Below, in pieces: positions 1 to 45,761 of a stretch of DNA of 45,761 bases. A program made the position numbers and the translations under genes. Each line of letters begins with the position of its first letter. Within the stretch, counting starts at the first letter, position 1. The stretch comes from Actinomycetes bacterium (GTDB lineage Bacteria; Actinomycetota; Acidimicrobiia; Acidimicrobiales; Ilumatobacteraceae): the NCBI GenBank assembly GCA_025359865.1, contig JANYDH010000122.1, positions 1 through 45,761 on the forward strand, given 5' to 3'. The notes beneath the pieces are model-generated. The model searched no databases, was not told the origin of the DNA, and worked only from the letters and a program-made list of their open reading frames with translations.

Positions 1-36
1 TGTCGCTGAGCGACATCTCACGACCAAAGCTTCTGG
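1..36. repeat. Right half of palindromic repeat (family 2)
   Basis: The first bases of the window are one arm, plus the centre, of the palindrome that is complete at 22106-22156. The stretch from the centre (GTCGCTGAGCGAC) through CATCTCACGACCAAAGCT matches that copy except for one base. It lies about 35 bases downstream of the pheT stop on the minus strand, so it could act as a 3' hairpin for the pheT transcript. The other arm would lie outside the window. Confidence 0.75.
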
Positions 37-70
37 TAGCTGCGGTGGCTTAGACGTTGTCCGTGAACGA

Positions 71-2443
71 TCATGCGCGAAGGGTTGCGCCGAGCTTGCC
101 GACCGCAGCAATGGTCTTGGAGCGAACACCGCTGATGTCGATATCGGTGAGTGTGCGGTCCGGCGCCTGCAGCCGTAACCGGTAAGCCAGGCTGCGCGAC
201 TGATCGGCCACACCGGCACCGCGGAACGCATCGAACAGCATGAGGTCGACGAGCAACCCTGTGCCGGCTTGGCGGATGGCCTTGTCGACCTTCTCCGCAG
301 GCACACCATCGGGCACGACAAAGGCGAGGTCGATGTCGGTAGACGGGAAGCGACTGGTCGGCTTCCACTGCTGTACTTTCGGTTCGGGGGTGAGCAATCG
401 GCTCACATCGAGTTCCAGCCATGCCACGCGCCCCGAGACTCCGAACGCGTCGAGGACATCCGGGTGGATCTCACCGACCGCACCCACGACATCGCGCCCG
501 AGTGACAAGGTGGCCGAGCGGGTGGGGTGCAGCCCGGCAGGAACCGAACTCTGGTCGACGCGTGCACCGAGGCCCATCGCAGCAGCGATCTCGCGCCAGA
601 CAGACATGGCCGAGGTGGCATCGCTGCCGGCCAACGCCACGGCCAGGCCTTCGTACTCGGGCGGAAGTTCGCCCAAACGATCACCGGGCGGATACACATG
701 ACCCAATTCGAACAACGACACCCCCGACCGTCGGTGTGACTCGTTGAACGCAATGGCCCGCAGCAGCCCAGGACGCATCGACGGCCGGAGCACGTCCTCA
801 TCGACGACCAGCGGGTTCGTCACTCGGATAACGTCGATGGCGAGCCCAGCAGACGCAAGATCGCTCTCACGCAGGAACGTCTCGGTGATCACCTCGCTGG
901 CACCGAGCCCGATCAGTACGCCGCGCAGTTGACGACGACGCTGCTGGAGCCCATTGAGCCGACCGTGCATCGTGGAGTCGGGCACCACCTTGCCAAGGTT
1001 GCGATATCCGACGTGTCGCGCAACCTCTTCGACCACGTCGATCTCGGCGGTGCTGTCGGGCCGCCACGAGGGCATCATCACGGTCAACACCGCGTCACCG
1101 TCCTCACCCGTAGCGGACTCTGTGGTAAACCCAATCGGCCCGAGCAGTGACGAAATCGCGCTACCGGTCAGACTGGTTCCGAGCACCCTGTTCACGGCCG
1201 TTGTGCGGACCTCGACCGTGCGGAGTTCAGACGGAAGCGACGCGTGCCGGGCGTCGACGGAACCCGTATGGACGACGAGGTTCGGGCACGACAGCCGAAG
1301 GAGTTCGACGAACCTCGCCTGCGCAGCAGGCATCCCGTACGGATCGACACCGCGCTCGAACCGTGCGGATGCCTCGGTACGGGTACCGAGCCGATTCATC
1401 GTGCGGGTCATCGCCGTCTGCTCGAAGTACGCAATCTCGAGGGCAACCGTGGTGGTGGTATCGGAGATCTCGCTGTCGCGACCACCCATCACCCCACCAA
1501 TACCGATCGGCGCGTCGTGACCATCGCAAATCAGCACATCGTCGACTGTGAGCGTCCTCGTGCTGCCGTCGAGCGTCGTGATCGTCTCGCCCTCATGTGC
1601 GAGGCGAACGCGAAATGAGCGGCCGCCAAGTTGCTCGAGGTCGTACGCGTGGTTTGGCTGGTTGAGTTCAAGCATGACGAAGTTCGACACGTCGACGATG
1701 TTGTTGATCGGCCTCATACCTGCCGCCTGCAACCGTCTGGCGATCCAATCGGGGGATGGACAGACGCCAAGACCGGACAGGACAACGGTGGTGAACCGGG
1801 CGCAGCGCTCGCCGTCGACCAATTCGACTGGTGCCGATTGAAGCGGACCGTCGGGCACAACAGCACGCGGCAACGGTGCGAGTGGAACGTGAAGATGGGC
1901 GCCGAGATCGCGTGCAATGCCGACGTGGCCCCAACAATCGGGCCGATTGCGGGTGAGGTCGAGGTCGAACACCACCTCGGGTTGCAGACCCAACGCCTCC
2001 CCGTAGGGCACGCCGAGCGGAGCGTCGGGCGGCAGAATCAGAATACCGGCGTGATCGTCGCCGAGACCCAGCTCACGTGCCGAGCAGAGCATGCCTTGTG
2101 ATTCGATTCCAAGGATCGGTCGAGGCTCGATCAACCGTCCGTCGGGCATGGTGGTACCGGGGGTCGCAAGCGGGATCACATCGCCGGCGCGCATGTTGAA
2201 CGCCCCGCACCACACGTGGCGCTCGATGCCATCACCACTGTCGACCCACACGCGATGCACCTTTGCGGCATCGGCATGGCGTTCGGTCTTGACCACCCGC
2301 GCCGTGATGACGCCCGGCACGGAGGTACCGACGTGATGAACACTCTCGACCTGCATTCCGAGATGGGTGAGTTGATCTGCGAGTTCGGCGGCGTCGTTTC
2401 CGACGGCTACCAGATCGTTGAGCCAGGAGAGCACTACCTTCAT
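71..2443 (-). CDS. pheT: Phenylalanine-tRNA ligase beta subunit
   Basis: This 790-residue protein is the beta subunit of the cytoplasmic alpha2-beta2 enzyme that charges tRNA-Phe. It has the expected order: an N-terminal tRNA-binding (EMAP-like) domain near residues 40-150, a B3/B4 editing domain around 210-370, a B5 domain near 400-475, the catalytic-like core, and a C-terminal FDX-ACB anticodon-binding domain over the last 95 residues (SRFPSTDIDLAFVV). Length is normal for the bacterial family. It begins 12 bases after the pheS stop and is the last gene of the infC-rpmI-rplT-spoU-pheS-pheT run. A long palindrome follows its stop. Confidence 0.96.
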   Translation of the reverse strand: MKVVLSWLNDLVAVGNDAAELADQLTHLGMQVESVHHVGTSVPGVITARVVKTERHADAAKVHRVWVDSGDGIERHVWCGAFNMRAGDVIPLATPGTTMPDGRLIEPRPILGIESQGMLCSARELGLGDDHAGILILPPDAPLGVPYGEALGLQPEVVFDLDLTRNRPDCWGHVGIARDLGAHLHVPLAPLPRAVVPDGPLQSAPVELVDGERCARFTTVVLSGLGVCPSPDWIARRLQAAGMRPINNIVDVSNFVMLELNQPNHAYDLEQLGGRSFRVRLAHEGETITTLDGSTRTLTVDDVLICDGHDAPIGIGGVMGGRDSEISDTTTTVALEIAYFEQTAMTRTMNRLGTRTEASARFERGVDPYGMPAAQARFVELLRLSCPNLVVHTGSVDARHASLPSELRTVEVRTTAVNRVLGTSLTGSAISSLLGPIGFTTESATGEDGDAVLTVMMPSWRPDSTAEIDVVEEVARHVGYRNLGKVVPDSTMHGRLNGLQQRRRQLRGVLIGLGASEVITETFLRESDLASAGLAIDVIRVTNPLVVDEDVLRPSMRPGLLRAIAFNESHRRSGVSLFELGHVYPPGDRLGELPPEYEGLAVALAGSDATSAMSVWREIAAAMGLGARVDQSSVPAGLHPTRSATLSLGRDVVGAVGEIHPDVLDAFGVSGRVAWLELDVSRLLTPEPKVQQWKPTSRFPSTDIDLAFVVPDGVPAEKVDKAIRQAGTGLLVDLMLFDAFRGAGVADQSRSLAYRLRLQAPDRTLTDIDISGVRSKTIAAVGKLGATLRA

Positions 2444-2455
2444 GTGGGCCGGTCC

Positions 2456-3457
2456 TCAGAACTGCTCGATGAAGCGGATGTCGTTGCTGTACATATCGCG
2501 GATGTCGTCGATTCCATGACGCTCGCGAGCCATGCGGTCGATGCCAAACCCGAACGCAAACCCACTCCACTCCTCAGGGTCGAGTCCGACGGCGCGAAGG
2601 ACGTTCGGGTGCACCATTCCGCATCCACCGAGTTCGATCCATGTGCCGTCGGGGCGTTGGATGTCGAACTCGGCCGACGGCTCGGTGAACGGAAAGTAGT
2701 TGGGTCGCAACCGACTGGTGAAGTCTCCGCCGAAGAAGGCTCTGGTGAACGCGTCGATGGTTCCGGCCAGGTGCGCCATGGTGATATTACGGTCGACCAC
2801 CAGACCCTCGATTTGATGGAACACCGGCATGTGTGTGGCGTCTGGCGTGTCGCGACGGAACACCCTGCCGGGCATGACCATGTAGATCGGCGGAGCGATT
2901 GTCTGCATCACTCGGATCTGCACGGGTGAGGTGTGCGTGCGCAGCAGGACGGTGCCGTCGGGGGCGTAATCGGTGAACATGGTGTCGAATCCGCTACGCG
3001 CTGGATGACTTGGCGGCATGTTGAGTGCCTCGAAGTTGTGGAAGTCGGTCTCGACCTCGGGGCCTTCGGCAATTTGGAAGCCCAATCCAATGAATACGTC
3101 CTCCAGCCGCTCCCACGCTTGAGTGACCAAGTGCGCATGACCGCGAGCCGGACGTGCCATCGCCTCGGTGAGGTCGATACGTTCGGCACCGAGGCGCAGT
3201 ACTCGTTCGGCGCTTGCGATGACGGCTCGCCGTAGTGCAAGGGCCGACGACACCGCTTGGCCGGCGTCGTTGAGCGCCTGACCTGCAGCCCTTTTTTCGT
3301 CGACCGTGGTGAGCGCACCGAGCGACGCCTTGTACGTCGTGAAAACACCCTTCTTACCCAGATAGTGGGCATCAAGCGCACCAAGCAGTTCGAGTTGGCT
3401 GGCAGCCGCAATAGCGATCAGCGCCTCGTCACGGGCAGCAAGAACGTCTTCGATCAT
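2456..3457 (-). CDS. pheS: Phenylalanine-tRNA ligase alpha subunit
   Basis: This is the catalytic alpha subunit, 333 residues, which forms phenylalanyl-adenylate and aminoacylates tRNA-Phe together with PheT. Visible features are an N-terminal helical region, class II motif 2 around VFRRDTPDATHMPVFHQIEG, and a motif 3 region near the end (FGFGIDRMARERHGI). The reading frame stays open far upstream, but homology begins at the ATG in 3455-3457 (MIEDVLAARDEA). A GAAGG-like ribosome site precedes that ATG, so the longer frame is not used. The gap to the upstream spoU gene is about 20 bases, consistent with one operon. Confidence 0.95.
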   Translation of the reverse strand: MIEDVLAARDEALIAIAAASQLELLGALDAHYLGKKGVFTTYKASLGALTTVDEKRAAGQALNDAGQAVSSALALRRAVIASAERVLRLGAERIDLTEAMARPARGHAHLVTQAWERLEDVFIGLGFQIAEGPEVETDFHNFEALNMPPSHPARSGFDTMFTDYAPDGTVLLRTHTSPVQIRVMQTIAPPIYMVMPGRVFRRDTPDATHMPVFHQIEGLVVDRNITMAHLAGTIDAFTRAFFGGDFTSRLRPNYFPFTEPSAEFDIQRPDGTWIELGGCGMVHPNVLRAVGLDPEEWSGFAFGFGIDRMARERHGIDDIRDMYSNDIRFIEQF

Positions 3458-3480
3458 GGTGGAGGCCTTCGTGTAGATCG

Positions 3481-4293
3481 TCAGTCGAGGGTGAAGGTAG
3501 CCGGTGCGGCCTGGCGCTGACGTGCGATTTCGAATGACAGCACCGCGGCGGCCATCGCGACATTCAGGCTCTCGGCCCGACCAGCATGAGGAATAGTGAC
3601 CCAGTGATCGACAGCGGCATCGGGGGGCAGGCCGTGGGCCTCGTTGCCGACCACGATCATCGTCGGCTGAATGAAGTCGCACTGCGTATATCCAATGGCA
3701 TGGTGCGCTGCAGCCGATGATGTAGCCCCGAACGAGCGCTGCCGCGTGCCGCGCAACACCTCGGACAGCGGGTCGTCGACCACCACCGGAACCACGAACA
3801 CCGCGCCGGCAGATGCTCTCACCACCTTGGGGTTGAACACATCGACGGAGCCGGAGGTGAACACCACCGCATCGGCACCCGCAGCCTCGGCAGACCGCAA
3901 CATGGTGCCGGCATTGCCCGGGTCGTTGATTCGGTCGCCGACGAGTACGAACGAGGCCGTGTCGAGCGACGCAAGCGCGGCAGTGCGCACCCGCACCGTG
4001 GCGATCAGCGATGGGCCCGTCTCGGTGCTCACCACTCGTTCCATCACGTTCGGCGCCAACTCGTAGATCGACACGTTCGACGCGGCCAAGCCGCTCGGTA
4101 CATCGAGCGCCTCGGGGTGGGTGCCAGCCGCGAGGAACAACGCCTCGAACTCCCATCCGCTGAGAAATGCCTGAGAGATGAGCGCCGGACCCTCGACGAC
4201 GAACGCGCCTTCGTCGAAACGCGCACTGCGGCGCCCCAAGAGGCGCCGCAGTCGTTGAACCTTGGGGTTCGAAAAGGTGAGCTGATCGCTCAG
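3481..4293 (-). CDS. SpoU/TrmH-family RNA 2'-O-methyltransferase, probable CTG start
   Basis: This is a SAM-dependent ribose 2'-O-methyltransferase of the SPOUT superfamily, acting on rRNA or tRNA; which RNA cannot be told. The three family motifs are present: [24 protein letters not shown] and [18 protein letters not shown], with an N-terminal substrate-binding domain before them. The first ATG/GTG/TTG in frame is the TTG at 4237-4239, which gives 252 residues. However, the codons upstream read [12 protein letters not shown], the usual start of this family. The only initiator-like codon before them is CTG at 4291-4293. It overlaps the rplT stop as CTGA and has AAGG upstream. I annotate the CTG start (270 residues); the TTG is the conservative alternative. 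Confidence 0.85.
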
Positions 4294-4643
4294 AGGGCCG
4301 CCTTGGCGGCAGCGACGAGCTTGCCAAAGGAATCGATATCGGTGACGGCAAGATCGGCGAGGATCTTGCGGTCGACTTCGATACCGGCAGCGTTGAGCCC
4401 GGCGATGAACCGGCTATAGCTCAGGTCGTACAAACGACAGCCGGCGTTGATCCGCTGGATCCACAACCGCCGGAACTCGCCCTTTTTTGCCCGGCGATCG
4501 CGAAACGCGTACTGGCCGCTCTTCATGACCTGCTCGTTCGCAGCGCGTACCGACCGGCTCTTGTTGCCGTAGTAGCCCTTTGCTCGTTCGAGTGTCTGTT
4601 TGCGGTGCTTCTTCGAGCCAACCGCTCTCTTTACACGTGCCAT
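4290..4643 (-). CDS. rplT: 50S ribosomal protein L20
   Basis: L20 is a 117-residue protein that binds 23S rRNA early in large-subunit assembly, and in several bacteria it represses its own operon by binding the leader. The sequence [15 protein letters not shown], then a basic helical N-terminus and a C-terminal globular domain ([16 protein letters not shown]), is typical. The frame extends upstream, but the ATG at 4641-4643 is the family start. The gene sits 19 bases after rpmI, and its TGA overlaps the proposed CTG start of the methyltransferase gene. Confidence 0.97.
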
Positions 4644-4662
4644 CAGTGTGTCTCCGTCCCGC

Positions 4663-4860
4663 TCAGCGCTCGCCCAGCAGGCGCTTGATCTTCTTGGCAT
4701 CGCCAGGGTGCACCGCGACCATGCCGGCGAGCCGGCGGGTGCGCGTGGATGGCTTCTTTTCGAACAGATGCTGGCGGTTTTGCTGGAGGCGGCGAAGTTT
4801 GCCGGTGCCTGTCTTCGAGAACCGCTTGGCAGCGGTCTTGCTGGTCTTCATCTTGGGCAT
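4663..4860 (-). CDS. rpmI: 50S ribosomal protein L35
   Basis: L35 is a small basic component of the large ribosomal subunit. The 65-residue sequence starts [21 protein letters not shown] and continues with the Arg/Lys-rich middle typical of the family. It lies between infC and rplT, the conserved infC-rpmI-rplT order found across bacteria, and is separated from infC by about 80 bases. Confidence 0.97.
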
Positions 4861-4943
4861 GCTGATCTTGTCTTTCTTCGTCTCGACGACGGTCGAGGGG
4901 TGGCTTCGAACGGTGTTCGACTGGGGCCTGTCGGCCGACCGCG

Positions 4944-5714
4944 TTAGGTGGGGTCGGCCGGTTCGGTTACTTCTGGACCGGCTGCGTCTGGACCGGCTAC
5001 TTCTGCGCCGGCTACTTCTGCGCCAGCTACTTCTGCACCGGTTACTTCTGCGCCAGCTACTTCTGGTTCCGTGACGTCGGCCGCTTCGGTTTCGGCGGCT
5101 TCTGTGACTTCTGGACCGGCTTCGGCTACTTCAGGTTCTGCGTCGGCTGGCAAGTCCAACTTGTCGTACTTGTGCTCGGACTTCTTGACGATCTTCTTGT
5201 CGGGGGCCAACACCATGGTCATGTTGCGACCCTCGAGCCGTGCGTACGCCTCGACCTTGGCAGACGAGCCAAGTTCTTCGATGACCGCATTGATGATCTT
5301 CGTACCAAGTTCTGGATGAGCCATCTCACGCCCACGGAACTGCAACGTGACCTTCACTTTGTGACCATCTTCCAAGAATTCCCGAAGATGGCGTACCTTG
5401 GTGTCGAAGTCGCCCTTGCCGATCTTTGGCTTGAACTTCACTTCTTTGATCGACACCTGCAAGGTCTTCTTGCGGGATTCCTTGGCTTTCTGGCTTTCTT
5501 CGTACCTGAACTTGCCGTAGTCCATGATCCGGCACACGGGGGGCGTCGCCATCGGCGCGACCTCGACGAGATCGAGATCGAGTTGGCGGGCGAGCGAGAG
5601 AGCCTCGGGGAGCGCCTTGATCCCAAGTTGATCGCCTTCAGCACCGATGAGGCGAACCTCACGGGCACGAATGCGGTCGTTGTACCGGTGTTCTGGTTGC
5701 TGCGGCGGTGCTAT
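4944..5714 (-). CDS. infC: Translation initiation factor IF-3, rare ATA start
   Basis: IF-3 binds the 30S subunit, prevents premature 50S joining and checks start-codon pairing. The frame encodes YNDRIRAREVRLIGAEGDQ (IF3-N) and then MATPPVCRIMDYGKFRYE, the linker and IF3-C. The only Met in the N-terminal half is residue 55 (position 5552), which would delete the whole N-domain. Upstream, the frame is closed by a TGA just before ACG GCC ATA. The ATA at 5712-5714 lies 9 bases after AGGAG (5724-5728), so I place the start there: 256 residues. infC genes commonly use rare initiators (AUU, AUC, AUA), which lets IF-3 repress itself. The last 60 residues are an acidic Ala/Glu/Val tail with EVAGA repeats, absent from typical IF-3. 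Confidence 0.93.
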   Translation of the reverse strand: MAPPQQPEHRYNDRIRAREVRLIGAEGDQLGIKALPEALSLARQLDLDLVEVAPMATPPVCRIMDYGKFRYEESQKAKESRKKTLQVSIKEVKFKPKIGKGDFDTKVRHLREFLEDGHKVKVTLQFRGREMAHPELGTKIINAVIEELGSSAKVEAYARLEGRNMTMVLAPDKKIVKKSEHKYDKLDLPADAEPEVAEAGPEVTEAAETEAADVTEPEVAGAEVTGAEVAGAEVAGAEVAGPDAAGPEVTEPADPT

Positions 5715-5943
5715 GGCCGTTCACTCCTGTGCAATTGATGTCCTCCCAGTCGGGTCTGCATGGCGATGCGAAGCCGCAGACACGACGAGGACATACCGCC
5801 GGGGCCCCACGAAGTGGGAGCCGTCAGAGTGGCCAGATCGTCTCGTTGACCCGAACGCACCTGACCCCCAGAAGGGAGCCGAGTGGCCGGGTGGGAGCCG
5901 GAGCCCCACTTCACCTCAGTTGTAGGGCGATAGGGTACCGCAT
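5715..5943 (-). promoter_or_regulatory. Structured 5' leader of the infC-rpmI-rplT operon
   Basis: The 229 bases between the IF-3 start and the divergent gene are rich in nested inverted repeats on the infC strand. The main one spans 5738-5794: arms ATGTCCTC/GAGGACAT, then GTCG/CGAC, then GTCTGC/GCAGAC around a 16-base loop, about 18 pairs in all. It ends 10 bases before the AGGAG site. A second hairpin, CCCAC-GAA-GTGGG as read on the plus strand, is at 5806-5818. A further GAAGTGGG segment (5905-5912) could pair with one of its arms, giving two alternative folds. Firmicute infC operons have an L20-binding leader in this place; whether this is its analogue is inference. Confidence 0.6.
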
Positions 5944-6336
5944 GTGAGCAGCGAATCCATCAATGGTGGCCGAGCCGGCAACCATGCACCGTCAGATGAG
6001 TTGGACGACCTCGACAACGACCTCGACAACGACCTGGGAATCGATGATTCGCAACTTGACGACGCTCGCGATCAGTTGCTCGACGCAAGGCAACGATTGG
6101 CCGATGTCTCTGCCGATGTGGTGATCACCAATCACGTGATGGGCCTTTATGAGCTGGCGGCAATCCATCTCGCTGCAGCCTCACCCAACCTGGCCGAGGC
6201 GGCCCTCGCGATCGATGCGGTGGCGTGTCTGGTCGAAGGCCTGGGTGACCGACTGGGGCCCGATGCATCGACCATGCGCGATGCGCTCAGCAACATCCGC
6301 CTGGCGTTCGTACAGATCAAGAACGCCGCCGGCTGA
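5944..6336 (+). CDS. DUF1844-like hypothetical protein next to infC
   Basis: A 130-residue protein starting at GTG. Residues 1-45 are hydrophilic and acidic, with a DNDLDNDL repeat. The rest is helical: a hydrophobic stretch (LYELAAIHLAAASPNLAEAALAI), then CLVEGLGDRLG and a final amphipathic helix. This pattern, and its position beside infC, resemble the small DUF1844 proteins of actinobacteria, whose function is unknown to me. It is divergent from infC, so the two may share a promoter region. Its last 20 bases overlap the end of the convergent ATL gene. Confidence 0.65.
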   Translation: MSSESINGGRAGNHAPSDELDDLDNDLDNDLGIDDSQLDDARDQLLDARQRLADVSADVVITNHVMGLYELAAIHLAAASPNLAEAALAIDAVACLVEGLGDRLGPDASTMRDALSNIRLAFVQIKNAAG

Positions 6337-6616
6337 ACCTCCCCAGCGGGGCGTCACACACCCGGTTGTCGCGAACTGTGACCGCCTCATCATGCAGCAG
6401 GGCCGCCTGCTCATGTTCGTTGCCCGGCACCAACCGACCAACCGAATTGACAACACGCCACCATGGCAGATCATCGTCGGTGATCGCGAGCAGGTGACCG
6501 ACCAGACGCGACCTGCCGGGAAAGCCGGCCACCTCGGCAATGTCTCCGTAACTGACCACCTCACCAGGCATGAGCGCGCGGATCACCTCGATGATCTGCA
6601 GGTCGCGACTAGTCAC
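6317..6616 (-). CDS. Alkyltransferase-like (ATL) DNA-binding protein
   Basis: This 99-residue protein matches the C-terminal DNA-binding domain of O6-alkylguanine-DNA alkyltransferase. It has MPGEVVSYGDIAEVAGFPGRSR, the helix-turn-helix region and the active-site segment, but that segment reads PWWRVV (residues 51-56) where true alkyltransferases have PCHRV. The methyl-accepting cysteine is therefore missing. ATL proteins bind O6-alkylguanine, flip it out and recruit nucleotide excision repair, so that role is likely. Start: GTG at 6614-6616, overlapping the stop of the cold-shock-like gene. A longer frame upstream reads through that gene and is not credible. Its 3' end overlaps the convergent gene by 20 bases. 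Confidence 0.85.
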   Translation of the reverse strand: MTSRDLQIIEVIRALMPGEVVSYGDIAEVAGFPGRSRLVGHLLAITDDDLPWWRVVNSVGRLVPGNEHEQAALLHDEAVTVRDNRVCDAPLGRFSRRRS

Positions 6617-6819
6617 ATTCCGGCCGGAACGGACCGAATGTGCGACGCTTCGTAACGGCCGAGCTTGGCGAGGAGCTCGAACTCGACCGCAACGCCAACC
6701 TCGATGGTACGCGTGCCATCGTCGATCTCGATGCAATGGAAGCTGACCGCTGTTCCATCGGCGGTGGTGATAACGCCGAGGCCGACCAGGTCGTCGAAAG
6801 ACGCGACGCTTCCTGTCAT
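6613..6819 (-). CDS. Small cold-shock-like domain protein
   Basis: A 68-residue protein, MTGSVASFDDLVGLGVI followed by FHCIEIDDGTRTIEVGVAVEFEL and LGRYEASHIR. The pattern of short beta strands with GxV..FD...GxG resembles the cold-shock/OB fold, although the aromatic RNP motifs are weak. Its start ATG overlaps the hisG TGA (ATGA, 6816-6819) and its TGA overlaps the GTG of the ATL gene, so it is translated within the same operon. A nucleic-acid-binding role is inferred from the fold resemblance only. Confidence 0.75.
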   Translation of the reverse strand: MTGSVASFDDLVGLGVITTADGTAVSFHCIEIDDGTRTIEVGVAVEFELLAKLGRYEASHIRSVPAGM

Positions 6820-7691
6820 GGAATGATCTTCGAAATCGGTAGCTCGAGGATGCCGGTCGCGCCGGCATCTTTGAGTTCCGGGATCAGGGTGTTGATCTGG
6901 TTCTTTGCCACAACGGTTTCGATGGCGTACCCACCGTGGCCGGCGAGTTCGCTGACCGTCGGCGCTTTGAGTGAAGGCATCAATGCCAGCACGGCGTCGA
7001 ACTGCTCACGTGAGACGTTGAGCTTCAGCAAGACTTTGCCGCGCGCATCGAGGGTGCCGTTGAGCAACGTCATCAACTGCTGCATCGCGTGGCGCTTGGT
7101 CGGGTCGGCGAACGCCGTCTTGTTGGCGATGACCTCGGTGTAGCTCTGCAGAATCGTGTCGATGATGCGCAACCCGGCCGCGCGCAGCGCACGGCCCGTT
7201 TCGGTGATGTCGACGATGCAATCGGCGATGTCGGGAATCTTGGCTTCGCTTGCCCCATACGACAGCCGGATGTCGGCGTCGATGCCCAACGATTGGAAGT
7301 AACGGCGCGTGAGCTCCGGATACTCGGTACTGACCCGCAGCCCGTGCGGCAGGTCTTCGATTCGTTGAACGGGGGAATCGCCCGCAACAGCGACAACCAC
7401 GCTGATCGGCAACGAAGTGGCCTTCGAGTACTTCATCTCACCCAAGCTGATGACGTCGCTAGCGGTCTCTTCGACCCAGTCGCGGCCCGTGATCCCGATG
7501 TCGAACAAGCCTTCTGCCACGTACGTCGGGATCTCCTGTGGGCGCAGGATGCGCACTTCACTAATGCGCGGGTCGTCGATAGTGGCCTTGTAGTCGACCG
7601 AAGACGACCGGAGAATCGGGAGGTCGGCGGCCTCGAACAGGTCGAGCGTGGCCCGTTCGAGGGAGCCCTTGGGAAGTACGAGTCGCAACAC
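6816..7691 (-). CDS. hisG: ATP phosphoribosyltransferase, long form
   Basis: HisG catalyses the first step of histidine synthesis, ATP + PRPP to phosphoribosyl-ATP. The protein has 291 residues: RLVLPKGSLERATLDLFE at the N-terminus, GLFDIGITGRDWVEE in the catalytic lobes, and a C-terminal ACT/PII-like regulatory domain (about residues 215-291). This is therefore the long, self-sufficient form that does not need HisZ. Start is GTG at 7689-7691, or the next codon, TTG; both fit. The longer open frame overlaps mog and is rejected. No other his gene is in the window. It follows mog by 20 bases and overlaps the next gene by 4. Confidence 0.94.
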   Translation of the reverse strand: MLRLVLPKGSLERATLDLFEAADLPILRSSSVDYKATIDDPRISEVRILRPQEIPTYVAEGLFDIGITGRDWVEETASDVISLGEMKYSKATSLPISVVVAVAGDSPVQRIEDLPHGLRVSTEYPELTRRYFQSLGIDADIRLSYGASEAKIPDIADCIVDITETGRALRAAGLRIIDTILQSYTEVIANKTAFADPTKRHAMQQLMTLLNGTLDARGKVLLKLNVSREQFDAVLALMPSLKAPTVSELAGHGGYAIETVVAKNQINTLIPELKDAGATGILELPISKIIP

Positions 7692-7711
7692 TCCGCCGAG
7701 ACTACCGACGG

Positions 7712-8200
7712 TCAGTGCGAGGTGGGGGCGTCCAGGAGCAGCTTCACAGCGTGGGGCAGCACATCGATGATGGCAGCCAGCTGCTCGACGCAACCCTTCG
7801 GTGATCCCGGCGTGTTACAGATGATCGTGGCCCCACGGATGCCGGCAACGCCGCGCGACAGGCGCCCGAGTGGGCTGACGAGGCGCATCGCCTCGGCGAG
7901 TCCCGGCGCTTCGCGTTCGATGACGCGCCGGGTGCCCTCGGGTGTCTGGTCTCGCGGCGCAAACCCTGTGCCCCCTGTGGACACGATCACGCCTGCGAAC
8001 TGGTCACTCATCTCGATGAGCACTTCGGCCACGAGATCTGCACCGTCCGCGGTGATGCGATGCTCGACCACATTGAACCCGGCCTCGACAAGTTGGGCTA
8101 CCAACGCTGCACCGCTCGCGTCGTCACGCGTGCCATGCACCACGCCGTCGCTCACCGTGAGCACCTTGGCGCGCAAACGCCCATCAGCTCGATCAGTCAT
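7712..8200 (-). CDS. mog: MogA/MoaB-family molybdopterin biosynthesis protein
   Basis: Proteins of this family adenylylate molybdopterin before metal insertion (MogA), or are close homologues (MoaB). The 162 residues contain the characteristic STGGTGFAPRDQTPEGTRRVIEREAPG split here as STGGTG (substrate loop), RDQTPE and EAPGLAEAMR, then RGVAGIRGATIICNTPGSPKG, the second ligand-binding loop. It overlaps the rsmB stop by 8 bases. No other molybdenum cofactor gene is present, so its place in a translation-linked operon looks opportunistic. Confidence 0.88.
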   Translation of the reverse strand: MTDRADGRLRAKVLTVSDGVVHGTRDDASGAALVAQLVEAGFNVVEHRITADGADLVAEVLIEMSDQFAGVIVSTGGTGFAPRDQTPEGTRRVIEREAPGLAEAMRLVSPLGRLSRGVAGIRGATIICNTPGSPKGCVEQLAAIIDVLPHAVKLLLDAPTSH

Positions 8201-9311
8201 GGCTGCGACGGTAGCGAATCATCACCATCGCATCGGTGTCATCGTCTTGCGGCAACACCCTCCACCCTCGGCCATAGGGTCGCCATGATCCGGCAGGCGG
8301 TTCGGCGACGATGTCGAACCCATCGGGCACTGGATGATCCACCGACTCAGCGGCAGTAACGGTGCATACGCTGTATACCAGCGTTCCGCCAGCACGCACG
8401 AGTGGGGCCACCGCTGCCAGCATGCTCCGCTGCAGGACTGCCAAATCGTCGATGTCTGCTGGCTGAATCCTCCACCTGGCGTCGGGCCGCCTGCGCAGCG
8501 CCCCAAGGCCCGAACACGGCGCGTCGAGCAACACGCGATCGAACGAGGAGGCCGCGAACGGTGGCTTGGACCCGTCCGCGCCGACTACCGCACACGTGGA
8601 ACCGAGTCGCTCGATGTTGCCCTGCAGCAGGTACGTCCGCGATGATGACACGTCGGCGGCTACCACGAATGCGCCGCCCGAAGCCATGGCCGTGGCCTTA
8701 CCGCCTGGCGCGGCACACACGTCGAGCACCACCTCGCCCGGTTGGGCACCGACCGCGGCGGCCGCCCATGTCGAGGCGCGATCTTGCGTATAGCCGTCGT
8801 CGCGAACTGTGACCGGGGGCGCGACGTTCATCCGCTCGAGCGCGTCGGGAGCATCGTCGCCCAGTTCGGCAACCAGTCGCTGCATGATCCAGTCCGGGTA
8901 GCTGAGCCGGGTGGCCTCGTCTGGCCAGACCATGGGTGTGCGGGCGATGTTACGAAGGATCGCATTGACGAACCCTCGTGCCCGTTTGGGAGCAAGTTCG
9001 ACGGTTTCGCCCACTGCAGCATGCGGCGCAACATCGGCAAACACCAATTGATACGCACCGAGCCGGAGTAGTGACCTGATCGCCGGCTCTGGTTCGCGGA
9101 GCAGGAAGCGGTCGACGGCGGCGTCGCACGCCCTTCGCATTCGAGTGGTGCCGTACACCAACTCGGTGGCGAACGCCCGATCACGGGTCGACAGTCCGCA
9201 CTCGCCCAACATCTGCGGAAGTACGATGTTGGCATACGCGCCGTCGAGATCGATCCGCTCGATTGCATCGAGCGCCACCGACCGAGCCGTCGTCCACGTT
9301 GGGGCACTCAT
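8193..9311 (-). CDS. rsmB: 16S rRNA (cytosine-C5) methyltransferase RsmB
   Basis: RsmB makes 5-methylcytosine at position 967 of 16S rRNA using SAM. The 372 residues carry an N-terminal NusB-like helical domain (about 1-130) and a Rossmann methyltransferase domain with DVCAAPGGKATAMA (SAM), LLDAPCSGLGALRRRPD (motif IV, Cys) and YSVCTVTAAES (catalytic Cys, motif VI). The start ATG overlaps the fmt TGA (ATGA at 9308-9311). The order def-fmt-rsmB is conserved in many bacteria. Confidence 0.94.
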   Translation of the reverse strand: MSAPTWTTARSVALDAIERIDLDGAYANIVLPQMLGECGLSTRDRAFATELVYGTTRMRRACDAAVDRFLLREPEPAIRSLLRLGAYQLVFADVAPHAAVGETVELAPKRARGFVNAILRNIARTPMVWPDEATRLSYPDWIMQRLVAELGDDAPDALERMNVAPPVTVRDDGYTQDRASTWAAAAVGAQPGEVVLDVCAAPGGKATAMASGGAFVVAADVSSSRTYLLQGNIERLGSTCAVVGADGSKPPFAASSFDRVLLDAPCSGLGALRRRPDARWRIQPADIDDLAVLQRSMLAAVAPLVRAGGTLVYSVCTVTAAESVDHPVPDGFDIVAEPPAGSWRPYGRGWRVLPQDDDTDAMVMIRYRRSHD

Positions 9312-10201
9312 TGGCCTACTTCCTCGTCATCGAGCAACCGCGCCCCGTTGGCGAACGCTGCGAACGGCATTGGGGCCTTGCCCTCGGGCTGCACGGTCAG
9401 CAGTCGGAGACCACCGACTGCGTCGCCACGAACCGAATGACCGATCGCGACCGGGTCGATGAGTTCGGCCGCAAGCACCTTGAGGCGTCGGCCGCGCAAC
9501 TTCGTCCAGGCACCGCCGAGGCGGATGACCCGGTCGATACGGTCGGCGGGAAGCGACCAGTTGATCTGCAAGTCTTCGGACGAAAGTTTCGCCGCGTAGC
9601 TCGGCTCGCCTGCCTGCGGCTGGGGTTCGCGCAACCCGGCCGAGAGCTCGTCGACCAGGAGCTTCTTGCCGACCTCGACAAGTTCTCGCCGCAGGGAGTC
9701 GCCCGTGGTGAGAGCCCCGATCGGCACACGAGCGTGAGCAAACACGGGTCCGGTGTCGAGGCCCTCGTCGAGTTGCATGAGACAGACGCCGGTCTCGGTA
9801 TCGCCGGCGAGCAGCGCCCGCTCGACCGGTGCCGCACCTCGCCAGCGGGGCAGCAATGAAAAGTGGAGGTTGACCATCGGCAGTCGAGCGAGGGCGAGTG
9901 GCTTAACCAACTGGCCGAAGGCGACGACGACACCGAGGTCGGCACGGAGGTCGGCACGGAGGTCGGCACCGAGCGCTAGGCCTTCGTCGACCGAGTGGAC
10001 CACGGGTAGACCGAGCCGCAAGGCAGCCACCTTCACCGCGCTCGGCGTCTCGACCGTACCCCGCCCGCGCCGCTTGTCGACCCGGGTGACCACCCCGACA
10101 ACCTGAAACCCGGCCGCTATCAGCGCGTCGAGACAAGGAACGGCCATCTCAGGCGTGCCGAGAAAGAGCAGCCGTTGCGGCGCTGCGGCGCGCGTTGTCA
10201 C
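9308..10201 (-). CDS. fmt: Methionyl-tRNA formyltransferase
   Basis: Fmt formylates Met-tRNA-fMet with 10-formyltetrahydrofolate. The 297 residues begin LLFLGTPEMAVPCLDALI; the catalytic segment is HFSLLPRWRGAAPVERALL with LDEGLDTGPV downstream, and the C-terminal tRNA-binding domain starts near residue 205. The start is GTG at 10199-10201, overlapping the def stop as GTGA. Around residues 79-89 there is a small tandem repeat, ADLRADLRADLG, from a 12-base DNA repeat at about 9938-9966, in a surface loop region. Confidence 0.95.
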   Translation of the reverse strand: MTTRAAAPQRLLFLGTPEMAVPCLDALIAAGFQVVGVVTRVDKRRGRGTVETPSAVKVAALRLGLPVVHSVDEGLALGADLRADLRADLGVVVAFGQLVKPLALARLPMVNLHFSLLPRWRGAAPVERALLAGDTETGVCLMQLDEGLDTGPVFAHARVPIGALTTGDSLRRELVEVGKKLLVDELSAGLREPQPQAGEPSYAAKLSSEDLQINWSLPADRIDRVIRLGGAWTKLRGRRLKVLAAELIDPVAIGHSVRGDAVGGLRLLTVQPEGKAPMPFAAFANGARLLDDEEVGQ

Positions 10202-10734
10202 GTGAGGCGCAGACGGCGCCGCTGTGGCGGTGCCGAGGACTTCACCGCATCCCGCTCGAGGCGGCGGTACTCCACAAGTGCCTCCTTGCGCTGGTCGGGG
10301 TTCATCCGGTCGAACATCAGTACGCCGTGCAGATGATCGATTTCATGTTGGAACAACCGTCCTGCCAACTCGTCGGCCTCGATCTCAATGGTGTTGCCGT
10401 TGAGGTCGAGCCCGCGCATGAGCACGTGATTGGGGCGGAGCATCTCGACATACAACCCGGGAATGCTGAGGCAGCCTTCGTCGTACACCCACTCGCCGCT
10501 GCTCTCGACGATCTGCGGATTGATCATCACCATCGGCTGATCGTCCATGTCCCACACGAAGACCTGCTTCTGCACACCGATCTGTGGGGCAGCCAGGCCG
10601 ATGCCGGAATCGCTTTCGTACAAGGTGTCGAACATGTCGTTGACAAGACGTGCGACCTTGCCGTCGATCTCGACCACCTCGGCGGCCTTGGCCTTCAGCA
10701 CCGGATCGCCGAAGGTGCGAATCGTGTACCCCAT
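10198..10734 (-). CDS. def: Peptide deformylase
   Basis: Def removes the N-formyl group from nascent peptides and uses a metal ion. All three family motifs are present in this 178-residue protein: GIGLAAPQIG, EGCLSIPG (Cys metal ligand) and QHEIDHLHG (two His ligands and the catalytic Glu). I start at the ATG in 10732-10734 (MGYTIRTFGDPVL), as in the family; an ATG 24 bases upstream is possible. It is the first gene of the minus-strand operon that ends at 6317. Confidence 0.95.
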   Translation of the reverse strand: MGYTIRTFGDPVLKAKAAEVVEIDGKVARLVNDMFDTLYESDSGIGLAAPQIGVQKQVFVWDMDDQPMVMINPQIVESSGEWVYDEGCLSIPGLYVEMLRPNHVLMRGLDLNGNTIEIEADELAGRLFQHEIDHLHGVLMFDRMNPDQRKEALVEYRRLERDAVKSSAPPQRRRLRLT

Positions 10735-10807
10735 GGAGTCCCAGCCTACTGGGCGCATCGTGAGCTGAGTCGCCGCTGTGAGAGCACCGCGTCACCCACT
10801 ATTTGGC

Positions 10808-10872
10808 GACCTTTGGCGTTTGAGTGTCATTCACAGGCTGTCGCAAAATGTGGGTGCGGTGTGGCGGCACCC
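10808..10872. repeat. Solo end of the family-1 inverted-repeat element (copy C)
   Basis: Positions 10808-10872 read GACCTTTGGCGTTT, then CACAGGCTGTCGCAAAATG, then TGGCGGCACCCC. This matches the reverse complement of the right end of copy A (11425-11494) over about 65 bases with scattered differences. The matching core does not follow, and no opposite end appears before copy A, so it is a truncated or decayed copy. It lies upstream of def, so it would be upstream of or within the def promoter region. Confidence 0.75.
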
Positions 10873-11048
10873 CGTCCCGACCTCGCTGATGTGAGTGGTG
10901 TGGCGAGCTCTTGTCCCCAGCTGACTTCCTCTCAGCCGCGCGTACCTTCACCTCAGCTCGCCGATGTGCAGCCCCGGGCGAAGTGACGAATACAACGCGC
11001 TAAAATGCCATCTCGTTCTGCACTTCGCGACTCCACGTCGCACTACCC
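10873..11048. other. Intergenic stretch with two perfect 8-bp inverted repeats
   Basis: There is no convincing gene between the solo repeat end and copy A. Two inverted repeats can be seen: GGCGAGCT at 10902-10909 with AGCTCGCC at 10955-10962, and GCGAAGTG at 10978-10985 with CACTTCGC at 11021-11028. The second could be extended by ACGA/TCGT with a bulge. They could form hairpins in either strand. Part of this stretch must hold the def promoter on the minus strand, but I see no clear -35/-10 pair. Confidence 0.4.
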
Positions 11049-11494
11049 GATCTTTGGCGGTGGGCTGCTGTCAACAGGCTGTCGCACAATGCTGTGTAGT
11101 GGTGTCGCGGGTGAGGTTGGCCGTCTGGTCGTGTTGTCGGCAACGGTGTCATGGTCGTTGCTGAACTGATGGTTGTGCCGCAGAAGTCGGCTCAACGTCG
11201 GCTCAACATCGGCGGCTGACAGCCCACCCGCCGGGCCTACCCGTTGTTGCGCTGCAGAGTCGCGTCGAGTTATCAGGGCTGGCGACATGTAAGTCGACGC
11301 GATCCTGCCCGCAACGCCGTCGTGGTCGCTGATGCAGACTTCCACCACGCCCGCCTGTCATGCAACGAACGTTCACGCTGCAGCGCTACCGCACGGCAAC
11401 AATCGGGACCGGGACCGGGATCGAGACCGGGTACCGCCAACCCCACCCGCATTTTGCGACAGCCTGTTGACAACAACCCAACGCCAAAGGTCAG
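11049..11494. repeat. Family-1 inverted-repeat element, copy A (446 bp)
   Basis: This non-coding element is bounded by imperfect inverted ends of about 45 bases. The left arm (11049-11093) contains CTTTGGCGGTGGGCTG and TCAACAGGCTGTCGCACAATGC. The right arm (11450-11494) contains GCATTTTGCGACAGCCTGTT and CAACGCCAAAGGTCA. Inside, a perfect 9-base stem TCGCGTCGA/TCGACGCGA lies at 11260-11268 and 11294-11302. The whole element matches copy B at 27815-28233 from end to end, including a run of 53 identical bases (11334-11386). Compared with B, there is an 11-base duplication (GTCGGCTCAAC) near 11195. No flanking target duplication is obvious. The right end stops 10 bases from the stop of the DUF4188 gene. 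Confidence 0.88.
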
Positions 11495-11504
11495 CCGTCG
11501 ACGA

Positions 11505-11993
11505 TCACCCAGCCGGGACGGCTTCGGCGGACATGCGGTTGCGTGCCGTTTCTCCGCGTCGGGCGACGGGCACGTGTTCACCGGCCTTGGCGAGGCCGAC
11601 AATCGGCATGTTGGCGTAGATGCACTCGTACTGGTCGGCTTGCACCTTGAACGTTTCGTGGTAGATCCCCACATCTCCGTTCGTGCCGACCCGTTGGTTG
11701 AACGAGCGCCATGCCACCAGATGCGGATCGTCCTGGTTGCGTGCGAACTGCTCGAGCTGGTCGAAACTACGCCAATACTGGATCATCGTGACGGTGCGCC
11801 CAGCGACGGAGCTGCGGATACCGAGCAACCCCTTGTCCGGATACACCATCAGTTCGCGGACCATTGGCCCCATGGCTCTGGCAACCGGCAACCACTTGTG
11901 AACCTTCCAGAGCTTGTTGATGCGCATGCCGATGATGAACACGACGAAGTCACCCTCGATCGCCGCGGTGTACCGGCCGGGTTGAACCTTCAT
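11505..11993 (-). CDS. DUF4188 monooxygenase-like protein
   Basis: A 162-residue protein of the DUF4188 family, which has a ferredoxin-like/antibiotic-monooxygenase type fold; its substrate is unknown. Distinctive segments are FVVFIIGMRINKLWKVHKW, MIQYWRSFDQLEQFARN, DDPHLVAWRSFNQ, GDVGIYHETF and YANMPIVGLAKAGEHVP. I choose the ATG at 11991-11993 (MKVQPGRYTAAIEG) because GGGAG lies 7 bases upstream; an ATG 30 bases earlier lacks such a site. It is divergent from a MerR-type regulator with operator-like repeats between them, so it is probably that regulator's target. Confidence 0.85.
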   Translation of the reverse strand: MKVQPGRYTAAIEGDFVVFIIGMRINKLWKVHKWLPVARAMGPMVRELMVYPDKGLLGIRSSVAGRTVTMIQYWRSFDQLEQFARNQDDPHLVAWRSFNQRVGTNGDVGIYHETFKVQADQYECIYANMPIVGLAKAGEHVPVARRGETARNRMSAEAVPAG

Positions 11994-12033
11994 GATGTTG
12001 CTCCCTTGTCGTCGTTCGGTCATACTTCTGGAT

Positions 12034-12067
12034 AGTTACACTATCGATAGTAGAGAGTGACACTATC
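12034..12067. promoter_or_regulatory. Operator-like repeats between DUF4188 gene and MerR gene
   Basis: AGTTACACTATC (12034-12045) and AGTGACACTATC (12056-12067) are near-identical 12-base direct repeats spaced 22 bases apart, about two helical turns. Overlapping the first is a perfect 12-base palindrome ACTATCGATAGT (12040-12051). They sit in the roughly 115-base region between two divergent starts. This is a natural place for the adjacent MerR-family protein to regulate both genes. Confidence 0.65.
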
Positions 12068-12107
12068 TGTTACGGGTGTCAAGTCCGAAACGTCAGAAGG
12101 GGAGTCG

Positions 12108-12776
12108 ATGAAGGTCGCCGAGTTGAGTGCCACGAGTGGAGCCACAGTGGCCACGCTGAAGTACTACCTCCGCGAAGGTCTGCTTCACCCAGGGCATGCG
12201 ACAGCCGTCAACCAGGCGGAGTACGACGACACCCACGTTCGCCGTGTTCGCCTGATCCGGGCGTTGCAGGAACTTGGCAAGCTCGGCCTCGCCGATGTCG
12301 CTCTGGTGCTTGCCGCGGTGGACGACGAATCCATCGAGCTGCACGCAGCGTTTGGTCTGGCCCAGGACGTGATGGTGCCGAATCGTCATCGCGATCCCGA
12401 TACGTTCACCGCCGCGCTCGCCGACGTCGACCGGTTCGTGCTCCGGCATGACTTCCATCTCCGCCCCGATGCCGCGGTCAGGTTGATGATGGCTGACGCA
12501 ATCGTCGCTCTCCAAACGTTCGGCGGTTTAAAGGACTCGTCGGCGTTCGACCGGATGGTCGAAAGCGCCAAGACTCAGGCCGCCGCCGAACTGGCCACCG
12601 TGCCTGATTCGGCCCCTCGCTCTCAGCAGATGGAATTGAGCGTCGTCGGAACGGTCGTCACGGAGATTGCAGCGGCAGCGGTGCGGCGGATGGCGCTGGA
12701 GGACGCAAGTTGGCGGCGGTTCGGGCCTGGCGCCCGCCCGCCCGCCGTGTGCGCGCCCGCCGCGTGCGCGCCGTAG
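12108..12776 (+). CDS. MerR-family transcriptional regulator
   Basis: A 222-residue regulator. The N-terminal 70 residues are a MerR winged helix: MKVAELSATSGATVATLKYYLREGLLHPG, then RVRLIRALQELGKLGLADVA. The C-terminal part is helical, longer than in metal sensors and without a Cys cluster, so the effector is probably organic or a protein. Start ATG at 12108 follows AGAAGGGGAG. The frame also opens 51 bases earlier, but without support. The last residues (RPPAVCAPAACAP) come from a GC-rich repeat. It is divergent from the DUF4188 gene. Confidence 0.88.
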   Translation: MKVAELSATSGATVATLKYYLREGLLHPGHATAVNQAEYDDTHVRRVRLIRALQELGKLGLADVALVLAAVDDESIELHAAFGLAQDVMVPNRHRDPDTFTAALADVDRFVLRHDFHLRPDAAVRLMMADAIVALQTFGGLKDSSAFDRMVESAKTQAAAELATVPDSAPRSQQMELSVVGTVVTEIAAAAVRRMALEDASWRRFGPGARPPAVCAPAACAP

Positions 12777-12789
12777 CGTGTGAGCCCGT

Positions 12790-13596
12790 ATGGATCGCCC
12801 GATCGGCATGTTCGACAGCGGCTTCGGCGGCCTCACCGTGGCTCGCGCTGTTATCGACCTGTTACCGGCCGAGCATGTGGTCTACATCGGTGACACCGGC
12901 CGGTATCCGTATGGCTCACGCCCGCAGGACGAGGTGCGCGGGTTCGCCCTCGAGATCGCCTGGAGCCTGGTACAAGATCATGACGCAAAGGCCATCGTGG
13001 TGGCGTGCAACACGGCGTCGGCGGCCGCACTCGAGGAACTGCGCGCCCAACTTCCGGTACCGGTGATCGATGTGGTCGAGCCTGGTGCCGCTGCACTGGT
13101 ACGCACCACCGAAAGCGGACGGGTGGGCGTGATTGGCACGGTCGGCACCATCGCATCGGGGGCGTACGACCGAGCTGTCGCCGCAACGGGTGAGATGGTC
13201 TCGCTCACAGCCATTGCCTGTCCGGGGTTCGTCGAATTCGTCGAGCGCGGCCAGACGAGTGGCGACGAGGTGCACATTCTCGCGGAACGGTTGCTGGCCC
13301 CCGTGCAGGCCGCCGATGTCGATGCGCTGCTGCTCGGCTGTACGCACTATCCCTACCTTGCGCGGGTGATCGCAGACGTGATGGGAGCGAACGTGACCTT
13401 GGTGTCGAGCGCTGACGAGACAGCGTTTGCGGCCCGCTCCGAGCTTGACCGGCTCGGTCTGCTCCGGCTTTCCGGCGACGAGGCGGCCGAACACCGCTTC
13501 CTGTCGAGTGGCGACATCACCTGGTTCGCGGATCTTGGCGGCAGACTGCTCGGCCCCGAACTTCGCGATGCCGAACGCTGGCACCCCATTCACTGA
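12790..13596 (+). CDS. murI: Glutamate racemase
   Basis: MurI interconverts L- and D-glutamate and supplies D-Glu for peptidoglycan. The 268 residues have [15 protein letters not shown] (catalytic Asp), [11 protein letters not shown] (first catalytic Cys) and [10 protein letters not shown] (second catalytic Cys and His). Length is standard. It starts 13 bases after the MerR gene and is followed by rph and rdgB, a common murI-rph-rdgB order in actinobacteria. Confidence 0.95.
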
Positions 13597-13612
13597 ACCC
13601 AGGAGAGCTGTG

Positions 13613-14374
13613 ATGACCCGATTCGATGGCCGTGCCACCGACGAACTACGCCCGATCACGTTCGAGCGCGACTACACCGAGATGGCCGGCGGCAGTGTGC
13701 TCGTGTCGTTCGGCAAGACCCGGGTGCTGTGCACCGCAAGTGTCGACGAGAACGTCCCACGGTGGATGAAGGGTAAGGGCAAGGGCTGGGTCACGGCCGA
13801 GTATTCGATGCTGCCAGGTTCGTCGCCCGAGCGCGTCGACCGTGAGGCAGCCAAGGGGAAGCAGAGCGGGCGCACCGTCGAGATCCAACGGTTGATCGGG
13901 CGAGCACTTCGTGCTGCATGCGACATGCGCCTGCTGGGCGAACGGCAGGTGATCGTTGACTGCGACGTGCTGCAGGCCGATGGTGGCACACGTACCGCGA
14001 GCATCTGCGGGGGCTACTTGGCATTGCACGATGCGCTCACACGGTTGGTGCAGAACAAGGCAATCCAGACCCATCCGTTGCTTTCGTATTGCGCGGCGAT
14101 CAGCGTTGGGATGGTCAACGGTGAGGCGGTGCTCGACCTGCCCTACGTGGAAGACAGCACAGCCGAAGTGGATATGAACGTGGTGATGACGCGGTTGCTC
14201 AGCGGGTCCGAGGCCGAGTTCGTCGAAGTGCAGGGCACCGCGGAAGGTGCGCCGTTCAGCCGCAGCCGTCTCGACTCCATGCTCGAATTGGCGTCGGTCG
14301 GCATCGGCCAGATCATGGCGCTGCAAGCCGAGATGATTGCGGTGCCGCCCGCTGCCAGACCGGCCAACCGTTGA
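13613..14374 (+). CDS. rph: Ribonuclease PH
   Basis: RNase PH is a phosphorolytic 3'-to-5' exoribonuclease that trims tRNA 3' ends. The 253 residues include [33 protein letters not shown], the R-rich phosphate-binding segment [17 protein letters not shown] and [19 protein letters not shown]. The open frame begins earlier within murI, but an AGGAGAG site at 13601-13607 selects the ATG at 13613. The order murI-rph-rdgB continues. Confidence 0.95.
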
Positions 14375-14390
14375 TCATGGCGGTCTGCCG

Positions 14391-14972
14391 ATGATCCGGC
14401 TCGTGTGTGCCTCGGCCAACCCAGACAAGGTGGCCGAGATCGCTGCCCTCCTCGACGGAGCAGTCGTCTTGCTACCGCGCCCAGCCCACGTGGCCGACGT
14501 GGTGGAGGATGCCCCGACCTTGGAGGGCAACGCCACGTTGAAGGCCGTGGCGATCTGCGCGGCAACAGGGCTGCCCGCCGTCGCCGACGATACCGGGTTG
14601 TTCGTCGACGCCTTGGACGGCCGACCCGGCGTGCACACTGCCCGATTCGCAGGTCCAACGGCCTCCTACGCGCAGAATCGTGTGGCGCTACTGGCAGCAC
14701 TCGATTCCGTTGTCGACCGCACCGCGCAGTTCCGCACCGTCGCAGTGGTGGTGTGGCCCGATGGCCGTGAGTTGGCCGTCGTTGGCGAGTGCCGAGGGCG
14801 AATCGCTGAGATGGAACTCGGCGAACGAGGGTTCGGGTACGACTCGGTCTTCATTCCCAACGATGGCGACGGGCGCACGTTCAGCCAGATGAGCCTCGAC
14901 GACAAGCAGGCCATCTCGCACCGTGGCAAGGCCTTCGCGGCGCTTCTCGCGGCCCTCGTCGGCGAGCCCTGA
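14391..14972 (+). CDS. rdgB: dITP/XTP pyrophosphatase (RdgB/HAM1 family)
   Basis: This enzyme hydrolyses non-canonical purine triphosphates (ITP, dITP, XTP) to monophosphates. The 193 residues contain ASANPDKVAEIAALL, EGNATLKAVAICAATGLPAVADDTGLFVDALDG and GFGYDSVFIP, with SHRGKAFAAL at the C-terminus, all family signatures. Start ATG at 14391 (MIRLVCAS); an upstream in-frame codon at 14337 lies inside rph and is unlikely. It follows rph by 16 bases. Confidence 0.93.
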   Translation: MIRLVCASANPDKVAEIAALLDGAVVLLPRPAHVADVVEDAPTLEGNATLKAVAICAATGLPAVADDTGLFVDALDGRPGVHTARFAGPTASYAQNRVALLAALDSVVDRTAQFRTVAVVVWPDGRELAVVGECRGRIAEMELGERGFGYDSVFIPNDGDGRTFSQMSLDDKQAISHRGKAFAALLAALVGEP

Positions 14973-15011
14973 CCCGCTCTCCTAAGCGCAGCTGATTCGG
15001 TTCGGGCCGGC

Positions 15012-16031
15012 TCAACCAACAATGGCGACCATGACAACGAAGCCTCGGTGGTCGCTTCCGGGGGTGTCGACGTTGCGGATCGACAGTGGCACAGCACCGT
15101 CGCGCACGAGGGCGTGGTCGATGCGCACGAACGGCGGGACCAGCACATCGGCGGGCCACGAGGTGGAAAAGCCATGGCCGAGCCACTCGTGTACATCGCG
15201 CACCCCGCTGTCGTCGAGCAGGTCGCGAAAATCAGGGTGCCAGCGGCTGGCATTGAAGTCTCCGACTGCGACCGTGGGCAGTCCTGGCTTATTGATGCGA
15301 CCGCCGATCGCGCTCAGATCCCCTTCCCAGGTTCCGAACGAGCCCGAATCGGTGGCTGCGAGGGGGTGGACCACGATGACTCTCACCGAGGTGCCATGCA
15401 CATCGAGTACTGCTTCGATACCGGGCTGGTCACCGAAGCGTTCGAACGAACTGGTCAATACCGGGTAACGGCTGAGCAACGCGATCCCGCCTCGATCTGG
15501 TGACGAGCGGCCGAGCCGATGCGGGTACGACTCGAACGCTCCGAGTCGTTCGAGTGCCTGTTCCAGACGCTGTGGGTATTCAACGACCGCGATGACATCG
15601 GTGTCCGTCGAGAGCAGACTGGCTGCGGCCTCGTCGATTCGATCGTTGCCGTAGTACGCGTTGGCAAACCGGATCGTCAGTCGTGGGGCCTGCGCCGACA
15701 CCGTTGGAGGGTCGCCATGAAACACCACCGGCACAGCGAGCCACAGCAAAACCGCGGCGATGAATGCGTTGGCCAGCGCCAGTCGGTGCCGACCCGTGCG
15801 CGTCGAGAAAAGTGCGAGCGGCAGCGAGGGAGCCAGCACGAACGGTGTGAGGGCTTGCACCACATACAGCACCGGGAACCCGGTGTAGCCGACCATTTGG
15901 CTGGCCACGAGCAGACCCGCGATCGCCGTCCACCCCCAGCCGAACGTGTCGATCGACTTGGTCCTGGTCCAATGTCGATGGGCTGTGGTGGTAGTCGACG
16001 CGCTTACCAGCCGCGGAGATCGATCGGCCAC
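15012..16031 (-). CDS. Membrane-anchored endonuclease/exonuclease/phosphatase family protein
   Basis: A 339-residue protein with three predicted membrane segments in the first 110 residues (GWTAIAGLLVASQMVGYTG; ALTPFVLAPSLPLALF; ALANAFIAAVLLWLAVPVV), followed by an EEP-fold domain outside the membrane. EEP landmarks are FANAYYGN, VIAVVEYP (Glu metal ligand), VVHPLA, AVGDFNASRWHPDF and the final GSDHRGF with catalytic His. Substrate class (phosphodiester, lipid or nucleic acid) cannot be told. It overlaps the start of nothing upstream on its strand except the last bases of the PLP-enzyme gene (16004-16031), suggesting translational coupling. Confidence 0.8.
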   Translation of the reverse strand: MADRSPRLVSASTTTTAHRHWTRTKSIDTFGWGWTAIAGLLVASQMVGYTGFPVLYVVQALTPFVLAPSLPLALFSTRTGRHRLALANAFIAAVLLWLAVPVVFHGDPPTVSAQAPRLTIRFANAYYGNDRIDEAAASLLSTDTDVIAVVEYPQRLEQALERLGAFESYPHRLGRSSPDRGGIALLSRYPVLTSSFERFGDQPGIEAVLDVHGTSVRVIVVHPLAATDSGSFGTWEGDLSAIGGRINKPGLPTVAVGDFNASRWHPDFRDLLDDSGVRDVHEWLGHGFSTSWPADVLVPPFVRIDHALVRDGAVPLSIRNVDTPGSDHRGFVVMVAIVG

Positions 16032-17020
16032 CGGTCGATCACCTCGCCGTCGTGTACCAGCCAGGCCACGTCGTGCATGGCCATCGTGGGGTCGATGTGG
16101 GCGGGGATTACCCGGATCTGATCGCCGACACGCACCGGCGTAGCAGGTGCAAACGTGACGTGCTCATCGCTAAGAAACCACACCGACGATGCAGCGTCGT
16201 CGACGCAAGGGGCAATGGTCGGGTTGCCGTGATCCATCCCCATGGCCTTGAGGCCCACGTCTGCAACCGCATAGTTCGCGCTGACCGAGACGACCGTGCC
16301 GACCACGAAACATGCCTGGATGAACGGATGGCCCAACTGGGCGTAGTAACTGTCCATGAGTGCGTAGCTGCCGGCCTGCACTTCGGTGACTCGGTGGTGA
16401 AGGTGGTATGTGCCGGTGCCACCGGCACTGATCACGTCACCGCCGACGTGCTCGTGGGCACCGACCAGTCGCTCGACCGCATCGTCCACTCGGCTTCGCT
16501 GTTCGTCGCTGTCGTCCATCACCATGAGGTGGCCTTCGTAGCCCATCACGCCACGCACGTCGATGCCGCGGCCCCGTGCTCGGTCGGCGAGTCTGGCCGC
16601 ATCATCCGGGCGACAACCGCATCGTGGCAGGCCGATGTTGACGTCGATGAGCGCGTGGTGAATACCTGCTTGCGCTGCGGCGTCAACGGTTTCGTCGGAG
16701 TCGAGGGCAACCGTGATCATCGCCCGGTCCTGCGCGGCCGCAAGGCCGGCAAGGCGGGTCGAGTCGATGACCTCATTGGCGAGCAGCAGGTCATCGCCGA
16801 GACCAGCGTCGGCCATGCCGATCATTTCTCGTACGGTGGCGCAGGTGAACGAACGATGCCCCACCGCAGCCTGAGCAGCAGCGAGTGAACTGCACTTGTG
16901 CGCTTTCACGTGCGGTCGAAGAAGCGGGCCGGGTCGAGCGGCCGCCATGATCCGCAGGTTGTGGTCGAGCGCGTCCGAGTCGATGATGAGCGCCGGGGTG
17001 GAGAGCTGAGCGACGTTCAT
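16004..17020 (-). CDS. D-threonine aldolase-like PLP enzyme (alanine racemase fold)
   Basis: A 338-residue PLP protein of the alanine-racemase-like, D-threonine aldolase/D-serine dehydratase group. The PLP lysine is in RPHVKAHKCSSLA (Lys39). GGTGTYH and EVQAGSYALMD match the family's phosphate-binding and C-terminal domain segments. The metal site near the C-terminus reads PAHIDPT (His308, Asp310). D-serine dehydratases have His-x-Cys at this place and D-threonine aldolases His-x-Asp, so aldolase chemistry on D-3-hydroxy amino acids is the better guess. Start ATG at 17020 (MNVAQLSTPALIID). It overlaps the EEP gene by 28 bases. Confidence 0.8.
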   Translation of the reverse strand: MNVAQLSTPALIIDSDALDHNLRIMAAARPGPLLRPHVKAHKCSSLAAAQAAVGHRSFTCATVREMIGMADAGLGDDLLLANEVIDSTRLAGLAAAQDRAMITVALDSDETVDAAAQAGIHHALIDVNIGLPRCGCRPDDAARLADRARGRGIDVRGVMGYEGHLMVMDDSDEQRSRVDDAVERLVGAHEHVGGDVISAGGTGTYHLHHRVTEVQAGSYALMDSYYAQLGHPFIQACFVVGTVVSVSANYAVADVGLKAMGMDHGNPTIAPCVDDAASSVWFLSDEHVTFAPATPVRVGDQIRVIPAHIDPTMAMHDVAWLVHDGEVIDRWPIDLRGW

Positions 17021-17105
17021 CGGTCGGCTGCCAGAAGTGGTTGACTGCGCAGACGGCAAGCGGCAACGTGTGGGGTTCTGATCACGTCGACCAGTCTTGC
17101 ATGGG

Positions 17106-17187
17106 TGCGGGCGGAGGGACTCGGACCCTCACTCCTTGCGGAACAGGGACCTAAACCCTGCGCGTATGCCAGTTTCGCCACGCCCGC
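17106..17187 (-). tRNA. tRNA-Leu(UAG)
   Basis: Read on the minus strand, the acceptor arms GCGGGCG (17181-17187) and CGCCCGC close an 82-base class II tRNA. The anticodon arm is CAGGG-TTTAGGT-CCCTG, giving anticodon UAG (17151-17153), which reads CUN leucine codons. The long variable arm, TTCCGCAAGGAG-like, supports leucine. The T arm is GAGGG-TCCGAGT-CCCTC. The bases after the discriminator A are CCC, so CCA is not encoded. Confidence 0.93.
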
Positions 17188-17201
17188 GGCGGGTGCTCAG
17201 G

Positions 17202-18368
17202 TTACCGACCGCGAACGAGAGACAGCGATGCGCCCACTGGAACGGTTTGGCTGATGTGGATTGCACGATTCGGCACGAACCGTTGTCGGCGCTGAGTCCA
17301 CACCGGTGTTTCGTTGACGCTGGCCTGAAGCCGACCGGTGACGAACTCGGCGACGCGAAGCGTGACGCCCACGGCGGTAGGGGCGGCCCAAACGATCGGG
17401 GGTTCGACGGCAAGCGGTGCGACCGCATGCGGCCAGAGTCCGCCCATCAGCCACCGAGCAACCGATGGCGCAACAACACGACCATCGAGTGCACAGAGAT
17501 CAGCGGTCTCAGCCGGGTGGACGAGATTGCCGATCGCGAATACACCGGGTCGCGACGTCTCGAATGACGCACTGATGGCTGGGGACCGCGAGACCCTATC
17601 CATACCGGTCCCGCAGCGTCGGGCCAGTTCGTGGTCGGGAATCCAGTCGCCGGTGAACACGACGGTGTCGCACGTGATGCGACTTCCGTCGGTGAGGATC
17701 ACCGCCTCCACACGACGACGACCGACGATCTCAGCGACGTCGACCTCGGTGTGGATCGGTACGCGGTACCGCGTCGCCGTGGCCATGCGCAGCACCGCGT
17801 AGGTCTGATGGCGGGGGAGCGAGGTGACCATCGCGGCCGTCTCGCATCCACCGTGACGGAGTGTCGACATCGCCGAGAAACTCACGTGTTCGGCACCGAC
17901 GATGACCGCTCGCCGACCGACTTGGCGGTGATGCAACGCGGTGAGTTGTTGAATCGACCCGGTGGTGAACACCCCTGCCGGCCTGTCGCCGGGAACCAGC
18001 CGCGCCGCCCGCGGACGCTCGCGCACGCCGGTGGCCAGTACCACTGAGTCGGCATGAATCGCCGTTCCGTCGGCGAGCGTGACGCCGGTGCCGCTCACAT
18101 CGGTAACCGTCGTCTCGGTGAGCAGTTCCACACCGCTTCGAGCTGCGATGTCTACCAAGCGACTGGCATAGCGCGGCCCGGACATCACCCGTCGCAGGTC
18201 GCGGATCGCGAACCCGAGGTGATCGGTGTGCCGCGGAATCCCCCCGGCCTGACGCTCACGCTCGACGACGACCACGCGGCCGATGCCGGCGTTGCGCATC
18301 GTGGCCGCGGCGCTCAGCCCTGACGGTCCGCCTCCCACGACGATGACGGTCCGGTCGGCGAGATTCAC
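17202..18368 (-). CDS. FAD/NAD(P)-dependent oxidoreductase of a glycerol-3-phosphate operon
   Basis: A 388-residue flavoprotein. An N-terminal FAD site, VIVVGGGPSGLSAAATM (about residues 8-24), is followed by ADSVVLATGVRERPR and a second nucleotide-binding region (RAVIVGAEHVS, less canonical), and FAIGNLVHPAETADLC near the flavin. It lies directly after the dehydrogenase-like gene (GTGA overlap at 18365-18368) and the kinase. Similar two-flavoprotein plus kinase sets occur in Thermotoga and actinobacteria, where this partner may pass electrons from glycerol-3-phosphate oxidation. The start is GTG at 18366-18368; the longer open frame covers the preceding gene. The exact acceptor is unknown. 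Confidence 0.82.
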   Translation of the reverse strand: MNLADRTVIVVGGGPSGLSAAATMRNAGIGRVVVVERERQAGGIPRHTDHLGFAIRDLRRVMSGPRYASRLVDIAARSGVELLTETTVTDVSGTGVTLADGTAIHADSVVLATGVRERPRAARLVPGDRPAGVFTTGSIQQLTALHHRQVGRRAVIVGAEHVSFSAMSTLRHGGCETAAMVTSLPRHQTYAVLRMATATRYRVPIHTEVDVAEIVGRRRVEAVILTDGSRITCDTVVFTGDWIPDHELARRCGTGMDRVSRSPAISASFETSRPGVFAIGNLVHPAETADLCALDGRVVAPSVARWLMGGLWPHAVAPLAVEPPIVWAAPTAVGVTLRVAEFVTGRLQASVNETPVWTQRRQRFVPNRAIHISQTVPVGASLSLVRGR

Positions 18369-19741
18369 CGGTCGACCGGCCAGCCGGTGAGAGCGCACAC
18401 CTCGGCCAGGCAGTAGAACCCCTGGCATCGCCCTGCGAGAGCGCGTGTGCGTCGACGCAACCCGTCGAAATCGCGCGCTGGTACAGCGGCCGCACACGCA
18501 GCAGTGATCTCGTCGGCCGTCACCCGTTCGCAGTGACAGACGATTCGCCCGCCTGTTTGGTATGGCCGCAGCGTGGCTTCACCGAGCGGTTGGAGACCGA
18601 TGGAGACAATCGTCTCGCGGTCGACCACGGTGAGACCAATCGATTGCAGCCGTGCAAGTGCCTCCTCGGCCAATGCCATCGAGGCGGTGAGTCCGGTCGA
18701 ACGAATACCGCCGAGGCCGACATAGCGCAACGCTGCATCGTCGCTGACCTGGTAGTCGCTGTGCTCAGTGGCCGCACGCAGGCCGGCGTAGACGGCGGTC
18801 ACCTCCTCGTCGATGAGCGCCGGGATGATTCGTCGACCTTTGGCCAGTAGCCCATCGAGTCCGTCGCGGGTGGACCCGGTTGCGGTGCGGTCGTCGATGT
18901 CGTCGGCCGTCGGCCCGAGCATCACGTTGCCGAATACGGTCGGGGCGACGAGTACACCTTTGGTGTGAGCGGTTGGCACCGGCAGGATCGTTCGTTGCAG
19001 CAGCGGCCTCGCAAGCTTGTCGAACACGATCAGTTCCCCGCGCCGTGGCCGGATGGTGTACCCGTCGAGGCCGAACATGCGGTGGAGGGTGTCGCCGTGG
19101 AGACCGGCCGCGTTCACGACGAATCGGGCAGCGATCCGCCGACCGTCCACAATGTGCAGCATCGTGATCTCGTCGCCGCTATCGCAGGCGACGACTTGTG
19201 CATTGGTGAGCAGTACGCATCCGTTGGCAACGGCCTCGGTCGCGAATGCGATTGGCGTGCTCCACGGATCGATCAGGTGCTCATCGGGCACCACCATCCC
19301 TCCGGTGACCCCTGGTCCGAGGTGTGACTCGAGCGCGTACACCTCGACCGGGTCGATGATCTCTGCGGACATGTACCCGTTGGCCTGTGCCTTGTTACGC
19401 AGGGTTGTCAGTGTCGATGCCTGCTCGTCATCCCATGCGACGAGCACGGCGCCGGTCTGTTCAATCGATATCCCGACCGTCGGGGCATAGTCACGAAGCA
19501 GCGCGTAGCCGCGGGCCACGAGTCGCGCTTCGACCGAGCCAGGTGGTGCATCGAATCCGGTGTGAAGGATCGCCGTATTGGCCTTGCTGGTGCCGGTACC
19601 GACGTCTGGTCCAGCCTCGACGAGAGCGATGGTCAGGTCGTAGTGCGACAACAACCGGGCGACGGCCGAGCCGACCACGCCGGCGCCGACCACCACTACA
19701 TCAAACGGCTCGATTCGATCGGTAGCCACATGCGCCATCAT
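18365..19741 (-). CDS. Glycerol-3-phosphate dehydrogenase-like FAD oxidoreductase with BFD-like [2Fe-2S] domain
   Basis: A 458-residue DAO-family flavoprotein. FAD site: VVVVGAGVVGSAVARLLSHY. Conserved later parts are FVVNAAGLHGD, RPRRGELIVFDK and GLGGIRSTGLTASMALAEEA. The C-terminal 80 residues form a BFD-like domain with CHCERVTADEI and GRCQGFYC, four Cys for a [2Fe-2S] cluster. This is the GlpA-type arrangement (anaerobic G3P dehydrogenase) rather than GlpD. Start: one of two adjacent ATGs (19739-19741 or 19736-19738), 8 bases after the kinase stop. The frame open upstream overlaps the kinase and is ignored. Confidence 0.85.
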   Translation of the reverse strand: MMAHVATDRIEPFDVVVVGAGVVGSAVARLLSHYDLTIALVEAGPDVGTGTSKANTAILHTGFDAPPGSVEARLVARGYALLRDYAPTVGISIEQTGAVLVAWDDEQASTLTTLRNKAQANGYMSAEIIDPVEVYALESHLGPGVTGGMVVPDEHLIDPWSTPIAFATEAVANGCVLLTNAQVVACDSGDEITMLHIVDGRRIAARFVVNAAGLHGDTLHRMFGLDGYTIRPRRGELIVFDKLARPLLQRTILPVPTAHTKGVLVAPTVFGNVMLGPTADDIDDRTATGSTRDGLDGLLAKGRRIIPALIDEEVTAVYAGLRAATEHSDYQVSDDAALRYVGLGGIRSTGLTASMALAEEALARLQSIGLTVVDRETIVSIGLQPLGEATLRPYQTGGRIVCHCERVTADEITAACAAAVPARDFDGLRRRTRALAGRCQGFYCLAEVCALTGWPVDR

Positions 19742-19748
19742 TCGTCCA

Positions 19749-21176
19749 TCATTGGTCCATCGTTGCTTCGGCAACGTGCTGCCAGGCTGCAATCCGCTCA
19801 GCAGCCTCGTCGGCGCTGATCTGGGGCTCGACCACTGCAGCAGGATGCCACGTGCTTGCACCGAGTACGTCGCTGGACGCGACCAATCCTGCACCGAGCG
19901 CCGCGAACCACGCCACGCCGAACGCAGTGGCGTGCGGTGATGGGTACACCTCGACGGGCGTCTGCAGCAGGTCGGCCTGAACCTGCAGCAGTGTGCGACT
20001 GCGGGTGAGTCCCCCGTCGACGCGCAGTCGCGTGAGAGGCGTTCCAAGGTCGCGGCCGGCGGCGATCGCGAGCAGGGCCACCTGGGCGGCGATCCCATCG
20101 ATCGCCGCTCGCACCAGGTGTCCGCGTTCGGTGGCCAGAGTCATCCCGGTGAATGCAGCCTTGGCGTGCGGCTTCCAGTACGGGGCACCAAGACCGGCGA
20201 GAGCTGGGATGAACGTGACGCCGGCGGAATCGGTGACGGCGCCGCCTATTCGGTCGAGATCGGCGGGCTCGCTGATGATCCCCATCGACTGCAGCCACCC
20301 CATCGCTGCGCCCGCGGTGAACACCTGACCATCGAGGCACCAGGTGGTGGTGTCGTCGACCTTCCATGCCGGGCAGCCGACCAGTCCATTGACCGACCGG
20401 GTCGGACGCGACCCGGTGCACGCGAGCAGAAAGGCACCGGTGCCGTACGTGCACTTTGCCTGGCCGGCAGTGTGGCACGACTCGGCAAACAGCGCCGCCT
20501 GCTGATCGACGCACACCCCGGTGACCGGAACGCGACCGCCGAACAGGGTGCAGTCACCCAATGGCTGCGCGTTAGCGACGATCGACGGCAGCGAAGCAGC
20601 GTCGATGCCGAACAAGTCGCATGCTTCGGGGCTCCATGTACCAGTGTCGAGGTCGAGTAGTAGTGAACGTCCAGCGGTCGAGATGTCGGTCGCGAACGTG
20701 CCGCACAATCGGTGCAACAACCAGACGTCGGTGGTGGTGATGACTGGCCCCTCGCCGACCCGTTCCCGCAACCACACCAGCTTCGGGGCAACGAAGTACG
20801 GGTCGAGCTCTAGGCCGGTGATCTGTGCGAGCCGTGGCCCATGCCCGGTGATTCGGTCGCAGACAGTGAACGATCGACGGTCTTGCCAAACGATCGCCCG
20901 ACTGGCCGGCAATCCGGTAGCCCGTTCCCATGCCAGCACCGTCTCACCCTGGTTGCCCAACCCGATCGCGTGGATCGTCGGATGACCTGCGCGTGCCAAC
21001 GCTTGGGCGCCGGCGGCGAGCACACTTGCCCAGAGTTCCTCGGGGTCGATCTCGACGCCACCGTCGCTGGTGCTGGTGACGGTGATCGGCACGTCCGCGA
21101 GCCCGAGCACCTGGTTGCCGTCGACCACCATCGCCTTGGTGGCCGAAGTGCCCTGATCGATCGCGAGTACTGTCAC
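19749..21176 (-). CDS. glpK: FGGY-family kinase, glycerol kinase-like
   Basis: A 475-residue sugar/polyol kinase. It has DQGTSATKAMV (phosphate loop), IVWQDRR, CVDQQAALFAE, KCTYGTGAFLL, GLGAPYWKPHAKAAFTGMT and RVDGGLTRSRTLLQVQADLL, all closest to glycerol kinase. Glycerol-contact residues map as Trp97, Tyr127, Asp224, Gln225 and Glu78, but the arginine expected next to Glu78 (NQRET in glycerol kinase) is glycine here (NQGET, Gly77). The substrate may therefore be glycerol or another small polyol. It heads a three-gene operon with two flavoproteins, which supports polyol-phosphate oxidation. Confidence 0.82.
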   Translation of the reverse strand: MTVLAIDQGTSATKAMVVDGNQVLGLADVPITVTSTSDGGVEIDPEELWASVLAAGAQALARAGHPTIHAIGLGNQGETVLAWERATGLPASRAIVWQDRRSFTVCDRITGHGPRLAQITGLELDPYFVAPKLVWLRERVGEGPVITTTDVWLLHRLCGTFATDISTAGRSLLLDLDTGTWSPEACDLFGIDAASLPSIVANAQPLGDCTLFGGRVPVTGVCVDQQAALFAESCHTAGQAKCTYGTGAFLLACTGSRPTRSVNGLVGCPAWKVDDTTTWCLDGQVFTAGAAMGWLQSMGIISEPADLDRIGGAVTDSAGVTFIPALAGLGAPYWKPHAKAAFTGMTLATERGHLVRAAIDGIAAQVALLAIAAGRDLGTPLTRLRVDGGLTRSRTLLQVQADLLQTPVEVYPSPHATAFGVAWFAALGAGLVASSDVLGASTWHPAAVVEPQISADEAAERIAAWQHVAEATMDQ

Positions 21177-21222
21177 CGCCTCCGACCGTAGCGCCGTGCC
21201 GCCGTTTCGCCGCGCCGCCGGG

Positions 21223-22083
21223 CTACCTGGCGGAAGTAGCGGCGTCGACCGAGTGTGCGAAGGTACACACGAGATTCGTCCAGCGCCCCCACAACTGCGG
21301 CGGGTAGTCGTGTCCCATGCCCTCGATCAACTCGAATCGTGCACCCGGGATGAGGTCAGCCACCCGTCGTCCACCGCTCTGATCGATGAGTGTGTCGTTG
21401 TCGCCGTGCAGTACCAGCGCTGGCACGGTGACCGAGCGAAGGCCGTCGGCGCGCGATCCGGACGCGCGTATGGCGAGGAACTGGCGGGCTGTGCCGTCGG
21501 GGCTGAACGACCGGTCGAAGCCACGTTCGGCGTCGGCGCGCCAGCGCGTCTCGTCGGCGAACTCTGGGCTGCCCCACATCCTCAACCCCTCGATGTGGGC
21601 GGCGATGTGCGACTCGCGGTCGGTGGCCGGCGCCCTGGTGAGCAACGGCAACGCCTGCGGGGCTGGCTGGCCGAACTCGGCTTCGCCGCTCGTCGACATG
21701 ACCGACGTCATCGAACGGAGCCGTTGTGGATGGTCGATGGCCAGCGTCTGCACGATCATCCCGCCCATCGACAGGCCCATCACGTGAGCCTGTTCGACAC
21801 CTTCGGCGTCGAGTACAGCGACGGCATCGCGGGCCATGTCGCCAATGAGGTACGCCTCTCCGCCCGCTCCTGTTGGAGCACCCGCAAACTTCGAGGACAG
21901 ACCGACGTCGCGATTGTCGAAACGAAGCACGAAGAAGCCTCGGGCGACGTACATCGCGCACCACGCATCGCTGTAGTTGATGCATTGGCTGCCAAGTCCG
22001 TTGACCATCAGGAGCGCTGGATCCGTGCGCTCACCGAAGGTCTCGTACCAGATCTCGCAGTCGCCGTTACGGGTCGTTGTCAC
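21223..22083 (-). CDS. Alpha/beta hydrolase
   Basis: A 286-residue alpha/beta-hydrolase, close in pattern to RdmC-like esterases. Landmarks: NGLGSQCINYSD (oxyanion region), FFVLRFDNRDVGLSS, nucleophile elbow VMGLSMGGM (Ser), HGDNDTLID (acid) and EGMGHDYP (His). No signal peptide, so cytoplasmic. The substrate cannot be predicted. It is followed by the glpK start 46 bases downstream on the same strand. Upstream of its start lies the 51-bp palindrome. Confidence 0.9.
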   Translation of the reverse strand: MTTTRNGDCEIWYETFGERTDPALLMVNGLGSQCINYSDAWCAMYVARGFFVLRFDNRDVGLSSKFAGAPTGAGGEAYLIGDMARDAVAVLDAEGVEQAHVMGLSMGGMIVQTLAIDHPQRLRSMTSVMSTSGEAEFGQPAPQALPLLTRAPATDRESHIAAHIEGLRMWGSPEFADETRWRADAERGFDRSFSPDGTARQFLAIRASGSRADGLRSVTVPALVLHGDNDTLIDQSGGRRVADLIPGARFELIEGMGHDYPPQLWGRWTNLVCTFAHSVDAATSAR

Positions 22084-22105
22084 GCCCGAACGGTAGCGCC
22101 TCGGG

Positions 22106-22156
22106 CCAGCTTTGGTCGTGAGATGTCGCTCAGCGACATCTCACAACCAAAGCTGG
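22106..22156. repeat. Palindromic repeat, family 2 (51 bp, complete)
   Basis: Two 25-base arms flank a single C: CCAGCTTTGGTCGTGAG... on the left and ...CTCACAACCAAAGCTGG on the right. The only non-pair is one C/A position, which becomes G-U in minus-strand RNA. It begins 1 base after the stop of the transporter gene (minus strand), so it can form a very stable 3' hairpin there; there is no T-tract. Half of the same palindrome opens the window, and its first ten bases close the window. Confidence 0.9.
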
Positions 22157-22157
22157 T

Positions 22158-23069
22158 TCAGGTCGGTCGACGATTCGTGAGGTAGGCACCAAGTATGGCG
22201 ATGGCACAGCCCGCGACGGCGAGCACGGCTACTGCCTCGTGGCGTACGAGCGAACCAAGCAGCAGCGAGACCACCGGCACGATGTACACGCTGACCGATG
22301 CGCGGGTGCTGCCCAGCCGCCCGGCGTTGCCGGCCATTACGACGAACGCGAGTGCGGTACCGAACACACCGAGCGCGACCATCGCGAAGAACGGTCCCCA
22401 CGCGAACTTCACATTGTCGACAGAGGGGATCGCGAACGGCACGATCAACACCAGCGCGACGCCCTGGGCGCGCCAGAGCACGGGCAGGCTCCCGTAGCGC
22501 TGCTGTAGCGGCACCGCGAGGTTGAGCGAGATGCCGTAGAACACAAGCGCGATGAAGATCAGCCCGATACCCGTCCAGGAGTTGTCCCCGGTGCTCCTCG
22601 ACGCGACAGCGATGAGCACCACCCCTACGAAGCCGACCGCGACACCGATGATCTGGTGCGATGGAGGCAGTCGTTTGGCCATGAGTGCTGCCACGACAGC
22701 GATGAACAACGGTGTTGCTCCGTTGAGCATGCCGGTTACCGATGACGACACCCGCTCCTCGGCGAACGGGAAGATCGACAGCGGAATCGCCATCCAGATC
22801 ACTCCGAGCAACACGATCCGCCGCATGTCCTTCCGCTCAATCTTGACCCTTCGCGCAGCAGGAAAGAGGCCAAGGGTGAGACAACCGAAGCCGACCCGCA
22901 TGGGGGTGATGAGCACAGCGGGAAACGCCCGCAATCCTTCGGCGATGAAGTAGAACGACATGCCCCACACCAGGCCGGGCAACACGAGCAGCGCCCAATC
23001 GGCGGTCGACATGTGCAGATGACTGCCGGTCGCCGCCGTGAGCGGCTCGGTCTTTGGTGGCGATGTCAC
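22158..23069 (-). CDS. DMT-superfamily (EamA) transporter
   Basis: A 303-residue membrane protein with about ten hydrophobic segments arranged as two EamA repeats, e.g. WALLVLPGLVWGMSFYFIAEGL at the start and VSVYIVPVVSLLLGSL in the second half, plus VTGMLNGATPLFIAVVAALM. It is likely a drug/metabolite exporter; the substrate is unknown. The ATG at 23067-23069 is used here; a second Met at residue 20 (MSTADWALLV) is an alternative that would remove the hydrophilic leader. It ends next to the family-2 palindrome and is divergent from the DUF2461 gene. Confidence 0.9.
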   Translation of the reverse strand: MTSPPKTEPLTAATGSHLHMSTADWALLVLPGLVWGMSFYFIAEGLRAFPAVLITPMRVGFGCLTLGLFPAARRVKIERKDMRRIVLLGVIWMAIPLSIFPFAEERVSSSVTGMLNGATPLFIAVVAALMAKRLPPSHQIIGVAVGFVGVVLIAVASRSTGDNSWTGIGLIFIALVFYGISLNLAVPLQQRYGSLPVLWRAQGVALVLIVPFAIPSVDNVKFAWGPFFAMVALGVFGTALAFVVMAGNAGRLGSTRASVSVYIVPVVSLLLGSLVRHEAVAVLAVAGCAIAILGAYLTNRRPT

Positions 23070-23106
23070 CGGAGCGAGGATAGGTGCGTTGATCTATTCT
23101 GTACGA

Positions 23107-23787
23107 ATGGCTTTCACCGGATTTCCCGACGAGGCATTCACGTTCTACGACTCATTGGTCGCCGACAACACCCGGGCATTCTGGCTGGGGGGCAAGGAAA
23201 CCTACGTGCGCGCAGTGCGTCGGCCAATGGATGAGTTACTCGAGACCCTCAGCGAGTTCGGCCCGTTTCACGTGTTCCGCCCCAACAAAGATGTCCGGTT
23301 CTCGAAGGACAAGACCCCGTACAAAGACCACATCGGAGCGTACGGCGAGTCGCAGGGCGGCGCAGGTTTCTATGTGCAGTTGTCTGCGCAGGGGATGTTC
23401 GCCGGCTCTGGCTACTACCAGATGGCTCCTGACCAACTCGACCGCTTTCGCCGTGCGGTCGACGCACCGGCCGTTGGCGCGGAGATCGTCGCGATCAGTG
23501 CGGCCATGTCCAAAAAGGGTTTCGTGGTCGGATCGATGAACGAGTTGAAGACGGCACCGCGCGGCTACCCGAAAGATCATCCGCGGATCGGGCTCCTCCG
23601 CCGAAAGGGGTTGTTCGTCAGCAAGGAGTGGCCTGTCGCGGCGTGGATGTCTTCCAAAGCGGTGGTCGTTCGGGTCCGCGACGCGTGGATGGCGGCGGGC
23701 GAGATGAACGCATGGCTCGACGCTCACGTCGGGCCGAGCACTATCGCACCGGATGACGATGAACTGGCTCGCTTCGGACCCTTGTGA
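23107..23787 (+). CDS. DUF2461 (TIGR02453) family protein
   Basis: A 226-residue soluble protein of unknown function. The family pattern is clear: FYDSLVADNTRAFW near the N-terminus, PNKDVRFSKDKTPYKDHIGAY, GAGFYVQLSAQGMFAGSGYYQM and APRGYPKDHPRIGLLRRKGL. ATG at 23107 starts MAFTGFPDEAF as in homologues. It is 37 bases from the divergent transporter gene and nearly touches the convergent ATPase gene (15 bases between stops). Confidence 0.9.
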   Translation: MAFTGFPDEAFTFYDSLVADNTRAFWLGGKETYVRAVRRPMDELLETLSEFGPFHVFRPNKDVRFSKDKTPYKDHIGAYGESQGGAGFYVQLSAQGMFAGSGYYQMAPDQLDRFRRAVDAPAVGAEIVAISAAMSKKGFVVGSMNELKTAPRGYPKDHPRIGLLRRKGLFVSKEWPVAAWMSSKAVVVRVRDAWMAAGEMNAWLDAHVGPSTIAPDDDELARFGPL

Positions 23788-23802
23788 CCTCGGCCGGCGT
23801 GC

Positions 23803-26214
23803 TCAACTCACCGGGATCCACGCGAGTACGATCTGCGTCACCCGTACGTCGGTCCTTTCGAGCGGAATGTCGACGTTGGTGATGTCTTTCGCCGTGGCCG
23901 ACCAGCGCACGTCGATCTCGGTCAGGTCGTTCTCCAGTTCGCCTTGGAGGTCGATCAGCTGTTCGCTGAGCGTGTTGACCTTGTTCTGCGCTGCGTCGAG
24001 CCGTTCGCCGGTGGCCGCCGTGCGTCCACGATCACCTGCAGCCCGGCCGAGCGACCCGAGCATGCCCCCGCGCGAACGGCGGTTACCGAAGATGCCGCCG
24101 AGCACGCTGCCCATCGTTGACAGCACCTCTTCGTTGCGCCGCCCCTCGTGTTGCTGTTCGAGCACGTTCGCGCGATCCTCCGCGGTCTGCATCTGCGAGC
24201 GCAGTCGGGCGACCTTCACGTCGTACTGCTCCTTCAGGCCGACGATCTCGCGGTCGGCCTGATCCTCGGCAGCAGCCAGGCAACGCACGGCAAACGCCTC
24301 GGCGGTCTCGCCCGGCCTGCCGACCAGCTTCAACGTGCGATTCGTCGGCAACGTGAGGGCCCGTGACCGAACGAGTGCATCGACGAGATCACGCTGCAGT
24401 TTGGTCCAGAACGTCTTGGTGCCGATCCGGGCGCCGCACGCGAGGTAGGGGAGGGCAGCGATTGGTTCGGTGCGCAGATCACGGTCGTCGTAGTCGACGC
24501 CGACGGCGCGGGTGACATCGAGCAATTCCGGCAATGGGGTCAACACGGTCTCGTATTCCTCGTCATGGACAACGCCGGCCTTGTCGTCGTCGTACCGGAG
24601 CGCTACCCGGGCCACGGCAGCTGCCGCCAGTTGGGTTCCTCGCGGATCTCCGCCCGCTGCACCGAGCCATGGCGCAGCGATGTCGACCCACCGCACGGGA
24701 ACTCCCTCCGCAACCTTCGGCATGATCGGCGATGTTCCGGCCGACGCGGTGACCGCGATCTGAACCGTCGCCTCGGTAGCGACTGCAGGAGCCGGCAAGC
24801 TCGCCGCAGCCACGCCGATTGGCGGCGGCGGAAGCACCTTCTGGTCGGCCATGAGCGTGGCAATCTGGTCGCGCGTGAGCGGACCGCGTAGGTAGCTCAT
24901 TGCCCAGCGGGTTCCGAACACCTCGGGCTGATCGTTGCCCGCACGCCGGAGCACGAATTCGCGCTTGGCAAGGCCGCTGATGGTGGCACTCACCGCGTTG
25001 ACATCAACCCCGCCCGACGCGGCCGACATCCCGTCGAGTAGACGCTGCTTGTCCTGCTCGGTCTGCAGGCGGCCGATCATCCAGGTTCCGGCGTTCGAGA
25101 TGGCCTTGTAATCGACGTCGACCGGGTTCTGAGTGCTGAGCACCACACCGACGCCGAACGCTCGGGCCTGCTTCATCAACAACATGATCGGCTTCTTCGT
25201 CGGCGGCATCGCAGTCGGCGGCAAATAGCCGGCGACTTCGTCCATGTAGAGCAGGGCGCGCAGGCCGGTGGTACCGGTCTGGCGGCGCATCCAGGTGACC
25301 AACTTCGACAGGATGAGTGTGGTGACGAACTGCCGCTCCTGGTCGGTCAGATGAGCCGTCGTGACGATCGCACAACGTGGTTGTCCATCGGGACCGTGAA
25401 GCATCGATTCGATATCGAGCGGGGGTCCCTGCATCCATGCGCCGAACGAGGGTGAGGCGAGCAGACCATTCAGTCGCATTGCGAACGCGGTGCGGTCCTT
25501 CGGTGGGAAGAACGCGTCGAGTTCGAACACTCCGAGCTTGCGGATGGGGGGAGTCATCACCATGCCGACGAGGGTGGCCAGATCGAGGCTGCGGCCGTTT
25601 GCCCACTCGTTGTGAATGAGGTTGCTGAGCAGAATGTGCTCGCGACTACTCAATGGGTCTGCATCGATGTCGACGAGGCTGAGCAGACCGCTGACGAACC
25701 CTTCGATCTCATCGCCGATGATCTCATCATCACCACCGGCAGGCGGTGCGTGGAGCGAGCCGATGATGTCGAGGCCGATACCGCTGCTCGATCCGGGCGT
25801 GTAGATGGTGAACATCACCTTGCTTCGAAGCTCGGCGATGTCGGCGGCGCCGAGCCCCCAGTCCTTCAATCCGGTGGCCCACGTAGTCGCCTGGGCCGCA
25901 GCAAACTCGCTGACCGACTGGCCCGCCTTCTCGGCGTCGGATTCGTTGACCCACGGCTGGAAATCACCGGGCGACAGTGATGGGAACGTGAGGCAGAGAT
26001 TGGTGAGATCACCTTTCGGATCGATCAGCAACGTCGGCACACCAGCCCGGAGGGCATCCTCGATCAACACGACGCCCAGTCCGGTCTTGCCCGATCCGGT
26101 CATCCCGACGATCACCCCGTGCGTGGTGAAGTCGCCGGACGGCACTGATGTGTCAGTGCCGGTTCTGGCGTGGCCTGCCGGGTCGATCTGTCCGCCGAGA
26201 ATGAAGTCAGCCAT
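23803..26214 (-). CDS. HerA/FtsK-like ATP-binding protein with C-terminal coiled coil
   Basis: A large (803-residue) P-loop ATPase of the HerA/DUF87 type. Walker A is GMTGSGKTGL (about residues 37-46), Walker B ALLYMDEVAGYLPP, and the sensor segment VLSTQNPVDVDYKAISNAGTW with the following RLQTEQDKQRLL is typical of HerA-like pumps. Residues 690-780 are charged and helical with a coiled-coil look, interrupted by a Gly/Arg-rich stretch (GNRRSRGGMLGSLG). No NurA nuclease or phage gene is nearby, so DNA-end processing is not implied; the DNA or protein substrate is unknown. Start ATG at 26212-26214 (MADFILGGQ). Its leader contains the compact family-1 hairpin. Confidence 0.83.
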   Translation of the reverse strand: MADFILGGQIDPAGHARTGTDTSVPSGDFTTHGVIVGMTGSGKTGLGVVLIEDALRAGVPTLLIDPKGDLTNLCLTFPSLSPGDFQPWVNESDAEKAGQSVSEFAAAQATTWATGLKDWGLGAADIAELRSKVMFTIYTPGSSSGIGLDIIGSLHAPPAGGDDEIIGDEIEGFVSGLLSLVDIDADPLSSREHILLSNLIHNEWANGRSLDLATLVGMVMTPPIRKLGVFELDAFFPPKDRTAFAMRLNGLLASPSFGAWMQGPPLDIESMLHGPDGQPRCAIVTTAHLTDQERQFVTTLILSKLVTWMRRQTGTTGLRALLYMDEVAGYLPPTAMPPTKKPIMLLMKQARAFGVGVVLSTQNPVDVDYKAISNAGTWMIGRLQTEQDKQRLLDGMSAASGGVDVNAVSATISGLAKREFVLRRAGNDQPEVFGTRWAMSYLRGPLTRDQIATLMADQKVLPPPPIGVAAASLPAPAVATEATVQIAVTASAGTSPIMPKVAEGVPVRWVDIAAPWLGAAGGDPRGTQLAAAAVARVALRYDDDKAGVVHDEEYETVLTPLPELLDVTRAVGVDYDDRDLRTEPIAALPYLACGARIGTKTFWTKLQRDLVDALVRSRALTLPTNRTLKLVGRPGETAEAFAVRCLAAAEDQADREIVGLKEQYDVKVARLRSQMQTAEDRANVLEQQHEGRRNEEVLSTMGSVLGGIFGNRRSRGGMLGSLGRAAGDRGRTAATGERLDAAQNKVNTLSEQLIDLQGELENDLTEIDVRWSATAKDITNVDIPLERTDVRVTQIVLAWIPVS

Positions 26215-26263
26215 GAGACGCACGCTACCTGTGCCGTCGCCGCCACTCGACTTGCCAATGGCC

Positions 26264-26312
26264 GACTTTTGGCGTTGGGCTGTTGTATGCGACAACCCGA
26301 CGCCAAAGGTCA
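26264..26312. repeat. Compact family-1 hairpin (copy D)
   Basis: GACTTTTGGCGTTGGGCTG on the left and CCCGACGCCAAAGGTC on the right form a stem with TGTTGT/GACAAC nearly meeting around an ATGC loop. These are the outermost tips of the 446-bp element of 11049-11494, joined without its core. It lies 8 bases after the stop of the SufR-like gene and about 50 bases before the ATPase start, both minus strand. It could therefore be a terminator of the first or leader structure of the second. Confidence 0.8.
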
Positions 26313-26319
26313 GCGAGGT

Positions 26320-26952
26320 TCACGAGCGTGACGAAACCCGGTAGCTGCATCGGTGATCGCCGGCCAACAGGTGCTGTTCGCGGGTAACCGTTACGTCGCC
26401 ACCAAGCGCAGCGCTGAACACCTGGAGTTCGCTTTGGCACAGCGTTCCGCATGCACCTGCCGCAGCGCGCACGGGGCAATGGTGCTCGACCAACACGATG
26501 TCGTCACCATCGACTTCCACCTCGGCCATATATCCTTCGGCAGATCGTTGGTCGGCCAGGCGTCGAACTCGGACTGCGATGCTTCCGGCGCCGATCTGGC
26601 CGCGATACTGCTCGGCCTGGCGCTGCGCCCGGGTGGCGACCACACGCGAGAGGGCCTCGTCGCCGAGTGTCGAACGAATCGACTCGATGAGATCGAGCGT
26701 CAGATCTGCGTGTCGATCGGGGAACAGCGAGGCCGCTCGGCCAGCCAGTTGCCAACGTGCTGCCGGACGCCCGCGCCCGCTGGCATGGCCATCGCTGCGT
26801 CGCACAATGTCGGCGGCTTGGAGTGCCTCGAGGTGTTGGCGGATCGCAGTATCGGTGAGATTGAACTCGCTTGCCAGCTCACCAGCGGTGGCGCTGTCTA
26901 CCCGGTTCAAGCGGTCGACGATGCGGCGCTTGGCATCGGTCAGTTCGATCAC
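26320..26952 (-). CDS. SufR-like DNA-binding regulator with C-terminal Cys cluster
   Basis: A 210-residue regulator. Residues 1-75 are a winged helix (ELASEFNLTDTAIRQHLEALQAADIVRR). The C-terminal part holds EHHCPVRAAAGACGTLC and GDHRCSYRV: Cys at 159, 168, 172 and 202. This layout is that of SufR, which senses Fe-S cluster status and represses suf operons. The cysteine spacing differs from some SufR proteins, and no suf gene is in the window, so its targets are unknown. The neighbouring divergent gene is a Cys-cluster (YkgJ) protein, 107 bases away. Confidence 0.8.
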   Translation of the reverse strand: MIELTDAKRRIVDRLNRVDSATAGELASEFNLTDTAIRQHLEALQAADIVRRSDGHASGRGRPAARWQLAGRAASLFPDRHADLTLDLIESIRSTLGDEALSRVVATRAQRQAEQYRGQIGAGSIAVRVRRLADQRSAEGYMAEVEVDGDDIVLVEHHCPVRAAAGACGTLCQSELQVFSAALGGDVTVTREQHLLAGDHRCSYRVSSRS

Positions 26953-27059
26953 AACCGCAGCCTAGCGAATACGCAAGTAGACGCTTCGATAACTCTCGCG
27001 TCTGATCGCTACGCTGCGAACGATTCCAACCCTGCAGCAACGATGGCCCTGGAGCAACG

Positions 27060-27794
27060 ATGGCCGACGAATGCAGCCCACCGTTTCAAGAGCTAGGCGG
27101 CCGAGAGCCAGGTGTCCAAGAGGCCGACGTCCGTAATCTCGCGGCTGGCGACTTCTCTGCATGGATGACCGAGGTACAGCAGGCAATTCGTGGAGAGCGT
27201 TTCTCGGATGTGCCGTGTGGCGGCTGCACCGCATGTTGCACGTCCTCGCAGTTCATTCATAGTGCGCCCGACGAGACCGATACGTTGGCGCACATTCCAG
27301 CCGCGATGTTGTTCCCTGCACCTCGGTTGCCGCTCGGGCACGTCTTGGTCGGCTACGACCAAGACGGGCATTGTCCGATGCTGATCGACAACGCCTGCTC
27401 GATCTATGCACATCGCCCCAGAACGTGTCGTACCTACGACTGTCGTGTCTTCCCAGTGGCGCGGGTCGAACTCGACGATGCCGACAAGGCGGCGATCGCG
27501 AGGCAAACGCGACGATGGCAGTTCAGCTTCGACAGTCCGAACGCCCGGGTCCAACACGACGCTGTGAGCGCGGCGGCGGCGCATCTTGTTCAGCATCGAC
27601 AGCTGCTTGCCGACGACGCGGTGCCCGCAAACACCACGCAGCTCGCCGTGCTGGCAATCGAGGTCCACGATGCCTTTGTCGAGCGCGACCCCGAAACTGG
27701 CATGACGAAAATCACCGTTCCCGCTTCCGACGCAGTTCGCGTGATGGTGACATCCCGACGCCGTTCGCAACGCGGGCGTACACCGGGCCACTAG
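27060..27794 (+). CDS. YkgJ-family cysteine-cluster protein
   Basis: A 244-residue protein of the YkgJ/UPF0153 type, which is thought to bind iron or zinc via cysteines. The signature is CGGCTACCTSSQFI (residues 53-57 and following), CPMLIDNACSIYAHRPRTCRTYDCRVFP, about eight Cys. Function unknown. The ATG at 27060 is preceded by GGAG at 5 bases; the local sequence GCAACGATGGCC occurs twice here (about 27036 and 27054), a short duplication of the start region. It lies divergent from the SufR-like regulator and ends 20 bases from repeat copy B. Confidence 0.85.
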   Translation: MADECSPPFQELGGREPGVQEADVRNLAAGDFSAWMTEVQQAIRGERFSDVPCGGCTACCTSSQFIHSAPDETDTLAHIPAAMLFPAPRLPLGHVLVGYDQDGHCPMLIDNACSIYAHRPRTCRTYDCRVFPVARVELDDADKAAIARQTRRWQFSFDSPNARVQHDAVSAAAAHLVQHRQLLADDAVPANTTQLAVLAIEVHDAFVERDPETGMTKITVPASDAVRVMVTSRRRSQRGRTPGH

Positions 27795-27814
27795 TGCTGC
27801 GCCGCAGAATCTCG

Positions 27815-28233
27815 TGACGTTTGGCGTTTGGTTGTTATTGGCAGGCCGTGGCAAAATGCTGCTTGGTGGTGCGGCGGGTGAGGTTGGCGGTCTGGTCGTG
27901 TTGTCGGCAACGGTGTCATGGTTGTTGCTGAACTCGTGGTTGTGCCGCACAAGTCGGCTCAACATCATCGACTGACAGCCCACCCGCCGGGCCTACCCCC
28001 TGTTGCGGTGCCAAGTCGCGTCGAGCTATCGGCGCTGGCGCCATGTAAGTCGACGCGATCCTGCCCGTTGCGCAGCCGTCGTGGTCGCTGACGCAGACTT
28101 CCACCACGCCCGCCTGTCATGCAACGAACGTTCACGCTGCAGCGCATCCGCACAGCCGGGGCCGGGATCGGGTACCGCCAACCCCACCCACATTTTGCGA
28201 CCGCCTATTGGCAACAACCCAACGCCAAAGATC
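27815..28233. repeat. Family-1 inverted-repeat element, copy B (419 bp)
   Basis: This is the second full copy of the element at 11049-11494, in the same orientation. Its left end is GACGTTTGGCGTTTGG at 27816 and its right end is CAACGCCAAAGATCA at 28219-28233. The 53-base identical run is at 28093-28145. The internal stem TCGCGTCGA/TCGACGCGA is at 28016-28024 and 28050-28058; B has an extra inner GGCGC/GCGCC stem. It fills the gap between two convergent genes. Differences from copy A include an 11-base and other small indels, which do not respect a reading frame. Confidence 0.88.
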
Positions 28234-28249
28234 AGCCCCCGCAACGGCC

Positions 28250-28283
28250 GGGTGGGGTGGGGTGGGGTGGGGTGGGGTGGGGT
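28250..28283. repeat. Six tandem GGGGT pentamers (G-quadruplex-forming)
   Basis: GGGT is followed by six GGGGT units, then GCGG. On the plus strand this has seven G-runs of 3-4 spaced by single T, a textbook G-quadruplex pattern with 1-base loops. It sits directly between repeat copy B and the end of the ParA-like gene (stop at 28296), so it is in the 3' region of both convergent transcripts. Confidence 0.9.
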
Positions 28284-28295
28284 GCGGCGTCGTCG

Positions 28296-29063
28296 TCAGC
28301 GTGCGGTGGTACGACGCACCACACGGCGGAGTTTGGCCCACAGTGCATCGAACGCTTCGCTCACATCGGTGCTTCGAGCACCGTACGAGTGAATTGCACG
28401 GCGTTCGCCGATCGCCTGGTTGACGATTACTCGCTGCGGGATCGACGGTTGCCAGATCGCCTTCTTGCCAACGATCCGCGTGAGTTCGTCGAGTCGGCGG
28501 TCGGCTTCGCTGCTGACGCCCGGCACCTTGTTGACGATCACTCCGCTCAGTTCCAGGTCGGCATTGTGCGAGTCCCAGACCTCGTCGATCACATCGGCCA
28601 CCGCACCGATGCCACGCAACCCAAGTGCCGATGGCTCGACCACGATAACGGCGTGATCGGCAGCGGTGAGACCACTGGTGGTGAGGTTGCCGAGCGATGG
28701 CGGGCAATCGATCAGAATCGCGTCGTACGCACCGGATACCTCGGCGAGGGCCGCCCGCAATCGTTGCGGGTTGCCGTGCTCGCGTCCCTGCAGCCGATTG
28801 GACGCCGAAAGCAGATGGATGCCGTCGCTCCAGGTCGTGGTCGAAATAGCTCTCGACGCAGGTGTTCGGCTCAAGACTTCGGCTGCCGAGACCTCGACGG
28901 TCGCAGGATTCGCGCCGAGCACCCAACTGGACGAACTCTGCGGGTCGAGATCGACAACCAGCACTCGATGGCCTGCATGCGCTGCGGCCGAAGCAAGCCC
29001 GAGGGTGACGGTCGTCTTGCCGACCCCGCCCTTTTGGTTCAGGATCGCGACAACGTTTCCCAT
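28296..29063 (-). CDS. ParA-family ATPase
   Basis: A 255-residue ParA/MinD-type ATPase: deviant Walker A KGGVGKTT (residues 11-18), VLVVDLDPQSSSSW (Walker A'), DAILIDCPPSLG (Walker B) and VIVNKVPG. Start is ATG at 29061-29063 (MGNVVAILNQ). There is no ParB gene or parS-like cluster beside it, so it is probably an orphan ParA used for positioning some cargo; the chromosomal ParAB would be elsewhere. The C-terminus is Arg-rich (RRVVRRTTAR). Divergent from the unknown gene at 29129. Confidence 0.88.
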   Translation of the reverse strand: MGNVVAILNQKGGVGKTTVTLGLASAAAHAGHRVLVVDLDPQSSSSWVLGANPATVEVSAAEVLSRTPASRAISTTTWSDGIHLLSASNRLQGREHGNPQRLRAALAEVSGAYDAILIDCPPSLGNLTTSGLTAADHAVIVVEPSALGLRGIGAVADVIDEVWDSHNADLELSGVIVNKVPGVSSEADRRLDELTRIVGKKAIWQPSIPQRVIVNQAIGERRAIHSYGARSTDVSEAFDALWAKLRRVVRRTTAR

Positions 29064-29128
29064 GTGGCCAGTCTGCCACGTCGGCGTCAGCACGTGTCAT
29101 GCCTCGGGTCGGGGGTAGCGTTCGGCCG

Positions 29129-29728
29129 ATGGCTCGATTTGATCCCGTTGGTTCTGCGAGCCGGTTGGCGCGGTCGTTGAAGGCGGCCGACCTGACTGCC
29201 AAGGCCAAGCAGGCGGCGAGCACACTCAAAGCCGAATTCGTGGCCGGTCAACGTGGCGACGAGACCCCGGCGCAGCGGATCTGGGGGGCCCCGAAGGATC
29301 AACTCGATGCGGTGATGGGTTTGTTACGCACGGCAAAGGCGACGCCGCCGGCGGGTGTACCCAACGAGCCGAGTGAAGACGCAGATGCGCTCGAGGTGTC
29401 CGCTGCATTGAATGGCGTGGACTGGACAGGCGTGCGAGCCGCAACCGCAGAACGAACGGGCGATGCAGCGCGCGTGATGCGCACCATGGCCGATCAGGTC
29501 GATTGGGCAAAGGTGCAGCCGGTGGCCGGGCACGTTTCCAGTGCGTTGATTGCCGCAGTTGCATCCGGACACCTGGGCGTCGGCGGCCGGCTTGGTTCCG
29601 TGGTGGCTCGCGCCATCGTCGATCAAGGCGGATTCGGTCAACGTGTCGGCCGGACCCTAGCGAGCGAAGCGGCGCCATTGCCGCCCGACTTTCGTGGCGC
29701 CATCGAAGTAGCGGCGCGAGAAGTCTGA
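29129..29728 (+). CDS. Hypothetical protein, divergent from ParA-like gene
   Basis: A 199-residue protein that I do not recognise. It starts MARFDPVGSASRLARSLKAADLTAKAKQAA (basic amphipathic helix), has an Ala/Gly-rich middle (ALIAAVASGHLGVGGRLGSVVARAI, possibly membrane-associated or packed helices) and DWTGVRAATAERTGDAARVMRTMADQVDWAKV, two similar helical units. The ATG at 29129 is chosen because a GTG-rich upstream region gives no ribosome site for the earlier start at 29099. Position beside an orphan ParA-like ATPase makes it a candidate cargo or partner, which is inference. It ends 5 bases from the convergent glucosidase gene. Confidence 0.65.
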   Translation: MARFDPVGSASRLARSLKAADLTAKAKQAASTLKAEFVAGQRGDETPAQRIWGAPKDQLDAVMGLLRTAKATPPAGVPNEPSEDADALEVSAALNGVDWTGVRAATAERTGDAARVMRTMADQVDWAKVQPVAGHVSSALIAAVASGHLGVGGRLGSVVARAIVDQGGFGQRVGRTLASEAAPLPPDFRGAIEVAAREV

Positions 29729-29733
29729 CCGGT

Positions 29734-31368
29734 TCAATCCCTCCGGGCGATGACCCCGCTGAACCCTGGCACGATCCGACCTTGCAGCGGCTGTAGTCCG
29801 GTAGCAAGTACTGATCGCAGGTTCAGCCCGAACGTGTCCAACTCCACTGACGCGCTGCCAAAGTTCGCCACGACGGTCCATTCGTCGCCCCGATGGTAGG
29901 CGAGCACCTCGCCATCGCTGAATCCTTCGCCATCGCTGCCTCCGTCCTCAACGCCTCCGCCCTCAACGCCACGAGAGGTCGATCCGACCCACGAGAACGA
30001 GCCGGTTTGCAGCGAAGGTGAGCGCGCACGGAGGTGCACCAGTTCACGGTAAAGGTGCGCGATCGAGGTTGTGTCGTTGGTCATGGTTGCGACGTTGCGA
30101 TGCTCTGCCTCCGGAGCGAACGGCAACCATGGCGACGTCGGCCAGCCGTGATTCGGCTCCGCCGTCCACGGGATCGGCGCTCGGCACCCATCGCGCCGCC
30201 CCGGGTCGATCATCGCTTCATCGGCTATCTCGGCGTCGAGCAGGCCGAGTTCCTCGCCCTGATACAGGAACGGCGTGCCTGGCAGCGTCAGCAACAACAG
30301 TGCAGTAATCCGGGCCAGTCGCTCGTCGCGTCCGTGGCGTTGGCGGTGCCGCGGCACGTCGTGGTTGGACAACGCCCATGTCGGCCACCCGCCAACTCGT
30401 TCGAGATGGGCAAGGGTGGTGGTGATCCGCTCGCGAAACGATGCAGGAGTCGGCTCGGCCCAGAGGAACGAGAAGTTGAAACTGAGATGGAGTTCGTCGT
30501 TGTCGCCGTAGTAGCGAGACATGGCGTCCTCGTCGAGAAGGTACACCTCGCCGACCGAGGCTCGTTCGCCGGGGTAGCCGTCGAGTACCGACCGGATGCG
30601 GCGAAGCCGCTCGTGCGTGACCTCGACGTCGTTGAACGGTACGTGCGGGATCTGCTTCGCGACCGCTTCGGGTGGGTCATCGGCAGTCAAGTCCTTGCCG
30701 ATCATGTGGACGACATCCATCCGAAAGCCGTCGATGCCGCGATCCAACCAGAAGCGGAGAGTGTCGAGCATCGCCGCTTCCACATCGGGATTGTCCCAAT
30801 TCAGGTCGGCCTGCTCCTTGCAGAAGCTACGCAGGTAGTACTGGCCGCGGGTGTCATCTAGTAGCCACGCTGTGTCGCCGCGTGGAAACGCAGCGTTCCA
30901 GTTGTTCGGCGGTGTATCCCTCCAGATGTACCACGCTGCTTTGGGGTTGGTTCGATCTCGACGGCTCTCTTGGAACCAGGGGTGCTCGATGCTCGTGTGG
31001 TTCGGCACCCAGTCGAGGATCACCTGAATGCCACGGCGATGAGCCTCCGCCACGAGATCGTCGAGGTCACCGAGGTCACCAAAGAGTGGGTCGACATCGC
31101 AGAAATTGCTCACGTCGTACCCGAAATCGGCCATGGGGGACGTAAAAATCGGTGAAAGCCATAATGCGTCCGCACCCAACCACGCAATATGGTCGAGGTG
31201 TTCGATGATCCCTCGTAGATCGCCGACGCCGTCGGCTGCATGGTCACCCGTTCGGGCGCTGCCTTCAGCGAAACTACGCGGATAGATCTGATACACCACG
31301 GCGGTCTTCCACCACGGCGGCGGTGCGGAAACGGGGCCTTCGGGTAGTGCACCGCAATGATCGGTCAT
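29734..31368 (-). CDS. GH13 alpha-glucosidase / oligo-1,6-glucosidase
   Basis: A 544-residue GH13 enzyme of the alpha-glucosidase subfamily, which hydrolyses terminal alpha-1,4 or alpha-1,6 glucose from maltose- or isomaltose-type sugars in the cytoplasm (no signal peptide). Conserved regions: DWVPNHTS (I), GFRMDVVHMI (nucleophile Asp, II), GEVYLL (acid/base Glu, III) and SNHDVPR (stabilising Asp, IV). The start ATG is 31366-31368 (MTDHCGALPEGP); the frame continues upstream through the start region of the divergent gene. Near the C-terminus a low-complexity GGVEDGGSDGEGFSDGE segment comes from short DNA repeats around 29920-29980. Exact linkage preference cannot be told. Confidence 0.9.
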   Translation of the reverse strand: MTDHCGALPEGPVSAPPPWWKTAVVYQIYPRSFAEGSARTGDHAADGVGDLRGIIEHLDHIAWLGADALWLSPIFTSPMADFGYDVSNFCDVDPLFGDLGDLDDLVAEAHRRGIQVILDWVPNHTSIEHPWFQESRRDRTNPKAAWYIWRDTPPNNWNAAFPRGDTAWLLDDTRGQYYLRSFCKEQADLNWDNPDVEAAMLDTLRFWLDRGIDGFRMDVVHMIGKDLTADDPPEAVAKQIPHVPFNDVEVTHERLRRIRSVLDGYPGERASVGEVYLLDEDAMSRYYGDNDELHLSFNFSFLWAEPTPASFRERITTTLAHLERVGGWPTWALSNHDVPRHRQRHGRDERLARITALLLLTLPGTPFLYQGEELGLLDAEIADEAMIDPGRRDGCRAPIPWTAEPNHGWPTSPWLPFAPEAEHRNVATMTNDTTSIAHLYRELVHLRARSPSLQTGSFSWVGSTSRGVEGGGVEDGGSDGEGFSDGEVLAYHRGDEWTVVANFGSASVELDTFGLNLRSVLATGLQPLQGRIVPGFSGVIARRD

Positions 31369-31476
31369 CAGCCCAGGATAAACGCGTCTGAGACGGGGCC
31401 GGCCATGACGAGTTTCGGGCGCGTTGCCAGGTAGACTGGCGTTCAATGTCAGTTCTCTAGGTTCGGGAGCCCTACC

Positions 31477-31695
31477 GTGAAGAAGGGTCGTCATCGCCGC
31501 TTCGAAGAAGCGCGAAAACTCAAGCAGGCCGGTCCCAGCGCATTTGATCTGGGATTTGGTGCGAATGGTCACCGGGAGCGTACTCAAGATGATGAATACG
31601 CCGCGCTCGCAGAGAAGTACGGCGTCACCTTCGATGAAGATGACGACGCTGATTCGGAAGCGAAATCCGATGACGATGACGATGACACCGAATAG
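31477..31695 (+). CDS. Small hypothetical protein, basic start and acidic end
   Basis: A 72-residue protein starting at GTG. The first 17 residues are basic (KKGRHRRFEEARKLK), the middle reads FDLGFGANGHRERTQDDEYAALAEKYGV, and the last 20 residues are almost all Asp/Glu. I do not recognise a family. It precedes typA by about 130 bases on the same strand. A TTGACA at 31699-31704, just after its stop, may be the -35 of the typA promoter. The polyacidic end suggests binding to a basic partner such as a nucleic-acid-binding protein. Confidence 0.6.
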   Translation: MKKGRHRRFEEARKLKQAGPSAFDLGFGANGHRERTQDDEYAALAEKYGVTFDEDDDADSEAKSDDDDDDTE

Positions 31696-31698
31696 ACG

Positions 31699-31727
31699 TT
31701 GACACCCGAACAGTTGAATGTTTCATC
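31699..31727 (+). promoter_or_regulatory. Candidate typA promoter
   Basis: TTGACA at 31699-31704 is a consensus -35 box. A weak -10-like TTCATC follows at 31722-31727 after a 17-base spacer. It starts a few bases after the stop of the small acidic gene and 120 bases before typA. Only the -35 match is good. Confidence 0.35.
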
Positions 31728-31823
31728 CACGCGTAGTACCAGTACGTGTGCCATGTACCACCGAGCCTGGCGAATGACCCTGGCACCCACGGCGCCACGA
31801 CGCCCTCACCACCACCCGAGATC

Positions 31824-33656
31824 ATGAGTATTTCCCTTCGTAATGTCGCGCTCATCGCGCACGTCGACCACGGCAAGACCACCCTCGTCGATGCTCTCCT
31901 ACGCGCCACCGGCACCTTTGCCGCCCATCAGGCGGTCGTCGACCGTGTGATGGATTCCAACGATCAAGAGCGCGAGCGTGGCATCACGATCCTTGCCAAG
32001 GCGGCATCCATCACCTGGAAGGGCGTCAAGATCAACTTGGTCGATACGCCCGGTCACGCAGATTTCGGTGGCGAGGTTGAACGCGCCCTCACCATGGTCG
32101 ACGGGGTGTTGCTCCTCGTCGATGCGGCCGAAGGGCCGCTTCCTCAAACTCGGTATGTGCTGCAAAAGGCGCTCATGCTCGACCTGCCTGCGATCGTGAT
32201 CATTAACAAGGTCGACCGTAGCGACGCCCGAGCGGAAGAAGTGCTGGACGAGATCTATCAATTGTTCATCGATCTCGATGCCGACGACGAGCACATCGAC
32301 TTCGAGATCATCTCCGCTGTCGCCCGCGAAGGCCGGTCGATGAAGGGTGTCGGCATGCCAGCCGACGACGACGACCTGTCGGCGCTACTCGACACGATCA
32401 TCGAAGCAATCCCGGCACCAACCGGCGACCCGGATGCCCCGTTGCAGGCGATGGTCACCACGCTCGACGCCAGTGAGTATCTCGGACGGCTTGCCATCGG
32501 CCGGGTCGTCAACGGCGTGATGCGCCGGGGCGAGACGGTAGCGCTGCTCGAAGAAGAGTTCGGTGAGGGCCAGCCTCCATTGAAGCGCCGCCTCGCACAG
32601 TTGATGGCGTTCGAAGGTGTGAGCCGCAATGAGGTGCAGGAACTGTCGGCGGGCGATCTGTTCGTCGTGGCCGGGTTCCCCGAGGTCGAGATCGGTGACA
32701 CGATTGCGTCGGTCGAGTCTCCCGTTGCGTTACCGCGCCTGGTGGTCGACGAGCCGGTGCTGCGGATGACGTTCGGTGTCAACACCTCACCGCTGGCAGG
32801 CAAGGACGGCAAGTTTCTCACCAGCCGCCACCTCGTCGACCGGCTAAATAAGGAACTGTTGGGTAACGTCTCCATCAAGCTGTTCGAGACCGGGTCGCCC
32901 GACGTCATCGAAGTGGCTGGCCGTGGCGAACTGCAACTCGCCGTTCTGATCGAATCGATGCGTCGCGAAGGGTTCGAACTGCAGGTCAGCCGCCCCGAAG
33001 TGATCACCAAGGAAGTCAATGGCAAGCGGTTCGAGCCGCAAGAACGCGGCGTCTGTGACGTTCCCGACGAGCACGTCGGCACGATCACACAAGAACTGGC
33101 TCCCCGCAAGGGTCGCATCACCGACCTTCGCGGTGGCGATGCCGGCCGCACGATCGTCACCTTCGAGTGTCCGAGCCGTGGCCTGATCGGCTTCCGTTCG
33201 CTGCTGATGACCGCAACACGCGGCACGGCGCTGCTCCATCAGCACCACCTCGGGTGGATGCCGTGGGCCGGTGAGATGCCCGATGCCCGCGGAGGCGCAA
33301 TGGTGTCTGACCGTCTGGGGGTCACCACCGGCTATGCGCTCGACAAACTGCAACTCAGCGGCCAGTTCTTCGTAAATCCCGGCGAACAGGTGTATGAAGG
33401 CATGGTTGTCGGCGAGTGTGCACGCGAGGACGAGATGGTCGTCAACGCAGTGCGTCCCAAAGAAAAGAACAACATCCGTACTCACAGCCACGACGATGCC
33501 GTCAAGTTGCCCGCACCGCGGATCCATACCCTGGAAACTGCGATCGAGTGGATTGGCGATGACGAACTGGTCGAGGTCACGCCGAAGGCGATCAGGGTTC
33601 GCAAGCGTCATCTAGGTCTCGAAGGCCGTCGCAAGGCCAACAAGAAAGTCGGCTGA
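31824..33656 (+). CDS. typA: Ribosome-associated GTPase TypA/BipA
   Basis: TypA is a translational GTPase of the EF-G/LepA group that binds ribosomes and affects growth under stress and cold. The 610 residues have G1 AHVDHGKTTL, switch region ERERGITILAK, G3 DTPGHADF, G4 NKVD, then domains II and III and the TypA C-terminal domain (SGQFFVNPGEQVYEGMVVGE; RPKEKNNIRTHSHDDAVKL). The start ATG is 31824 (MSISLRNVALI); the longer frame to 31746 is not supported. It converges on the DUF1501 gene. Confidence 0.96.
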   Translation: MSISLRNVALIAHVDHGKTTLVDALLRATGTFAAHQAVVDRVMDSNDQERERGITILAKAASITWKGVKINLVDTPGHADFGGEVERALTMVDGVLLLVDAAEGPLPQTRYVLQKALMLDLPAIVIINKVDRSDARAEEVLDEIYQLFIDLDADDEHIDFEIISAVAREGRSMKGVGMPADDDDLSALLDTIIEAIPAPTGDPDAPLQAMVTTLDASEYLGRLAIGRVVNGVMRRGETVALLEEEFGEGQPPLKRRLAQLMAFEGVSRNEVQELSAGDLFVVAGFPEVEIGDTIASVESPVALPRLVVDEPVLRMTFGVNTSPLAGKDGKFLTSRHLVDRLNKELLGNVSIKLFETGSPDVIEVAGRGELQLAVLIESMRREGFELQVSRPEVITKEVNGKRFEPQERGVCDVPDEHVGTITQELAPRKGRITDLRGGDAGRTIVTFECPSRGLIGFRSLLMTATRGTALLHQHHLGWMPWAGEMPDARGGAMVSDRLGVTTGYALDKLQLSGQFFVNPGEQVYEGMVVGECAREDEMVVNAVRPKEKNNIRTHSHDDAVKLPAPRIHTLETAIEWIGDDELVEVTPKAIRVRKRHLGLEGRRKANKKVG

Positions 33657-33669
33657 CCGCTCCTGTTGG

Positions 33670-33683
33670 CCCCGGGCTCGGGG
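33670..33683. terminator. Candidate hairpin between convergent typA and DUF1501 genes
   Basis: CCCCG-GGCT-CGGGG lies in the 59-base gap after the typA stop and before the end of the DUF1501 gene on the other strand. It is a stable 5-bp GC stem with no T-tract, so it may help end transcription in both directions only in concert with other factors. Confidence 0.3.
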
Positions 33684-33715
33684 TTGGCGCTGGATGTTCG
33701 ACCGAATGAAGCGGA

Positions 33716-35503
33716 CTACTTGATGGCAAGCGTGACGGATTCACTCGGCGGGCTCGATGTGCCACCGTCGTGGGCTCGTACAGCGACGCTGAGCACACGC
33801 CCAGACGTCAGTCCGGTGATGGTCGCGTAGCGTGATCGCAAATCGGTGAGCATCGGCTGTCCGTCGATCCACACCGAGTACGACCCCGCCCCGGTGACAC
33901 TTTGCCACCCGAGGGTCAGGCGCCCGCGGCGCAGGCTCGATGCCTTGAACCCGGTTGGAGCGCGAAGCGGCGCAAGGGTGGTGGTGGCCGGGATGGTCGT
34001 GGTCGGCGCAAGGGTGGTGGTGGCCGGCGTCGTGGTGGCCGGCGTCGTGGTGGCCGGCGTCGTGGTGGCCGGCATGGTCGTGGCCGGCATGGTCGTGGTC
34101 GCGCTGGCGGCGGTCGTGGTCGCGCCGCCGGCGGTGGTCGGTGGTGGTAGTGGTGTCGGTCCGCTGGCGAAGACGCCGAGATCTCCGAAGACTTGGCCGC
34201 TCTCGTCGCGCCCGAGAGCTTGATCGGTCAGTCCGGGACTCGCACCAAGGCGGTTGAGGACGGTTGCGTACACAGTCCGGAAGTCGACGGTCGGCACCAT
34301 CGCGTCGAAGTGGCGGGCCGACGGGCTGAGATCGGGAAACTGCCCGTACAAGCCGCCCTTGGCACCGCCGCCGATCAGGAAGGTCGACGAGCCAAGGCCG
34401 TGGTCCGTACCGAGCCCGGCATTTTGCGATACCTGGCGGCCGAACTCGCTATGCAGCATGACGAACACGTCGGGCGCTCGCGGCGTTGCATCGATCAACG
34501 CAAAGAATGCGGAGAGGGCAGCATCGAGCGCCGTCAACCGGTCCCAATGAGCGTATGGCTCACCGCTGTGGTCGTCGAAGCCTCCGAGGGTGGCGACGTA
34601 GGTCTGGCAGGGGACGCCCGCGCTGATGAGCGAAGCGGCAGTGGCCAACTGCGATCCGAGTTGACCCGCGCTTGCCGGTGATGAGAGGCGTGGTACCGAT
34701 GCGGCGGCCGCCATGGCCACCCGGGCATTGTTCAGGGCCTTCGCTGCCACTGCGACCTTGCTTGGTCCCGGTGACGCAAGGTCACCCAACGCGTTCAACT
34801 GGTTGAGCCAGGCCGTTCTGTCTGGCACGTTGCTGACGTTGAATCCGAACGAACCCAGATCGCTGAGCGAAACGTTCGGGCTGACGAGGCCGGCGAGCTC
34901 CTGGCTGAGTCCCCCAAGCGAGATCGCTCCGAGCGGTTGGGTGTTGGACTGGGCATCGTTGTAGCGACCGAGCCAGCCGGTGTTCATCGAATTCCCCGAG
35001 AACGCGCCGGCCCACCGGTATGCGAATGCTGCGAAGTGGCTCATCTCGCGTACGACGTTCTCGCCCGTTCCTTGGATGATCGCGACGTCACGCCGGCTAT
35101 GCCAGCGGTTTGCCAACCAGGGAAGGGCACCGTGCAGTGCCCAGGCGCCATCGAGGTCGAGTGCCGGCGGGAGGTAGTCACCCGCGGGCGGGGGCCCGTA
35201 CGGCCGGGTCGAGGTGAGTCGCGTGATCGCGATGTTGGGTCGTGCCGCGCGGTAGTAGCCGGTGGTGTTCGGCACCGAGAACGGGACGTGCATGTTGAGG
35301 ATGTCGTTGCCGCCGGCGAGGTCGATCACCACCACAACTGGCGAACCGGGCGGCAGCGTTGGTCCTACGGCGGCGAGCGCGGTCCGAGCGTCGGAGGTGA
35401 ACGGGTCGAGCCCGATTGCGGCGGCACCCAGGACGACCGAGATGCCCTGAAGGAAGTGGCGGCGGGAGAGCCGTTGAGTGTCTACACCGGAGATGACGGA
35501 CAT
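33716..35503 (-). CDS. Secreted DUF1501 protein with Thr-rich linker and fibronectin type III-like domain
   Basis: A 595-residue exported protein. A twin-arginine signal (SRRHFL, residues 13-18) precedes the hydrophobic segment ISVVLGAAAIGLDP. The DUF1501 domain (about 50-430) has VVVVIDLAGGNDILNMHVPF, HSEFGRQVSQNAGLGTDHGLG and LGGFDDHSGE, an alkaline-phosphatase-like/sulfatase-like fold. Residues 445-510 are a (TTTPA)n-type linker encoded by 15-base DNA repeats (33998-34115), and the last 85 residues look like an Fn3 domain (GLTSGRVLSVAVRAHDGG). The neighbouring gene encodes DUF1800; the two families almost always pair. Function not established. Confidence 0.87.
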   Translation of the reverse strand: MSVISGVDTQRLSRRHFLQGISVVLGAAAIGLDPFTSDARTALAAVGPTLPPGSPVVVVIDLAGGNDILNMHVPFSVPNTTGYYRAARPNIAITRLTSTRPYGPPPAGDYLPPALDLDGAWALHGALPWLANRWHSRRDVAIIQGTGENVVREMSHFAAFAYRWAGAFSGNSMNTGWLGRYNDAQSNTQPLGAISLGGLSQELAGLVSPNVSLSDLGSFGFNVSNVPDRTAWLNQLNALGDLASPGPSKVAVAAKALNNARVAMAAAASVPRLSSPASAGQLGSQLATAASLISAGVPCQTYVATLGGFDDHSGEPYAHWDRLTALDAALSAFFALIDATPRAPDVFVMLHSEFGRQVSQNAGLGTDHGLGSSTFLIGGGAKGGLYGQFPDLSPSARHFDAMVPTVDFRTVYATVLNRLGASPGLTDQALGRDESGQVFGDLGVFASGPTPLPPPTTAGGATTTAASATTTMPATTMPATTTPATTTPATTTPATTTLAPTTTIPATTTLAPLRAPTGFKASSLRRGRLTLGWQSVTGAGSYSVWIDGQPMLTDLRSRYATITGLTSGRVLSVAVRAHDGGTSSPPSESVTLAIK

Positions 35504-35512
35504 GATCGCTCC

Positions 35513-36865
35513 TCAGTTGGCCAGGAATTCGGGGGACATGAGCAGCAGATCGAGCAGGCCGGCTGCTCGGGCCAGGCTCCACGACCCCGCCTTCGCATAC
35601 GCGTCAAGTGCGGCGGCGGTTTTCGGCGTCACCGGGTCGAGACCGGCTAGGTGGGTCACGTAGGCAGCGGATGTTGTTGTAGAGCTGTTCTGGAAGACCT
35701 GGGTGACCGTGGGATTGATCGGTCCGGTCGTCGTGCCATTCCAGATGAATCCCCGAGTAGCCATCGCGTTCGCGACCTCGCACCACACCTGAAGATTCGT
35801 CGCGTTCAACCATTGATCACCCTTGGGCCAACCCGACACATTCGGTGCGACGAACGGGTGCTGACCTAAACGGGTCATGTTCCAGGACAGGTTTGGATCC
35901 GTCGCAAAGGCACCCCACCCGAGCAGGCGGCTGGCAGACACCAGTCGCTCGACCGGCGACTTCGTACGCGACATGATCGCCTGATCGGACAAGAACTCCG
36001 GGCGGTGCGTGATTGCCCGGACAAGTCCGACCAGATTGCCATCGGGTAACCATGCCGGCGCCAGTTCTGCGAGCACAGCCGGGCCGGCAGCCAGTCCAAC
36101 CAGCTCGCGGTAGACGCGTGCGGGGACAAAGCTTGCGTAGGCCGGATGGGTCGCAATCGCGGCGATCACCTCTGGTACTGCTGCGGCACCACGCGCCGAA
36201 CCGAGGAACGACTTCGGCCCCGAGTCCCAGTTGGCAGGCTGGAACGCGGTCGTGCCATCACTCCAGTTGTATGCCCACCCGGTCAGTGCCCTGGCCACCT
36301 CGGTGACGTCGCCCTGGGTGTAGTTGGAGGCACCGGAGACTGCATCGACGCGTCCGAGGGAGAACAACTCCATCAGCTCTCGAGCGTAGTTCTGGTTCGG
36401 ATGGGCTTTGGTGTTCGTGGCGCCGCTCAGGTACTTGAGCATTCCCGGACGGGTCGACACTTGATTGAGCAGCGATCGGTAGGTCATCGTTGATGCGCTA
36501 CGAAGCAGCGCGAGGTGGTCAATCATGTCGGCGTGATACACCGAGTCGACAAGTCCGATGACTACCAGTCCCTGCAGCATCCACGTCAGCCGCTCCTGGA
36601 ACGGGTTGTAGCCGGGCGCCACGATGCCGCTGCCGGGGGTGTTCGGGCCGAACGCCATGAGTTCGAGCGTCCTGGCCATCGAGGCATCCGACGATGCTGC
36701 AGCAGGGATGAGGCCTGTCGAACCGGTCGGTACCGCTGGCCTCGAGAGCAGCTCATCGACTACCCCGAGCGGTCCGAGGGCAAGACCTGCATCGAGATCT
36801 GACCGAGTGGCGGAGAATCCGAGTCGACGCCAGACGTGAGCGACCTGCGCCTCTTGCGTTGCCAT
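35513..36865 (-). CDS. DUF1800 family protein, partner of DUF1501
   Basis: A 450-residue protein of the DUF1800 family. It has VAHVWRRLGFSATRSDLDA, HPNQNYARELMELFSLG (the conserved NYARELMEL block), YTQGDVTEVARALTGW, VRAITHRPEFLS, SPVERLVSASRLLGW and LGQHPFVAPNVSGWPKGDQWLN. AAGGGAG lies 4 bases before the ATG at 36863-36865, which I take as start. There is no clear signal peptide, although the partner is Tat-exported; co-export as a folded complex is conceivable. The stop is 9 bases from the DUF1501 start. Confidence 0.87.
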   Translation of the reverse strand: MATQEAQVAHVWRRLGFSATRSDLDAGLALGPLGVVDELLSRPAVPTGSTGLIPAAASSDASMARTLELMAFGPNTPGSGIVAPGYNPFQERLTWMLQGLVVIGLVDSVYHADMIDHLALLRSASTMTYRSLLNQVSTRPGMLKYLSGATNTKAHPNQNYARELMELFSLGRVDAVSGASNYTQGDVTEVARALTGWAYNWSDGTTAFQPANWDSGPKSFLGSARGAAAVPEVIAAIATHPAYASFVPARVYRELVGLAAGPAVLAELAPAWLPDGNLVGLVRAITHRPEFLSDQAIMSRTKSPVERLVSASRLLGWGAFATDPNLSWNMTRLGQHPFVAPNVSGWPKGDQWLNATNLQVWCEVANAMATRGFIWNGTTTGPINPTVTQVFQNSSTTTSAAYVTHLAGLDPVTPKTAAALDAYAKAGSWSLARAAGLLDLLLMSPEFLAN

Positions 36866-37093
36866 AGGGCTCCCTTGCTGTCGACTGCCCGGAAGTAGCC
36901 GGCCGGCCGGTGGTGTCGAGTGGTACGTCGATGTATCGCACGCAGCCCGGTAGCCCATGAGACTTCTTGACGGGGTCGTCGAGAAGTGTGCGCAGCGCGT
37001 GAGATCCATCGAGGTTCTGACAACACAACGTTTTGGTCGTGTCTCGATTTCACGCAGTGCGCGCGAATCCGTGCCCAGACCCGCGTGCGAGGG

Positions 37094-37855
37094 TCAGCGG
37101 CGCTTCACCGCAGGGTGGGGCAGGGGCGTCCACTTCGGGCGGGACAGGAGGGGAACGATGCGTTCGTAGACGCCCTCGCCGACCATCCCGATGATTTCGT
37201 CGCGAAGGTAGACGTAGACCGAGTCCTTGCCGACGAATGCGTCCGGCGATTCGGTACACCACCAGTGGAACTCGTCGCCGCCTGCGCCCCAGTCTCGGCG
37301 TTTCCACTCGCGAAGCGTGGATGTGAGGTGACCGTTGTCGTCGGTGTGGTGGTCGAGTCGCAGTGGTAGCTGCCAACAAACGTTCGGTTTCCAGTCCATC
37401 GGCCGCTCGCCTGCGTTGAGAGCGCCACGATGCAGCGCGCAGCCAGGGCCTCCATCGAAACCGGGTCGGTTCAAGAAGATGCATGCGTCGTCGACGAGTC
37501 GGGTGGTGGTTTCCCCACCGTCGCCGGTAGCAAGAAATCCCTGACGCTTGGCCCTCTTGGCGTACTGCCAGTCGGCCGGGGTCAGACGCACGACCGCCCG
37601 GACGACGGTCTGAACGTCGTCATCGTCGACGAAGTGCCCGCCATAGCTGCAGCAGCCCTGTGCCATATCGGTGGCGTCGGCATCGAGCACACCCTTGCAG
37701 CCGCTGCCATAGATGCAGCTCCAGTTGGAGCGCAGGAACGTGGCATCGAACACCCAGGTGCGTTGCTCGTGGTCGTCTTCGATGCTGATCCATTCATGGA
37801 CATCAGCGGGACGTGCGGGCGTAGCGGTGGGGGTTGGTCGTGGAGAAACGGGCAC
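37094..37855 (-). CDS. Cys-rich conserved protein, YkgJ/DUF3109-like
   Basis: A soluble protein of about 253 residues with eight cysteines in clusters: NWSCIYGSGCKGV, QGCCSYGGHF, ACIFL, GGPGCALHRGAL, NVCWQL and WWCTE. This is the pattern of metal-binding YkgJ-like/DUF3109 proteins common in actinobacteria; the function is unknown. The start is uncertain: GTG at 37853-37855 leaves room for a divergent promoter with alaS, while an ATG at 37892-37894 would overlap the alaS start codon. No membrane segment. The DNA just upstream of its start is the alaS control region. Confidence 0.72.
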   Translation of the reverse strand: MPVSPRPTPTATPARPADVHEWISIEDDHEQRTWVFDATFLRSNWSCIYGSGCKGVLDADATDMAQGCCSYGGHFVDDDDVQTVVRAVVRLTPADWQYAKRAKRQGFLATGDGGETTTRLVDDACIFLNRPGFDGGPGCALHRGALNAGERPMDWKPNVCWQLPLRLDHHTDDNGHLTSTLREWKRRDWGAGGDEFHWWCTESPDAFVGKDSVYVYLRDEIIGMVGEGVYERIVPLLSRPKWTPLPHPAVKRR

Positions 37856-37892
37856 GGCGCCGAATGTATGCGCTCGGTAGGCTCGTCGCACC

Positions 37893-40526
37893 ATGACGAC
37901 GACACCCGCGACCACCGGCTCCGCTAGAACCACACCGCCGCGCACCGCCGATGAGCTCCGCTCGGCTTTCACCGGGTTCTTCGCCGATCGTGGCCACCAC
38001 ATCGTGCCGTCGGCAAGCCTGATTCCTCACGACCCGACGGTGCTGTTCACCGTTGCCGGCATGGTCCCGTTCAAGCCCTATTTCGTCGGTGACGAGGTAC
38101 CTCCGTTCAAGCGTGCCGTCAGCTCGCAGAAGTGCGCCCGCGCCGGCGGCAAGCACAATGATCTCGACGACGTCGGGCGCACGAAGCGCCATCTGGTGTT
38201 CTTCGAGATGCTCGGCAACTTCAGTTTCGGCGACTACTTCAAGACGCAGGCCATCCCGTGGAGTTGGGAGCTCGTCACCGAAGTGTTCGGTTTCGACGGC
38301 GACCGGTTGTGGATCACGGTCCACGACAGCGACGACGAGGCCGAGGCCATCTGGCACGAGCAGGTCGGGGTTCCGATGGACCGCATCCAACGTCTCGGCG
38401 ACAAGGACAACTTCTGGCAGATGGGCGACACCGGCCCGTGTGGCCCCTGTAGCGAGATCCACATTGATCGCGGGCCGTCATTCGGTCCGGAGGGCGGACC
38501 GCTCAACGACCCTCATGGCGACCGGTTCATGGAGTTCTGGAACCTGGTGTTCATGCAGTACAACCAGGCACCAGATGGCAGCCGTACCCTGTTGCCGAAG
38601 CCGTCCATCGACACCGGTGCCGGGCTCGAGCGGATTCTCTGCTTGCTCCAAGGCGTCGACGCTGTCTGGGAAACCGACCTCATGCAACCCCTCATCGACC
38701 AGGCGTGCAGCCTCACGGGAAAGACCTACCTTCCCGGCGACTACGAAGACCGCACCAGCTTCAGCATGCGCGTGCTTGCCGAGCACGCCCGGAGCAGCAC
38801 CATGCTCGTCAACGACGGTGTGTTCCCCAGCAACGAGAACCGTGGCTACGTGCTGCGCCGCATCATTCGCCGTGCGGTTCGACATGCGTACTTGCTCGGA
38901 ACCGAGAAGCTGGTCATGCCGTCATTGGTGGAAACTGCGATCGATGTGATGAGCAAGGCGTACCCCGACGTGGTCAAAAATCGTGACTTCATTCTTGGGG
39001 TGCTCACCCGCGAGGAGGAGCGGTTTCGCCAGACACTGAAGACCGGTTTGTCGATTCTGGAGGACGAACTCGTCAACAATCCGAGCGTGCTGCCGGGGCC
39101 TACTGCGTTCCTGCTTCACGACACCTATGGGTTTCCGTTGGAACTCACCGAGGAAATCGCCAGTGAGCGTGGAGTGTCTGTCGACGGGGCCGGGTTCAAC
39201 GTCGAGATGCGTGATCAGCGCGAACGCGCGAAGGCGGCCCGTAAGGGCAGTGCAGTCAACGACGAACGCCTCGACGAATACCGTGAGATCGTCGAGCAGT
39301 TCGGCGTCACCGAGTTCGTCGGCTACGCCCAGACCGCGACGTCGGCTCGGGTGCTGGCCGTCATTCCGGCTGCCGACGGACATATCGAGATTTTTCTCGA
39401 TCGCACGCCGTTCTATGCCGAAAGCGGTGGACAAGTGGGCGATACCGGCAGGGTCGTTGGCCCCGCAGGGTCGGCCGAAGTGGTCGACACCACATTCGCG
39501 TTGCCTGGGCTGCGACGTCACCTCGCGCGCCTGGTCGACGGATCGATCGAAGTTGGCAGCACGGTTGAAGCCGCGTACGACGTCGAGGTGCGCGACGCCA
39601 CCCGTCGCAACCACACCGGCACGCATCTCTTGCATCACGCGCTCCGGACGGTGTTGGGCGAGCATGTCAAACAGGCAGGTTCGCTGGTCGGACCCCAACG
39701 GCTGCGGTTCGACTTCAGCCACTATGCCGCGGTCACGAGCGATGAGATCGCCCAAATCGAAGCTATCGCGAACCGTGCGACGCTCGCCAACGATCCGGTG
39801 CGGGTCTACGAAACCACCAAGGACGAGGCGGCTGCCATCGGGGCCATCGCGTTCTTTGGCGATAAGTATGGCGACATTGTCCGAGTGCTCGAAGCGGGCA
39901 GTTCGGTCGAGTTGTGTGGGGGTACGCACGTCCGTGCCACCGGCGATATCGGCACGATCAAGATCGTCGGCGAGAGTTCCATCGGCTCGAACCTTCGCCG
40001 CATCGAGGCCGTGACGGGCGAGAACTCTGTCAGGCTGTTGCAACGCGACGAGGCGATGTTGGCCGATGCGGCCCGCCTGGTCGGCGGCCCGGTCGACGAT
40101 GTCGTAGCTGGCGTGCAACGCCGGCTCGATGAGATCAAGTCGTTGCACGACGAGATCCGGGGCTTGCGCGCCAAGCTCGCGGCTGGTCGCGCCAGCGAGT
40201 TGGCTGCCGGCGCTTCCGAAGGAGTCGTCGTCGAGCGGATCGACGATCTCACTCCTGGTGATCTTCGCGACCTTGCGGTCGCGGTCCGTTCCCAGGCGGG
40301 AGTTCAGATCGTGGTGCTCGGCGGTGTGTCGTCGACCGGTGGGGTCGCGTTGGTTGCCGCAGTCAGTCCGTCGAGCGGCCGAGTTGCGAGCGACCTCATC
40401 AAAGACGCGGCCAAAGCGGTCGGTGGCGGCGGTGGCGGCAAGGGTGACATTGCCACCGCTGGTGGCAAGAATCCGGATGGGCTCGACGAAGCGCTGCGCC
40501 TCGCTCGCGCTGCAGCCGGGATCTGA
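37893..40526 (+). CDS. alaS: Alanine-tRNA ligase
   Basis: A class II synthetase of 877 residues. The N-terminal catalytic core starts TADELRSAFTGFFADRGHHIVPSASLIPHD, with FEMLGNFSFGDYF and ENRGYVLRRIIRRAVRHAYLLG as motifs 2 and 3. The editing domain has the zinc ligands HTGTHLLHH and CGGTHVRATG. The C-terminal domain ends in a Gly-rich loop (GGGGGGKGD) as in other AlaRS. Start ATG at 37893. It is the first gene of a plus-strand run alaS-ruvX-mltG-aroE-aroC-aroK-aroB. Confidence 0.96.
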   Translation: MTTTPATTGSARTTPPRTADELRSAFTGFFADRGHHIVPSASLIPHDPTVLFTVAGMVPFKPYFVGDEVPPFKRAVSSQKCARAGGKHNDLDDVGRTKRHLVFFEMLGNFSFGDYFKTQAIPWSWELVTEVFGFDGDRLWITVHDSDDEAEAIWHEQVGVPMDRIQRLGDKDNFWQMGDTGPCGPCSEIHIDRGPSFGPEGGPLNDPHGDRFMEFWNLVFMQYNQAPDGSRTLLPKPSIDTGAGLERILCLLQGVDAVWETDLMQPLIDQACSLTGKTYLPGDYEDRTSFSMRVLAEHARSSTMLVNDGVFPSNENRGYVLRRIIRRAVRHAYLLGTEKLVMPSLVETAIDVMSKAYPDVVKNRDFILGVLTREEERFRQTLKTGLSILEDELVNNPSVLPGPTAFLLHDTYGFPLELTEEIASERGVSVDGAGFNVEMRDQRERAKAARKGSAVNDERLDEYREIVEQFGVTEFVGYAQTATSARVLAVIPAADGHIEIFLDRTPFYAESGGQVGDTGRVVGPAGSAEVVDTTFALPGLRRHLARLVDGSIEVGSTVEAAYDVEVRDATRRNHTGTHLLHHALRTVLGEHVKQAGSLVGPQRLRFDFSHYAAVTSDEIAQIEAIANRATLANDPVRVYETTKDEAAAIGAIAFFGDKYGDIVRVLEAGSSVELCGGTHVRATGDIGTIKIVGESSIGSNLRRIEAVTGENSVRLLQRDEAMLADAARLVGGPVDDVVAGVQRRLDEIKSLHDEIRGLRAKLAAGRASELAAGASEGVVVERIDDLTPGDLRDLAVAVRSQAGVQIVVLGGVSSTGGVALVAAVSPSSGRVASDLIKDAAKAVGGGGGGKGDIATAGGKNPDGLDEALRLARAAAGI

Positions 40527-40546
40527 TCGCCGGACGGTAGCGGGGC

Positions 40547-40969
40547 GTGCGTGCACTGGGCATCGACCTCGGGTCGAAGCGGATTGGCGTTGCGGTGAGC
40601 GATCGGTCGGGCACCATTGCCTCGCCACTCACGGTCTTGCAGCGCAGCGGTAGCCGCCGCGTCGATTATGAGCGTATTGCTGCGCTCGTAGCCGAGGAGG
40701 AGGCGGAGATGGTCGTGGTCGGGTTGCCGCTCAACATGAACGGCACCCTGGGTCCGGCGGCACGCGCTGCCATGGATGAAACTCGAATGTTGAGTACCGT
40801 TGTGGACGTGCCGGTCGAAACGCACGACGAACGTCGCACCACGGTCACGGCCGATGCGGTGCTGATCGAGCGGAAGATGCGCGCTCCGGCGCGTCGCAAG
40901 GTGATCGACAAGGTTGCTGCAGCGGTGATGCTGCAGCACTGGCTCGACGGTCGAGCGGCACAACGATGA
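40547..40969 (+). CDS. ruvX: Putative pre-16S rRNA nuclease YqgF/RuvX
   Basis: A 140-residue RNase H-fold nuclease, required for 16S 5'-end maturation in some bacteria and a proposed Holliday junction resolvase in others. It contains ALGIDLGSKRIGVAVSDRSG (metal Asp), VVVGLPLNMNGTLGP, and HDERRTTVTAD (further acidic residues). Start GTG at 40547, 20 bases after alaS. The last four bases overlap the mltG start. Confidence 0.92.
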   Translation: MRALGIDLGSKRIGVAVSDRSGTIASPLTVLQRSGSRRVDYERIAALVAEEEAEMVVVGLPLNMNGTLGPAARAAMDETRMLSTVVDVPVETHDERRTTVTADAVLIERKMRAPARRKVIDKVAAAVMLQHWLDGRAAQR

Positions 40970-42168
40970 GCGGCGCAACGATGAGCGGCGCACGGTGGTT
41001 CCATCGCAAGCGTCCGATGAGCAACGAGTGGCATGACGATCCGTGGGATGACACCGAGCTCATCATGGCCACTGTGGTCGAACGGCCGCGACGATCATTT
41101 CGTCCGTTGCGTTTCGTCGTCTATCTGGCGCTGATGGTCGGTCTGGCCGGGGTGATTGCTGCCGGGTCGGTCGCGTTCTGGTACGTCCGCAAGATCAACC
41201 CGGAAGGTGAGGCCACAGAGGCGGTCAACTTCACCGTGAATGCCAATGACACACTCGAGACGCTCAGCGTGCGTCTTCAAGATGACGGGTTCGTCAGCGA
41301 CGCGAACGTGTTTCGGTGGTACGTCGGCAAGCAGGGCGGGCTGGAACTCACTCCCGGCTACTACCAACTTCGCCACGGTGACCACATGGGCAACATCATG
41401 CGGGTGCTGCGTACGCCACCCGAGCAGACCTATACCAAAGTCACGTTCCCCGAAGGATTCACCCTTGCCAAGATGGCCGACCGGCTGAACGAAAAGGTTC
41501 CCAGGTTGTCGGTCCGCAACTACCTCGAGGCAGCGTCGGACGGCAGCATTCGGTCCGTGTATTCACCAGCGGGCGAAAACAGCCTCGAGGGTTTGCTGTT
41601 TCCCGACACATATCAGGTGTCCAACGGTGAGTCGGTCACCCGCCTGCTGCTCCGCCAGGTCGAGTTGATGGAACGAGTCGGCCGCCAAGAGCAGATCGTC
41701 GAGAAGGGGTACGCCCTCAAACTCAACGCCTATCAGGTGCTGATCATCGCTTCGATGGTGGAACGCGAGGCAAAGGTCGATGCCGATCGTCCGATGATCG
41801 CTCGTGTCATCCTCAACCGCATCGAAAAGGGTATGCCCCTCCAGATCGACGCAACACTGTTCTACGGTCAAGATCCGACGTTGTCGGTCGGGCGGCTGAA
41901 GCTGATCGATTCTCCTTACAACACATACATGTATGCGGGCCTACCACCGACACCGATTGCCAACCCCGGTCGGGCATCGATCAACGCGGTTGTCAATCCG
42001 GCGGTCGACCCACCTGAGGGTGGTGCGATCTGCAAGGGCCTGGCAAAGGGGGACTGTCACTGGTATTACTACGTGCTGGCCGATACCGACGGTCGGCACG
42101 CGTTCGCTGTGACGCTTGAGCAGCATCAGGCCAATGTCGACATCGCGCGAGCGGCGGGCCTCTTATGA
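40966..42168 (+). CDS. mltG: Endolytic murein transglycosylase MltG
   Basis: MltG cleaves nascent glycan strands during cell-wall synthesis. The 400-residue protein has a cytoplasmic tail, one membrane segment at about residues 48-75 (FVVYLALMVGLAGVIAAGSVAF), a LysM-like subdomain and the catalytic YceG domain with IIASMVEREAK (catalytic Glu), IARVILNRIEKGMPLQID, SPYNTYMYAGLPPTPIANPG. The start at 40966 overlaps the ruvX TGA; near-tandem GAGCGGCGCAACGAT repeats here give three closely placed ATGs, two in this frame (40966 and 40981). Confidence 0.93.
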   Translation: MSGATMSGARWFHRKRPMSNEWHDDPWDDTELIMATVVERPRRSFRPLRFVVYLALMVGLAGVIAAGSVAFWYVRKINPEGEATEAVNFTVNANDTLETLSVRLQDDGFVSDANVFRWYVGKQGGLELTPGYYQLRHGDHMGNIMRVLRTPPEQTYTKVTFPEGFTLAKMADRLNEKVPRLSVRNYLEAASDGSIRSVYSPAGENSLEGLLFPDTYQVSNGESVTRLLLRQVELMERVGRQEQIVEKGYALKLNAYQVLIIASMVEREAKVDADRPMIARVILNRIEKGMPLQIDATLFYGQDPTLSVGRLKLIDSPYNTYMYAGLPPTPIANPGRASINAVVNPAVDPPEGGAICKGLAKGDCHWYYYVLADTDGRHAFAVTLEQHQANVDIARAAGLL

Positions 42169-43016
42169 CTGACGGCGGGGTGATTACCGGAGCCACTCGT
42201 GTGGCCGGTGTGATTGGTTCTCCGGTGCGGCACAGCCTGTCTCCGGCAGTGCACAATGCAGCGTTTGCCGCGGCCGGCGTGCCCTGGGTGTACGTTGCGT
42301 TCGATGTGGCACCCGGTCGAGCAGCCGATGCGCTAGCAGCTGCTCGTGCACTTGGACTCGGTGGGCTTTCGGTGACCATGCCACACAAGGACGACATCGC
42401 CGACGCCGTCGACGAGCTCGACCCGGCCGCGGCAGCGCTGCACAGCGTCAACACGGTCGTTCCTCTGCCCGGCGGTCGGATGAAGGGATACAGCACCGAT
42501 GGTGCCGGCTTTGTGGCAGCGCTCGACGAAGCCGGTCACGCTCCAGCCGGTCGGCGCATCGCCGTCCTCGGGGCGGGGGGCGCTGCGCGTTCTGTCATCG
42601 ACGCACTCGCCCGTGCCGGTGCCGACGAGCTCGTCATCATCAATCGATCGAATGACCGGGCTCGTGCGGCGGCAGCTCTGGCCGGCCCTGCTGGGCGGGT
42701 CGGCGACCAGCACGACGTCCGCCACTGTGACATGGTGATCAATGCCACCTCGGTCGGCATGGGCAGTACCGAGATGCCCGTCGACGCGGCGCTGTTGCAC
42801 GCCGGACAGGTCGTGGCCGATCTGGTCTATCACCCGCTCGATACCGCGTTGTTGCAGTCCGCTCGTCGTGCTGGCGCCGCCACCGTTGACGGCCTCGGCA
42901 TGCTGGTGCATCAGGCTGTGCTGCAACAAGTGCTCTGGCTCGGCATTCGCCCCGACCCGCAGGTCATGCGCTCCGCTGCGCTCCGAGAGTTGGCGGCGCG
43001 CGCACAGATAGTCTGA
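42165..43016 (+). CDS. aroE: Shikimate dehydrogenase
   Basis: AroE reduces 3-dehydroshikimate to shikimate with NADPH. Landmarks in the 283 residues: GVIGSPVRHSLSPAVHNAAF (shikimate site), VTMPHKDDIADAVDEL (catalytic Lys), NTVVPLPGG, LGAGGAARSVIDAL (NADP loop) with NRSNDRA, and GLGMLVHQAVLQQ. It overlaps mltG by four bases and is followed by aroC after 6 bases. Confidence 0.94.
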   Translation: MTDGGVITGATRVAGVIGSPVRHSLSPAVHNAAFAAAGVPWVYVAFDVAPGRAADALAAARALGLGGLSVTMPHKDDIADAVDELDPAAAALHSVNTVVPLPGGRMKGYSTDGAGFVAALDEAGHAPAGRRIAVLGAGGAARSVIDALARAGADELVIINRSNDRARAAAALAGPAGRVGDQHDVRHCDMVINATSVGMGSTEMPVDAALLHAGQVVADLVYHPLDTALLQSARRAGAATVDGLGMLVHQAVLQQVLWLGIRPDPQVMRSAALRELAARAQIV

Positions 43017-43022
43017 ACGCTG

Positions 43023-44192
43023 ATGTTGCGCTTCTTGACCGCCGGAGAATCCCATGGCCAGGCGCTTGTCGTCATCATCGAGGGGCTACCTGCGGGGTTG
43101 GCGATCACGGTCGACGACATCCAGGTCGAGATGGCCCGGCGACGGTTGGGATATGGCCGTGGGCCCCGTCAGAAGTTCGAACAGGACGAGTTGACGCTGA
43201 TCGGCGGTGTTCGCCACGGCCGTACGCTGGGCTCGCCGTTGGCCATCGAGATCAAGAACTCCGAGTGGTTCCGTAGCGACAAGTGGCACGACGAGATGTC
43301 GCCGGCTCCTGGGATCACCAAAGATCCACTCACGAAGGTCCGTCCTGGCCACGCCGATCTCGTGGGCATGCAGAAGTATGGCTTCACCGATGCGCGTGAC
43401 GTGCTCGAACGGGCCAGCGCGCGAGAGACGGCGGCGCGTGTTGCGGGCGGCGCTGTGGCCAAGAAGTTGCTCGCCGAGTTGGGCGTCGAGATCATCTCCC
43501 ACGTTGTGCAGATGGGCTCGGCACGGGCGCCGTCGAGTGATCGGCCGCTACCCGCCGACCTCGATGCGGTCGATGAATCGCCGGTTCGTTGCTTTCATCC
43601 GGGTGCTGCCGACGCGATGATCGATGAGATCAAGGCTGCCGCCAAAGACGGCGATTCGCTCGGAGGCATCGTCGAGGTGCTCGGGTACGGCGTCCCGCTG
43701 GGGCTCGGCAGCCACGTGCATTGGGATCGCAAGCTCGACGCGTTGCTGGCCCAGGCTGTGATGAGCATCCAAGCGGTCAAGGGGGTCGAGATCGGCGACG
43801 GCTTCGACGTTGCCGGACGACGCGGTAGCCAAGCTCACGATCCAATCACCTGGGATGCCACAGCGCGCCGGTATCGGCGCGAGAGCACCTTGGCAGGCGG
43901 CACCGAGGGCGGGATCTCCACCGGTGAACTGCTCGTGGTCCGTGCAGCGATGAAACCGCTGGCGACGCTCAACCGGCCAACGCTGAAGACGGTCGATGTC
44001 GTCACCAAAGAGGCAACGGTCAGTTTCAAAGAACGTACCGATGTCACCGCAGTGCCGGCGATGGGCGTAGTCGCCGAGACGATGGTGGCCTTGGTGCTCG
44101 CCGCCGAAGCGCAGCGCAAGTTCGGTGGCGACAGCCTCAGCGAATTCGTTCGAAATGCCCGCAATTTCAACGCCTCACTCGACGAAGCGTGA
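43023..44192 (+). CDS. aroC: Chorismate synthase
   Basis: AroC eliminates phosphate from EPSP to give chorismate and requires reduced FMN. The 389 residues start [21 protein letters not shown]; other signatures are [64 protein letters not shown] and [20 protein letters not shown]. The upstream aroE ends 6 bases before, and aroK follows 10 bases after the stop. Confidence 0.96.
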
Positions 44193-44202
44193 GGGGCGCT
44201 TT

Positions 44203-44712
44203 GTGGTCAGGCATGATCAGCATGTGGTGTTCATCGGGCTCATGGGGTCAGGCAAATCCACGGTGTCGCGGCTACTAGCAGAGCGGCTGCAACGACCGTT
44301 GTTCGACACCGATCACATGATCGAGGCACGCACCCACCGAACGGTACGCGACATCTTCACCGAGGACGGCGAGACGGCGTTCAGAACACTCGAAACCGAC
44401 GTGTTGTCCGAGGCGTTGCGAAGCGTGACCCCGGCAGTGATCGCGGCGGCGGGCGGAGTGGTGCTCAGTGCCGAGAACCGGCAACTGTTGTTCGACCGGA
44501 CCGTGCGGGTGGTGTGGTTGCGTGCTGATCCAGTCCTGCTCGCCGAACGGGCGAAAGCCGGTGGGCATCGACCGCTGCTCGACGCCGATCCTGCCGGTAT
44601 GTTGCAGACGATGTCCACGGCCCGCGAACCGTTGTATCGCGAGGTGGCCGATGTCATCATCACGGTCGACGGTCGGTCGGTGAGCGACGTGGTCGAGGCG
44701 GTGTTGCGGTGA
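44203..44712 (+). CDS. aroK: Shikimate kinase
   Basis: A 169-residue kinase that phosphorylates shikimate at the 3-OH. The P-loop is GLMGSGKST (residues 12-20), DTDHMIEARTHRTVRDIFTEDGE contains the shikimate-binding Asp, and the AAGGVVLSAEN segment matches the GGG block. RP-L-D near GHRPLLDADP is the lid. GAGGGG lies 6 bases before the GTG at 44203, which I choose; an upstream frame opening at 44125 overlaps aroC. It overlaps aroB by GTGA. Confidence 0.93.
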   Translation: MVRHDQHVVFIGLMGSGKSTVSRLLAERLQRPLFDTDHMIEARTHRTVRDIFTEDGETAFRTLETDVLSEALRSVTPAVIAAAGGVVLSAENRQLLFDRTVRVVWLRADPVLLAERAKAGGHRPLLDADPAGMLQTMSTAREPLYREVADVIITVDGRSVSDVVEAVLR

Positions 44713-45761
44713 GTAAGACGGTCACGGTTTCGGTCGAGTTGGCAGATCGCTCGTATGACGTGCTGGTGGGCCACGGTGCCCGACACGAGTTGGCGTCTCT
44801 GGTTCCGGCCGCTGCGCGGCGCGCTGCGATTGTCACTCAGGCTGGTATTTCGATCGACATCGAACCCGGTCTGCCGAGCGAGGTTTTTACGATCGGCGAT
44901 GGTGAGGGCTTCAAAACGCTGGCCACCATCGAGGAGCTGTGCCGTGGATTCGCACGCATGGGGCTCACCCGCAACGATGTCGTCATCGGCGTCGGGGGTG
45001 GCATGGTCACCGATGTCGCCGGCTTTGCGGCGTCGGTGTGGCACCGTGGCATCCCGGTCGTGCATGTCGCCACCACGTTGCTCGGCATGGTCGACGCTTC
45101 GATCGGCGGCAAGACCGGCGTCAATCTTGCGTCAGTCGATGGCGTCGGTGGCAAGAACCTCATCGGCGCGTTCTGGCAGCCGAGCGGTGTCGTCTGTGAT
45201 CTCGACGCGCTGTCCACACTTGCGCCACGTGAACTGCGCTGTGGCCGCGGCGAGATGGCCAAGTACCACTTCCTCACGGGCGACGATTTGCTCGCCCTCG
45301 GCGAGACCGAGCGCATCGCCCGGTGTGTCCAGATCAAGGCCGACGTTGTGGGCGCTGATGAGCGCGAGAACCTCGGCAACCCACGCGGCCGCGCCTTGTT
45401 GAACTACGGCCACACGCTCGCCCATGCGCTCGAGACCCTAACCGGGCACCGCCTTGCTCATGGCGAGGCGGTCGCCATCGGTCTGATCTATGCGGCCCAT
45501 CTCGCACGGGTGTTGGGCCGCATCGACGAGGCACAAGTGCAGCATCACTACGACGTGGTGGCCGGTGCGTACGACCTGATGGTCGCGTTGCCCGGCGATC
45601 TCGACCACGCTCGAATCGTGGCGCTGATGGCACGCGACAAGAAGGCAACCGATGGTCTCACGTTCGTCCTCGATGGCCCAACCGGTGTGGAATTGGTGAC
45701 CGACGTACCCGAGAGCGCAGTGTTCGACGCGCTCACACTGACCCCCACAACCCAGCTTTGG
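44709..45761 (+). CDS. aroB: 3-dehydroquinate synthase (3' end cut by window edge)
   Basis: AroB converts DAHP to 3-dehydroquinate, using NAD and Zn. The 351 codons in the window have VVIGVGGGMVTDVAGFAASVWHRG, GGKTGVN, GKNLIGAFWQP, the zinc-binding RGRALLNYGHTLAHALE and HGEAVAIGLIYAA. The protein is complete through the usual C-terminal region, but no stop is reached before the end. Given that the last bases match the start of the family-2 palindrome, a TGA soon after is predicted (the palindrome reads ...TTTGG-TCG-TGA in this frame). Confidence 0.93.
   Translation, partial: MSKTVTVSVELADRSYDVLVGHGARHELASLVPAAARRAAIVTQAGISIDIEPGLPSEVFTIGDGEGFKTLATIEELCRGFARMGLTRNDVVIGVGGGMVTDVAGFAASVWHRGIPVVHVATTLLGMVDASIGGKTGVNLASVDGVGGKNLIGAFWQPSGVVCDLDALSTLAPRELRCGRGEMAKYHFLTGDDLLALGETERIARCVQIKADVVGADERENLGNPRGRALLNYGHTLAHALETLTGHRLAHGEAVAIGLIYAAHLARVLGRIDEAQVQHHYDVVAGAYDLMVALPGDLDHARIVALMARDKKATDGLTFVLDGPTGVELVTDVPESAVFDALTLTPTTQLW
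45752..45761. repeat. Possible start of a third family-2 palindrome
   Basis: The last ten bases, CCAGCTTTGG, are identical to the first ten bases of the 51-bp palindrome at 22106. Ten bases alone could be chance, but together with the other half at position 1 they suggest the window was cut at copies of this repeat. Confidence 0.5.

Follow-up and report, generated by a model that had tools for sequence, protein, structure and literature searches.

The window, i.e., the whole 45,761-bp stretch of an Ilumatobacteraceae contig that was analysed, carries two copies of a repeat, for which a preliminary description had given the positions 11049-11494 (copy 1, 446 bp) and 27815-28233 (copy 2, 419 bp). 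Both copies were confirmed at these coordinates. They match end to end, including a run of 53 identical bases that begins at 11334 in copy 1 and at 28093 in copy 2, and the subterminal inverted pair GGGTG(A/G)GGTTGG, the internal stem TCGCGTCGA/TCGACGCGA and a frame-breaking 11-base indel between the copies are present as had been reported. The inverted ends are also there (44 bases, 89% and 75% complementary), but they are not the termini of the mobile unit. The element boundaries drawn previously were wrong: no target duplication is found at them, and the mobile unit is a core lying inside, which runs from CAGG to CCTG in copy 1 and has CCTA at its right end in copy 2. The 26 outermost bases on each side of both copies are the halves of a separate 48-bp palindrome.

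In copy 1, the left half of this target palindrome (11049-11074, ending in TCAA) is followed by a core of 392 bp (11075-11466) and by the right half (11467-11492, starting with TTGA), all on the plus strand. The core opens with the terminal inverted repeat CAGGCTGTCGCACAATG (11075-11091), closes with CATTTTGCGACAGCCTG (11450-11466) and contains a 43-nt hairpin module (11260-11302) with the two 9-bp arms of the internal stem and a 25-nt spacer. Copy 1 belongs to a longer composite, measuring 685 bp between its outer ends, which is closed on the minus strand by another outer palindrome half (10808-10833), a third copy of the GACCTTTGGCG end. Remnants of the repeat modules B (84% over 71 bp), E3 (84% over 37 bp) and E5 (95%) are joined to copy 1 on the same strand (10833-11048), and these modules recur beside other copies of the family. 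Copy 2 lies beside a shortened module E1 on the minus strand (27791-27815, starting with CTAG on the plus strand) and consists, on the plus strand, of a left palindrome half (27816-27841), a core of 366 bp (27842-28207) with its hairpin module at 28016-28058, and a right palindrome half (28208-28233). The TTGG that ends the left half and the TTGG that starts the right half are the two members of an exact target duplication. Sixteen bp past copy 2 there are seven perfect GGGTG pentamers (28250-28284), and similar tracts were seen near loci L036 and L067.

Alignment of 24 copies, together with module maps, gave the core order left arm, hairpin module, right arm and hexamer array. Outside the core come the palindrome halves, and then either unique DNA or further modules (E1, E2, E4, or B with E3 and E5). 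Conservation within the family is lowest in the outer inverted ends, where the outer 45 columns deviate by 10% and 13%, vs 5% inside. Beside L058, L060, L069, L079, L091 and others, module E1 gives way abruptly to unique DNA at or close to ...GCACTAG, and this resembles the border of another, older repeat element. Module B, as seen in the left flank of L023 and elsewhere, has a 52-nt inverted self-match at 90% (CGACACGTGGAGGCACGTGT...) and represents a third palindromic repeat type. In L065, a unit of 293 bp (1774-2066) that shares the CAGG...CCTG ends has modules E5, E3 and B in place of core and hairpin, so module B may be a second type of mobile element with shared ends.

Ends of the mobile unit and its target palindrome

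When the outer ends were treated as element ends in 26 units, no target duplication was detected: the mean flank match was 1.92, compared with 2.20 ± 0.20 for flanks re-paired at random, and 471 of 500 shuffles were at least as high, in a test that may have missed units. The ends were therefore moved inward. In addition, the outer ends occur back to back without insert, as a stand-alone palindrome, and thus the mobile unit must start inside the palindrome. The core so delimited is bounded by 17-bp inverted repeats, CAGGCTGTCGCAnAATG and CATTnTGCGACAGCCTG (at most three mismatches, 43 units). An exact 4-bp target duplication flanks 14 of the 43 units, compared with a mean of 4.7 and a maximum of 13 for re-paired flanks (0 of 5,000 re-pairings reached 14), and the mean match of the 4-bp flanks was 2.79 of 4 vs 1.97 ± 0.14 when re-paired. 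The scored units were 293-554 bp long; ends with more than three mismatches, ends less than 30 bp from the end of a locus and lengths outside the scan range of 200-620 bp were excluded, and palindromes and units were counted by plain mismatch counting.

Twenty-eight of the 43 scored units sit between two halves of the 48-bp palindrome, and the duplication is exact in eight of them and matches at three of four positions in 11. Of eight units with a palindrome half on one side only, two have exact duplications and two match at 3/4, and this class includes L024 (exact TAAA/TAAA), which was placed there by a weak match with four mismatches and shows no palindrome half by eye. The remaining seven units lack a palindrome half on either side; four are exact (TGTA, AATA, TGGA and GAGA), two match at 3/4 and one at 1/4. 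As to the window, the duplication of copy 2 is exact, whereas copy 1 is probably a recombinant unit, since its left TCAA does not match its right TTGA. The 29 of 43 units without an exact duplication, copy 1 included, are the main weakness of an interpretation as a non-autonomous DNA transposon (MITE). We would ascribe the unequal duplications to recombination between copies and to mutation; recombination between copies is also the explanation offered for the unequal direct repeats of insertion sequences that target REP sequences (PMC1525189).

The preliminary description had proposed to look for target duplications and empty sites, and this comparison gave, besides the 4-bp duplications at the core ends, a paralogous pair of empty and filled palindromes. 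The loci examined contain 12 distinct examples of the 48-bp palindrome without insert, one of which is in the window (26264-26311). All 12 are exactly 48 bp long even though 26-140 bp was permitted, and the reversed-word control gave 0. In L092, an empty palindrome (1568-1615) lies directly before module E3 (...GGGCTGTCATTGACAACAACCC...CTCAGCCCTCGTGTTGAGTTGG), and in L013 a filled one lies before the same module (GGGCTGTCATTGA-386 bp-TTGACAACAACCC); the difference between the two is the core plus a duplicated TTGA. They are paralogous repeats with a common palindrome and right-hand module and different left flanks, and the comparison is not between two strains at a single locus. L074 has another unfilled palindrome before E3. 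Congeners gave no usable empty sites, their flanking genes being ~69-84% identical and not collinear.

Both orientations of the core occur within the same flanking modules (E2-core-E1 three times and E1-core-E2 twice; E4-core-B twice and B-core-E4 once), which suggested site-specific inversion of the core. This reading was dropped because insertion either way round into a symmetric palindrome explains the orientations more simply. The centre of the palindrome is probably preferred for insertion, as opposed to a joint spread of palindrome and core.

Distribution of the family and relatives with the same ends

Further copies in the same genome, which the preliminary description had suggested searching for, proved to be numerous, and a chance match is excluded. 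At least 129 blastn matches to copy 1 were found in its own genome (4.99 Mb in 219 contigs, 96.6% complete), at least 52 of them at E <1e-30, with the query itself included and 40 of 297 first-look candidates scored. Pattern scans located 137 core ends (69+68, at most one mismatch), 136 composite ends (62+74, at most three mismatches) and 131 hairpin modules (58+73, at most three mismatches), totals that count ends or modules and not elements; the reversed-pattern control was 0 in each case. Core modules are present in at least 91 loci, with about 100 of the 131-137 places of each pattern listed. The true copy number is probably higher, because the assembly breaks inside the repeat, with contigs such as C42, C58, C69, C145, C175, C186 and C187 starting or ending in it.

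Only three of 90 loci lie more than half within a called gene, with 88% of the window called coding; this intergenic count is approximate, since the calls came from a simple codon-bias caller that missed, for example, the gene for a Pfam CxxCxxCC protein at 27060-27794, and loci with modules spanning >900 bp were dropped. The orientation of the element relative to flanking genes shows no evident preference (strand classes of 16, 15, 14 and 10 among the 55 loci flanked on each side by a called gene). The genes at the two ends of the interval 11505-27794 share one contig in genomes G001 (C41) and G002 (C180), and genes just outside both copies are found on other contigs (C164 in G002; C129 and C87 in G001). 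Thus, both copies sit at synteny breaks, which reflect either repeat-mediated rearrangement or misassembly at repeats.

The search of related genomes that had also been proposed gave a divided answer, as no core family was seen but elements with the same 17-bp ends were found in one genome, G092. In a blastn search of the source genome and 60 relatives (four of the same genus), the relatives yielded one weak 32-bp match (G042, E 5e-6) and otherwise none. The queries used also found no copy in named genome contigs and viral contigs (exact-pattern scans) or in plasmids and phages (blastn), collections that may omit the source genome or ones near it. As far as seen, the family with this core is confined to the source species. 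A search for the core ends in 100 genomes returned, besides the source genome, 18 matches in G092 and one solo match each in G011 and G034.

G092 is a genome from another family of the same order and contains nine 89-bp elements (L158-L166) with the same 17-bp ends, one end having one mismatch. Their 4-bp duplication is exact in eight cases and matches at three of four positions in the ninth; the interior of one of them, L158, matched neither of the window cores at an E cutoff of 1. The nine elements are very similar to each other, likely from a recent burst. The ends and the duplication length are thus those of a transposition system that occurs in the order. Judged by these sequences, an interior of ~55 bp without a hairpin is sufficient for an element, and because this 89-bp relative has the same ends and duplications, the hairpin is presumably not needed for mobility. 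Other matches to the core end were rejected. Four stretches of viral contigs had one match each and no element, and a possible partner end in one of them (L170) sits in apparent coding sequence; a 34-bp match in a Methylocystis plasmid (E 0.7) was read as chance, with none of five nearby annotated features a transposase in an incomplete gene table. The 17-bp core end was also sought in phages, where none was found.

Considering the inverted ends, the duplications, the empty/filled pair and the G092 elements, we conclude, at a probability of roughly 0.9, that both window copies are insertions of a MITE with 17-bp inverted ends CAGGCTGTCGCAnAATG and a 4-bp target duplication, a transposon that sits mostly at the centre of a REP-like palindrome. 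A MITE-like nature had been suggested before, and it is supported here by the many, mainly intergenic copies, the terminal inverted repeats, the target-site duplications and the empty/filled pair; the element is also short and without a transposase gene, with indels that break the frame, for example that of 11 bp. The MITE would have been moved in trans by a DDE-type transposase, which may since have been lost, be missing from the assembly or have escaped recognition. In the loci examined, no two nearest core ends were 620-3,000 bp apart, the spacing expected of an autonomous partner. The genome-wide transposase search covered PF01797 and PF01609, and revealed two DDE_Tnp_1 (PF01609) genes in the source genome, on contig C116; the insertion sequences containing them were rejected as the parent, their ends not matching the core ends. 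Nine paralogous ORFs near family members encode AMP-binding, P450 or amidase proteins or have no Pfam match.

The internal hairpin and other explanations of the repeat

The hairpin module occurs once in 24 and twice in 18 of the 43 units, the remaining unit being L065 with its other modules. Tandem modules are separated by a linker of ~10 bp (two modules in L018, L021, L023, L028-L030, L034, L035 and others; three in L067), and no locus with both core arms but without a hairpin module was found among the loci examined. Hairpins with perfect arms and a spacer of 18-32 nt number 144 in the source genome and 0-2 in each of 99 others. The same arms with other loops and a 25-nt spacer are also found outside the element, as singles or tandem arrays, in L141, L155, L156, L157 and L012; the 25-nt spacer was imposed in one hairpin scan and free to vary in the other two. 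The array in L141 (1087-1290, corresponding to G000 C4:24086-24289) comprises three hairpin modules with a different loop and a 61-bp period, and stands alone, with no clear core or palindrome-end module close by. The hairpin at L012:1384-1426 is a single one with a 15-bp stem, ~80 bp from the palindrome half of an element, and its outermost pair has changed from T-A to C-G, a compensatory change. With the hairpin array as query, weak matches of 20-53 bp appeared in 15 of 99 related genomes, none of them in the genus, and were read as chance.

Gyrase, IHF and Pol I reportedly bind REP sequences. In the MITE interpretation, the 43-nt hairpin would be a REP-like palindrome that travels as a passenger and is retained for some reason other than transposition. 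An alternative places the function in the hairpin itself instead of the transposon: the hairpin would be a chromosomal site for protein binding or processing that was captured and spread by the MITE. Its arms are nearly invariant: deviations were seen in 2 of 1,530 cells at the 18 arm positions, compared with 188 of 3,230 at the other scored positions of 85 modules (P 7.6e-7, a guide only, as the copies are related and not independent; loci L112-L131, picked via the hairpin pattern, were left out). Among 388 placements of two 9-column blocks in 24 aligned elements, zero deviation was seen in two, both at the arms, and the recurrence of these arms around other loops in the arrays and single hairpins outside the element points in the same direction. 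However, the hairpin is not a repeat in the four same-genus genomes, which have 0-2 pattern matches with unrelated loops, and so any functional role would be recent; no partner protein is known, and there is no evident orientation bias relative to genes. We regard this alternative as doubtful, though worth serious consideration. The fuller proposal that a putative protein reads the 9-bp arms 25 nt apart, and that the MITE spread and multiplied this site (one to three per insertion) through one species in a short evolutionary time with the other palindrome as landing pad, is speculative and rather unlikely.

It is very improbable that the copies encode a structured RNA, the other reading offered in the preliminary description. 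They do fold strongly, and when stand-alone and element hairpins were aligned the covariation score (0.189) exceeded that of all 500 shuffles (0.101 ± 0.016), with pairs changed on both sides in 5 cases vs 3.3 (44 of 500 shuffles), in a small set of 15 related sequences. The suggested covariation check thus gave some signal for the mixed hairpins, but none of 40 element modules, chosen for variety from 83, showed a compensatory stem change. Moreover, the opposite strand folds equally well (z -6.6 and -6.9), the 55 loci show no evident bias in orientation, a tRNA (17106-17187) is the sole hit of the window to Rfam that reaches the gathering score, and a simple consensus scan of 10700-11600 detected neither a sigma-70-like nor a terminator-like site. 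A RAYT transposase acting on REP sequences would give short, intergenic palindromes in high copy number and with a mosaic layout. Nevertheless, Y1_Tnp (PF01797) has 0 matches in the source genome, at an assembly completeness of 96.6% and with a control that was positive in 5 of 14 genomes, and the cores have inverted-repeat ends and 4-bp duplications. GTAG and CGTC tags are marks of REPs (PMC3733652); by eye, no such unpaired tag is present in the 48-bp palindrome, whose consensus starts with GACC and ends with GGTC, or beside the hairpin arms TCGCGTCGA/TCGACGCGA. Transposition by RAYT is therefore the least probable of the explanations considered.

Relation to known repeats

A literature search found no description of a matching family, in agreement with the preliminary description, with most subscription journals outside its reach. 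Several known systems share some of its features. Bacterial MITEs are likewise short, non-coding and mostly intergenic, with inverted-repeat ends, target duplication and many copies, and the element described here differs in carrying a nearly invariant hairpin that can be amplified in tandem and in that its parent insertion sequence was not found (PMC10969869). BOX elements of Streptococcus pneumoniae and S. suis are also modular, with inverted ends, clusters with other repeats, outer modules and a central module in variable number (boxB there, the hairpin here), and in S. suis alternative outer modules surround the same centre, as in our family; the likeness noted is one of architecture, and the outermost parts here differ in being a separate palindrome that also occurs empty and lies outside the mobile unit (PMC3049150). 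BrickBuilt of Porphyromonas gingivalis is a MITE with an internal tandem repeat, but its repeats are 23 nt long and spacerless, whereas those here are 62-bp palindromic modules with linkers of ~10 bp in one to three copies (PMC4596501). IS1397, IS621, ISKpn1, ISPpu9 and other REP-targeting insertion sequences also insert into a repeated palindrome; they are autonomous, unlike the MITE here, and the palindrome in which this MITE sits has neither a GTAG nor a CGTC tag (PMC1525189). The combination is that of a MITE mostly within one palindrome that carries another palindrome in variable number.

With these results, a structured repeat that had lacked an explanation becomes a transposon whose ends and target duplication are defined and which likely prefers one kind of insertion site, and the case shows that a target palindrome can pass for the inverted ends of the transposon itself. 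The 17-bp ends common to two families of one order provide a handle for finding the missing transposase. The nearly invariant hairpin, present in one to three copies, allows a direct test of whether functional DNA sites can be distributed through a genome by a mobile repeat.
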